From Tetraselmis striata (Eukaryota > Chlorophyta > Chlorodendrophyceae > Chlorodendrales > Chlorodendraceae), in the NCBI GenBank assembly GCA_006384855.1, contig VCJN01003160.1:62001-126000 (forward strand): a stretch of 64,000 nt of DNA, written 5' to 3'. Position 1 is the stretch's first letter, and the number at the start of each line of letters is the position of its first letter. The translations under genes were made by a program, and so were the position numbers. Positions 1-64,000 of this stretch are shown here, piece by piece. The notes under the pieces are model-generated. The model had not been told where the DNA came from, ran no database searches, and saw only the letters and a program-made list of their open reading frames with translations.

Positions 1-225
1 GCGCACCATAGCCATCGCGTAATACAGGTAGACGAAGTGTGGCGCACGCCCTACTACTGTTATGCTTCACCAGCTACAGGGCAAGAACAGTACCAACAAA
101 AAATACAGGTCTATTGAACCCCTAACTGTGCTGCCTGCCTGCCTGGGTGAGCAGCCGGCATATGCTGCAGCGTCTGCGAAGTACACAGACAGACTGGGGC
201 ACTGGAGGCGGCAAGCAACGCCAAC

Positions 226-3200
226 ATGGGGTATGTAAGCGCTGGGGACAGGCGTGCTTGGAGACGAATCGCCGAAGCTTTTGACACAGTGCGGAACCCC
301 AGCAAGGGTTTCCTGGCTCAATGGCGTGCGTTTACGCTGGGGTCAGCGGCGGGACCGGCCAAAGACGACCTTGCGGAGCTCCGTAACTTTGCCGACGCGG
401 TGAAGAAAGCTGTGATGGAGGTCAGCGGTGCCCGAGGAAAGGAGTTTAAGAAGCGGGAGGATAAACTGAAGGGGGCTGAGAAAGAGTACGGGAAAAGTCG
501 CAAAAAGGTGCAGATGCCAAGCGCAAGTGGCAGCTTAGGCCCCTGCAGTGGACAAGAAGTGGCGCTAGCCACATACCCATCACAATGCAACCCCGTTGAA
601 TACTGTCTTTGGAGGGTACAGTCACAGCTTGTGCACACGTATATGGGATGGGTACACCCGCTGCATCCCTACATGCCATGCAAAGAACACCCCATAGCAG
701 TCCTGAATTTAAAATGTAGGCTCCAATGTAGGAATGCCCCCCCCCCCCCCCCCCCCCCCCAAAAAAAACACACACCGGTGCAATATTGCAATTATGTCTT
801 GGCGAAACCAGTTTATACCCTCCAGGCGCCTCCACAGCCAGGGCATAGTAGAATCAAAGAGTATTCGGGAACAACATGAACTGTATATTTGCCAATCATA
901 CAGCAACCATTTAGACAGATACGCTTCTGAGGACAGCGGGCTGGACCCCATACTTGACATCAAGTCATCACTTATCAGCCAGCTTCACTGACACATCAGG
1001 AAAATGTAGGTCATCATTGTGTTTGTTTTCTGCCATATAGAAGTCTGGCATTGATTGAGCGTTCAGGATCCCCTGTGGCGCGAACTGGAACAAAGGTTGC
1101 AGTGTTGTTGAAAATGTTGTTGAAAATGGATTTCGATGCGCATTGGCTGAGAAGCGGTCTGCTAGATTTTGGGTCCTGTGATGCACATGCTATGTCAGCG
1201 GTTGGTCATCTGCATTGGACTTCCACCATTGATACTTTTACGACTCGTGATCTGGCCATGTTTGGTGTCGACCTCCCAGGTGGAAGAAGCCAAGAACGCA
1301 ATCAACAAGATCACCAGACAGTTGAAAAAGGAAGAAGCACAAAAGGCGGCCAATGAGAAGAGCTCCAACACAGGCACGTGCAGTGTCGAGCAGCTAGTGC
1401 TCAAGGAAAAGGAGGCAGGAGATGAGCTGCACCAGGCGGAGATTCAGGAAGTTGAGGCGTCCACCCATGTGGTGGCGGCAAGGAAGGCTGAGACGGAAGC
1501 GCGCTGGGTGCTGGCACCTGAGCTGCGAGCGCTATGGTTGCTGGCCGACACGTTGCGGCAGCTGCGCAATGTATGTTCACACCTCATGGTTACCTCTGGA
1601 TCCCCACTTTTTGTGCCGTCTGTGTCTGCGCCCCTCGGCCGCCACCATGCCCGATTTGCTATCCAGACAGCACTGCGCCTATTCAGCGCACTACTTGACT
1701 GCCTGGACGTTGCGCCGGAGCTCACACTGTGGCATCCCAGCGGTGGCGCATCAGCCAAGCTCAATGCGGCGCTGCAACTCGACATCTGGGCATCCACCTG
1801 CGCAGGACTACTGGCTGAACAGGCATCAGACGACCTGCAGCTAGGCTCGCAGTTGCTAGACGACCCGCTGATCTATTGCGTGGGGGATGTTGACAGCTTG
1901 GCCGGCGCCGCGTCTCTGTTCTGCTCAAGTGCGAGCCCTGCCCCCCATTGTGCCGTCGGGGCTGGAACAAACTTCGGGCATGGCAGCAGCGAGATTGCGC
2001 CACCGTGGCTGCAGACTCTCTGCCATCACTTGCGGAACAAGGATGCAGCTGTCAAGGGGCTTGTGTACACATTGCCAGACCCAGGCTGGGGACTACTACT
2101 CGCGGAGATGGTGCTGCTGCACTGGCAAGACCCACCGCTCTGTGCCGGTTCTCCCTTAACGGGCAGTGACAGCTGTACAAACACAGAGGATGGCAACCCC
2201 GCAACAGTGATGCTTTCCTCAGGCGACCTGACCGCATGGCTATCAAATTATCTGCTTGGCTTCCGACGACAACGTGGCCCACATGACATCCTGCCTACCA
2301 TACGCTTACAGCTCACTGCTGCAGCGGCCGCACGCCAGGCTGGTACAGTCGCAGGCGTGGAGAAGCTGTCGGCGATACTGCTGGCTGTAGACGAGGCCAT
2401 GAGTACGCAGTCACCAATGGTACCAGTAGCGAATGACCCTGCAGTCGCCAGCCGCCTGGCCTGGCTGCAGCAGGTAGCAGCAGGTGCTGGGTCCTCTGGT
2501 CCATCTGGACCGAGCCCTGGGTTTGAACAACCATCATTGAGCATGATTGGCGGGCCTGATCTTGCTGGGCTGGCAGCCGTGCTGCGAGCTGCAGAAGAGG
2601 CGGAGAACTGCGCCCTTGCGGCAGCTGCTGCGGCGGAGAAGGCTGCCAAGGCGGCGGCGTCCGCTTGGACAGCGCTCAAATCTGCGACTAACGGTGCGCA
2701 AGACAAGCATGGCTCTATGACCGGGGACGCAGAGCAACCGGCAGCGGCGGGAGAGGAGCAGAAGCCCATCAACGAGGCAGGGATAGCGCAGATGGAGTGT
2801 GCATGGGTGCAGCGCCACCCAGCTGAGCCTCTTTCCATGGGGTCTGCGACAATGGATGCGCTAAGCACTACCTGCCTCGGCGGTCCAGAGGTGCGTCGCT
2901 GGGGTAGTATGACCTTGCGCATGCGCATTCAAGGCACAGCCATGTGCCTGTCATTTGTTCGGTATCATGGCCTGTGCTGATGGTGGTGTAGGCCTGCAAT
3001 GGAGACAAGCGGTGCGCTGCGTGTGTGTGATAGTGACGCCCGCTGATGCTGTTGAAAACACATCCACAGGTGGAGGTTATCCCCGTCCTGGAGACGGTGC
3101 CCCAGCTTGTGGCTGCGCTTGGCGGGCTTGCGGGCTGTGGAAGCATATGGGCTGCTCTAGTTTCCAGTGACAAGAAATCTCAGCCAGGCATGTCAATTTC

Positions 3201-6200
3201 TGCCATGAGCAGCGTGACTGTGCAAGGTGAGCTGGTGCTGGTCGAGGCAGCGGCGGGTGGCTGGAACCTGAGCGCCACCCAGCTTGGAAGCATGATGTCT
3301 TCGATTGCGGTGCGAGTGGAGCGCTGGCTGGCCAGTATCAGCGAAGACATCCTCGTGCGGGTTGTCGGCCTGCGCTTGGGGAGCCTCGTGATAAGCCTTG
3401 AAGGCAGCTTTGAGGCGCTGTTATGTCTGCAGCTTGGATTGCGCGGCCGATTTGGTAGACGCCTCACCCTGCCGGACCCTGTGGGCTCGTTGAAGGTTAC
3501 ACCTGGCGGGCTCCGGCTGCAGACTCCGAGAGCAAGGTGCTACAGGCCTGGCCCCACTATTTGGCGCGCAGAGGGCGCAGGGGCAAGCATGGAAGTGCTA
3601 GCTGCAAAGCTGTTTGCTGCAGTTGGGCATGAGCTTGCGCCCGTGGGCGGCAATACACCCCCGCCACCCGGCCCAACTGAACTCGAGCTCCATCGAGCCG
3701 TATCTGTGGCCAATCTGAAATCGGTACCCTCCCCTCCCCCCGCCCCCCCCGCATCACGTTTTTTTCGGCGCTCACCCTATGTTGTATCCCGAGAACATGT
3801 ATTTGCCAGCGCTCCAAATTTTTCTTCAGTAAATGCTCTGTGGCGCTTGCTAACACGCACAATAGGGGAGGGGGGCATTCTTGCTGCCCCCTTTGCCTTC
3901 CACCAGCCAGGCCAGCTTGTTGCTGGTAAGGCACTTCCACTCTACCGACTTACCTCCTTCCCCCTCTGCCTCCACCTCCATCATCCCTCTGTCATGCAAG
4001 GTGAACCAGTTGTTGTCAAACGACCCGCGGGTACTGTGCTACCGGGATGAAGATGGCCGGACGCCACTTCACATTGCAGTTCTCATTGATCAGTGCTGCC
4101 TGGAAATTATCCACTCCCTATTGGCATATGGCGGCTCTGTGTTAGCAGAGGATCTGTGGGGGAACTCCCCTCTGCACCTGCTGCTGATGGGGGAGCGCGA
4201 GACTGGCGTGCGGCCGAAGGCCGCGTCAGCGCTCGTGGAAGCAGGTGCTCGGCTAACAGCTTTCAATGCCCTTGGGTGGACTCCACTGCATCTAGCAGCT
4301 ATGCTGCCCTCGGCGTCCGACTTCCTGAAGCACATGCTCCAGGCATCGACTGGGTGCTGGCTTGACGTGCAGGCCGGCGGAGGAGACACACCGCTGCACA
4401 TTGCTGCCGCCTGCACTGGCAACATGGAAGCAGTGCGGTACCTGCTCATGGCAGGAGCCTCGCCCAGTGTCAAAAATACTATTGGGGCAGCCCCGGCAGA
4501 CGTTGCGGCTGATGCCCCCACCGCTCATATGTTGCGACAAGCCATCCTTGACCAGCATGACATGATGGAGGCATCAGACAGTGCGTGTGTATCGCATATC
4601 AGCCTCAAAGGCGCTCCTGACACCGAAGCCATGACAGAACGCAAAGAGGAGAAGCAGAAGGGCGCAACCAAGGCAGCAAGCGTGCAGGTAAGTTGTGCTC
4701 TGGCCCCATGCACCATCTGCTATGGACGCGGCAGGGGCTCTGTGTGCTCAGAGCCGCAATTGTTCATTACTCGTGATTTTGTAGACCATTGCGCTGTGCC
4801 ATCGCCTTGAGAGTTGCCTTCGGCCCTTTGATTTCGCTTAGTAGTCGTTATTGCTGTACACGCTCGCGAGATGCGGACCGCAAGTCCGTTCTGCACGCCT
4901 AGAATTCGTGTTCTACTGTCAAAGCCACGGTCGTTATTAGCTATGGTGGGATTTTGTAGCCGGCATGTCACCATCTTGCACGCAGTGGACCCTGACGGTA
5001 CCACAACCTCAGGCTAGAATCGATGCCCCAAAACACAATGGGCTCTAGGTATGCGCCTGCGGCATGGCACGGCAACAGTCGCAATGCGCATAGCACAGAT
5101 CTCCCGCCGCTTGTCACACCGTGGCTGACAGCGCTGTAAATTGCTTTCTGTGATAATACACAGGGTGAATACACAGCGCGGGGGGGGGGGGGGGGACGGG
5201 GACGTAGAGGGCCAATATGCTGAGAGGCCCGCGTAGCAGCATGCAGAGTTCAGGAGGTGGGTGAAGTATCCGCACTGATACCCCTCTCCCCCTCTCCCCA
5301 CCCCAATTGCTCTGCCATCATACCGTAGGGCGCCGTGCACCAACCCATGGGGCACTCCATCATCTGGCAAGCGCCTAATGGCATCCGTTTCTGCGGTGTT
5401 GTGACTGGCGTGCGTGACGGGGGCGCGCTGTTGGAGGTGCAGCAGGTGGCAGAGCTTGGCTGCGCCACACTGCCAGGCACAGTGGAGGTGGTAGCTGCTG
5501 TGGTGGAGGGCTACTCTGCGCCACCTGGCCAGCTGTCAGCACAGTACGTGGCGGAGCTATTGCTTTGGCTGCTCCAACATCGGAAGTTGGCTGAGTTTGA
5601 GCCGCGTTACGTGGTTGCCTCCTGCGCAGACAAGCTGGTCGAGGTATTGCGTGCTAGTGCCCGCGCCAGTGCGCTGCCGGAGGCTGTGTCCATGCAATTG
5701 GCGCCATCAGCGCTGCTGGTAGCCATGCAGGAGTCGTTGCTGCTGCAGCCAGGCCTGCACGACGAACTGCTACCCTTTGTCAATGATGCTCGCCGGCAAG
5801 CGCTTGCAGCGGAAGCACTGTGCCTGACACTCGATTGCAAGGCCGTTGGTGCCTGGTTACGCGCCATCGCCAGAGTGCTGTTGCCTGAGAACTTGCTGTG
5901 CCAGCTCACCGAGGAGCAAGAATTGGAACTGGCGACGCTTGAGGTATTTAATCATCATCTGCTGCGTCACCGCTCCTGCCATTGATTAGAAATATCCATG
6001 AGTGGAGATCTTGGTTATGCTCATGCATGCAGACTCACTTGATCCATGAGAATGCAATGTCCCCCCCCGCCCCTCCCCCCCCCCCCCCCCCCTCCTCACA
6101 CACACACCAAGACCCACGTACACTGACTATTCCAATGCTGTGCGGTATGCTGGATGACCACAGCTACGTGAGACAGAGGAAAAAGAGCATGAGCCGCCAC

Positions 6201-6826
6201 CAGAAGAGGATCTGGGCCGTGATGGTGGGACATCAGGAGAAAACATCAGCGTCACCAATGCCACTAATGGTACAGAGGGGTTCAAGGACAGTGGGAAAAC
6301 ACAATATCCAGCGTCCTGGAAGTTGGATTTGACTGAACACCCTGAGATCCACGCGGAGTATTTCTGTCCAATCTCCCATCAGATCATGGTTGACCCAGTT
6401 CTCATTGAGGTTAGCTCGGCCCCTCCCTTGATGCTTGTCCACAGCACGCACATTTTAAAGAAGCTGGTGCGCACAGTAGTCCCAACCCCCCTCGCCCCCC
6501 CCCCCCCCCCCCCTCCTTGGTGTGTCGAATCCTGGCAGACGGGTCATATGTTTGACCGCAAATACATCGAGAAGTGGTTTTCACAGGGGAAGCAGAGCTG
6601 CCCCATTACGAGGAAACCGCTGACCAATGTGTCAATGACGCCAGCAATCCAATCTCGCAGCATAATACATGGCTTGATGAACAAGCTGTTCCCGGTGCGG
6701 TGCATGGACCCCTCTCCCCGCGCACCCCTCCCCCTACAATAAATCAAAACCCCTTTGTGCTCTACAACTATCCAATCTGCAAAGTACAGGCAATGAAACC
6801 CCGTCCCCCCGTCCCCGTCCACCCCC

Positions 6827-6857
<31 letters not shown>

Positions 6858-9800
6858 ACTCTCCTGCAATGGCACTCCTTGTCCACAGGGTGGGCTCAAT
6901 GGACCTAACTGTTGGAGTGTGAGGCTGGAATTTGATCAGTATGAGTGGGCTTGGCACTGCCTGGCAATGGCGCTTGACCACTGCTCTCTCCTTCTCACCC
7001 CGGTTACCCAACGGCTGGCGCAGAAGAATTACGCCGACGCGCACAACGGCTGGCGGGCTGGCATGAAGGCCACATTAGGCCTCAACGCCGCTATCGCCTT
7101 GCCACAGGACGACCACACCCCCTGGGACTTCAACACATTGGGTCAGATATGGAAGCGGCCTCTGTGGCTGGCGGAGCTGGTGCTTCCAGAGCTGGGCCTG
7201 CAACAGCTCGACGATGCCAGCCAACAGCTGCGCCACGACTTCGACGAGCTCCTCTTCCTGCGCAGCGTGCAGGCGCACCCGTACGAGGCGGGCCATGGCG
7301 ATCAGCTACCTGTTGTGGGGAAACTCATCGAGGGCGTGGGCACTGCGCACCGGCTGGTGGGCAGCCTGGCGCCGATGCTGGAGCCTGATGCAGACATTGC
7401 TGAGGTGTTGTCAGGGCTGCTCGACGAGTGCCGCAGCCTCAACAATGGCGACTCAGGCGACGACGCAATCTTTCTTCGAGACGCGGGCAGCATGCCCAAG
7501 CTGTTGCTGCAGCTGAGCGTGCTGGCTGTGGAGAGCGGGTTGATCCCGGTTGTCAGAGCGCTGCAGCGGGAGGCAAAGCTCCCCGGGCCAGAAGACTTCC
7601 CCAGGAAATCGAGCAGCCGGGGCAACTTTGACAACGCACTTGGACTGGCAACCTACATCGACAACTGCGTGCCCAAGGCGGCGAGCGGGTTCAAGGGCTT
7701 TCCGCTGCTTCGCGACATTATCAGTGCCAATACCCACAAAAGGACGGGCTGGCCTGGCGCACACTCCGGCAAGTCAGCCTTGGATGCCATTAAGGAATGT
7801 TGTGCACTCTGTCACCACAGCAGCAGGAGCAGTGAGCCTGTCACACTTGAAAAAGCGTTGTTGGCTCAGCAGGCCTGTGACCAGCTGCTGGCGGCATTTC
7901 TGCCTACTGATGATGCCATCCGGGCAGTGAGCCAGCGGCGCACCGCCTGGCTGCTTGGTGGCCTGCAGACAGAGCTGCCCTCTGACATCAGCGTTGCAAT
8001 CCGCAAAGCTGCAGACTCCCTGCTCCCGCATTTGGCCAGCAGCGCAGAGCGGCCACTGCTGACTCGCAAGCGGATCATCGATGAGAGCTGCATCGAGGCC
8101 AGTGGGAGGCAGGCTGTCCTGGAGCAGCTGGTGGAGCGCCTGAGGGCGGAGGAGGCGCCCCCAGAGGCGCGCTCTACCGTGCTGTGGGGCACCTCCGGCA
8201 CCGGCAAGACCTCGCTGGCCAACCTGGCTGTCCACAAGGCGGCGCCGGGTGCTTTCACAGCGGTCCTGTCGCTGCAGGGCAGCTCTGAGGCGGCGCTGCG
8301 CTTGGGGCTGGAGGCGTTTGCGCGGTCCGAGCCACGAGTGAGGGTGCAGCGCGACGACTCTGCGGACGAGGCGTTGACCAAGCTGGGCGTGTACCTGCGC
8401 TCCCACGACATGTGGTGCGCGCTGGTGGACGACGTGGCGGTGGAGGCGGCGGACATCTGGCGCTACATCCCAGAGGGCCGCGGGCAGCTGCTGATGACGG
8501 CCACCCGGCACCTGGGCCTGCCAGAGGAGTGCGCCATCCGGCTGCCTGATCTGAGCGTGGAGAGCTCGGTGCGTCTGCTGGTGAGGCTGGTGAGGGGGAA
8601 AGAGGCAGAGGTGGAGGCATACCTGCAGCGGAGGGATGAGGTGGAGGCGCTGCTGGCAGGCCCGCTGGTGGGTGGGCTGCCCATCATGGTGGCGGAGGTG
8701 GCGGCCATCATTGGCAACCGCTCGAGGCCATTTCTGGAGGTGGCGGCTGAGCTGCGCAATGCTGCTGGCAGCTGCCTTGAGGGCATCAACAGCCGGAACT
8801 ACATGCTGGGCGGGCCGATGGGCAGCATGAAGCTTTGGATGCGCCGGGTGGCGGAGCGGAGGGGCGCCGGCATGGTGCGTGCGGCGGAGCGGCTGCTGGC
8901 GGTGTGTGCGCTGCTGGAGCCGGCGGGCATCCCGGTGTCGCTGCTGGCGGAGGTGGCAGTGAGGTGGGACGCCAAGGAGGGGCTGGGCTTGGCAGGGCAC
9001 ATTGCCCAGTCCCTGGCTGCCGAGAAGACTGCGGATACTGGGGAGCGAAGGCTGGCAATTGAGCGCATGGTGGAGGAGTGGAAGACCGAGGCTGGGCCTC
9101 AGGATGAGGAGCCACGGAGGACGCTAATGGAGAGCCTGTCTGAGGCGCTGAAGTCATTGGTGGCAAGCAGACTCGGCGGGGAGGAGGAACGGCAAGAGCA
9201 ACACCATGACCACGAGGCGTCCGCGGAGGCCGGCGTTGGGCAGGACGGCAGTGCCGGAAGAGAGGCAGATGACCTGGCGGAAGTGTTGGAGGCAAAGGTG
9301 GTGCTTGAAGAGAGAGATGTCGGTGCCGAGGACTCAGCAGCTCCAAGCGCCAAGGGTCCGGTGGGGGAGGGACTGACGGAGCAGCTGGCGGAGGCGCTGA
9401 CGGCAGTGGAGGCCTGTGGCAACCTGTTGGAGGTGCTGCCGGGCGGCGGAGCGCTAGGCATGCTCAGCGTGTTCCAGTCGTGTGCATTCAAGCTGTTTGC
9501 TGGGGAAGCCGCAGAAGCGGCAACGGCAGTGCGCAGAGCGCTGGCAAGTTGCTACTGTGGGGATCCCCATGTAGACGTGGAGCGGAAAAAGGAGTGGCTA
9601 CCCTGTGCTCAGCATCATGTGACGATGGCGAACATTGAAGGTGACAAGGCAGGAGGTGAGGAGGAGGAGCGCCTGGAGCTGGCAAAGCTGCTGAGTGGTG
9701 TGGGGAACTTCCTGCGTTTGAGGATGGGAGATCTGACGGGGGCGGAGGGCCTTCTGGAGAGGGCGTTGGACATCAGGGAGGAGCAGCTGGGGCCCCGCCA

Positions 9801-12333
9801 CCCTGACACTGCCTCCTCCCTCAGCAACCTGGCTGCCCTGCACAAGGACAAGGGGAACTACGCCGCCGCCCAGCCGCTGATGGAGAGGGCGCTGGACATC
9901 ACGGAGCAGCAGCTGGGGCCCCGCCACCCTGACACCGCCTCCTCCCTCAACAACCTGGCTCAGCTGCACCAGTCCAAGGGGGACTACGCCGCCGCCCAGC
10001 CGCTGATGGAGAGGGCCCTGGACATCATGGAGCAGCAGCTGGGGCCCTGCCACCCTTCCACCGCCACCTCCCTCAACAACATGGCTCAGCTGCACCAGGC
10101 CAAGGGGGACTACGCCGCCGCCCAGCCGCTGATGGAGAGGGCCCTGGACATCAGGGAGCAGCAGCTGGGGCCCCGCCACCCTGACACCGGCTCCTCCCTC
10201 AGCAACCTGGCTGGGCTGCACAAGGCCAATGGGGACTACGCCGCCGCCCAGCCGCTGATGGAGAGGGCGCTGGACATCATGGAGGAGCAGCTGGGGCCCC
10301 GCCACCCTTCCACCGCCTCCTCCCTCAACAACCTGGCTCAGCTGCACCAGGACAAGGGGGACTACGCCGCCGCCCAGCCACTGATGGAGAGGGCGCTGGA
10401 CATCACGGAGCAGGAGCTGGGGCCCCGCCACCCTGATACTGCGACCTCCCTCAACAACCTGGCTCAGCTGCACCAGGACAAGGGGGACTACGCCGCCGCC
10501 CAGCCGCTGATGGAGAGGGTGCTGGACATCAGGGAGGAGCAGCTGGGGCCCCGCCACCCTGACACCGCCTCCTCCCTCAACAACCTGGCTGCCCTGCACA
10601 AGGCCAAGGGGAACTACGCCGCCGCCCAGCAGCTGATGGAGAGGGCGCTGGACATCAGGGAGCAGCAGCTGGGGCCCCGCCACCCTGATACTGCGACCTC
10701 CCTCAACAACCTGGCTCAGCTGCACCAGGACAAGGGGGACTACGCCGCCGCCCAGCCGCTGATGGAGAGGGCGCTGGACATCACGGAGCAGCTGCTGGGG
10801 CCCCGCCACCCTTCCACCGCCTCCTCCCTCAACAACCTGGCTCAGCTGCACCAGGACAAGGGGGACTACGCCGCCGCCCAGCCGCTGATGGAGAGGGCGC
10901 TGGACATCACGGAGCAGCTGCTGGGGCCCCGCCACCCTTCCACCGCCTCCTCCCTCAACAACCTGGCTCAGCTGCACCAGGACAAGGGGGACTACGCCGC
11001 CGCCCAGCCTCTATTTGAGAGGGCGCTGGACATCTGGGAGCAGCAGCTGGGGCCCCGCCACCCTTCCACCGCCACCTCCCTCAACAACCTGGCTCAGCTG
11101 CACCAGTCCAAGGGGGACTATGCCGCCGCCCAGCAGCTGATGGAGAGGGCGCTGGACATCAGGGAGCAGCAGCTGGGGCCCCGCCACCCTGACACTGCCA
11201 CCTCCCTCAACAACCTGGCTGAGCTGCACCAGGCCAAGGGGGACTACGCCGCCGCCCAGTCGCTGATGGAGAGGGCGCTGACCATCCATGAGCTGCAGCT
11301 GGGCCCCCGCCACCGAGACACTGCCGCATCCCTAAGCAACCTGGCTGGGCTTCACGACGCCAGGGGGGACTACGCTGCCGCGCAGCCGCTGATGGCGAGG
11401 GCGCTGGACATCAGGGAGCAGCAGCTGGGGCCCCACCACCCTGACACCGCCGCCTCCCTCAGCAACCTGGCTGAGCTGCACAAGGCCAAAGGGGACTACG
11501 GCGCCGCCCAGCCTCTATTTGAGAGGGCGCTGGACATCACGGAGCAGCAGCTGGGGCCCCGCCACCCTGACACCGCCTCCTCCCTCAACAACCTGGCTCA
11601 GCTGCACCAGTCCAGGGGGGACTACGCCGCCGCCCAGTCGCTGATGGAGAGGGCCCTGGACATCATGGAGCAGCAGCTGGGGCCCCGCCACCCTTCCACC
11701 GCCTCCTCCCTCAGCAACCTGGCTGGGCTACACCAGGCCAAGGGGGACTACGCCGCCGCCCAGCCGCTGATGGAGAGGGCGCTGAACATCAGGGAGCAGC
11801 AGCTGGGGCCCCACCATCCTCACACTGCCACCTCCCTCAACAATCTGGCTCAGCTGCACAAGGCCAATGGGGACTACGCCGCCGCCCAGTCGCTGATGGA
11901 GAGGGCGCTGGACATCAGGGAGGAGCAGCTGGGGCCCCGCCACCCTTCCACCGCCTCCTCCCTCAGCAACCTGGCGACTCTTCTGGCAGAGAAGAAAGAC
12001 TACATTGCTGCTCATCCGCGTATGGAGAGAGCCCTCAGCATTCGCGCAGAGAGGCTAGGACCGCACCATCCGGACACCCTCTTAGCCGCAGAGAGCCTGC
12101 ACAACATCTTGTTTGATGCCCAGAACAGCATGAAGGACGCCTTTGGGTTGCGTGACATGTTGCGGCGCAGCGCGGAGCAGCTGATGCGCGTTGGGCAGCG
12201 AGACTCCGCCACGGAATGCATGCAGTGGCTGAAAGGGTGCGACACGGCCATTCGGGAGACTGGACAAAAACAGAAATGTCCGTGCGGTAGCGGAAAGAAG
12301 TACGCCAAGTGTCACATGCGAAAGCCATATTAA
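226..12333 (+). CDS. Giant BAR-like/ankyrin/U-box/NB-ARC/TPR/SEC-C protein (eight exons)
   Basis: Exons: 226-507, 1280-2890, 3070-3723, 4001-4687, 5329-5943, 6164-6409, 6539-6694, 6889-12333. They sum to 9,696 nt (3,231 aa); every junction is GT-AG and phase 0, with no internal stop. The start ATG has A at -3 and G at +4, and an in-frame stop lies at 148-150. Domains: BAR-like charged coiled coil (1-190); unknown middle (200-840); four to five ankyrin repeats (about 840-1030); U-box (about 1345-1417), with the CPIS core, DPV, GH and W and a late CPIT; NB-ARC-like ATPase (about 1820-2150) with P-loop WGTSGTGKT at 1851, an LVDD Walker B, a TATR segment and GGLPIMV matching the GLPL motif; about 19 TPRs (2368-3140); SEC-C motif CPCGSGKKYAKCH at 3214-3226. 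Known: U-boxes recruit E2 enzymes, STAND ATPases are ligand-gated switches, TPRs bind partners. Inferred: a sensor-switch that ubiquitinates targets, perhaps in defence. It could be two genes, but the seamless phases argue against that. Confidence 0.75.
9772..12060 (+). repeat. 126-bp tandem repeats encoding kinesin-light-chain-type TPRs
   Basis: About 19 head-to-tail units of 126 bp (42 aa each) lie inside the last exon of the giant gene. Each unit carries the pattern LGPRHP, SLNNLA, GDYAAAQPL, ERALDI. Some neighbours, such as those around 10,780-11,030, look identical over a full unit. This points to recent duplication or gene conversion. The last unit, near 12,000, is the most diverged, as expected for the edge of an array. 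The frame is open throughout. Confidence 0.95.
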
Positions 12334-13329
12334 ATAGCCTGGGCAGGATCTCCTGATTCTTTTAACATCAGAATTGCAAGGTGCAAGACAATATTTGACA
12401 GGGACTCAGCCATTGATCAGACAAGATCTGGATGTTGACATGTTGCCATCGCTACGTGTGAGTATTTCATATCAATCCCTCTACTCTAGAATGTTTTCAT
12501 GCATGTCCGACACTTGTAGCTAGCCCGTCTTGCGACAGCAATGAGCCTGGCGCCAACCTATAACTTGGTACAGATTTACGTCTACCTTATTCTACGGTGC
12601 GGCCCTCCATCCCTTTAGGGGGGAGCAAACTAAAGCCATCGATATGCATGGGGGTTGAAGCAGAGGAAACGAGTTGGTATGGCTACATGACTGCACAGCC
12701 GCGCAATCAGAACTCATGATCCGCCGCAATTAAGACGTAACCCGTATACGAAGGCGCCTCCATCCACTGCCTGTGCTGCCGGTGAAAGTTGCTGCATCGA
12801 CAACTCTGCTTTTAGCTGCAAAATGCGCTGCCCCGTGTGTCAAGAGCTCCGCATCTGCGAGCTGGATGAGTGCTTCGCAAAAGGCACGTGACACCATTTA
12901 CTGGCGTGAACCAGATCATCCGCGTCACTGCCCCAGCTGCACTGTCTCAATGTACTTGAATTGGTGATTGTAGCACTGCTGGGCAGGTAGGTATGATAAG
13001 AGCGCCGCCGTGAGTCAAGCAAAGCCGTCCTGCAGCCACATCTTTAGTCCAGGGACCACCGCGGCGGTCTATAAAGGCAGACTTGATGCTGGATCGTAAA
13101 GTGGCATATGATGACAGTTACAATGCTACATGCTCAGCTGTACAAGATCAGGCAAATATTTCGTCTTGCTACTATGGTATTCTTATATGTAGGGCAAAAA
13201 CCGATTCCAAACAATCTGCAGAGCGCTACGGGTTTGCTAACACTCTTGGTATTTTGGTACCATTGGTTTGCCGCAGCTTCGAGCTGCATGCTCATGCCCG
13301 GGCTCCAGTAACAAGGAGTGAGTTATTCA
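12334..13329. other. Spacer, nothing recognised
   Basis: This is the 3-prime flank of the giant gene. It holds only short open frames, with no domain-like translation and no TGTAA element in the first 250 bases. I see no gene or repeat here. Confidence 0.6.
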
Positions 13330-14105
13330 TTCCAGCACACCAGGCGTGTGTTGTCGTCCCTGGATGCACTCCTTAACGTCCCGGGGGCCAACCCTGCGCG
13401 CGGGCCCGCTGCAATCACTCCAGGTGGCCATAGCAAACCGCCACGGAACAGACCTGGTCATGCCAGGGGCACCCTCAGGCCCCGGCCCAATGCAGCATGC
13501 CCAGGTTTCCCTTGCCTTGCCAGCGCAGGTCCTCTCATCCCAGGGACAGCCCTGCTCCACCGATTAAAACAGGACTGATAAGTGATTGTCCGCTGCTGCC
13601 TCTGAGCAACTCCGCACATCTCAGGGGCTACCCTACACGCGGGCCTGCTCTCATTGCGCAACCAGCCTGGGGCAGGCGTCTGCCTCCCAGGGGCGACCCT
13701 GCCCGCTCGCACACCGCGGCACATTCAGATGGCCTCGCTGGGCTTGTCATCATAGGCGCACCCTTGCGCCTTTGCCCACCTCAGCGTCTCCAAGTTCCCT
13801 TCCCCAATCACGCCACTATACGTCTGCTTGTCCCAGGGGCAGTGTCTTGCTTGTGCCCACTGTAGTGCCCGCAGGTGCCCTGCCTCACCCAGGCCGCAGG
13901 AAGCATGCCTATTGCAGCAGCAACCCTGTCCCAAGCTGGGCCCACTGCAGCAGCCACTTCCAGGCGCCCTTCCTTTCCGGCCTCGGCGCACGTGTCTTCG
14001 TTCCTGGAGCACCCTTGCGCCCTGGCCTATTCCAGCACCTCCAGGTGCCCCCCCCCCTCTTCACCGCGGCGCGTAGGTGCATGTGCAGGTGTGGTATCCA
14101 TCCCA
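13330..14105 (-). pseudogene. Decayed ankyrin-repeat gene of the GCPWD family
   Basis: Minus-strand translations in several frames show broken copies of the repeat seen in the intact neighbour at 15209-16258. Examples are LRALQWAQARHCPWDKQTY and LETLRWAKAQGCAYDD near 13,740-13,880, and MEQGCPWDERTCAG near 13,520-13,560. The frame changes several times, and stops fall between repeats, so no long protein can be made. No F-box segment is visible, so the copy is probably truncated as well as shifted. It lies opposite in strand to the intact gene, which suggests an old inverted duplication. Plus-strand open frames over this stretch are shadows. Confidence 0.7.
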
Positions 14106-15208
14106 TGGGCAGCCCTTGGCTTGGCTTCCGCCCACATTCACCTTGAGTACTTTAAGTCCCTAGCAAGAATGTATCACATATATAAGCATGTCAGCCGTCG
14201 CCATGTAGATGACTGGACGTGATGACTATGGCAAAGTAGTACCGCTCCCGCCATAGCCACTGCAGGCCAGCGGATGAAGCTTGCAAAGGTTGCACTTTCT
14301 TGCCATACTTATTCTTCAACGCGCCGCTATCGCCAGTGACCGCCAGAGCCGGGTCGCATATCCCCATGTTCACTGCCTGGCCCTTTCTTCAGGCGGCAGT
14401 CCGGTCCACCTGCTTCCAAGGTCGCGGGTGCCTTCCTGCTGGCACATCCTGCTGCTTGCCCAGTGCAAGATTCAGTTCAAATGTACGTATTATATACACA
14501 TCTAGAAGTATGTATGCCGCGCACCAGCGGCATTTTCAGCTGCCCACACACATAGGTCTCCGTGGCCAACCTTACATCTCAAATATCGATGTGCCTGTAC
14601 CTGTAGCGTTCCGTGTGAGCATGACGCCTAAATAAATCGTTATATCATCATGTATCAGCGATGCCCCCATCCATAGTCGGTAGTATTATTTAAGAGCAGT
14701 CCTTAGCCACGATGCCGATGGAGACCAGCGCGATTATTCGCAGTAGGGTCGTCGCTGCCCAGTCCGCCCTCCCGAGAACTTGCGCGCCGCTTTCTGGCGC
14801 TGGATGTTGATAAATTACATCAGCAGGGCTTTCACAAAAGCGCACTACAACAGAACTTTGTATAACTGTATATTATAACAGAACTTTGTTATAATTAACT
14901 GGCGCTGGATGCATGAAGTTTTAGTCGCTATATTATCAATCGGTATACTCCGGGTAGTCGATAAGACGATAATCGCCACCGCCCGTCCTCGTCGTCAGCC
15001 GCACCAAGTGTCCCTATATCTTCGCATCAGGACGAAAGGGCAGAGCGCCAGGAACAAATACCCCGTATCGTTACCCGCGTGTTCCCGGTTCGTGCTCGTC
15101 TTGATCGACTCCGCCACCGCAACTGGCACGCCGCGTGCCAGCTGCCGCTGCCCGCTGCCGCGGTGTAGTGACGATCCCCGCAGCCCGCTGCCAGCCTGCC
15201 CTTAAGCC
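14106..15208. other. Spacer upstream of the F-box/ankyrin gene
   Basis: No gene seen. An AT-rich stretch at about 14,846-14,897 carries two copies of AACAGAACTTTG. The second sits in a short dyad (ATAACA, six bases, TGTTAT). It could belong to the promoter of the gene starting at 15209, but there is no direct evidence. Confidence 0.45.
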
Positions 15209-16258
15209 ATGCTCACCCGGGCCAAGTGGAAAAATGAGGCGGGCGGCGGACCGAACGTCAACCTGTCGCCGGACCTGTTGCCGGACGAGTGGGAGGTCGT
15301 TGCGGAGCATTTGGACGGTGCCGACGGGGACACCTGGCGCGGCATCCTGCGAGGCGTGTGCCGGGCGGCGCGCGACGGCGTGGGGCGCGCGGTTGCCGCC
15401 ACTGAAGCGGGCCGCGGCGCTCGGATTAACCTACGTGCACTGGCGTCGAGGGTGGAGCTGCTGCAGTGGGTGGAGGAACAGCGCTGCGCCGAGTTGGTGC
15501 ATTACGACCGGCTTGTGACGGTGGCGGTGGAGAGCGGGAGCCTGAGCGTGCTCAAGTGGGGTGCGCAGTCCCGAGGCTGGCAGCTAGACCTTTGGGACAT
15601 CTGTGAGAGCGCGACTCGGGCAGGGCAGCTAGCGCTACTGCTGTGGGCGAAGGAAGAGTGGATGCAAGAGCAGCGCTGCTGCTTGGAGAGAAACATATGC
15701 AGAGAGGCGGCTGCAGGAGGCCAGCTGGCGGTGCTGCAGGCGGCGGTGGAGCAGGGCTACCCTTTGGATGAGGAGGAGTTGACAGAGGCGGCGCGGGGAG
15801 GTCATGTGGGCGTGTTGGAGTGGCTGATGGAGCAGGGCTGCAGATTCGACGAAGACTTTCCACCCTGGAGAGAGGCAGCGGAGGGGGGGCAGCTGGCTGT
15901 GCTGCGGTGGGCCGCAGAGCAGGGCTTCACGTTTGATGCCTGCATCTGCGCTCGTGCGGCTAGCGGAGGGCAACTGGAGGTGCTGCAGTGGCTGAGGGAG
16001 CAAGGCACTGACCGGGATGCAGAAACCTGCCAAGGGGCCGCCATGGGAGGCCACTTGGAAATGCTGCAGTGGGCCAGGCAACGCGGCTGTCCCTGGGATG
16101 AAGAGACCTGTACCCACGCAGCTATGTCAGGCCACCTGCAGGTGCTCCAGTGGGCGAGGGGGCAGGGATGTCCCTGGGACCCAAGCGCATGTCTCTTGCA
16201 AGCGGTGTGCTCGGGCGGCGTGCAGGTGGAACGCTGGATATTGCAGAACTGGGGGTGA
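15209..16258 (+). CDS. F-box-like protein with ankyrin-type repeats (349 aa)
   Basis: This is a single uninterrupted frame with start context GCCATGC. Residues about 20-60 (LLPDEWEVVAEHL, then GVCRAARDGV) look like a degenerate F-box, which in other proteins binds SKP1 of SCF ubiquitin ligases. From residue 80 on there are about ten repeats of 25-28 aa with the style GGQLEVLQWLREQG and GCPWDEETC. This diverged ankyrin type is often expanded in algal genomes, and the repeats probably recruit substrates. There is no intron, unlike most neighbours, which fits duplication by an RNA copy or a simple expanded family. A decayed relative lies on the other strand at 13330-14105. A TGTAA element at 16356-16360, about 100 bases past the stop, is the usual chlorophyte poly(A) signal. 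The repeat identity is firm; the F-box call is less so. Confidence 0.8.
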   Translation: MLTRAKWKNEAGGGPNVNLSPDLLPDEWEVVAEHLDGADGDTWRGILRGVCRAARDGVGRAVAATEAGRGARINLRALASRVELLQWVEEQRCAELVHYDRLVTVAVESGSLSVLKWGAQSRGWQLDLWDICESATRAGQLALLLWAKEEWMQEQRCCLERNICREAAAGGQLAVLQAAVEQGYPLDEEELTEAARGGHVGVLEWLMEQGCRFDEDFPPWREAAEGGQLAVLRWAAEQGFTFDACICARAASGGQLEVLQWLREQGTDRDAETCQGAAMGGHLEMLQWARQRGCPWDEETCTHAAMSGHLQVLQWARGQGCPWDPSACLLQAVCSGGVQVERWILQNWG

Positions 16259-16355
16259 CCCCACAGCTAGCTCTTTATGTCGTGCGGCTGTTGTGATGTG
16301 GCCGAATGGGAACCTGTCAGCTGCATGACATCAGGTGCGCTTCTGTGGTGCTAGG

Positions 16356-16360
16356 TGTAA
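16356..16360 (+). promoter_or_regulatory. Candidate TGTAA polyadenylation signal
   Basis: TGTAA is the common poly(A) signal of chlorophyte algae. This copy lies 98 bases after the stop of the F-box/ankyrin gene. Its position is the only evidence for use. Confidence 0.4.
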
Positions 16361-17480
16361 TTGAAAAGGGAATCTTGCAATGGGAAAGCAGCAGGACGTG
16401 CCACCTGGAGACATAGACGCCTTTGGAGGCATGTTACTCATCATCCTGCTTGGAGAAGGGCCAGGCAGAGGGCCTGCTGCTGCCCTGCACCCGCCCTGCT
16501 CTGTCCGTCACTGGAATTGCATCAGAAATGAACATAAAGTGCGTACGGGTAACGAGACTGATGATCCGATGGCCCGAATACCTGAACGAAGCATACAGCC
16601 ACCCGTTGCTGTCATTCGCCGCTGAATGTGCTGAGTGGCTATAGTATATATGGCGGAGCCGCGGCGGTACTCCGATAGCTTTTCACGTTCCTAGTCGTGC
16701 AGCTACAAGCAACATGCTGACGGCTGTTGACACATTCACTACAGGTAAATGTAGTAAAAGCACTATCGTTGCTGCGCAACAATAGTTCTCGTATGTCGTG
16801 GCATGTTTGCGTGCTGCTTGTTGGCTTGCTTGCGGGGTGGTGGCGATGATGAAGTTCGGTTGGTAGTCAGGTTCACTACAATTTCGACGTCGCCATCCAC
16901 CCATTGAACCACTGCAGTGCGCAGTTATAGACAGCAGTTGGATGTATAATGACAACAGACTTGCTGATATGCGTCTGCTGTGCTGTAGATACCATCATTG
17001 GTGGCAACCTTTCCGTTCCACCACCATCGCCTCATTGTTTCTTTACTATATAGCGCCGTGTTATCTGTGATAAGTAATAGCCTGGGCTGGTGTATCGGAC
17101 GACTCTGCGATTTATACGTATCTCCTGCAGCTTCCTGCAGCGCATGTAAATGCATTTAGAATATGGAAATGATACTTAAGATTCTGCTGGTCCTAGTCAA
17201 ATAAGGAGAAGTACTGCGCTGCATTCGTCCTCTAATCTCAGTTAAAGAAATAACGGGAACAAACAAATGATGATGCATCGCGTGCATTATCACACAATGC
17301 GCATACCAGGGGGTGGCAGTAAACTTAGCGCCAACGACTTTGTCGGCGCATCGATGTTTACTCGTCACTCATAATAGGGACTAGTGATGCCAGTTGCAGA
17401 CGGGACAGCTGCGCTTCCGCGGTGGCGGTGGGGTGGATAAACTCCGCCAATGTCTAATATATACATATTTACAAACTCCT
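16361..17480. other. Spacer, nothing recognised
   Basis: No convincing coding segment, RNA gene or repeat family was found in this moderately AT-rich stretch. Confidence 0.55.
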
Positions 17481-17870
17481 AGAGAACAGAGCAGAGTACT
17501 GTTGGAGCCGTTCCGAGGCCTTACCCGCCGGACCTCGCTGGACCTCTCCGAAGACGCCGTCACCAACAGCCAACTGTTCTTGCTACAGTCCTTTCCCGAC
17601 CTCGAGGCGCTCAGGCTCGCATGCTGCAAGGATCTCACGGGGCGGTGCCTGGTGCAGCTGAGCTATCTGCGCAATCTCAGCAGCCTCAACGTTCGCATGC
17701 AGGACTGCCCCCCCCCCCCCCCCAGGGCCGCCTTGACGCAGGGCCCGCGCGCGACGAGTTCATGCAGTTCTGCAACCGCCACCGAGGCCTGTAGGTCGTC
17801 AACACGGCTCCAAACTGCGCGTTGCACGACCAGTACCAATTGCCCCTGGGTTTACGACATCCTCACGGAC
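17481..17870 (+). pseudogene. Leucine-rich-repeat gene fragment
   Basis: The plus-strand translation near 17,500-17,700 gives LRR-like segments such as LTRRTSLDLSEDAVTNSQLF, FPDLEALRLACCKDLTGRCL and LVQLSYLRNLSSLNV. A poly-C run at 17,709-17,723 follows, probably a remnant of an intron. After it, a different frame reads DEFMQFCNRHRGL and then meets a stop. No start region or further repeats were found upstream. I read this as a stranded fragment of an F-box/LRR type gene. It could instead be two exons of a gene whose other exons I missed. Confidence 0.45.
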
Positions 17871-18896
17871 GATGCCATCACGGGCGCTATCCTCAGCTAT
17901 CGCCATCTTCCGGCATGAGTGGCCAACTTGTGATGGCGTTGATGTCCAAGGCGTCAAGGGCCTCTTCAGCCATGTGATGTATCACCACCTGTTTGATACT
18001 CGTATGTACATCTCTCGGGCTACAGCCATTGCCGACAAGGGAGATTTGCTGCCTATTACGAAACAGTTATTTCTCCTCAATATATAAGAAGTATGCCCAC
18101 ATTTTGTATTTGCATAGCAAGCAACTCTCTTCGGACCACGGCACCTGTATGTATCAAAGTGTATCAAACCTGCATGCCGGCATGTAGATACCCTCTTGGC
18201 ATCTACGGGTGCCAACGCACCTGTGAATAAGAACCCGTGACATACGCCTGTATCATTAGCCATTGGGATTATGTGCTATCTACATGAATTTCCGCTACAT
18301 GGGTGGTGGTTCCGCTATAGCCTTGTCTTTTCCTTGACACCTGGCAGGTTGGGGCGTTGGGTAGGTTCTGATTCACAGCGTTCTTGTGACCGTGTGGGCG
18401 CCCGTAGAGGTGCGTCCTTTTTTATTGAAAGGGCTTTGCTCGCGGACATGTTTCTTGCTTGGCGCATATCATCCAACATGTGCTTCCTCTGTCCGCTAGC
18501 ATGCATGCCACGCCCTCATAAAGCTAGCCCCTCTTTAACGCAAACATGCGCATGGTAGCGACTTATATGGCAACATGTCATTCATTTTTACTTCGATGCG
18601 CTACCCCCTTCTCTCCCCAACACGCGCCCGGCCCCAGGGGAAAAACACAAAGCGTCGACATGCGCAGGGGTCAGTGCGGAAGGGAGCAGTACGCTGCTTC
18701 GGTCCACAAAGCTACATGTCGGCATGGCTGGATATCAAACAGTCAAGACACGCTTTACGAACATAGCAGCCGCATTGGACGACACCTTCATCGATCGCGC
18801 ACTGCCGACCTGGATTGCCGCCTGTGCAGCGGTGCCCCGAGCTTCAATGCACGCCGCTCAGCCTGCGCGCTGCCCGCTGTCGGTTGACAGGCTGGA
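17871..18896. other. Spacer and 3-prime flank of ALKBH8
   Basis: No gene is recognised. The right part should hold the 3-prime UTR of the minus-strand ALKBH8 gene, whose stop lies at 18897-18899. Confidence 0.5.
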
Positions 18897-21800
18897 TCAG
18901 TCTTTAGCAAGCAGGAGGCACCAGTTGCTGGCGTCAAAGAACTCGTCCACGACGGTGCAGCCCTGCACGCGCTGCCCCAGCCGCGTCATCTCGCCCTGCC
19001 GGAACAGGTGGTAGTAGCGCTGCGGGGAACACAGTCACAGTGAGGGCGGCGCTGTCAGTGCCAGTGCGCCACGAATCTGCAGCTCTTACATCCACCTGAC
19101 ACTTGACAGCTCGCACTGATGCACTGAAGCCCCCCCTCCCCCCCCCCTCCCCCCTTCACAGGGCGGCCCCAGGAGCTGGCTCTTGCTGAGCCCCCATGCC
19201 TATTGGCACAACTACGTACATACATGCACACGCACACACACACGCATACACACACACACACACACACAGGCGTTCACAAACATATGGCAACAACAACGGT
19301 TATAAGAACACGCTCTGTGGATCAAATCTCGATAAAAAAATGGATCAAAGTACTGCCTGGTAAACCATTAGCCAGCAGAGCGATTCTGGAAGCGCAAATG
19401 GCGGCTTCTGCAAGTGAGCCGAAGCCCATACATTGTGTATACTAATTTAACAATTATAAAATAGGTTATATTCCCAAAGGGACAAACTCGTGCCGATAAT
19501 GCTATCCTGTGTTCACACACTCTCTTCTATGGGTGCCGACGCACCTATACAAACCCGTATCGCAAGCCTCAAATTGGGGTCGCGTGTAAGCACGATCGCT
19601 ATGGTTCCGCTACAGTGTCGTCTACATTTGACCTCTGGCAGGCAGACCGGGTTCGTATTTGCAGTGTTCTTATTGCTACCGCATCAGCATCCGTGCATAC
19701 ACAAACGTACAGATGCATGGGTGCATTCCCAGACACACTGAACGGACCAGCATGCGCTATACAGTCATTATTGAGCATACCTTAAACATCACGCTGCCTT
19801 TCTCGTGGTTGATCTCCCCGCCGCTGGGCAGCCCACTGCTGCCCGCCAGCGCACCCGGAGCCGTCCCCTGCGGATCCAGACACGCAGCAGCAGCGTCAGC
19901 CTGGACATCCCCTGCTGACATGGCTGAGGCGCTGCCGGTCCTGCTGTCACCGTCATGGCTACAGTCTTACAGGCAACCACCTTTGACCCTTTGGCACTGC
20001 AAGAGGGTCCGTCTTCCACGGCCGGGAGTATACCTGCAACTGCTTATAATCCAGAATTCGCCAATTTGGTCATCGGCCGATTCCTCACAGGATAAATAAC
20101 GACCCCCCAAAGCGATTGGGTGACTAGCCCCGACTGCAAGCGATGTTAAACAGGGAATAGCAGGTGGCCAGTCAAGGGCTGAAAACATCTCGAATCAGGG
20201 TGCCCAGGTGAAGTGGGAGGCACGAGAAAGCCCAGTAATCCGCCCCTTCTGGACATAACTGGTCAGTGACCGGTTCTTCGCAGTTTAACCCCCCCTCCCC
20301 CCCCCCCCCCCCCCCCCTTCTGACCGAAGCCGGCGGCAACAGCACAGGGGTAACCAGCTTGCGGGGAAAGGCGCACGCGGGCTCCCACCTGCGCCTGCCT
20401 CAGCACCGCAGCGGCCTCCGTGCGGTGGAAGGGCAGATGCCACGGCACAAAGTAGTCGCCGCCGTCCTCGGCGCTGCCTGGCGAAGCATCCGCGGCTCCG
20501 GGCTGCACACCGATGGGCAGCCACTTGGCCAGCTTCTTGGCGTCCTGCTGCTCCTGCGCCCACACCGTCACCAGCGCGCGCCCGCCTGCGGCCACGCGCA
20601 CATCATGGTCAGCCAGCATGACATCACCTTCCCAACACACGCCGCGCCCCTGCGCGGATACATGGTCGCAAGAGATGCTGCAGCAAGTGCCCGGCGACCC
20701 GACGCTTGTGGAGTAAAAACCAAAACACCCTTGCTTCTAGAAGAAAAGGACGATGGCAGCATTGGGTTGAAGTGAAGTAGGGAGAGTGTGTCGACTAGAG
20801 ATAATTGACTTGCGGCCATCGATGCGATGATAGAGGCAATGACCAACAGCATGAGGTTGCATGGGGGGGGGGGGGGGGGGGTATCCCACCTGGCCGCAGC
20901 ACCCGCATGAGCTCCGCCAGCATGCGCACCCTGCGCTCCGCACTGCTCACGTGGTGCAGCACCGCCACGCACACGAGCGCGTCGCAGCTGCCGGCCCGGA
21001 TGGCCAGCCGCATGGCATCGGCGACGTAGACGTCCGCGGCGGGGGAGCAGCGCCCGGCGGCCAGGTCGGCGCCACGCACCGAGTGCTGCGCATCCGGCGG
21101 CTGCATCTTGCGCCACGCTTGCTCCACCAGCCCTGCCAAAGGTCCAGTTTGAGAGGCGTCAAGGGAAGTTAGGGTTTTAGGGTTAAAACCCAAACCCTAA
21201 AACCCTGAAGTAGTCGCTATCGGACCGAATAGGGCGCGGTCGTTGAGATATGCAGTAACAACAAAATATAATGCCTAGACTCTGAGCGCTTGGTAGTCCC
21301 TACTAACCGCATCAGTAGTAAGAGCTACTAGAACTGCCCTTACTCAGCAGCAGCAATAGCTTTAGCTGCTCCTGACCACCGTAGGAGCTACAAGTTAGAA
21401 CCATTTAACTGCTTTATTTTTTGTCACATGCAATTAGAGCTCGGCGCATACGGTTGGAGATATATGCCATGGGGCAGAATAGTGGTAGAGGTCCGTGTCC
21501 ATAATGGCCATGTGCACTGCCGACGAAGCACTACGCATGACATTTTGACATGGCTGATCCTTGGGATTAGAGCCATTCAGAACACGGCATGAAGAGCGGG
21601 GCGAAACCAGGCAACACCGAGGCAGATTTGGCTGTGGCTGACGAGACCGATTTGGAGTGATTTGGAGTGGTTTTCTTCAAGCGATTTGGAGTTGAGGGTG
21701 GGGTAGCGGCTACTGGGGGCTGAGGGGGGGTACCCGTGCTCCGATCGCTAGCAATGACTGCAATGTCTTGTCTCACAGTGAAGTACTTGCCGTTGCCGCA

Positions 21801-24563
21801 CCTGTCGGAGCACACACAGCGCGCAGATCAGCAGGGGTGGGAGGCAGTGCTTGCAACGGGAAGGCTGGGCTAGCGAGGAGCGGGACACGCCGCTGCTGGT
21901 AGCGTCAGGTGGAAGGCTGGCAGGTGGCGCAGGGCATCATGGCTGCAGAGACACGCACCCCGCGTCCACCAGGACGGCCCCCGTGGGGAGCGCCTCGATG
22001 AACTCCCGCACCTGCGGGCCAGTACACCGAGTGTTGACGCCTGAATAGGCGGAGCTGCCTCGGACGTGGCAAGTTGGGGGGGGCGCGAGTGCAGGCAGCG
22101 TACTTTTGGCCAGATGGCCACGCGCGTGCTGCTGAAGTGGGGCGCAATACTGTTGTACACCTGTCCATGCAAGGCCGCAGGCGCAGTAGCGGCTTCATCA
22201 GCCGATGCTCTGCCGCCGCTGAGCCCCCCCCCCCCCCCCCTTCCAATGCGGCATGAACATCCGCACCCATGCAGCCATTGTTGCCCAACCAAACACACGT
22301 CCGAGAATGACCAAGAGCCGATTGCCATACACACGGGAAGCGGCGCCCACCTGGTGCACGTGCAGCTGCTCCAGCTGCTCCAGGTCCGCATCCACCGGCG
22401 CCGCAGCAGTCGTGCCTCCGCTCCCACGCTGCGTCTCAGCTCCTGCGGCCTCGTCGCCACTGTCTTCCCCTCTGCCCCCACAAATCCCCTCTGCAGCGCT
22501 GCCCATGGTAGCGCCGTCCGCGACGCCCAGCCTCTGCGCCATGCGTGTCGGCGGCAGCGTGCTGGCCTGGCTGTCGCAGAACTCCGGGAATGCGCACTCA
22601 CACTTGCCTCTGCGGACCTGCTCCCAGCACAGCGTGTAGGGCCAGAGCTTAGGAAGGAGGAGAGGGACCATGGGGGCCCTAATTGGCTCTCTGGCTGTCT
22701 AGCTGTCTGGCTGGTTAATTGCAATAATGATGGCGTCAGAAGGGGGGGGGGAGGGAGGGGAGCGGGGGGGGGGGGGGGGGGGGGGGGGGTGACGCGGACC
22801 TTGCGGAACGTGAAGGATACCCGGCGAGGTGGGCGCGGCACCACCTAGGACGAGGGAAAGGTGGGGGCAAGGGTGAGGGGCAAAGCTGAGACTGCATGCC
22901 TGCAAGGGAAGGTGATCCGGTGGCTGCAGTGTGGAGCGCCTGCCCCCGGGCTCCTGCCTGTCCATTGATGACGTCGCTCTTGCGGTGGGGGATGTAGTGC
23001 GCCCAAGCGTACCGCGCCTCGCCCGCCATGACAAGCAGCGACCGGCGCGGCAGCAGCAGCGCCCGCCGCTCGCCGTCGCGCCGGAACTCCAGAACGGTGT
23101 CGCCGGCCAGGGAGAGCGACAGGATGGGGCCGGCAAACACGGAGTGCGTGTCGATGTGCGCCGACAGACCCACGCCGGCGGGGTACTCGTTCACCGTCAC
23201 CTGCGGTGGCGCAGCCGCTCAGAAGAGCCGCAAGGGACTGGCCCCCAGTCGAAGGGTTGACAGTCTCACAATGTTACCAGGGCAGATTGTTACCTGGTCC
23301 AGGCCGCCCGGCATGAGATCCTCATCCTGCTCAAGTCTGCTTGTCACTGCCTGCAAAACCCAAATACACGGGAAAGCCTACTCGGTTGCCTTGGCACCAG
23401 CGGCTGCTGGCTGGTGCCGGTTGCCTGTCCGCGCATGGATGGTCCGCGGCCAGAAGAGAGGGTGATGACAGGGCAAGAAACGCACCTGCAGGAAGGGTGG
23501 CAGCGCACCCAGCGGCCGCTCCAGGTCCACATTGCGCGTGACGTACTCAAAGGCGTACCCAAAGTGGAGCACCCGCCGGCGCGCAAGTTCGTCCCACACG
23601 CGAGAGTCGACCCCGCTCAGCATCGCCTGGCCGGGAGGGGGCAGCGTCAGGAGTGGGGGCAGCTGCCACGAAGAACCTGGGCTTGCCAGGGGAAAGAGGG
23701 GGCGGGGATTGGGGGAGGAAGCTGGGGGTTGGGCTAGGGTGGGCGAGCCCCACCTCCTCCTCCTCTGCAGAGACGAAGTCCGGCAGCAGGCGCAGGCCAG
23801 GTACGCCGGTGTCCCCCGCCCGGAAGAACACTGCCGTATGATGCACCTCCTGCGCCGCCGCATGCGTGCCGGCATTGGGGGAGCCTTCAGCCTCGCCCAG
23901 CAGCTGCTGTTCCACTATAGGACCACCCCACCCCCACCCCCCCCCCCACCCCCCCCCCCCCCAATCCTCCAGAAATGATTTAACTGTTCTTTTCTGATGA
24001 TATCACCGAAGGCCTCTCATTGGTTTAGGTATTGGGCCCCCTCTCATATGCCATGCCCCAGCTTGTCAGCATCACAGCAGGATGTTACAATTAATGCTGT
24101 GACAATGATATGATTGTATATTTGGCGATGCACAAAAAAGACGAAGACGATGTTATGGCACAACACTGACAGCTGCATGCACCATGAGAAGGCGTCAGGG
24201 CCACTGCAGTCGTGCATACCCGTTGTCATGAGGGTGGCAAAATAGTAACACCTACAGGAAGGCAGCGGCTGTGCTGTGGCGCACCTTGTCCTCTTTCAGG
24301 GCCGCATGCTTGATGACCAGCCGCCGCGGGCATGCTGAGCATGGCGCGCCCTCCAGCGCCTGCAGTGCGTCCGCCGCCGACTCCTCGGTCGCGAAGCTGA
24401 CAAACACATGAGAGCGGCCCTCGGGGCACGTCACGCCCGTGACTTCCCCAAATGCTTCAAACTGCGAGCGGACGGAGTCCTCGGGCTGCCCCACGCTCGG
24501 GCCAGAGTTGCCCACAAACAGGTGCCGAGTAACGATGCCGTCCCGGGGCTTGGAGAACGCCAT
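18897..24563 (-). CDS. ALKBH8: ALKBH8: tRNA wobble-uridine methyltransferase/hydroxylase (14 exons)
   Basis: Exons, high to low: 24563-24285, 23906-23754, 23626-23486, 23350-23294, 23200-22958, 22844-22800, 22617-22351, 22160-22104, 22011-21959, 21801-21734, 21132-20890, 20585-20389, 19900-19781, 19019-18897. They sum to 2,046 nt (681 aa), close to human ALKBH8 (664 aa), with all frames matching. Domains: RRM (about 10-90, HLFVGNSG and HVFVSFA); AlkB dioxygenase (about 110-306), with iron ligands H225, D227 and H278 and 2-oxoglutarate arginines in RRVSFTFRK; zinc-type CECAFPEFCDSQ; Trm9-like methyltransferase with LVDAGCGNGKYF, SDRSTGL, CVAVLHHVSS, LRPGG and FVPWHLPFHR. Known: the enzyme makes mcm5U and hydroxylated forms at wobble U34 with TRM112. 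The intron after the HxD exon uses a GC donor (22957). The start is the first in-frame ATG; the frame stays open upstream, so a longer N-terminus is possible. Introns hold poly-C/G runs, a CA microsatellite and a telomere-like palindrome. Confidence 0.92.
19225..19268. repeat. CA microsatellite in an ALKBH8 intron
   Basis: A run of CACA with a few interruptions lies between the last two ALKBH8 exons. On the coding strand it reads TG/GT. Confidence 0.9.
21169..21206. repeat. Palindromic telomere-like motif in an ALKBH8 intron
   Basis: Two perfect 14-base arms (AGGGTTTTAGGGTT and AACCCTAAAACCCT) face each other across eight bases. The arms carry the TTTTAGGG type telomere unit of Chlamydomonas-like algae. 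They lie in the intron at 21133-21733. Confidence 0.8.
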
Positions 24564-25501
24564 GTTCCCCACTGCCCGCAGGAGCCACAGGACGTGCTTG
24601 CTGCTGCCAGGTGGCTCGACACAGCTGCCGCGACGGGTAGGTGGCCTGCTTAGGGATGCTGCGCCCCTTGGACCCAACAGCAGCAATCTCCCACAGCGCT
24701 GCTGTGCACCGCACGAAGCCCCGCGAGTGCGATTCGTCGACAACTAGAAAGGAGTAAAATGAAGCAACAGAGCACAGAGCACGAGAAGCCCAGTCACGCG
24801 CCGCCTGCCGCTAGCTGGCACGCTGTCGCTTTAGCTTTTGTCGCTGTTCTTACCCGTGCCGCCAGCACGAACTTTCCGTCAACAATTGTCGGCCATCAGC
24901 AAAGGGCCTGCAACTCCGCCGCCGCCAACGTAGCCGTGTGCTCGACCAAGGCGCGCGCTGCGCGCTCACCGTGTCAGATGGCCAGCACATGTGATGTTTT
25001 TTTCAATATAAACAGGCCCCAGTACGGTATGGGAAGTAATCCTTACAAAAATATGTATTTGTTCAATTAATTAGGAAAATCTCGCTATCTCTCCCATTCG
25101 CCGGAGGATAAAACCTTAAGCTCGCACTTGAGCTATTCGTATAAATCAAGCAAGCATGGCATGTGGGATGAGATTATTCAGGAGGGAGAAATTACTCGAG
25201 ACATAGGCACAGGCATGATTGCTTCAAGGATTATTCGTCGCTACTATCCCCATTGATGCCAGGACGACAACCGGCTGATACTTTTGCATGGCAGTAACTG
25301 TGTTGCATGAAGTGTGATCCGTACCTTCACCCCAGTTTTCTGTCGCTCAGTAGGATTCGCCAATGTGGCCGCTAGGTTGGGTTGAGGGCTTTGATGACAC
25401 TGGTACTGTAGTGCCTCCTGTATGCCACATAGGCCACATGTGTCTAACGCCCTACTCACTTGAAACACAGGACGAATGCGTCTATCGCTATCCCATACTG
25501 T

Positions 25502-25532
<31 letters not shown>

Positions 25533-26415
25533 TCCCCCGACACCCACCCAACTACTCATTACCACTGCCCTGCATTACCCAGTGGCGGGGAGGGGCGTTC
25601 GGTGTCATCTGATGGTGGCATGGCAGCAAACATGGCAGCGCAGGAGCTTCCATGAGAGGTCTGCCGCCGCCATGTCTCCCCATCGCCCGATTCGCAGGTG
25701 GCGATATTCCACCTTTAAGTATCTACATACGCCATTAAGGTCGTAGGATAGGCGCTAAGGTACCCCCCCCCCCCCTCTCAGCCTCACTGGGGCCGTGCGC
25801 CTGCCTGGACATGCTATGGTGGCCAGTCCCGCTGTAACATGGGCAAGCCTGGATGAAACCCACTGGCAACACCGCCACCCATTCCTACGCGTAGTCCTTT
25901 CTCATCGGATCAGCGCGAAGTGTCCAAGCCTTTGCGTCACTCCAATAATTAATAAAGGCATTTGGCAGACGAGCGTGGGCGCCAATGCACCCACAACAAA
26001 CCAGGGACACAAGGCACATTACGGGCCTCGGTATGTTCGATTTATTTGGGGTGCGCAGAAGGCGGACGGTTTCTTCTGAGTGATTCATTGGAGGTGCGTC
26101 GGGAGCTGCAGACCCCCTCAATCTCTCTACTGCCTTGCCTTGCGCCGTCCATTCTCCACCTGGCAAGCGCTGCAAGCCCATTTCACGTGCGTCCCAACGC
26201 TGCCGCCGAGCGGGATGGCAGGTCCAAGCTGGTGCATTTAGTGCAACGCGCTACAGCGCGCCCACACGGCCGCAAAAAGGCCATAGAATCGCGCAGGCCT
26301 GCGGCCCGTTTTGCTACCTTGCTGGCTATCTATGCCACGCTGCTTGCGGTGGCAGGGGAGCAACCCCCCCCCCCCCCCTATCCCCCCCTAGAGCCCCTAG
26401 AACCACGCATCCAGC
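24564..26415. other. Spacer between ALKBH8 and the GT47 gene
   Basis: This should hold the ALKBH8 promoter (right of 24563) and the 3-prime flank of the GT47 gene (left of 26416). A minus-strand frame at about 24,610-24,745 looks weakly coding and could be an upstream exon. C runs lie at 25505-25531 and near 25764-25777. Nothing else is recognised. Confidence 0.5.
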
Positions 26416-29311
26416 CTAGTTCCAAAAGGTGTAGCTGGACGCCTTGAAGGCTCGCTTCTTCCGGCCGAGCTCCTGCAGGAATGTAGGCACACAGCGTCAG
26501 CGCACTGCGGTGGGACGTGGTCCCCGGCTGTGCGGCACTGCCGCCGACCGCGCCAACCTACCTCCATTATCATGTGGAAGGCGTCGCCCGGCTGCGACGG
26601 GTTGGGGTACGTCACCGTCTTCCACACCTACCACACCGCAGCGGCATGTGAGCGTTGAGGCGTAGCCCATATGTGGAGACCTGGCGCGTGCAGGGCTTGA
26701 GAGTGCTGCGATCAGGAACCGGCAGTGCGGTGCACCTGTGCAATGGCATCCTGTTTGCGTTTGATTTCCTCCTCGGGTAGCGCCCGCAAGATCTCAGTGG
26801 TGCGGTTTACGTCTTTCTCGGCAATCTTGACTGTGAGTTGCGTCCTGGGGAGGAAGAGAGGCAAGTTCCGGGGGGGGGGGGGGGGGGGGGGGGGGGATGC
26901 GGGGGGCTCAGCGCACTGAGGGGGATGAGGTGAGGATGGCAAAAGAAGGCACAGGAAGGGCGTTTGCGAGGTAGGTGGCAAGGGAGGGAGAAAGTGGGAA
27001 GGGCAACCACCAGTCCATGGTGTTTTCGTAGGGGAACTCGATCTCGTCAGCGATGATGACTGGGATGCAGCCGACCATCATGCCCTGCCGCCAAAACAGC
27101 AGTGAGAGAGCTGATAAAAGCTGACGCGAGCGGCGGTAGAGGTCAGGATATGGGAGTGGCTGCTGTGCCAATGTGGCAGCACCGCCCGTGCAGGTTCAGC
27201 ATGCAGAAGCACTGGGAGCAGATGGGCATACAGCAAAGCAAATAGGCCACCTGGTACGCGCGCAGTGTCCAGGGGCTCCATCCGCGCGGGCACAGGCAGA
27301 ACACTGACTTCCGCATGTCTTCGTAGTAGCACCGCTTGTCGCACTTGGGGCTGGGCGTGGTGAAGACAATGTCCTTGTCATGCCTACGTGGGCAGTGGCA
27401 GTGAGGAGGAAAGAGGGTGAGGGGGGGGGGGGGGGGGGGGGGGTTCAGGACGCTTGCCAAATGTCACTGTGGCCGCTAGGGTGAGGCAGGGGCGGCTCAC
27501 TTCATGTTCTGTTCCATGATGATGCGCAGCCCCTTGCTGTACGATTTGCCGCCGGCGTTCTTGATGGTGCCCCGAAAGGAAGCGAAGATGGAGCGCTTCA
27601 TGTTCTTCGCGCGCAGCTCCCCGTTCCAGAGCTTCTTCTCTGGCTCCAGCCCTGGACACCGCGCAGTTATCCGCCAGCGCTTAACCCCAAGCCCCCCCCC
27701 CCCCCCCCCCCCCCCCCTCGGCCATTGCATCCGCTGCCAAACCCCTCTTTCCACCCCAACCCGGCAAGAATCTGATCTGCCGCACCCACCTGGGATGACA
27801 ATGTCCTTCCAGGTGTTGAACTGCTCAGACAAGGAGCGGTCGCCCTCTGGCGTCATGAAGATCGACTTCTTGATCACCTTCTTCCAGTCCTTGAAGATGT
27901 GCGGGCCGCGCGCACCCGCAAATACAAAGACATGATCCCGCCCCTGACAGCGCCGCCTCGATGTATCAGTTGCTGCGACCCTACATCCGCCGCCGCTATT
28001 GCTGCGGCTGCCACAAGGGTGTGAGCATGGCAGCAGGGCCTCACCTGGGTTCGGTTCCAGTACGGATGATCGTTGATGACCATCTTCATGGCTTTGTGGA
28101 ACCTGTGGATGCGGCAACTCGCTCAGGGCAGGGCAGCAGCAGGAACCCTCACACAGCGGGCATGGCTGCCAGGCGCTCACCACTTGTTGGTGTCCTCCAG
28201 ACCCGCCTTCCCAAGCAGGCGGTTGGCCCGGAAGAGGTAGCACTCCCCGTAAATGGGCACGTAGAAGAACTCCGCCTCCTGAGCCGTATGTGGCCGCGCG
28301 ACTCGGTGCCATGTTGCGGTGAGTGAGAGGGCTGGGGTGGGCGGGGCGGGGCGGGGCGGGGCGGGGCGGGGCGGGGGTTGTGTGGTTCCGGGGGTGGTGC
28401 CGGTTTACCTCGGGGTCCAAGGTGCGGTACGAGCTGTTCAGGATGGTCTCGTGGATGTAGATCTCGGTGCCGTACTGGTCGGTGATGCAGCGCGGCTGGT
28501 CCTTCTTCAGCGCGATATGGTACTCCTTGGGCAAGTCGTACACATATATCTGCGCAGGCAGCGCAGGTCAGGCTGACGGTGCCGCCACGTTGGGGGCAAG
28601 CGCTCATCGCACCGCCGACCAGAACGGTCCAGCAATATGCACTATGACATATATCACACAGCCCGCAGACGCGGAACCGGTACCTTAAAGTCAGTCGCTT
28701 TGGTCTTGCTGGGCGGCAGCTGCAGCTGGGCGGAGCCGGCCAGGGTGATGCCACCATGAGAGGTGTGAGTGGCGTGGGTAGGGGGCGGCGCTTCAACTGC
28801 ATCACCTGTGCATGCACCCCACCTTGTGTCAGCATCACCTTTGCTCACAGCTCCCATAAACTGAGGGGGGATAAGGAGGCTGCCACGCACCCTGGGCCTG
28901 CTCCACCTTCTTACTGGCCAACTGATTGGCTATGCTCACCGCCTTGGCAGACTCTGTGCGCACCGCCTCGGCATGGTCCTGCCATTTCTGGCGAGCCTCC
29001 CGTTCCGTCTGCACCGTTTTCTCTAACAGCTGTGTCGCGCACACGGACACGCGCGCACGCATGACACATCGGCAACCTCAGCTGCGGCCTCAGTTGTCCC
29101 TTGCGGCCAAGTTGTCCTTTGACACAGATCAGAAGCGGAGCAGCTCGTGAGGTGGAGTAGCAGCAGCGGGCGGCAGGATAGACATAAGCCCCACCTCCCA
29201 GTATGCAACATCCTGATGCATGTGAATCACGATGACGCAGAGCAGCGCCAGGCAAGCGCCCGAGAGCAGCAGCAGCAGGCGGCGCTCCGCCTGCCTGGTG
29301 AGCCCCCCCAT
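26416..29311 (-). CDS. Exostosin-family (GT47) glycosyltransferase, type II membrane protein (13 exons)
   Basis: Exons, high to low: 29311-29195, 29029-28891, 28805-28684, 28549-28409, 28278-28181, 28102-28045, 27943-27790, 27651-27501, 27383-27251, 27084-27011, 26844-26736, 26627-26562, 26472-26416. They sum to 1,419 nt (472 aa), with GT-AG junctions in matching phase. N-terminus: short cytosolic part with arginines, then a signal anchor (about 11-30, LLLLLSGACLALLCVIVI), then a coiled-coil stem (about 40-85). The exostosin domain runs from about 127 to 440: IYVYDLPKEYH, AEFFYVPIYGECYLFRANRL, DHVFVFAGARGPHIFKDW, KRSIFASFRGTI, FCLCPRGWSPWTLRAYQ, and the donor-site signature GMMVGCIPVIIADEIEFPYE. 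Known: algal and plant GT47 enzymes build xylan, xyloglucan, pectin or arabinosylated wall glycoproteins in the Golgi. The substrate cannot be told here. One intron carries a (GGGGC)n tract, several have G or C runs. Confidence 0.92.
28338..28377. repeat. (GGGGC)n tract in a GT47 intron
   Basis: About seven GGGGC units on the plus strand lie in the intron at 28279-28408. The gene is on the minus strand, so its RNA is C-rich here. The plus strand can form a G-quadruplex. Confidence 0.95.
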
Positions 29312-29818
29312 CGCGCGCTGAGCGGCAGTGTGGCAGGATTCGCGGCCAGTGTCGCCGCGCGAGCGCGCGGGGGGGGGGGGGGGGGGGGGGGGGCAGTGCG
29401 CCGGGTTTCCTGCGGGTGTTACTAGGCCTCGCAGATTGGGAGCTTCAGGGGGCAGGATGCTCTTGTGCGATTTGGCACCGAACAAGGCGAAGTCGTCGCG
29501 GGGCTCAGGTCGGGCCAGTGCTCACTCGTTTGCTCGACGCCTGGACGCTGCTGACGAAAAAAGGTGTGCTGGAACACGGGAAGGCTGGAAGAAAGAAAAC
29601 TAATCAAATGTTGACCTGTTTTGCCCGCCGGCCGCCGCGCCGTCGTCAACGCCAGTAAGCAGCGAAAGTCGCCAGCTCAGCATTAATACCACACACCAGT
29701 ACACACGTACACACGTACACACTCGTCTATCTCTACTGCTGAGATACTAGCGTAATCCTTACTACCTGGGTATATTTGATTTTATTGCCTGGGGATAGGA
29801 CTGGAACCAGTAGTCGTG
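29312..29818. other. Spacer: GT47 upstream region up to the DIRS element
   Basis: It holds a G run at 29370-29393, just upstream of the GT47 start and so in its 5-prime UTR or promoter. Short ACACGTAC repeats lie near 29,700. No gene was seen. Confidence 0.5.
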
Positions 29819-29990
29819 AAACTGAGCGTTTTCAATTGCCGTGGATGTAGCTGTACGCAGGTTGCGAAGTACAGCTGGAGACCGGCATTTGAAAATGCCG
29901 GTTTTCCGTGCCGTAGCCCGCCGCATATAATGCGGCGGCTGTCAGTATGATTGCTCATTCTCTCGTCGTGCTAACCGGCGCTCTGATTTA
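29819..29990 (+). repeat. DIRS repeat A1
   Basis: Matches A2 at 44203-44372 with about 97 percent identity. It contains two short perfect hairpins (29881-29902 and 29918-29938) that are kept in A2. Confidence 0.9.
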
Positions 29991-32900
29991 CGTCTGTTCT
30001 ACTACTGACCTGCCACGAATCTGAGCACCATGTCCCTCTTCCACCGCTTGCTGCTACTTGCAGCCTTCGTCTTACTTGCAATCTATGATGGGAACAATGA
30101 TCACGAGGCTGGCCCTTCGGAGGGTCCGTCCCCGTTCGACAGGCGCGTTACTCAATTAGAGGACGCTATCAAGGAGGCTTCTCGCGACATCAAATCTGCT
30201 GAGGAGATGCTTCTCTCTACTGAAGGAGAGAGATCTCGTGAGCACTACCGCACGCTCATCGAGAACTACACAACGCGAAGGACTGCTCTGGAGGCGCAGC
30301 TCGATGCTTTTATTCTCAAAAGCGAGGAGGCCAACAGAATCCCGGAGGGAGCCAAAGGCAAGGCGGAGGCTCCTTCTGCTCCTTCTTCGCGTCGCTCGAA
30401 ACGCGCTCGGCGCATGGCGCAGGACGACGACTCTGACGACTCCGACGACGACGACTTCAGCAGCGACTCTAAGCTGCTTCCTCGAGAGCTTCCCCAACCC
30501 TCTGTAGGTTTCAAGGATAAGCTCACTGGTAAAACTCACGTTATCCGTACCCAACATTTCAGTTTATGGCGCTCGTTTTTTATATTACTTGGCAGCTATA
30601 TGATACTATGATCCAAGCATACCCCGATATGAAGAAGGAGGTTCCCGCCAAGCGCCCCGTCCCAGTAGTAGAGGAGATGAAGTCGTCCACTTCAGAGTGG
30701 ATTGTACCTCGCTTTCTTAGGAATCTGCTTCGTACCACATACGAAGAAGCCATGATTCTATGCCTTCGGCACAAGTTTTCCTCCGATACTGCCGACATGT
30801 ATCGTGGAGATGATATCTGCGGCCCAGATATGACTCCGTCCCCCAGAGAAAGAGCTCGTAAAGCTATGAAGCTGACGAAGCCCTCGTATAGTAAGGCAGA
30901 TCGGGTTTCCACCAACACTGGAGGAGGTGGTCGCGGCGGTGGTGGTGGCCGTGATTACGGCAGCAAGCGTAGTGGCCGTGGTGGCGGCGGCGGTAATCGT
31001 TTTGGAGGTCGTGGTTATTACAATAATGGTTTCAATCCCCTTACTTGCTATGGCTTCAGTTATGGCCGGCAACTTATTGGCGCAACAAAATAACCATTCC
31101 GGCTTGTTACCTTCTGGTGGTCGTGTTATCGGCCCTTGCCATGGTTGTGGCGCGTTCGGCCACTTGAAGCATCACTGCCCGAATGCCAAGAAGGGCTGAT
31201 CTGATATACATCTCCGGATGTGTACACGGCTTCCTACAGCCTGTACTTGATACTTCGCTGTGATAATGCACCAGTGCATTGATCCTCTGGGATTTAAGAC
31301 TGTCCATGCAGCTCTCTTTGTATTTTCATCTTTTATTTCCAGCTCGGGTCGATGGCTTCCTGAAGCTTGTGTAATGTACCTTTGCTGTCCGTTCAGCATT
31401 TGGTTTGTAAGTAATGCCTCTGAGGGTGGCTGACTCTGATTCAGCTTTCATTTTGCTTTTTCTTCGCTACTGTTTCTCTATGTCCTTTGGCTCTGATACC
31501 TATTTGATTTGCACTTATTTTCATTTGTATCGTTGATATGATTCATTCTTTTAGCTTACTTGTGCTTGAGCATATTTTTATATGTCTCTTGGAGCTTTGT
31601 ATGCTCATTTCTTTGTCAGATATCCTTTTGATATCTTTTAGTCTTTGGATTTCAAATTTGATTTTGAATTTTGGATTCTTCTCTCTCCCTAGTTTGCAGC
31701 AGAATGTCAGCAGTTATATTCATTATGTCTGTTTTTGGCTGCTATGTTACAGGTACCTCTTCTGGTTCTCATATAAATCATCCTGATGATGAGTTTCACT
31801 GGGCTCTCAGGGAGCCTCTAGACAGATTTGAGATGGAGCAGGGCGCACCCATGTTCAGAGTTGGTAGTCTGAAGAGGTCACCCCGTTTTGGCGTTCTATA
31901 TGCCGCCCTCGCTCATGGGTCCTGCGATGGATCGAGGATGGCTTTTCTCTTCGTTGGAAGACAGCCCCCCCTGCACCAGCTGAGTTCCCCAACCTTAGAA
32001 CGGCCCACCAGAATTCAGAGTTTGTGGATGAGTGTGTTGCTGAAATGATGGCTGCTGGCCATGTTTATGAGACATCTGATAAACCTACTGTGGTTAGTCT
32101 TATAGGCGCCGTGCCTAAAACCCCGCTCTGATAAGCTCCGGCTCATCATTGATATGCGTTATGTCAATGAGGCTATTGATTGCCCTAAGTTCAAATTTGA
32201 GGGTCTATAAGACCTCAAAGATATTATGATGAAAGGTGATCACATGATCGCTTTCGACTTGAAATCTGGTTTCAGTCATGTCGAGTTTTATTCCTCTGCA
32301 AAACCTTGTGTCGCCTTCCAGTGGAAGGGCAAGTATTACATGTTCAATAGCTCATCTTTTGGATTGAAAGTGGCTCCTTATTTATGCCTTTGCTAAGACC
32401 ATGTCTGAGCTGGACAGATACTGGCGAAGAGAGGATATTCGTGTCCTACCCTACCTGGATGATTTTCTATTTTGTGCCCCCTTAGCTGCTGTTGCATCAG
32501 TGCTAAGCAGAAGAATTATTTCTGACTTTGGTAAGTCAGGTTTGTGTCTCAATATGGAGAAGAGCACCCCAGCTCTCGTTCAATTGCTCAGGCATTTGGG
32601 CTTTATGGTAGACTCTGCCACCGGTGCTTTTTCTGTGCCAGAAGACCGATGGGATAAGTTACAGCAAGGCATCGCTGAATTGTTGTATGCCAGCAGAGGC
32701 AGAGTGTCTGTCCGCAAGTTGGCTAGTATTATCGGCCAAGCTATCTCCATGAGGCTGGCTCTGGGCTCTTTTGCTCAGCTCTATACCCGGCATCTGTATG
32801 CCGTTCAAAATTCAGTGTGTACCTGGTCCTCCTGGGTTTCTCTCACACGTGAAGCTAGAAATGAATTGTCGTTCTGGGAAGGATTAGACAGAAGTTCCCG

Positions 32901-35234
32901 TGTGGGCAGAATCTGGCCTCGTCAGCATGTGGTGGCGATTAATTTGGAAACTGATGCCAGTGATGTTGGTTGGGGTGGTCTTCTGTTTAATGGCCTGTCA
33001 GATTCCCATCAACTTATCGCTCATGAGTTCTTCTCTCTGTGGGAGAGAGCTCAGTCCTCTACCTTCAGAGAGTTGGCAGGAGTTATCAGATGCATAATGT
33101 CTTTTCTTACATTTTGTGTTGGCGCACTGGCAGTCATCCAGGCTGATAACCAGAACCTCCCATGGATTGTGGGGAAAGGTAGCAGATCTATCCCTATTAA
33201 TGATCTGGCTACTGAATTACACCTTCTGTGTGTAAAGTATGATATCACTCTGGATTTACACTGGGTTCCCAGAGAAAGGAATGTCCGTGCCGACGCTATC
33301 AGCAAATATGAGGACACTAGTGACTTTATGTTACACAGTAATTATTTTCAGATGTTGGATGCCCGATGGGGTCCTCACAATGCTGACCTCTTTGCGAGCA
33401 GCAGAAGTGCACACTGTAGTGTGTTCTTTTCTCAGTTTTGGTGCCCTGGCACTAATGGTGTCAACTCTATGCACCATGACAGGTCTCAGTTTAATTGCTG
33501 GATTAACCCCCCTTTCAGAATGGTGGGTGATGTGCTCAGGCACATGCACACTTGTGCTGCCACGGGCACTTTGATTATCCCCTTTTGGGGCTCCTCCTCG
33601 TGGTGGCATATCCTTGCACCTGACGGTGCTCACTTCATTGACGTTGTCATGGACTGGCTGTGGCTCCCCAGGGAGGACCCTGCCCTTTTTCTCCTGGGCC
33701 AGAACAGCGGCAACCAGAAATCATATCGACCGCCGTCCTAGGACATTCTGGCCATCCGGATCGACTTTTCACGGTCATGCCCTCCAGTTCTCCCGCTCGC
33801 GGACCGCTGCGTCCACGGCGGCTGCCCACGCTGCTTCCCCTCCCGTTGGTTCTGAGATGCCGGCGACCCCTTGGGATGAGTTCGGTATTAATAGAGATGA
33901 TCCCGTCGAGTGTTCCCTTCTGAATGACCTTCGTAATTCTGCTCGTAATACTGTCGCCGAGAGCACCGGCTCCGGCTATGCCTACGCATGGCGCCGCATC
34001 CTGAAGTGGTGCACCTCCCTCTCAGTTCCCAGGAACCCCCTGCCAGCATCGGATGAGACGATGGCTCGCTATTTACAGTTCATTGCTAATGCGGCTGAGT
34101 CGTACTCGGTAATAAAAAACAGCTTCCGCTGCGATTGCGTTCCACCAACGTATTAATCTTTACAATCACCTTCCGACCCTCTCTCCGTGGGTCGCTATGG
34201 TGAGAGAGGCACAGCACATTTCCGCTATAATACGCGCGGACATTTTAATATCGCGCACGCGCGGGACACGAGTGTAAAAAGCCGCGTCAGCGAGACGCCC
34301 CGCCCAGCCGCCTCACCCATTGCAGGGCCATCCTGGCCCGGCCCACCGTGCGCACCAGCTACCCGCTCTCGACCAGCGCCCTTCCAGGGTAGTGCACCCA
34401 TAGCGTTGACCGACATGTAGGTGGGAGCATAGGCGCCGAGGGCGCCCCATCTGCCTGCGAGACCGGCACCTCCAGGTGGGTTTGGGTTGGGTGTGGCTCG
34501 CAACCACCCACTCACTCACGCACTCGCTGCCACGGGGATGAACACGCCGCCATCGCCATCCCCGTCCGCGTGGCCGTTTTTCGCCCATCGTGCTCCTTAT
34601 GACCACTTGCATGAACGCACACGAGGGTTTGTCGAGTTTTTCCCTGTCAAAGAAGTTACAAGCGTTCTCCTCACTGCCTCTCTGCTGCACATGTGCCGCA
34701 CATCACGTAGGGAGGGCTGATGGCGGCCGTAAATCGGCGGAGCCGCGTCCTAGAGGGCGAGTGCCTAGAGTGCTTGGTGGAGTGCTTCGATGAGGCCTAC
34801 GCCTCGGACCCACAGCGCTACAAGAACACCGCCTGCACAGCCTGCTTCGGCCCTCTCCTGGCCTCAGTGGCGGTCGTAGAGCGGGCAACGTGGGAGGCGC
34901 AGTTCCAATTGGCCGCGTGGAATGAGCTCGGCCGGGACTTCCCCTGCCGCGCAGCAGCACTCCTCTCTGACTGCTGCCGGCATTGCCGCGCTGCAGCCTG
35001 TATTGTATTTATGTTTCTTGCAGCACGGCGGCGCTGCATGTGCGACGCCGTGATGCAGAATGCCCTGCCGCGCAGCAGCAGTCCCCTCTGACTGCTGCCG
35101 GCATTGCCGCGCTGCATTACATGACTTCCTTTTTCTGGGGCAGCTCAGGAAGCCATGGAAAAGGCGGCGTCGCTGATAGTCACCCGCATGCATAGGCGGC
35201 ATTGCGGGAGGATGCCAGCATGTGTGTAATTACA

Positions 35235-35649
35235 TTTCCAACCTATTTCTTTGCCGCACGGGATGTGTTAAAGGTGTGCTCCGGGAACTTGCGCTTCAGG
35301 CTGGCATGTGTCTGCTCATGCTTCTCTCGCTTTACCTTAGCCACATGCCTAGTGCCTAGACAATCTGCGCAGCCATAACATCACATCCCTTTTAGTGACA
35401 TGTTGTGTAAACACAATGACTATAAATGACATCAAAATATAATTGCAGCATACCTTCAGCACCACAATTGTGCCATTAGTCCTTGTGGCAGTGAAGATTT
35501 CTGTGGCATCAGCAACTAGCTGGATGCTGAGAGCATCCCCGGGTTTGATGAGCCCTTCCTTCAGCAGTAGCCTGGCACAATGCTAAAGCACCAGCTTGAG
35601 ATCCATTGTGCTTGATATCATGTCCTCCGTAGTGCTGAGCCCCAAAGCA
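35235..35649 (-). pseudogene. 3-prime part of an unrecognised gene split by the Ty3 insertion
   Basis: Minus-strand reading gives KEGLIKPGDALSIQLVAD and then TEIFTATRTNGTIVVLK at about 35,450-35,560, followed by a GT donor-like site. A last exon-like piece ends in SLKRKFPEHTFNTSRAAKK and a stop at about 35,236. One in-frame stop interrupts the first segment, so the copy appears inactive. Its left neighbour across the Ty3 element is 41795-43050, and together they look like one gene before the insertion. I do not recognise the family. A transposon-encoded or host-derived protein are both possible. Confidence 0.45.
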
Positions 35650-35654
35650 GCCAG

Positions 35655-36011
35655 TGTAAGTACTCGTGGCAGTACTTAGTGAAACAGGGCTCTTACTCGT
35701 AGCGTTTGGCGAATTGAGTTGGTTGCAGAATGTAATCTCTTACAAGTTGCTGGTGGCATTCGATATTTATCCTATTGCGGTCCGACTCGGCACCGCGGAC
35801 AGGCAGCTAGTATCATGATGATTAAGGAGTTGTAGCGCGTACTGTATGTTACAAGGAATATTACTGGCGTCTGGTTGTGGAAGTACCAGTAAATAATACG
35901 CGTGCTGAAATATCAGTACGGCAGTACATGCGCGTGCTGAATACTTGGCCATAATCTCGGCGTCAATGGTTTATGATGGTATTAGGGTAGTCGCTAGTCG
36001 CAACCCTAACA
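35655..36011 (-). repeat. Ty3-type LTR (left copy)
   Basis: 357 bp, TG...CA ends; about 99 percent identical to 41433-41789. Confidence 0.95.
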
Positions 36012-39000
36012 CTCCCACCCCTCTGACATATGACGAACTGGAAAGTGTCTGTTCGCGTCGCCGAAGGCCTGGCGCAGATGTCGGTTGGCGGTGGAAGCGT
36101 GATATAGCAGTGTCTCAGCAACAGTACGTGTCAACGCTCCGGGATGGACTGTGGAAAACGCGACGGGTGGCGCGCTCGAAGGTTGGCGTATTCCTTTGAG
36201 CGTAGCGTGTCTTGCAGATGTCGGCTCGTCCTCGCGAATCGTGTAGCGCCTCGACACGTCGCAGCGCGCTTTATGGCTCCCAGCTGTCATGACTTGAGTC
36301 GTAGTTCAGCCAACGCACCAGAAAGACGAGGCAGCGTCCTCGCTTGTACAGATCCTCGCGGCGCTCGATAGAGAAATCGAGCACGCGTTCAACGACGAAC
36401 TCGTCCACAGGGGGCTCCACACTGGACGGTATTGTATCGGGCTGTGCATCTGGGTTGACGCACTGGCGCAGTCGACTGATGTGAAACACATTGTGGCAGT
36501 CGAACGTTGGTGGCAGGCGCAGACGATACGCCTGGCTTGAGATCTTGGCTGTGACCGGGAAGGGGCCGATGTAACGCTGTCGGAACTTGCGCGCCGGCTG
36601 GTTGCGTATGAGCAAGTGCTCCGTTGAGAGCCAGACTTTGTCTCCTTCTGCGAGCTCAACAGGGCTGGTTTTGCGGTCGGCATAGACCTTTTGATATTCA
36701 TCAGCAAGCTTCAGTTGCTCAGTAATCAACATGTGAATATCTTGAATATTTGCAACTGTGTTGCGTGCATCTTGGTTGGCAGTAGCAATCAGATCAGGTG
36801 GTGTAAGTGGCATCATGCCATAATTGCCTCAAAAGGGGCATAATGTGTTGCTGAATGGACTGAATTGTTGTAAGAAAATTCAGCAAGAGCCAAATGACTT
36901 AACCAAGAGTCATGTTGCTTGTGAACAAACGCACGTAATATTTGCTCAATAGTTATGTGGGTGCGTTCAGTTTGACCGTCAGTTTGCGGGTGATAAGCGC
37001 TGGAAATATTTAGCTTAGTTTGCAGAGCTGTAAACAATGATTTCCAGAACACTGAAGTGAACCTGGGATCTCTGTCAGAGATGATACATCTGCTGAGACC
37101 ATGGTGTCTGTAAATATTGTCCAAATATAATCTGGCCAGCTGTGTTGCATCAATCTTAATATTGCATGGCACAAAATGTGACTGTTTGGTGAATGTATCA
37201 ACAAACGTAGCAATAGCATCATAGCCATCCACCTCAGGTAAGTTGGTTATAAAATCCATTGAGATTATCTCCCAAGGCTTGGTTGCCTTTGGCAAGGGAA
37301 ATAAAGAACCATGAGGCTTGGTGGTAGCTGCTTTGATTCTAACGCAAGTATCACAGTGTTTGCAGTAATGCTTGACTGTGGTATTCATGCGTGGCCACCA
37401 AAACATACGCAGTATGTTGGCAAGAGTGCGGGTATGGTTGGGATGTCCATTACCAACATGATACTCCTCAATGATGAGTTTTCTCAGTTCAGAATCATTG
37501 GGTATACAGACCTTATCTGCCATGTAGTAGAGACCATCAGTCTCATCTTGTCGCACACCGTTGGGGGTGCGTCCATGACTGTAGGCAACATCAGTGATGT
37601 AGGCAGCTTTGATCTTGTTTATTAGCTTGCTGTCAATCTGCAAGGCGGACATTGCTGACAAATAGTCCTGCATTTGTTCAAGGTCAGCTTCGACCAGCTG
37701 GTTTTCATATTCAGTCAATGCATAATGCAAGTCAGGGCGGCGAGAGAGAGCATCAGCCTCATTGTCAGCGCCTTTGCGATATAATATCTGCAACACAGGC
37801 TCATTATTAGTCTGTGGGTTGACTGCCATGTATGGTGAGATTTCATGTAACCATAGGGCATGGCGTCTGCCTAGTCCTTCCTGTGTAGGCAAATGCCTCA
37901 ATGTGGCATGATCAGTTATAGCTGTAATACGGCGACTGCCTTCCAAGTAGCAGCGCCATTCTTTCAGAGCACATACCACACCCAAGAGCTCCTGGTCATA
38001 GGTGGGATAATTTGTTTGTGCAGCCTGTAATGTCTTTGCATAATAGCTGCAAGGGTGTAAGTGGCCATCAGCATTAGCCTGGGGCAGAACTGCACCTAAG
38101 GCATATTTGCTGGCGTCAGTAGCCACTACAAACTCAGCATCTTTGCCGGTGACAGGGCTTGCCAGCACTGGGGACTGGCACAAGGCTTGCTTCAGCTTTA
38201 CAAATGCAGCTTGGCATTCAACTGTCCAATCAAATATTTTATCCTTTCTTGTGAGGGCATATAACGGTGCTGCAATAGCAGAATAATTGCGCACATAGCG
38301 TCGGTAGAAATTGCAGAAACCAAGATATTGTTGGACATTCTGAACGTTCTTAGGCCTGGGCCAATCCTGAACAGCCTTGATTTTATTAGGCGAGGGTCTT
38401 AGGCCAGCGTGTGATACCATATGTCCAAGGTATTCTAGTTCATTCTTGGCAAACCAGCATTTTGTAATCGTAGTCTAATGTCAGACTCGAGCATAGTAAG
38501 AGCTGTGTCCAAATGTTGCAAATGTTCCTCAAGCGAGTTGCTAAAAATCAAGACATCATCCAGGTATACAAGTATAAAGGTATGCTTGTGTGGCTGGAGT
38601 ATAGATGTCATCAGGCGTTGAAAAGAGGAGGGAGCACTGTTGAGTCCAAATGGCATTACTAGCCACTCGAATTGGCCATAGACAGTTCGGAACGCTGTCT
38701 TAGGAACATCAGGTGGATTAATCCGGAGTTGGTGATAACCTAAGGCGAGATCAAGAGCTGAATAGACAGTAGCACCAGATAGCATATCAAGTAATGCATC
38801 AGCAGGTGGAACAGGGAACTCGACCTTTTTGGTGTACTTATTCAATTGACGGTAGTCAATGCACATGCGCAGACCGCCATTGGCCTTGCGGGCGAAGAGA
38901 ACAAGAGCTGCATATGGAGAGAAGGACTCCTGTATAAACTGTTTCTCAAGAAAAGAATTCAGTTGTGTTCTTAGTTCCTCTAATTCTGCAGGTGATAATC

Positions 39001-41432
39001 TGTATATTTTTCCTGTAGGAACTTGAGCATCAGGAACAAGAGGGATCTCATGATCAAGACCAGGGCGTAATTGTGGAAGGTTGTCAAGTGGAGAGCATAT
39101 TGGTTTATGCTTCCGCAATAAGTCTCTGATCTGAGCGGTATAAGCTGCAGACTGGTCAGTGTCAATTCTATTTATCTCATCATCAATATCGAGCTCATCA
39201 CTCTCTTTGGTGGCATTGTATTGTTTAACAATGGCGCAGAAATAAACTGTGTCAGGGTCATGCTTGGCAAGTTCTCTGGCCATGGCATTAGCATGAACCA
39301 TTCTGACATTAGCCTGACGGGGCTCTGTTTGGCATTGGACTTTTAGTCCTGTGGAAAATGTCATCAGACCATATTCCCAATCAACATGTGGGTTGTGTTG
39401 TTTCAAGAATTGCATCCCTAAAACCAGATTGAAATTATGTTGTAACGGTGTGACTGTGAAGTCAATGGGTATTGTGTAATTGTTGATATTTAATTCAAGG
39501 GTGATTTTTTGTGAGGCGATAACCATTCTACCATCAGCAAGAATAACTCTTACTTTGTTTTGAAGTGGTGTAGTTGGCACTTTATTTTCTTTGACATACT
39601 TGGTGCTGGCAAAGTTCAAAGTAGCACCGATGTCAACCAGTACGGAAGGTGTTATATTAAATTCAGCACATGTTGGGTGTAACAGCAATAAGTCATGATC
39701 AGACTTGCTGGTAACAAAACATTTTTCTGTCATCATACGTGACTGGTGGGACTTTGTGGCTTTTGGTTTATATTCCTTACCTTGCTGTTCAGCCAGCATG
39801 GTTTTGAGTTCCTCAGTGGTAACGACGTCATTAATTGCCTGGGCTGAACGTTCCTCAACAGTGTAGTCAGCCAGGTAGACATCAACATACCACTCAGTGG
39901 GTCCCATAGGTTCAGTATCAGTCGCTGAACTGGGTGTGTGAAACAGATATGTTCCAGGCGGGTAGCTATGAATTTTCTTATATTTTAAAAGCAGTGGTTT
40001 CCAGGATTGTCCTAATTGTGAGGACCATCTGGGCATAACAATAATACCTCTTGTGTCAAAAGGTGACTCTTGTCTTTGCATCTCAAAATGCTGCAAGATA
40101 GGCAGGGCTGTGTCATCATACACTGGATTGATGAACACAGTTTTCCCTTTGATATTTTGTTGCAGAAATGGTTTTTCAGCACTGCAATAATCTGAACAGA
40201 CAGCATCATATGCTGAGGCACAGGCATCAAAAGGACCATAGGCATAATTCAGTCTCTTGAATTGTGCTTGGTCAAACACAACAGAGTCAGTTGGACATGC
40301 ATTTGGTTTTGCATATTTGTCAATTTCAGTGTCATTCCTTTGATTACTGTTTTTGGTACGCATTCTGCGCACTCGAGATCTCTTTTGCATGATAAACAGT
40401 TTGGCATGCAGTTTAGCATGCATCTTTTTGTCTTTGACATTTTTGTCGACATTTTCTCTGCACCCTGTCTCGTCCTCGATGTCGGCAACGAGGTGTGAAT
40501 GAGCACAGGAACACCCATGAGCTTCATGCTCAGGTTGTGAGTCGGAGGGGTTCAGTGCCGCGGGAGCGCAATGCTCAACCATATCGACATCTGTATCCTC
40601 GATCTCATGCAGGGGCTGAGCGGGCAGTTTAGCAGTGCATGCATGTTTGCATGGACTCACATGCAATTTCTTTGCATGGACTCGGCGACATGTCAATGTC
40701 GATTGTCTCAATTACATTGAGAGGCACAGGTTGGCATTCTGCTCAACACCGTCATTTGTTTTTGTGTAAGTCGATCTTGTCGACTTGCTTGGCTAGCTTA
40801 TTAGCTGCCACTGCATGTAACTATTTTGCATGGACTTACTCTGAGTCGAGACAGTCTCGTTGGCGTTGCTAGCCATCTTTTGCACCTCGGCTCGTTCGTG
40901 CTTGGGAATCACCTGCAAAATACGTTGCACTTGCAAGTACTCAGGCACAGCGAAGGTTCATTATGCAACAAGGCAAATGCGGATTGTAGCTTGCGCTGCA
41001 AGTCGACACAACAGGTAGCTATCTTGGGGTCGCTCGGCTTGGCGCCGATGTCACGCGCGTAGTCTCCGACGGGTCTTGCCGTGTCGTGCGTAGTTCTCCA
41101 GAAAGGCCTTGACTGCTGGGACATCATGAACGTCGGCGAGCTTGCGAGAGATGTCCTGGGTTGGCGCCACAACGCGGGCTTCTACATCTTCTTCTCGACA
41201 ATTTGACGCATAGACTGCTCGGCGGGTGGACCACCGGGAGGGTAACCGGCTTGACGGGCGCTCCGGTGCGATGCCATGGCGACACAGAATTTCGGATAAA
41301 GGTTGAAGGGTACAGAATCGTTACCAAGGGTCGATAGGACCTGCGAAATCGCGAATGTATCGTCGTGCGTGCGAGAGCAGGTCGCGGTGGGTCGGCAGGT
41401 GGAGATGGATCGTAACAGGAAGCCGAAACCAG

Positions 41433-41789
41433 TGTAAGTACTCGTGGCAGTACTTAGTGAAACATGGCTCTTACTCGTAGCGTTTGGCGAATTGAGTTGG
41501 TTGCAGAATGTAATCTCTTACAAGTTGCTAGTGGCATTCGATATTTATCCTATTGCGGTCCGACTCGGCACCGCGGACAGGCAGCTAGTATCATGATGAT
41601 TAAGGAGTTGTAGCGCGTACTGTATGTTACAAGGAATATTACTGGCGTCTGGTTGTGGAAGTACCAGTAAATAATACGCGTGCTGAAATATCAGTACGGC
41701 AGTACATGCGCGTGCTGAATACTTGGCCATAATCTCGGCGTCAATGGTTTATGATGGTATTAGGGTAGTCGCTAGTCGCAACCCTAACA
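41433..41789 (-). repeat. Ty3-type LTR (right copy)
   Basis: 357 bp, TG...CA ends. It is flanked outward by GCCAG, the same five bases that precede the left LTR. Confidence 0.95.
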
Positions 41790-41794
41790 GCCAG

Positions 41795-43050
41795 CTCCTC
41801 CCCTTGCCCTTTCAGCATGTCCTCCACTGATGGCCACTTGATCATCAAGTTGCCATATGGCAGCACCATCTGCACCACTTCTCCATGTCCGCGTCCCACT
41901 TGGAGCTGCTGAGGTTAATGAGACGCTGAAAGGCATCTTGAGGTAGCTTCAGGTCAGTGTGGACACGCACAGCGTTGTGCTCCCACAGCTTTCTAATGGC
42001 CAGCAGGGTACGCCTCTCTGCTGCTTTCAAGTGATGTTTAAACTGCTTAGACTCCAATATGGAGGCCAGCAACTCGGGGTAGTTGGCTAGGAGGGCGCCT
42101 AGGATAAAGCGGGGGGTGTGCGCTGCTCGCACATCCGCTGGCTGGCCCACTAGGTCCGCCTCCTCCACGATGCCCACCTCCTCCCCGTCAGCTCCATACG
42201 CGTCGACATCGCCCTGCTGCTGCTGCTGCTCCGCTCCTTCGTCACCGCCGGAAGGGGCTCCGAACTGTGCGCCGGGCCTGCCCTCCGCATACACATACTG
42301 CCAGCTGTCGTCGTCTCCGGCTGAGTGGGTGAGCCACGCCTCCAGCTGCTCGGCCTTGCGGCCGATGAACTTGCGCACGGTCGCTCGGGTCGTCGCCTCC
42401 CGCAGCTTGTAGGACAGGCCTGCCGGCCGCTCCCTCCCCGGCTTCTGGCCCCCGCCCTCCTCGTCACTGCCGATGCCCTCACTGCCAGCTGACTCGGCCT
42501 CGCTGCCATTTGACTCGCACAAGAGCCGTATCTTGGCTTTTAGGCGCGCTACCTTCTTGTCGCGCTTCCGGCGCAGGATGTCCGCCTCCACTCGCGCCCT
42601 CTCCTCCACCGCAAGTTGGGACCGCAGCTCCTTCTCCACTTCTTTCTGCCTGTTGACAACCTCCCTCCAGCAACGCTCCGTCGCTCTCTTCGGCAGGTAC
42701 CCGACTCGAAGTTTTGCAGTTGGGTCGACACACGAGTCGTCGCTGCTGATGCCTGCGACGACGGCCCGGCCGGCATGCCGTTGCCGCTGGCACGCGCCCC
42801 GCCTCCTCCATCACCGGCATCGCCGCGGCTTTCTCAGACTGCCGTTTCTTTGACTTGTAGCCCATGGTACCCGGACGGAGGACGGGGGGAGGGGGGCAAA
42901 AGACGTGGCTCTTGTAAGCACATGTGTTATGCAAGCTGCTGTGACATGCCGTGGAGTGGCAGATGTTGCATCCCGATTGTACGCGGCCGCCAGGTCGCCC
43001 CCACCGCCTGCGCACCAGCCGCCTCCCGACACCGCCTGTACTACCCCCAA
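41795..43050 (-). pseudogene. 5-prime part of an unrecognised gene split by the Ty3 insertion
   Basis: A minus-strand frame open over 41845-42639 gives a charged coiled coil (VEKELRSQLAVEERARVEAD, then KRDKKVARLKAKIRLL). An acidic, low-complexity stretch with a glutamine run follows, then a folded-looking part: TPRFILGALLANYPELLASI, FKHHLKAAERRTLLAIRKLW, LPQDAFQRLINLSSSKWDAD. An ATG near 42,867 (MGYKSKKRQSEKAAA) could be the start, but the frame to the coiled coil does not run through cleanly. The end of this part runs into the Ty3 target site. The similarity in style to the piece at 35235-35649 supports one gene before insertion. The function is unknown. Confidence 0.45.
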
Positions 43051-44127
43051 AGGGCTTGGCAGAGGTACCTACAAGGTCTCTAGACATAGGTCGGGCACTA
43101 TGGTGACTGCCAGTACGGCCAGCGGTACTGGAGGGCGCGTATGCGTACGCGTACGTTAAAATGTCCGATTTTCGGGCCCGGAACTGCGCTGTGGGCGGCT
43201 AAGCGCTCTATCGGCCTCAGGGTTTTCAATCGCAAAGAACCTTTCCTTTGGCGGGATGTTGTCGCGTTTGCGTCTGCGTATACGCATGAGAGTGCTCCTT
43301 ACTATCACTTGGTAGTCGCAGTCCTATGCGTCCTGTGTTTTGGCGCAATGTGCCGGTTCGACTGCGCGTTGGGCTTGAGACACACCGGTGTCGTTTTCGC
43401 CCCGGGCGATAAATTTGTGACGATTACATTCGTTAAAAGAAAAGTGGATCAGTACCGTCAAGGGACACAGGTTGTTATATCTGAGATTCCCGGCCCTATT
43501 TGCCATGTCCGGCTGCTGCGGCGGTTGATGATTTTGACTCGGCCTACTGGTAGGCAAGCTCCTGTTCGTCCTATTTTCCAGGGCTTTGTTGGTAAATTTG
43601 TCCGGGCTTCCCCAGGCGAAACTGCTCCCAATGGCAATATTATTACATTTGCTCAGTACTCAAGGTACTTGTCACAGTGGATGGGCTCCATTATGGGCGT
43701 TCCTGCTAAAGAGTTCCTGGCTACTTACGGATCACACTCTTGCCGTAGTGGCGGTGCTTCGGCCGCTGCTAATGCCGGGATTGCCCGAGAGGATTGGGGT
43801 AAACATATGGGTTCCAGTAGTGTTTCGTGCCAAGTCAGGTATATGAAGAGTAGTGAAGAAAGACTGCTCTCCGTATCTCGCGCAATCATGCCCGCCCCAT
43901 CGGGTTCCACTGTTGTGGACGAGCGGCCGGTCGCTCCTGAAATACCGACTGCACCCGTGCCTTGCGAGGCCCCCATGCCGGAATCTGAACCGGACGAGTG
44001 CACAGTTCCTGAGGTGGACGGTCGCTCAGAGAATATTTTTACTTGGTCTGTTCTAGATCATGCTGATGAGGATGAGTCCTGAGTTTGACTGACAACTCTA
44101 CACTGGCTCCGCCGATCTTGCTTACAC

Positions 44128-44733
44128 TCGGTTGCACACTGAGGCTACGTACTAGTGTTGTCTCGGTGCCTTCCGCTCAATTGCGAGCGGGCACGGCTCG
44201 GAAAACTGAGCGTTTTCAATTGCCGTGGATGTAGCTGTACACAACTTGCGAAGTACAGCTGGAGACCGGCATTTGAAAATGCCGGTTTTCCGTGCCGTAG
44301 CCCGCCGCATACAATGCGGCGGCTGTCAGTATGATTGCTCATTCTCTCGACGTGCTAACCGGCGCTCTGATTTCCCACCCGCCCTCCCTTGGGAGTCTCA
44401 TTTGTATTTTGCGTACTTTGGTACCTTGTTTTTGCGATGTGTTTTGTGCACTGTGGTGCAAGTACTGTGGTACTAGTTATGGGATTTGATTTGTTGATCT
44501 GACCAACTGTGCTAAGTATTGTGCCTGTTGGTTGAAGTGACACTGCTGGACGACCGCTGGCCTGGAGATGCGATGTATGAGTACATAGAGGCAGCGGTTA
44601 CCCGGCTTTTTCATTTCCTGTAACGAACACCCATGTGCCCACCGACCTTCACCGGTTGCACACTCAGGCTACGTACTAGTGTTGTCTCAGTGCCTGCCGC
44701 TCAATTGCGAGCGGGCACGGCTCGGAAAACTGA
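44128..44733 (+). repeat. DIRS right end: repeats B1, A2 and B2
   Basis: B1 (44128-44209) passes straight into A2 (44203-44372, sharing AAACTGA). About 280 unique bases follow, then B2 (44652-44733). This B1-A2-B2 order, with A1 alone on the left, is the mark of PAT-like elements that replicate through a circle. Confidence 0.85.
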
Positions 44734-46081
44734 CTACCTATACCTGTGTGAATTACAACAAGGGCAGTTCTACAGAATTAGAAAAACCTGTATGTACCTG
44801 TACTATTCTACTCGCAGATCCCATACTATTTTACCAAATACCGATGTAGTGGACGTTTCCTATTGCCTATTCGGGTGGTTTCCTGATCGCCTTTTGCAGC
44901 TAGCGCATGTTGTCGCTACCTTACTCATACTAAACTCCCATAAGGATTAATCCTTACTAAATCCTACGAACAGCGAAAAACCAGACCAACGACTGCAGTT
45001 GGCGCACGAGGTCCAGTGCCGGGGCGGCTTCGGCCGATGTCCCCGGGCCGGGGAGAACTTTAACAACGAAAAATATTAATCGACTACATGACCTAGCTGC
45101 AGAAGGCGATATCAGAAAATCACCAGAATAGGACAATCGGAAAGGTCCTCTACAACGACGGCGAGGTGAAGGCAGCAGCATGAGAAGATGCAGAATGGGC
45201 ACGAGCCCACGCACGCATCATACCTAGACAACGAAAAAATACAGTAGCGCGCTACTACACGATGCCGTGGCATAACTTCATCAGGCGTAAAATATCGATG
45301 ACGATGGGAGGTGTTATTTTTCTCGCTCGCGGCAGTTAGTTACGACTGCTACGCGGCTTGCCTGCGGCGGGCAGGTACCACTACGGCGCGGCGGGCGGCT
45401 CCAGGAGCGGCGGCATCGCGGCGGCACGCGGTATTTTCTCGCTCGCGGCAGTTAGTTACGACTGCTCCGCGGCTTGCCTGCGGCGCCTGTCCCGTGCCCT
45501 ATGTGTTTCCGTCGGCCGAGGAGGTGGGCTAGGCGGCCCGCTTTACATGGCCGACGACATGCAGACGACATGCGGTGTGGCGGGCCGTGGCGCGCACCTT
45601 AGGTGGCCTACGTCATGTCGGCGCAACCTTCCACCGAGACATGCATGGGGCCGCAGGGGCTCCACTTCGAGGCGAGGGAGAAGCAAGAGCATCAGCGGGC
45701 GACTGCGGCGACTCAGCGCGACGGGAAGCACAAGAAGCGGGCGAAGCGACACCGTCCATCTTGACCTTTGCTTGCATGTTCTTTGTGTGTTTGCCTTGCT
45801 ATGTGTATTGCGTGAGGCTTCGTGCAAGTGTGTGCTCCCTGATTATACTGTGCCCCTCGCCCTCTACTCATGCCCAGGTTCAACCTCTTCTTTCGAGACC
45901 TCGGGGACCGCGTGCGGTGCTGGGGGCCGCATCGGATCCTGGCCCGTGGAATCATACGCTGTCTGCTGTATATAACCTATGTTGACTTTTGACCCCTATC
46001 GATAGCACATGCACTACTGCTAGGGGTAGTCAAGGACTTTTGGGAGTATGTCGGCACCCTGAAGGTTAGTGATCTTTTACA
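44734..46081. other. Accessory spacer with short repeats
   Basis: No intact gene. A copy of a repeat at about 45,082-45,240 recurs, diverged, at 58,250-58,385. A ~55-bp direct repeat lies at 45315-45370 and 45431-45486. The plus frame near 45,700-45,975 is open, but I see no protein family in it. Confidence 0.5.
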
Positions 46082-47250
46082 TCATTGTTGCTGCCCGCCC
46101 GTGGTTCCTGTCGCAAGGGGCGTTGTTGATATGTGTGTGCCCTCACAAGATATATATATGCGGCCCAAGATGAAGAAGATGGACAAGCAGATGGTGCTGG
46201 TTGCCCTGACTAGAGACTTTGGCCGGCCAGTCCGGCCGATGCTGCCATCAGCCGGCACTATAGCGGTGTGGTGTGTGCCAACTGGACATGCGAGGACATC
46301 TCGCACTTCGCGGAGACTGTGGTAGTGCTGGTCTCTGGGTGAGGGCCCCTCGCTGCTATTGCTAGGAGTAACACATCCCAGCTCCGCTGTAGTGGGTTGT
46401 TGTATACTAAGTACGTGACCTGCGTGGCAATTGTTGCGGGGCTATGTTTGACAGCGCAGAGCATCAACACATGGCAGTCATGTGGCATATGCTGCAAGGA
46501 GCGGTCATCCACTACCCGAGGGACTGCGAGGAGTGTGACCCTCTTGCTGACGGTGAGGAGTGCAAGCGTGTCAACGAGTACATCAAGAAGCAGCGGGAGG
46601 AGGGCTTCACCTGCTTGCTGACCTATGCGCAGATGTGCAGCATGTATTTGCCTAATAAGATGATGAAACTGAACCTGCACAATCGGGTCTTCCGAGTTAG
46701 AGCCCAGGAGGCGGCCATGGGCAGCACTGGCTGCGATTCATAGCTATGGATGGAGCGTACCGTGCGCCCCCCCCCCCCCCCCCCCCGCCGACTTTTGCCC
46801 TCATACGCGCTGTTTCTAGGCTGCTCTCATATGAATACATGCCCTATGTCATATGCAGATGCGGGACGTGAAGTGCGTGGCCAGAGGCAGTGGCACCACT
46901 GACACGGAGCGGGCATACACGCGGAAGTTCTTACTTGAGGCACGCATCAAGTTCATGCGTTCATGGCTGGACCCAGACTTCCCTAGCTTGCCCATGTGGC
47001 TAGGCTTTGTGGGACAGTGGGAGGCCGCTGGCGTAGACCATGCGGTGGATATGTTTGAGGGCACGGGACCGGGATAGATGCATGGGCGCCGCTGTGGAGC
47101 CAGGCATCTCATGCGCCCCCGCCACTTGGGAGGACTGCGAGGTGGCTCCGGCTAAGTATTGTAAAGGAACTGACACACTCGAGCCTGAGCCGGCATAGAA
47201 GGACGAATATTATGCAAAGGGGCTCGACCGCCCCAATGCCATCAAGTGAC
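46082..47250 (+). pseudogene. Unrecognised gene remnant with exon-like pieces
   Basis: Several plus-strand pieces look coding but lie in different frames. They are a stretch near 46,160-46,350 (KMKKMDKQMVLVALTRDFGR, then CANWTCEDISHF in another frame), 46,444-46,740 (HMAVMWHMLQGAVIHYPRDC, EECKRVNEYIKKQREEGF), 46,853-47,077 (KCVARGSGTTDTERAYTRKF, WLDPDFPSLPMWLGFVGQWE) and 47,086-47,248 (PATWEDCEVAPAKYCKGTD). A C run at 46766-46786 sits between the second and third, as in introns elsewhere here. At least one stop falls inside the last piece. I do not recognise the family. It could be a decayed transposon gene or a rare host gene with unseen introns. Confidence 0.35.
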
Positions 47251-47910
47251 CCCCTCCCCCCCCTGCCCCCGCCCCGCCCCCCGCCCCCGGCCTCATGCCG
47301 CCTTCTACCTCCCAATTAGTTGGCATATTGTAACACATGTCATAGGTCATAGTCTGAAGGCATCATGTTATTCCGGGTATATACTCAACTTCCTACTACC
47401 ATGTGAACCGCCTATTTACTACATACCATGCTGCGCGTTGCTACCTGGTACAGGGCACATTTTGGAGTCAAAACGGTCCAATTCCTGGACTCAAAAATGT
47501 GCCCCCCACGTCATCGCTTAGGCTGGGATATGTACCCATTTTTCGGTCACATTTCAGGTGCAATGCAATACTATACGAGAGTACTAAAAATGGCACATCG
47601 GCGTGTCCTCTTCGCGCCCTCAGTCGCGTAAAGTACTATCCGCCTCACCTTGGAAGATTGCGGACGCGAGGGCATGGCGACTGCGTTTCAAGCGTTTCAA
47701 GCCTCGAAATCGAGCCTCACTCGCGCAGAGAAGACGCCCCGGGCCTACGAGTCTATCGCCGACCTCAGAGATTGTGTTCGTCGCAACGAGATGCTACCTC
47801 TATGCTACCTCTATGCTACCTATCTGAACCCTGCTGACAGCGACGCGGCGTTGGGGCGAGATGTCGGCGCAGGCGGCGGTGCGGGCTTCGCGTCCCGAGA
47901 TGAGGGCTCC
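47251..47910. other. Spacer, nothing recognised
   Basis: Short frames only. A diverged copy of the 'ggactcaaa...tgcacccccc' motif (compare 52571-52640) lies near 47,464-47,512. Confidence 0.45.
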
Positions 47911-48396
47911 TTAGGCGGAGATGCGGGTCGGGGAGGCGGAGATGCGGCACCGCCACGTGAAGATGTGGCCCTGCGACTCCCACCAGCGGCACCCGAAGGC
48001 GCCTGACGGCTTGACGTGGCTTCGCGTTTCGGCTTAGGCGCCCGGAAGGGGTCGTCGTCCTCCAACTCTTTCGCCATCTTAAAGGAGGAGTCGGCCCACG
48101 CTTCTTGGAATGCTTCTTGCGCAGCTTAATGGGCTACAAGCTGCTGCTCTTGCCTCCATAGGTGGAAATGCGGGTCGGGGAGGCGGAGATGCGGCACCGC
48201 CACGGGAAGATGTGGCCCTGCGACTCCCACCAGCGGCACCCGAAGGCGCCTGACGGCTTGTCGTGGCTTCGCGTTTCGGCTTAGGCGCCTTGAAGGGTCG
48301 TCGTCCTCCAACTCTATTGCCATCTTGAAGAAGGACTCGGCCCGCGCTTCTTGGAATGCTTCTTGCGCAGCTTAATGGGCGACAAGCTGCTCTTGG
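47911..48396 (-). repeat. Tandem duplication of ~246 bp with coding-like minus strand
   Basis: Two copies, about 47,911-48,148 and 48,158-48,396, with a period of 245-247 bases. On the minus strand each begins like a protein start (MAKELEDDDPFRAPKPKREA and MAIELEDDDPSRR), followed by a Ser/Arg/Pro-rich low-complexity region. The second copy is out of frame with the first. The family is unknown. Confidence 0.6.
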
Positions 48397-48407
48397 TTGG
48401 GGCGCTC

Positions 48408-48706
48408 CGCGGGTTGGGGCTTGCCCCAACTCGCATTACTCGAATGGGCCGACGCCCAAACGGGTAGGGCGGACCTTTCGTGGTCAGTGCCGGGTATTTT
48501 GATGGCAGTGTTATAGACGGCGATCCAGCAGTGTTGGAAATTCCGTCACTGGCCTCCAATTAGTCTTCGGCAATTTGCTTGATGACTATAACGGAGCGTC
48601 GCCTACCCAGGGCTTTCCGTAACTGGATTGCTGCCTAAACGGCCGTCGTAGAGACGCTGCAAGGGTTTCACTGGTGCCAGTCCTGTCACGGGGGCGAAAA
48701 AAAAAA
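48408..48706 (+). repeat. Dispersed ~300-bp repeat, third copy of the foldback arm
   Basis: The same sequence, about 85-90 percent alike by eye, occurs inverted at 58870-59175 and direct at 59690-59985. It contains the phrases GGTTGGGGCTTGCCCCAAC and GGGTATTTTGATGGCAGTG in all copies. Confidence 0.75.
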
Positions 48707-49073
48707 GAGCTGCTCCTGCCTCCCGTGCTCCACGCACCGTGCGGGCGCTTCGTCGCACTCGGAGGTTGAGGCTCACTCGGCGGCTTGGCAGTCTCCGAGG
48801 GACCAAGACTGCTCGGGGGAGGGGTGGAGCTGCTCGAAGCTCTATCAAGAGACCTGCTGCAGCGCCGTTTTGGGAGCCATCTCCGCCGGACCCCGGTGGC
48901 GGTGGTTGAGATGCGGGCTTAGAGGACCCGCCAGCCTGGCGCGGCGCCGCTACGACAGTCTGGTAGTAGCGGTCGTCGACCAAGACGGTGGGGGGTAAAG
49001 AGCCGGCTCAGCAACCTTCCAGTATGAGGATTTATGACAAAAAGGGGATTTAATTGCCCATATGCTTTATACA
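48707..49073. other. Spacer, nothing recognised
   Basis: Only short frames and no repeat family were seen between the dispersed repeat and the satellite array. Confidence 0.4.
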
Positions 49074-49790
49074 ATACTATACAGATTGCAAGGCAGTACG
49101 GCTAATGTCTGATATTTGCTCGCGGCACGCCGCAGATTGCTGCAGCGCTGCACCGCAGATGCTGCCTTTAGGCATGCTTTGATCGCCTAGATGGCTGCAA
49201 ACCATTTCGTATGCGGGGCTGCATGGCATAGAAGGGATGTGAACACGCACCTGCTTGACGATACTATGCAGATTGCAAGGCAGTACGGCTAATACCTGAT
49301 ATTTGCTGGCGGCACGCCGCAGATTGCTGCACCGCTGCACCGCAGATGCTGCCTTTAGGCATGCTTTAATTGTCTAGATGGCTGCAAACCATTTAGTATG
49401 CGGGGCTGCATGGCATAGAAGGGATGTGAACACGCACCGGCTTGACGATACTATACGGACTGCAAGACAGTACGGCTAATGCCTGATATTTGCTGGCGGC
49501 ACGCCGCATATTGCTACAGCGCTGCACCGCATATGCTGCCTTAAGGCATGCTTTAATTGCCTGGATGGCTGCAAACCATTTATAAGTATGCGGGGCTGCA
49601 TGGCATAGAAGGGATGTGAACACGCACCTGCTTGTCGATACCATACAGATTGCAGGGCAGTAGGAATAATACCTGATATTTGCTGGCGGCACGCCGCAGA
49701 TTGCTGCAACGCTGCACCGCAGATGCTGCCTTTAAGCATGCTTTGATCGCCTAGATGGCTGCAAACCACTTAGTATGCGGGGCTGCATGA
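49074..49790. repeat. Satellite: about four units of ~187 bp
   Basis: Units begin with ATACTATACAGATTGCAAGG or a near copy at 49074, 49261, 49448 and 49638. The last unit is cut short where the GC-rich minisatellite follows. Units are roughly 93-95 percent alike by eye. Confidence 0.9.
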
Positions 49791-49805
49791 ATCACCAACA
49801 TGCGC

Positions 49806-49965
49806 CGGCCGCGGCGCGTTGGCGCCCCGCTGCCCCGGCCGCGGCGCGTTGGCGCCCCGCTGCCCCGGCCGCGGCGCGTTGGCGCCGCGCTGCCCCGGCC
49901 GCGGCGCGTTGGCGCCCCGCTGCCCCGGCCGCGGCGCGTTGGCGCCCCGCTGCCCCGGCCGCGCT
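49806..49965. repeat. GC-rich 30-bp minisatellite (about five copies)
   Basis: The 30-bp unit contains CCGGCCGCGGCGCGTTGGCG and repeats about 5.3 times with almost no change. It is followed by a unique tail (49,966-50,075). Both recur, diverged, at 52695-52915. Confidence 0.9.
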
Positions 49966-50130
49966 AGCAAAGGAAGTGCGGTTTGTGAAATCGACGGACA
50001 GAAGTCGATTTAACTCTTATCTGCGGATGAGAATGATTTGTTGTGATAGTTGATTATGATTAATGAGGTATTGTCCAGGGAGCTATGGCAGCAAATTTCA
50101 AGCTGCATGAATCCCTTGTCACGGACCAGA

Positions 50131-51410
50131 CACGAACCCACGTTGCTTGCCGAGGTGCTCCGAGAGATGCGCCCTTAAAGTCGCCGAATCTCTTCCGACG
50201 ACCAACCACAAGGCGCGTCCGTTGGTGTCGGGGTTTCTTGGGTGCTTTGGCGCGATGAGAAGTACACGACCCGCTGTCAACAGGCTGTCGAGGTAGTCCA
50301 TTCGCGGTAGGGGCCTTTGCGTCATGTAGGTGCTCGGAATCTGCACGCGATAGATTTCCGCCTCGGAGGCCGCCCGCAGCTATAGGAGCAAATTCAGGTG
50401 AGTGAACCAAGGCGACATGACAACGACAAAGGGCTCCTTGCCTAGGGCAGCGTTACAAGAGCTAGGGGCGACAGTACACGGGTTTGTACACGAACGAGAG
50501 ATGCGGGCGTTCACCTACCCCCACTGCGGAGATGCGGGTAATCCCACCCTTTACGGCGGTCAATTCGATCTCTCCACCCTCCGCATCTCTTGCTCGCCAG
50601 TCGTGCCAGCGGTGGCTTCAGACACCGCCGCTTTGACGTCCGCGAGGACTGACCTGTCGTCCCCAATGTGGGCCTCCGGGTTCCAAGGCCGCGTCTCTTT
50701 CGCCGCCGTCATGGTTCTCGCCGTCTCGCATACACGAACCCACGTTGCTTGCCGAGGTGCTCCGAGAGATGCGCCCTTAAAGTCGCCGAATCTCGTCCGA
50801 CGACCAACCACAAGGCGCGTCTGTTGGTGTCGGGGTTTCTTGGGTGCTTTGACGCGATGAGAAGTACACGACCCGCTTTCAACAGGCTGTCGAGGTAGTC
50901 CATTCGCGGGAGGGGCCCTTTCGTCAAGTAGGTGCTCGGAATCTGCCCGCAACAGATTTCCGCCTTGTAGGTCGCCAGCAGCTATAGGAGCACATTCAGG
51001 TGAGTGAACCAAGGCGACCTGAGAACGACAAAGGGCTCCTTGCACAGGGCAGCGTTACAAGAGCTAGGAGCGATAGTTCACGGGTTTGTACGCGAGAGAT
51101 GCGAGCGCTCATATGCCCCCACTGCGGAGATGCGGGTAATCCCACCCTCTACCTTTAAATTCTCTCCACCCTCCGCATCTCTTGCTCGTCAGTCGTGCCA
51201 GCGGTGGCTTCAGCCACCGCTGCTTTGACGTCCGGGAGGACGTACCCGTCGTCCCCAATGTGGGCCTCCGGGTTCCAGTGCCGCATCTCTCGCCCCCGCC
51301 ATGGTTCTCGCTGTCTCGCATACACGAGCCCACGTTGGTTGCCGAGGTGCTCCGAGAGATGCGCCCTTAAAGTCGCCGAATCTCGTCCGACGACCAACTT
51401 CAAGGCGTCG
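50131..51410 (-). repeat. Tandem repeat of ~600-bp units, coding-like on the minus strand
   Basis: Units start near 50,131, 50,735 and 51,322 (third partial), each at CGAACCCACGTTGCTTGCCG or a near copy. On the minus strand the units read as open frames with shared segments, such as ETRPWNPEAHIGDDRSVLAD, VKAAVSEATAGTTGEQEMRR and VVGRRTRFGDFKGASLGAPR. Frames change between units, so no single long protein is present. The protein family is not recognised. A further minus frame continues to about 51,763 (YNELRGICNECVQEPHRQMR). Confidence 0.7.
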
Positions 51411-52570
51411 ACAATTGTCACATCTCGCCCCCTCCTGAGGGCAGTGAGTGGCGCGCAGCAATTGAGAAAGATGATGAGGAGCAGCGCCCCCCCCCTCCCC
51501 CGCCACGCTGTCGACATTGGCAGGACCCGAGCCGTAGTCCGGGTCTGCCATGACGAGGGCTTTTGCCGGGCCATTTTGCCAGGGGACGAGATTCGCATCT
51601 GCCGGTGAGGTTCTTGGACACACTCGTTGCAAATCCCCCGCAACTCGTTGTACACAAGCCGGTGGTCTTCAGAGGCCAAGAAGGCCCGCATGTTCACCGC
51701 GCTGCCTCTCGTCCCTGCCCCTCCCTTGCAGTCTGAGCTCATCGGGTATCGCGGATCGTGCATGAAGTGTTAGAGGTCGTTGGCAGACAAGGACGAAAAC
51801 ACGAAGCGGGTGGGAAACGGGGCGGGTGTCACCACTCATGTCGAGATGCGCGCCGGCGAGGTGCGATTAACGCAGCCCACGGCGCCCTGATGAGAGATGC
51901 AAGCGAAGATGCAAGTCCGCGTACCGTTGGAGTCGCTCCTGGGAGAGGGACCAAAGGTGGCACACCTTGAGGCTTGGGGGGTCAGGCTGAGGCTCGCCGT
52001 GAGGCGAAGGCTGCGAATCTCCGGCCCCGGGCCATAGCGGTCCGCTTCCATGTTGCCCACCGCCCGGCTGCATGGGCCTCATGGGCTGAGTCCTGGGTAT
52101 TGGCGCCTGAGACGCCCTCCTGCCGGAACGCAAGTGCATCTGCGGAGAATCTTGCGCCATGGGGGTCACTAGCAATGTGTCGAGAGCCCTGCTCGTTGGG
52201 TCAAAGCCAAGTGCAGCCGCAGATGTCCCCGCCACGCACAGGACTCTGCAAGCGGGCAGATGTGTGTTTTGCTCTGCGAGGACGGTCTGCCATGCTTTTG
52301 TGCACCGAGAAGCGTTAAGATGCCTTAAAGAATACAAGCGCGAGGGAGCTTGCGAGGGGTAGATGAGTGGGAAGCACAGTGGCGGCGTAGCATTCGAGGC
52401 CAAAAAAAACGGTTAGCATGGAAGGGTAGCGACGCATCTCGTCAAAGGGCGGTGGACAGGCGTGTAGTACATAGTGCAGGTTCGTTTCACTGAATAGTAC
52501 CTCGTACAGTGTTGGCAAGAAAAGGAATGTGTCAAAGGTCAGTTTCACAGTACATTCGTACAGTGTTAGG
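51411..52570. other. Repeat-derived region, no intact gene
   Basis: Minus-strand frames at 51,411-51,763 and 51,867-52,403 are open and proline/serine/arginine rich (HLRSGRRASQAPIPRTQP). They may belong with the tandem unit to the left. No domain is recognised. Confidence 0.4.
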
Positions 52571-52640
52571 CTGGACTCAAATTTGCACCCCCCAAAAGGG
52601 GTACAATATTGAGTTAAGGGGGGTGCAATTTTGAGTCCAG
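52571..52640. repeat. Hairpin-forming inverted repeat
   Basis: A 23-base left arm (52571-52593) pairs with a right arm (52618-52640) with one mismatch. The loop is 24 bases. It looks like a tiny foldback repeat, with a diverged relative near 47,464-47,512. Confidence 0.8.
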
Positions 52641-52694
52641 AAAGGTGCCCATTTTGACTCAATAATCGCCCTTTTTCCGTTGCTACCTTGTTGC

Positions 52695-52915
52695 AATTGC
52701 GCGCTGGCGCCCTGCTGCCCCGGCCGCGGCGCGCTGGCTCCCCGCCGCCCCGGCCACGGCGCGCTAGCGCTCCGCTGCGCGATGCCCCGGCCTCGCTAGC
52801 AAAGGAAATGCGGTTTGTGAAATCGACGGACATGAGTCTATTTCACTCTTATCTGCGGTCAAAAAATAATTTACTCTGATTGTTGATTAGGATTAATGAG
52901 GTTGTTGCGCTATCC
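52695..52915. repeat. Diverged second copy of the minisatellite plus tail
   Basis: About three imperfect 30-bp units are followed by the same tail as at 49,966-50,075 (GCTAGCAAAGGAA, CGGTTTGTGAAATCGACGGA). This shows that a block was duplicated, not just the satellite. Confidence 0.75.
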
Positions 52916-53610
52916 CGCATGTACAACCTGTATCACCAATGCAAGATAGGGGAGGGGACATCATTCTTGGCTACCTCTGTATCGTACACCATGACACAAG
53001 GACGGAAGCGCAGCTACGGGATGAAGCCCCCCCCTCCCCCACGTCTGACTCCAAACTGCCTACATAGGGTCGCCTGTCTGAGTTCTGGTATACACACACA
53101 TGTTGTGCATGAGGAGCCCGAGACACGGAGGCCTATGGTGTTCAAGCACAAGACACGTGACGAGCAGTGGGTTATGATGAGTTCGGCAAGCAAGCCATAC
53201 TGCGAGACAGGCGTGCCAAGGTGGAGCAGCATGACAACGACGTGTATGTTGGGGAAGTGTTGTACTTCCTGGAGGTGACCCACACCAGCCCTTCGGTGCC
53301 GGACCTCACCCTCGCCGTGCGCCGACTGCACGCAGCTGAGCGCATGGTGATAGCCCCCCCCCCCCCCCCTGCCCCCCCCATCGGCTTTGGTGTGTGGCAG
53401 AGCAACGCGCCCCTTCGGCCAAACATTCGCAAGGGGCATCACGCCTTCCCTGTCGCGCTGAAGGACATCGAGGAGAAACAGCGATGCTTCTATGCTGATC
53501 CGGGCATAGTGACAGATCAGCACTTCTCCAGGTTTGGCATGTCCTCACATGATGTGGGGCCGTATGTGTGGTGCACATATAACACAATGATGACGACCAT
53601 GCGCTACTAG
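52916..53610 (+). pseudogene. Unrecognised gene remnant
   Basis: Plus-strand pieces look coding: YNLYHQCKIGEGTSFLATSV, LSSGIHTHVVHEEPETRRP and FGKQAILRDRRAKVEQHDND, followed by VYVGEVLYFLEV. After a C run (53355-53369) the frame reads NIRKGHHAFPVALKDIEEKQ, then a stop at 53608-53610. The first and second pieces are in different frames. A splice of GTGATA to GTGTGGCAG around the C run is possible. The pattern of a 'yVGEVLYFLEV' strand followed by 'LAVRRL' is vaguely like the C-terminal part of large transposases, but this is a weak impression. It is probably decayed. Confidence 0.35.
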
Positions 53611-54094
53611 CGGAATTTCCGTATAGCTTGTAAATGTAATCGATCAAACTGATGCACCGCAATTCCGTGCAGCGCCTCGGCGCCGCTGATGGCATGTGCA
53701 CCCACCGCCCAAATAAACTTAGCCCCCTTGGCAATCTGAATCGACGGCGGTTTTTAAACAGCCCCTGCAGAGTATATGCTGGGTACGATGGATTGCAAAG
53801 GGAGGTGACACAGTTCTGCGTGCTGCTAATCGCTACTTTACTGGCTACGTGCAACTGTGCCTCATCTCTACCTTGTAGCACTTTGGCTGATATGGCCCGA
53901 CTATGCCTCATCTCGGCGCAGTCTACTCTCCCAGGGGGGGGGGGGGAGCATCTCATGAGCTGGTTTCACTGCAAAATTTTGTGACTCGACCAATAAGAAA
54001 CAAGATCATGGCTGCCGGTATCTATTTGCCCATTGCATGATGGGACGAGTGGGTACGGTGGCCGGTGGCCCGCGCCGGTGGCCTCGTCCACGCC
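53611..54094. other. Spacer, nothing recognised
   Basis: Only short frames, with a G run at 53935-53946. No gene or repeat is recognised. Confidence 0.45.
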
Positions 54095-54771
54095 TCATGG
54101 CAAGTTGGAGTACGGCATGAAGGCTGCCCTCAGAATTGCAGCTGCACTTGCTAGGTGCGGGTAATCGAAGACGATGCCACCCGCCACGTCGGTTTCCCTA
54201 TTCTTGGCATCAGTCTCTCTAAGTGTGCGCACATTGGTCGCCGTGTCAGGGGGATGGTTCATGTACAACTTGTACATGAGATAGCGGGAAAGTAGGGCCG
54301 TAGCCGCGAGCGCCCTACTTGAAAAACTTGCGAGTTTGCTGTGAAAAACTTGAACTTGTCGATGATGGCTTCCCGCACCTTTTGTTTCCCTAGTGGGTCC
54401 TTCTCGGTGCACACTCCCAGGGCGCGGTACAGCTGATCCCGCGCCGCAGCGAGGCATGTCCCGCCGACTTCGCTATTAATCATGTCTCCATCAGAAACCC
54501 GGGTATCGTCCGGCGCGTCGAAGATGAAGAACTTCCAGCTCCGGAGAGCTCTGCCCCAACGGTGTGGATGCCCGGCCATGTATGTTCCTTGTCGAGAGAG
54601 GTATACATGTTGGTGTCGCTCCTGCGGGTTGTAAACCACCCCGGCTCGAGATGGATGCACCCCCTCACGACCAATTGCCGGTCGAGGTAACGGCTGAACT
54701 TCATGTCTTACGCTATCCTGGGACGCTGTCGTACGATGTGGCCAGCTAATTGGCCATACTGAACGAGGCAA
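54095..54771 (-). pseudogene. Unrecognised minus-strand gene remnant
   Basis: Two overlapping minus frames look coding in turn. One reads MKFSRYLDRQLVVRGCIHLE, PGWFTTRRSDTNMYTSLDKE and HTWPGIHTVG. The other, further on, reads WKFFIFDAPDDTRVSDGDMI, CLAAARDQLYRALGVCTEKD and PLGKQKVREAIIDKFKFF. The switch between frames without a clear splice site suggests a frameshifted copy. No family is recognised. It lies among other remnants of the same character. Confidence 0.4.
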
Positions 54772-55801
54772 GAAACCGTGGATGGTGGTTATCGCTGGGT
54801 GATGCCGGCGGCGGGCGGGTGCTGGATGAGTACCTGGATTTGGGTTCGGTAAGGGTAGCTAAGAGAAGCCGACAATTTTGCTGCACCGCGCGTGTGCCAA
54901 CCGGCCTCTTGCGCGGCACTACTACAAGCCGTTTGGCAGCCCCGTCGTATTGGGATAGTCAGTCGCTTGTCTCATTACTGTTTGGGCTTGTGTAGACGTG
55001 TATCGTCGAATTACAAACTCATTACGGGACCATTTCCCGTTAAGGGGTAGTTACGAGCGAAGTACGACCCTGGAGCACGTCTGTGTCAAATAGGGACACA
55101 TGTGTTCTCATTTACACGCTGAAAACGGTCGCCATACGGGATATGGCTCAGGGCTGAACACAATTATGCGGATATTACGCTATGGATACGCAGCAAGCCG
55201 GGTACTCGCACAAAAGTACTGCTACGATCTGCGATATTAAAACATTTATCAAATATAAAATAATCTATCAAATTAATGTAATATGCAAATGTGTATTATA
55301 TATTTATATTGGAACATTATAATATATTATTTATATAACACACTGATATAATATATATGATATTACGGCGACTCGCGAGGTGATAAAGCGGCTGCGCCTA
55401 CCTGACGCACACTCGCCGAACAATATTGGAGGGTGCTCGTCCCCCAGCACCCTCCATCATGGTTGCCAAGTGTCCGATGAGGGTGTCGTCTCGCTGTATT
55501 TTACCTCGTTTGTAACCGACGCGCGACGCGTGTCTAGATCTTGAACCCAATACCATAGCCCCCCCCCCCCCCCCACTTCCCCCCACGGGATCTGACATGG
55601 GCACTGGCGTTCAGAACGCCTCCGTCGACGGTCCATGCCAGCATACTCCCACGAGCCGGGGGCTGGAGTCCAACCTGAAAAGTACAGTGAGTCGGCGGGT
55701 GGGTGACTTGACTGCGTAGAGGATTAGAATTTCACAGGCGTTGACCGCCCTGTGCTGCGTTTCTTTTTGATGTTTCTCCTACAGCTGAAGACAAGGCAGT
55801 A
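54772..55801. other. Spacer with an AT-rich island
   Basis: No gene seen. A strikingly AT-rich stretch lies at about 55,239-55,366 (mostly TATAAT-like words) within GC-rich surroundings. A C run lies at 55559-55574. Confidence 0.5.
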
Positions 55802-56277
55802 ATGTCAACGCTGTCTTTGACGAATGTTGGCCGCGCGACACTCAGATTCCTTAGGCTAGCTCGAGGTCTGCGAGATGACGCCGCACTGATGGGAAGCCGC
55901 ATGTGAGTCGCGTTTGTTTTCGCGCTTGTTCGATTACACAGCCACCGCTGCCGCAACGAACAAGCAATCAACATGCATACTGACTTTCGCAGTTGCTATG
56001 TCAGACCCCCGACCAATCCCTACGTTCGGCAGTAAGCCGATCGCACCGACTGCTCAACGCAACAAAGTCGTGTCGCCGCCGCTGGCGGGCACCGCTGCGT
56101 TGCCAAAGCCCCGCGGCTTGCTTGGTGGGCGTGCTAGCGCAGGAGCAGAAGAGGGCAGGCGGCATCATCAAGCACAACATCAACACGGTCAACAACATGG
56201 CCGCCACGCAAGCCGTCCCCGGCGACAAGGTCGGCGAGGGCAGTAGCCTGGACCCCCCGGCCAAGAAGGCTAAATAA
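55802..56277 (+). CDS. Candidate small two-exon gene of unknown function
   Basis: A plus frame opens at ATG 55802 (MSTLSLTNVGRATLRFLRLA, arginine-rich, no acidic residue, like a mitochondrial presequence). It can be spliced from a GT at about 55,903 to a TTTCGCAG acceptor at about 55,991. It then reads IAMSDPRPIPTFGSKPIAP and RNKVVSPPLAGTAALPKPRG. Near 56,130 the better frame changes: the other frame reads EQKRAGGIIKHNINTVNNMA and ends in PPAKKAK with a stop at 56275-56277. I cannot tell whether this is a real frameshift or whether the two parts belong to different transcripts. Family unknown. Confidence 0.3.
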
Positions 56278-58249
56278 GCGGTCCGCCAAGCCGGCGGCTG
56301 GAGGGCCGGCCCGGGGCCGGGGTGGTGCGGGGGCCAAGGCGGGCGGCGGTGGGGCGCTTGGGTCGCGGGCCGGCCGCCGGACCGCTGTAGCCGCTGCCTC
56401 CACCCGCGAGCAGCAGGCCGGCCGCCGAGGCGGTCCCGGTCAAAACCGGATGTAAATAATTTATTCCGCCCGCCCACTGCCGCGCGCCCGCTCACTGGTT
56501 GTGCCGCGCGCGCGCTATCGCGGATTAGGCCAGAGCGCAGCGAGATAGTTGGGTTTCTAGAGGCAGATGCTGAAATTCTCCACCGCGTATACAGCGTCGT
56601 GACGATGAGTGATATGCGCCTGATGCAAGTTATTACGAGTATGATGTCACGGAACGACGAATACATACGACTGTCATATACTAAGGTAAGATTACATGAT
56701 GAGTACATGGTATTACAATATGATTACGAACTGGTGCGGGGGGCTTGTGATAGGGCTCTGTAGTTAAGTGGGCGCGGAAGACGGAGATGCCGCGAAGTCG
56801 GAGACAATAATAGACATGAGGGGCAGCCCCGCAGCCCCGGTCTGCGACGGAAGGAGGCAGGGATGGACAAGGAAGAGGATTGCCGGTAGCCTGGGCGCTG
56901 TAATACACACATGTGTCCCTACTATGGTTACAGATGGCATGCCGCCCTTAGAACGACACGGTCCGGGCGGTGATGAGCAACGGAATAGAAGTTGTAATTC
57001 AATTTTAATTTCAATTTGGCCCGAGCGGAGCTGAGACCAGCGCCTCTCGGAAATGGCATTCGAGGTGGTTGTCTTACCATCCTCCCCGGACCTCTTCGCG
57101 CCTGGCCACCTCGGCGTGCCCGCCGGTGGGGCCGGGGCCTCCCACGCGGCCAGTGGTTGCCTCCCCCCCCCCCCCCCCCCTCCCCCCTCCGGGCCCGGCA
57201 GTGCGAGGCCCCGGCTTCTTGAATGTCCCTCGTCTACTGCCCTTCGGGCCGGCTGGCGCCCTCCTGAGTCGTGCCCCAAGATTGAGCTCGGCATAAAACC
57301 ACACGGCCCCCTCGTCCCTTTGAAATGTTTACTACTATATAGTAGTTGGGCTTTCCTTCCGCCTACTGGCGCGCACTGCGCGCGTTCGCCTACAAACACC
57401 TTACACAATGTATTGTGGCGCGCATGCAATGTATCACGCAGCTAAAACCGTGGGTGGTAGTACAAGTGTGCTTCAACACCCAAAATTTGAATGAGATGAA
57501 ATGCCGTACACGCGTGCATGGTCACCTCCAGCACGGCGTTGTGACTTGTGAGCCAACCACTCGAAGTAAAATTCTTATACATCTAGCGGGCTATCTGCTG
57601 TCGCCATCTTTCATCTTCGCGCCCGGCCTACAATGTGGCGGGCCGCGTCCGTCCCAGCCACCCTCCCTCACTTAGTGCTCTGTTTTTGCGGGTTGCCGAC
57701 TGTCTTCTGCCTAGAAAACACTGTCAACCAAGCCAAGGCATCTTGTTGGAAAACCACACAACCCTCTCCTTTTTTGATTCGGGCGGCTAAAAACTGCAAG
57801 TCGCATGACCACCCTCCTAGCCTCGTATTGTTTATACTATATCCTGCCACATTAATTACGAGGTGAGTCTGTGAGTCTGTCTGTCGTTTTGTCTGTCTGG
57901 CGTTCGGAGCGGTTTCGCATAGATTATTAGATAGATCGAAAATATATCCGTTATGAATTCCGTTATAATTCCGCGCAGGCCAGAATACCCGTCGAGCTTC
58001 CCTGCTTACTAATGGTACATGTACCAGTCGGCCGCCCCCCCGGCCGCACCCGGGATGGCGCGAAGCGCCGAGCCCGCTGCGTGGACCGGACACGGACGCC
58101 GGACGCCGTCGTTCGTCCGTCGCCGGACGCCGGACGACCGTCGCCCGCCCGCCTCGCCGCCCGTCCGTCGACGGACGCCGGGCCCCGGGTCGGCGGGTCG
58201 GCGGACGCGGGGCTGAATGTAGCGACTGCTACGATTCCTCTGGATTATT
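56278..58249. other. Spacer, nothing recognised
   Basis: GC-rich and low complexity in places. A C run lies at 57165-57181, and a CGGACGC/GTCCG-rich stretch at about 58,080-58,215. Open frames here have no domain-like content. Confidence 0.45.
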
Positions 58250-58869
58250 TACATGCGCTAGCAGCAGAAGGCGATATCGGAAATCACCAAAAAAAAAGGC
58301 AATCGGAAAGGCCCTCTACAGCGACTGCGGGGTGGAAGCAGTAACATGAGAAGACGCGGAGTGGGCACAAGCACACGCATCACACTTGGCCATCTGCACA
58401 CCGGCAGCGAGAATGCCGCCCAGGGTACCAAGCACGCAAGCCGAGACCCGCTGCAACAACCCCCGCCGTGTGCGCGACAGGTGACGGCGGAACTCAGCAG
58501 GTTGGCTGGCGACAAAGTTCCGAAGTGCCTGAACGGATTGACCACGAAGAAAGCAAGAGGTCGGGGCGGAAGGACCGCCATGGAAGTTGCGCACAGCCAA
58601 CAGCACAGCGAAGATGTAGACCACCGTCAAAGCGGACTTCCCGAGACGGCCGCGGTCCTCAACCACAAAAGGGTAGTACCGGTGAACACCCTGCACTGGA
58701 GTCCACACTACTCATGCAACGTTATTTCAAATTTTAAGAAACCCCGCGAGGAAAAATATCAATTTCATTAATAACCAGGTTTTATTAGTTTTATAAGTTC
58801 TGGTACCCACCTGTACAGCCATACTTCTATACAGTTTCGACTACAAGCAGTGCTGCCGCGTGCTGCTTT
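58250..58869. other. Spacer with a diverged repeat copy
   Basis: The first 135 bases resemble 45,082-45,240 (phrases such as CAGAAGGCGATATC and CAATCGGAAAGG). The rest holds no recognised gene. Confidence 0.45.
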
Positions 58870-59990
58870 TTTTTTCCCGCCCCCGGGACAGGACTGGCAC
58901 CAGTGAAACCCTTGCAGCGTCTCTACGACGGCCGTTTAGGCAGCAATCCAGTTACGGAAAGCCCGCCTGGGTAGGCGACGCTCCGTTATAGTCATGCCGA
59001 AGCATTTCGCAAGGATAATTGGAGGCCAGTGACGGAATTTCCAACACTGTTGGATCACCGTCTAAAACACTGCCATCAAAATACCCGGCACTGACCACGA
59101 AAGGTCCGCCCTACCCGTTTGGGCGTCGGCCCATTCGAGTAATGCGAGTTGGGGCAAGCCCCAACCCGCGAAGCAAAGCATTTCGGGCGTGCGATACATG
59201 TGCAACTAAAAAGGCAATGTGAGGGAGGGCCCGACGCCATAGCTGGAAAAATTTCCCATTCCCAGTAAAATCCAGGGCGCCGTGAAGGGAGGGGGGGACC
59301 CCGCCCAAAATAAAGGCAGTTAAGTCCTCAGGCTTTGACGCACGAACCTGACTACTAATAAAATCCCTGAACTCATACTGTACTGCTACACGCGTGCTGC
59401 TACACGCCCAATACTGTACTCATACTGCGCTGATGCCGCCGCCGCAGCCGCGCCGGCTGCGCCGCCTGCTGGGTATCCTACTATTACTAATACTTATTCA
59501 TAAAAAAGGCTAGGCTACACGGGGATACGGGGTACAGTCGGGCGAAGACAAAGTACTACGGGCGGCAAACCCTAAACCTGGATTTTACTGGGAAAGGGAA
59601 TTTTTTCCGGCTACGGCGTCGGGGGCCCTCCCTCACATTGCCTTATTCTATGTTGCACCTGTACAGTATCGCACTCCCGAAATGCTGTGCTCCGCGGGTT
59701 GGGGCTTTTGCTCGCATGGGCCAACGCCCAAACGGGGCGGGGCGGACCTTCGTGGCCAGTGCCGGGTATTTTGATGGCAGTGTTGACGCGGTGATCCAAC
59801 AGTGTTCGAATTGCATCACTAGCCGCTAATTAGATTTACAGAGTGCGTCAGCAACTGCTTGCCTTTCCACGGAGCGTCGCCTACCCAGGGCTTTCCTTAA
59901 CTGGATCGCTGCTGCCCAAACGGCCGTCCTGGAGACGCTGCAAGGGTTTCACTGGTCTCAGTCCTGTCCCGGGGGCGAAAAAACAAACTA
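58870..59990. repeat. Large foldback inverted repeat (arms ~400 bp)
   Basis: The left arm (about 58,870-59,310) and right arm (about 59,570-59,990) are inverse copies, about 85-90 percent alike, around a spacer of about 260 bases. The arms share the ~300-bp dispersed repeat at 48408-48706. Such foldbacks are typical of non-autonomous DNA elements. No coding capacity was seen. Confidence 0.75.
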
Positions 59991-61454
59991 CGGGCGGCAG
60001 GCAGGGCGGGGGCGGGAGCAGGGGAGGGCACTAAAAGCGCAAAATATGCGTAGTCCTACATTCCTACCAGTACTATCCTGCTTGTACTGTACATCAGTCG
60101 TACGGGTACTGGTACCTAGTTTATGCGCGCGCGTGCTTGCTCATCACCACCGCCGCCGCGTCATCAGCATTATTCATCCGCCTTACGACGACTCCTGCCA
60201 AATGTACGTTGATACACAGCACGAGGCGGGTCGACGACGAGGCACAAGTATTAGCGACGACGACTACTGGTCAGCCACGAAGTACGGCACAGGCTACGCT
60301 TTGATTGGCAGCGCGCTGCACTACGGCGGCCTGCCGCGCCGCGTAGAACACAACGGCTGAACAAACACATGCCCAACTACGCACAAGAGTACACCAGAGT
60401 AGCCCACGGCAACACGCGCGTTCACTACGCAACCGCACACCTAACGCCTCACTACTACCGGCCCACTGTGCATCGCGCTGTGCATCTTCCTCGCCTCTAC
60501 TTGGTGCCAACACTCGCTTGTGCGCGCGAACGACGTAGAGCTTCGTCGCTCTCCCCGCTATATCGACAGGTGAGGAGTGGGTTGACCTTCACTGCCACGG
60601 ATGGGCCAGCTTGTGCCCCGGCTGGCCGCCCCGCGGCCCGCGGCCCGCGTCGCAAGCGTTGCCTCGGCCCACCTTATGCGCCCACGGCCCACCCCGCCGC
60701 CCTTCTCCCTCGGAAGCTCCCGCCCTACCCCTCCCGACTCGTATCGACGATGAAGCCGGTATCATGTCCCCGCTCGCTCTGCCGGGCGCGACGTTGACCT
60801 GGTCCACGGTTTTGTCTTCGACTATGCCTCCCGCCGCCTGACCTTGGAAGTGCGGCCGCCCTGCCTCACACTCGGCAGTTGCAGGCGTTGTGTGGAGGGG
60901 TGAACTGCGATGTCGCTGTTGGGCGCAGCGTTTCCGTTGGCATACCCCGCAGTCGTCCGTGCCGGCATGCTACGCCTCGCCCGGGCAATCTGCATACTTT
61001 GGGTTTTCCCGAGGTCATATGCGTTCCGTGTTTAACGAAGCCCGGCTCGCCCCCTTTCTCTAACCCCCCCCCCCCCCCCCCCCCCACCCCCACCCGCACC
61101 CCCACCACCTCCTTTATTCCGCGGCCTCGTTCCTCGCGTCAGCTAAAAACGACGGGATAGCCCCGTGCTGTAATATTGCCACTGCCAGCAAACTACGCAG
61201 TCAACTTTGAACTTTAATATTGCCGCACACCCCCCTCGCCGCCGCCGGACGTGTCCACCGCCACTTTACAACCGTCTTCGACTATCTTTCCTCCACGGTC
61301 CTCGCCCCTCCTAGTGCCAGCTTGAGGGGAGGCGGGTGGGGAGGCGGCCTGAGCTGATGTTTGCGCCTCGTTAAGGCTGGCCCTGACCCACTAAGGACCC
61401 CCGCCCCCCCGGGGCCCTTCCGCATTAGGCCGGCTGCCGGCCCGCTTTGCCACG
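59991..61454. other. Spacer upstream of the HMG-box gene
   Basis: No gene recognised. A C run lies at about 61,066-61,085. Open frames at 60,046-60,360 and 60,369-60,797 lack any recognisable domain. The right end should hold the promoter and 5-prime UTR of the HMG-box gene. Confidence 0.45.
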
Positions 61455-62730
61455 ATGCAGGGTCAACCGACCATGCAGCAGATGCAGCAGATGTTGATGG
61501 CGCCCATGAATGCTGCCATGGGCAACAACGCGCCGATGATGATCCCGCAGATTCCGCATCACATGATGCCGCAGATGATGGCCGCTGCCCAGCAGGCGGC
61601 TGCAGCCTCCACCGCGCAGCCAAAAATGCGCCGTGGCAAGAAGGGCAAGGACGGGTGCGTTCAATTCCCAGCAACCCTGCCCCCCTCCTCCTCGTGTGCT
61701 TCCTGCTCTTCTATCTTTCCTCTCGTATCTTCCGACCTGACCTATGCTGCCCTGGGACCTCTCAGGAAGATGAAGCGGCCAAGATCCAAGAAAAACCCGG
61801 ATGCCCCCCGCCGCCCCAAGTCTGCGTACATGTTCTTTCTTGGCGAATTCCGTAAGGATTGGAAGGTAGACACCGGATATTTATTGCCGCTTTCTGAGTT
61901 CCCCCCTGACTAACTCTTGAAGCTGACGTTTTCCTGTTTTTCTTGGAAGCTTGCAAACCCAGACAGCAAGAAGGTGTCCGAGGTGGCCAAGGCCGCTGGC
62001 GATAAGTGGCGTGCCATGTCTGAGATGGAGAAGGCTCATTACGAAAAGCAATCCATGGACGCCAAGGTGCCACCCAGCATTGATATATATGTCCTGCGTC
62101 CCAGAAATGCAGATGGAGCTCTTCTTTGCGCGTCAGCTGCTGAGTCCTCGCTCATCTCTGGCTGCAGGATGCGTACAAGGCGCAAATGGTGGAGTATGAT
62201 AAGGACCACCCAAAGCCCCTGCGGCGCGCAAAGAAGGAGCGCGACCCCGCCGAGCTGAAGAGGCCTCAGAGTGCCTACTTTTTCTTCCTTGCTGATTTCC
62301 GTGAGGAGTACAAGGTTCCCCCCCCCCCCCCTCCCCCTGGGCGGATTCAGCCTGGGTTGTAGCTCACATGCTAAAACCTATCTTGTATAATTGGCTAACA
62401 GTTGTTAGCCAGTTGTCTGGAGCTAACAACTGTTTCGTTTTCCTGCAGGCTGCTCACCCGGGCGAGCCGACCGCGGTGTCTGTCATTGGCAAGGCTGCGG
62501 GTGCCAGGTGGAAGGAGATGACCCCTGAGCAGAAGCTGCCGTATGAGAACATGTCCACTGCCAGCAAAGCGGAGTATGCGAGGTTGAAGACCCTGACGCC
62601 TGCGGAGCGCGTCATGGTGGCCGCTGCCGCGCGGATGCAGCAACCGGATGGCACGCCGATGACCACTGATCCCCATGCCCTGCTGGCGGCCCAGGCGCAG
62701 CATGGCTTCGCAGGACAGGTCATGATGTGA
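61455..62730 (+). CDS. Two-HMG-box chromatin protein (five exons)
   Basis: Exons: 61455-61654, 61766-61865, 61950-62066, 62168-62314, 62449-62730. They sum to 846 nt (281 aa), with GT-AG junctions all in phase (2, 0, 0, 0). The N-terminal 60 residues are rich in Met, Gln and Ala, followed by a basic linker (KMRRGKKGKD). HMG box 1 covers about 75-140 (PRRPKSAYMFFLGEFRKDW, then DKWRAMSEMEKAHYE). Box 2 covers about 168-240 (LKRPQSAYFFFLADFREEY, then ARWKEMTPEQKLPYE). The C-terminus is Ala/Gln/Met rich. Known: such proteins bend DNA and sit in chromatin, and similar two-box proteins also act in organelle nucleoids. No targeting peptide is obvious, so a nuclear site is most likely. Each box is split by an intron at an equivalent place, which suggests internal duplication of the box. 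Confidence 0.92.
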
Positions 62731-62902
62731 GGACAGGAAATTTCATCCGCCTCTCTTCCATCGAACCCCCCCCCCCCCCCCCCCCCCCCCGGCCCCTTTC
62801 TGTGCAATCACCTAATACGTAGTTATCAAGCATTACATATAGAGCATCCCTTCTCCGGTTGCGCCATCGCTGCATATAAAATCAAGAAGGACAACTTTTT
62901 GC

Positions 62903-62907
62903 TGTAA
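62903..62907 (+). promoter_or_regulatory. Candidate TGTAA polyadenylation signal
   Basis: TGTAA lies about 170 bases past the HMG gene stop, after a C run at 62767-62790. This is the expected motif and distance for a chlorophyte mRNA end. Confidence 0.45.
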
Positions 62908-64000
62908 CTCTCAACTCAATCTATCAGCTGCTCCAGCATGTCCAGCCACTAGCCTGCCTCATGCATCGTGATGATGCAGCACGTGCCACAGGTCTACGGT
63001 GCGGTGATTGACTGCTGGCTCATACTGCGCTCCCATTATGCGCATCGCTTGCTGTGCATCACCAGTTATGGCCTTGAAGTATAATTGGCTATACGCCCCC
63101 TTGTGAGAGCGCGATTTCGGAACCACGAGCAATCCGCCGGATCATGCAACAGGTTGGTATGGTAGTCATTTCTGTCCAGTCTCCCCCTGTGTAGCAAGCT
63201 CCAGAGACTGCCAATATTTATAATCATGAATTGTCTGAAAGGCTGTTCAACATACCCAATACCGTGCGAGTAAGTGTGGGTACTGTACTCTGAGGGTTAC
63301 CATGAGGTAGCAGGAAAAAGGGACGGTGTGTGGTGCCGCGTCGTCGTTTCTGTGATATCTAAGGATTAGTTCGCTACTGCTTGTCGTTTTTGGGAGATAG
63401 CAACTACTGCTCGTCGTCGAACTTGCTGTTGAGTGAAAAGTGCGAATAATAACATTGGTCGCTATACTATTGTAGTACGCCAGGAAAAACCCGGATATCA
63501 CTTTGGTATCGTATGTCGTAGCGATTGGCACGTAGCCGCTTTACATACATACGCTGATATGTTTTCATGTGTTTCTTGTATAGATAGATAATCTTTAGAT
63601 TGTGTTTTGCTGGAAACCTCTTTTGCTGGAAACCTTTCATAGTTGCTGTTAGTTCTGTTTGTAGTGCGCATTTGTGAAAGCCCTGATGTAAAAATATACT
63701 ATCCTTAGGTTGAGTATATGTTTTAAAAGATCAATGTAGACACGTGCCATGGACCGTATGTCCACATGGGTCTCAACAGTGCCAACGGTCCAACGTACCG
63801 TCTTCATTCATGTACCATTGCCAGGTACATGTGCCTAGATATTCCCGGTTTCTACTAGCGACCTGTAGCCCCTCTACCAGACTGTGTTGCTGAACCGTCG
63901 CACATTCGCTATTCGTGGTCACGCTCTGTTTGCATATGCGCCCGGATCACGTCGCTGCGCACGACGCGCCACGTCCCACTCGCCCACATCATACTTGACA
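62908..64000. other. Spacer, nothing recognised
   Basis: Moderately AT-rich with short frames on both strands. No gene, RNA or repeat family was seen. Confidence 0.5.

Follow-up and report, generated by a model that had tools for sequence, protein, structure and literature searches.

CHIP is a U-box E3 ligase that has three TPRs in its chain. In the NB-TPR STAND receptors of bacteria, brown algae and Klebsormidium, and in fungal NB-ARC/TPR proteins, a P-loop ATPase is followed by an array of 42-aa TPRs. The available text of two papers (PMC4986451, PMC7145615) describes NB-TPR and NB-ARC-TPR arrays as highly conserved internally and variable in unit number, and the accessible part of another reports an NB-ARC-TPR protein in Ulva (PMC8891106). 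The U-box is listed, in the available part of PMC4759884, as an NLR-fused domain in B. napus, B. rapa and F. vesca. Here we analyzed a window of 64,000 nucleotides from Tetraselmis striata, to which all coordinates refer. It holds a locus that would combine the two types of protein, probably as one fused gene in which a member of a U-box family is spliced into a STAND ATPase-TPR-SEC-C protein, giving an NLR-like chain with an E3 effector. In the open-licence PMC literature we found no paper that could be tied to this architecture, and the available parts of PMC11096116 and PMC4773052 hold nothing on it.

Results

A single-gene model spans 226-12333 of the forward strand, on which all features below lie, and codes in eight exons for a product of 3231 aa. 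The length of each exon is divisible by three, all introns are GT-AG and phase 0, and the sole stop codon of the joined reading frame is its end. A preliminary description of this DNA had proposed one in-frame protein joining a BAR-like coil, ankyrins, a U-box, an NB-ARC ATPase, a TPR array and a SEC-C motif. The frame was borne out, and four of the domains exceeded their Pfam cut-offs (scores below); the ATPase was recovered by its motifs but not by its HMM, and the BAR part proved wrong. Codon scoring in six frames, with two other ORFs from this genome as the training set, ranked the model frame top in 8/8 exons, exon 8 being scored over 6889-7128 only. Within the introns, 2.4 kb in all and with intron 7 counted in, lie five runs of at least 12 C or G; the 9.7 kb of exons have none, and the remaining 51.9 kb of the window have 21. 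Protein searches returned no annotated protein for the locus; with the ankyrin exon omitted, the only match was P0009, itself a frame of this window. We infer that the whole gene is transcribed and spliced as one unit. TGTAA, which we take to be the green-algal poly(A) signal, occurs at 5135, inside intron 4, and is absent from the stop codon to 14500; therefore, shorter transcripts are possible.

An N-terminal helical module begins in exon 1 (226..507), whose start Met stands in the context GCCAACATGGGG, and is completed by exon 2 (1280..2890). A BAR domain was absent from the Pfam matches of the joined exons, which gave two chance-level matches at E 0.16. Among PDB sequences the best E was 0.18 (PARP1), and the single BAR-class match was MTSS1 at E 3.5. 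Instead, residues 8-375 align with the tail of a kinase ORF on contig C291 (27% identity, pairwise E 8e-20), and we rejected the BAR reading in favor of this homology. Relatives of exon 2 in the same genome are found in C291 (34%) and in U-box genes on contigs C1836 and C514 (37% each), which points to a previously unrecognized N-terminal module common to a kinase and U-box proteins. Within LRNVCSH of exon 2, the residues R96, N97, S100 and H101 (R-N-x2-S-H) are invariant in 4/4 rows, that is, the window and the three relatives found, two of which (C514 and C1836) are nearly identical to each other. The HEPN motif is R-x4-6-H, and all four sequences contain R-N-x3-H. Three module sequences searched against Pfam at E 10 matched no family, and a module profile matched 0 PDB chains at E 10; from its motif, the module is possibly HEPN. 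The C291 relationship raised the idea of a kinase domain 5' of exon 1, which was rejected: in a tblastn comparison of the C291 kinase ORF with the 10 kb upstream of exon 1, the sole match to the kinase part covered 18 residues (E 0.58).

Exon 3 (3070..3723) gave no Pfam match and no relative in the protein search. Its donor, AAATCG/GTACCC (splice points are marked here by a slash), was judged the weakest splice site of the model. The predicted joint of exons 3 and 4 is drawn from the open frame and the splice letters. Exon 4 (4001..4687) encodes ankyrin repeats (PF00023, 71.9 bits against a cut-off of 21.1); with 150 of 200 candidates scored, its only matches in the genome at E 1e-12 were the window itself and C2631 (32%).

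Exon 5 (5329..5943) encodes a domain without an assigned family that is conserved in the U-box family, at 47% in both C1836 and C514, the C514 alignment stopping at the exon border. The U-box follows: exon 6 (6164..6409) carries a linker and its first part (...DPVLIE/), and exon 7 (6539..6694) carries its remainder (TGHMFDRK...NKLFP/). PF04564 scored 40.9 bits on unspliced sequence and 54.1 bits with the two exons joined (cut-off 21.4). The best PDB matches (E 6e-14 to 5e-12) were plant-type U-boxes, PUB12 among them; the CHIP U-box ranked below these (E 5e-6 and weaker).

The U-box genes on C514 and C1836 have the helical module, the exon-5 domain and the U-box in the same order as the window. 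The C514 gene, whose structure was read from DNA alone as was that of the window, also has both U-box introns at the window's positions and in its phase: the break within its U-box falls at the corresponding residue (E/TGH, phase 0), and the donor after KLFQ corresponds to that after KLFP, again in phase 0. An open phase-0 exon follows this post-U-box donor in C514, and C1836 has the same exon at 93%. Further on in C514 lie leucine-rich repeat (LRR) pieces, which scored 60.6 bits with LRR_6 when joined by eye, so that this gene apparently continues beyond the U-box into LRRs. C514 thus differs from the window in its C-terminal part, and no ankyrins were seen 5' of its exon 5 counterpart in the stretch read; C1836 differs in that its C-terminal part opens with the C514-type exon. 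A search of the genome with the STAND part gave no match on either contig.

Exon 8 (6889-12333) encodes the STAND-TPR-SEC-C part and is an open frame over 1814 codons. The genome contains six other copies of this family, each starting at its own Met. The Pfam lists of these six proteins include no U-box, and the 3.8-10 kb fetched upstream of the copies contain no sequence like exons 1-7. All six share a leader with GGAAAAG/GTACGT plus an ATG of their own, and the leader intron has an AG acceptor in five (C937c has AA). The distance between this acceptor and the AWHC that they share is 20 codons in the window and in 5/6 copies, and 19 in C2580b. In the window the ATG is replaced by AAT, and the first Met of exon 8 is residue 27. 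Intron 7 (6695..6888) consequently has the donor of the U-box family and the acceptor position of the STAND leader intron; it contains a run of 26 C.

Two adjacent genes could be imagined here: one would carry the U-box and stop within exon 7 or beyond it, and the other, of the STAND-TPR-SEC-C type, would start at about 6890. That each of the six STAND proteins found begins with a Met of its own and has no U-box in its Pfam list would fit such an arrangement, as would the stop at 6740-6742 that is reached by read-through of the exon 7 donor; possible starts are an in-frame ATG at 6793 in intron 7 and the Met at exon-8 residue 27. However, translation from 6793 would have to cross the run of 26 C, and the conserved YE-AWHCLA would be lost if residue 27 were the start. 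Exons 7 and 8 are separated by 194 bp only, the STAND leader and ATG are lost, and the post-U-box donor is conserved in C514, where the frame runs on beyond it. We therefore regard two genes as unlikely. Since the donor is conserved in a relative that continues past it and exon 8 lacks its family's start, one chain is supported: the donor conserved in C514 would be joined in the window to the STAND leader-intron position, the latter's own Met being gone. To this extent the claim of one joined protein stood, its BAR part excepted.

The first ~77 codons of exon 8 (6889..7120), which correspond to the N terminus of the STAND family, are diverged, in contrast to what follows. In comparison with five of the other six copies (all but C2580b, which had matched in two pieces), DNA identity is 44-77% per 60-base step over 6889-7128 and 90-100% in the four steps after a breakpoint at about 7121; dS is 0.73-0.86 over 6949-7128 and 0.12-0.17 from the breakpoint onward. 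By these comparisons exon 8 is a mosaic of about 77 diverged codons and an apparently recently shared body from about 7121. The abruptness of the change, and the fact that the tract 3' of it is a multicopy block, could suggest that the assembler joined two STAND copies at this point, or that the fused gene is a dead pseudogene. Against this, the 1814 codons stay open, and the post-breakpoint protein is only 87-89% identical to each of the five copies and so does not represent a known copy pasted in. The dN/dS ratio is below 1 on each side, though over 60 codons this has little power. Moreover, the breakpoint has no bearing on the joint of the U-box to the diverged STAND sequence, which is located upstream of it at 6695-6888. 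Either form of artefact thus appears very improbable.

The putative STAND-type P-loop ATPase body occupies 7121..9754. WGTSGTGKT, LVDD, TATR and GGLP are all present in the window and invariant in 6/6 rows (the P-loop segment is missing from gene model P0006); we take them to be the P-loop, acidic kinase-2, TxR and GLP motifs, which stand in the order of an NB-ARC. PF00931 reached 11.9 bits (13.0 in P0004), below its cut-off of 23.5. The same profile gave 0 matches in the genome at E 0.001, a zero that is weak because the search ignores introns and because NB-ARC proteins are reported from T. striata in the available part of PMC8891106. A profile of six sequences (the window and five copies) matched only three unrelated PDB chains (E 0.85-1.9). 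The best 25 Pfam families listed for exon 8 include TPRs and no LRRs, so exon 8 lacks the C-terminal LRRs of an NLR (NB-LRR) proper. Defence-system profiles did not match the part of exon 8 before the TPRs; in the paralog P0001 they gave a TPR model and NsnC, both within its TPRs. A viral origin was also rejected, as a scan of viral contigs revealed no relative.

The TPR array (9755..11975) consists of 42-aa units (TPR_12, 920 bits against a cut-off of 30.1), detected as a tandem repeat of a 126-bp unit in 17.6 copies with 89% matches. The units vary chiefly at positions 17, 39, 20, 10, 21 and 7, and the number of unit anchors is 9-19 across the window and six gene models. Thus, highly conserved repeats of variable number lie C-terminal to the ATPase, as in NLR-like STAND receptors, and the variability pattern described for fungal NLR TPRs in the available part of PMC4986451 resembles that of this array. 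The C-terminal part (11976..12333) contains the SEC-C motif CPCGSGKKYAKC (PF02810, 27.7 bits against 20.4) and the stop.

TPRs and a U-box in one chain recall CHIP, itself among the U-box matches, and the product could accordingly be a protein-quality-control or housekeeping ligase and no immune-type receptor. However, plant-type U-boxes match better than CHIP, a P-loop ATPase sits between the U-box and the TPRs, and the TPRs are 42-aa units, highly repeated and variable at few positions, in a multicopy family that differs in unit number, in contrast to the three TPRs of CHIP. We find this role somewhat unlikely, although less so than the two alternatives above.

Discussion

The DNA displays the exon structure, two parent families with common intron positions, a lost STAND start and a breakpoint at about 7121; most likely, an intron-mediated fusion that made an NLR-like E3 ligase is real. 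In this fusion, the phase-0 intron that is conserved after the U-box would link a U-box gene (helical module, part encoded by exon 3, ankyrins, domain of exon 5 and U-box, in this order) to one gene of the multicopy STAND family, the point of entry being where that family has its 5'-leader intron. The preliminary description had stated that the lack of any relative with the same joined architecture would refute a single protein, and this is what our searches of proteins and of the T. striata genome gave: the full domain order was seen at no further locus and in no further protein. Since relatives of either half occur with different partners, we read the architecture as a lineage-specific fusion. 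The likely fusion step can be seen from the two parent families, both present in this genome.

The earlier idea of sensor, switch and E3 ligase in one chain can be put as follows. The TPR array would act as a variable sensor, the P-loop ATPase as a nucleotide-gated and probably oligomerizing switch, and the U-box as the output module, with either a partner or the sensed target itself as the ubiquitination substrate, such that the whole protein may behave like an NLR whose effector domain is an E3 ligase. A STAND switch joined directly to an E3 ligase would free the receptor from adaptors. More tentatively, and with somewhat less than even confidence, Tetraselmis might possess a receptor kit in which one N-terminal effector cassette, the kinase-tail-like module plus the U-box, is connected to different sensors via one conserved phase-0 intron. 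Equally tentatively, these sensors might be LRRs in C514-type genes and the hypervariable STAND-TPR array in the window. The module with RN-x3-H is possibly a HEPN-like nuclease or a dimer module. If the kit is true, sensing, ATP switching and ubiquitination are united in one algal immune-type chain. The locus also makes single-intron exon shuffling of immune-type receptors testable in a chlorophyte.

Compared with known systems, the locus shares with CHIP and the plant PUB E3 ligases the U-box fold, as judged by sequence; to our knowledge, those ligases have no STAND ATPase and have other partners. It resembles the TPR protein of the FxSxx-COOH system, scoring 521 bits (cut-off 300) with NF040586, a model built for prokaryote annotation; the best stretch of the match lies in the TPR array (exon 8 aa 1365-1775), and the pre-TPR part alone gives none. 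The plant NLRs with an integrated U-box belong to another lineage and, unlike them, the window has no LRR after the ATPase and takes its E3 from an algal family that has introns of its own. With the NB-TPR STAND receptors it shares the P-loop ATPase followed by the 42-aa TPR array; it differs from them in that the NB-ARC HMM threshold is not reached, and it adds an N-terminal U-box, ankyrins and a new module as well as a C-terminal SEC-C.

Gene model and domain content

The gene at 226-12333 was modelled correctly in outline in the preliminary description. Eight forward-strand exons (226-507, 1280-2890, 3070-3723, 4001-4687, 5329-5943, 6164-6409, 6539-6694 and 6889-12333), with GT-AG borders in phase 0, join in frame into 3231 residues with a single, terminal stop. 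When codon scoring was trained on a further two ORFs from this genome, the model frame outscored the other five frames in all eight exons (exon 8 scored over 6889-7128 only). Runs of at least 12 C or G numbered five in the 2.4 kb of introns, intron 7 included, none in the 9.7 kb of exons and 21 in the remaining 51.9 kb of the window. All seven introns are in phase 0, as are both U-box introns of a relative on contig C514; this uniformity is unusual and is consistent with easy exon shuffling.

The ankyrins, U-box, TPRs and SEC-C motif claimed for the chain all scored above Pfam cut-offs. The U-box score rose from 40.9 bits unjoined to 54.1 bits with exons 6 and 7 joined, which supports the splice between them. 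The claimed NB-ARC ATPase held in its motifs but not in its HMM score (11.9 bits vs a cut-off of 23.5), and a profile of six ATPase sequences (the window and five copies) returned only three unrelated PDB chains (E 0.85-1.9). We therefore name this putative ATPase of exon 8 STAND-type, by motifs only. A PF00931 search of the own genome gave no match; we give this little weight since the method ignores introns and PMC8891106 describes two T. striata proteins with NB-ARC.

Pfam and PDB sequence searches found no BAR signal in the N-terminal coil, and we replaced the BAR reading by homology to the C-terminal tail of an ORF for a protein kinase (kinase score 82.4 bits; C291:26502-28895, L040:3-2396), a tail homologous to exons 1-2. 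Joined residues 8-375 match it at 27% identity (pairwise E 8e-20); though weak in the coil, the match spans the exon 1-2 junction and thus supports that splice. An R-N-x2-S-H motif, kept in all four rows (the window and three relatives, two rows being near-identical), recalls HEPN domains, but searches with the module at E 10 gave neither a Pfam family nor a PDB chain in support.

Exons 1-7 belong to a U-box family with another partner

Genome searches, which score the best candidates only, placed relatives of exon 5 (47%) on C1836 and C514, each with a U-box half next in order (query exons 5-7), and the exon-2 module on C1836, C514 and C291 (query exons 1-3). None of the 16 STAND matches in this genome (19 candidates scored) lay on C514 or C1836. 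The C514 U-box is split between E and TGH in phase 0, as in the window, and its donor follows KLFQ, where the window has KLFP, again in phase 0. Beyond this donor, the C514 frame runs on in phase 0 into an exon 93% alike in C1836. The matching position and phase, with another exon downstream, indicate that the window's donor reaching exon 8 is old in the U-box family and serves another partner elsewhere. No other evidence argues as strongly as this conserved donor for a real joint between U-box and exon 8. LRR_6 repeats further on in C514 (60.6 bits, pieces joined by eye) would belong to the same gene as the U-box, across about 1.4 kb with no visible exon. The 1.7 kb covered ahead of C514 exon 5, which excluded 32201-33499 of that contig, showed no ankyrin part.

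Exon 8 belongs to a STAND-TPR-SEC-C family

Protein searches scored about 8000 candidates each, of 0.55-1.75 times the query length and sharing short words, so that relatives can be missed. Queried with exon-8 residues 1-880 (7999 candidates scored), they returned six relatives, all TSEL gene models of jgi Tetstr1, which we take to be Tetraselmis striata. In the own assembly (224 Mb, 2903 contigs), the gene recurs beyond the window as six near-complete copies: C937 has three, C2580 two (one in two pieces) and C1051 one. Pieces that are diverged or broken lie on C1113, C1482, C2223, C833 and C2695. These findings are consistent with T. striata as the source. All six proteins begin with M-P-P, and their precomputed Pfam lists contain no U-box or ankyrin family. 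A 5' leader with GGAAAAG|GTACGT is common to all six loci, and five have an AG acceptor directly before the start (AA in C937c, a copy on C937); a leader intron is likely in these genes. No likeness to exons 1-7 was found upstream of the six copies in the fetched 3.8-10 kb (3.8 kb being all that one contig offers).

The acceptor lies 20 codons before a shared AWHC in the window, as it does in five of the six copies, and 19 codons before it in C2580b, a copy on C2580. Codon 4 of exon 8 is AAT in the window where the copies have ATG, and the first Met is residue 27; the window copy thus lacks the start codon used by its family.

Gene model P0006 (C2580:17203-20033) is without the P-loop segment and its genome match is split at 18531-18534, which suggests a possible frameshift or a faulty model for this copy. 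A distant STAND relative (46%) at C1113:52356-54169 has six in-frame stops and presumably either contains introns or is dead; the C-terminal part is also matched nearby. Models P0002 and P0003 carry odd C-terminal extensions that look like run-on annotation; a 350-aa open frame at 15206-16255 (+) of the window resembles these extensions (LTRAEWKNEAGGG...) by eye.

Exon 8 is probably a mosaic

Compared with five copies, window 6889-7128 showed 44-77% DNA identity per 60-base step, and up to about 7120 its differences were nearly always common to all five. The four steps after 7128 showed 90-100% identity and later ones 70-100%. Over 6949-7128 (60 codons) dS was 0.73-0.86 and dN 0.26-0.27; after it (636-638 codons) they were 0.12-0.17 and 0.056-0.069. 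The likeness goes on beyond the stop, where 12.6-18.1 kb and 21.1-23.7 kb match, at about 78-96%, the blocks of other copies. We infer that a diverged U-box-fused STAND gene was overwritten from about codon 78 by a family block, via crossing over or conversion. The breakpoint may instead reflect an assembly joint at 7121; this would leave the joint of U-box and exon 8, at 6695-6888, untouched.

The STAND-TPR gene lies within a repeat block, present on C1051, C937 and C2580 and in the window at 7121-23696, that takes in both downstream stretches; on C2580 and C937 its tandem spacing is about 19-24 kb. Elsewhere, the window holds long frames that are retroelement polyprotein-like by eye (36816-40711, minus strand) and, at 49074-49963, tandem repeats of a 187-bp unit (3.8 copies) and then of a GC-rich 30-bp unit (5.4 copies).

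Proposed working and known systems

The window's TPR array has 19 unit anchors with 18 spacings of 42 residues, against 16, 9, 9, 16, 16 and 17 anchors in the six gene models. Across 93 units, entropy peaked at positions 17 (2.70), 39 (2.27), 20 (1.89), 10 (1.67), 21 (1.66) and 7 (1.36), and was below 0.7 at 29 of the 36 other positions. We predict that the TPRs would bind a varying ligand, that the ATPase would then change state and gather chains together, and that the U-box would ubiquitinate a target; the parts and their linkage are known at the DNA level only.

Literature searches of open-licence PMC papers found no paper on the full domain set. One protein-collection search gave only two matches, ankyrin proteins by their Pfam lists, covering 11-14% of the query; without the ankyrin exon, the sole return was a frame of the window itself. 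Among known systems, algal NB-TPR proteins are described in PMC7145615 and PMC8891106, and U-boxes fused to plant NLRs are listed for three species in PMC4759884. In fungal NLRs, according to PMC4986451, TPRs are mostly of 42 aa, a fraction of them being highly conserved internally, polymorphic in number and variable at sites of the concave surface.
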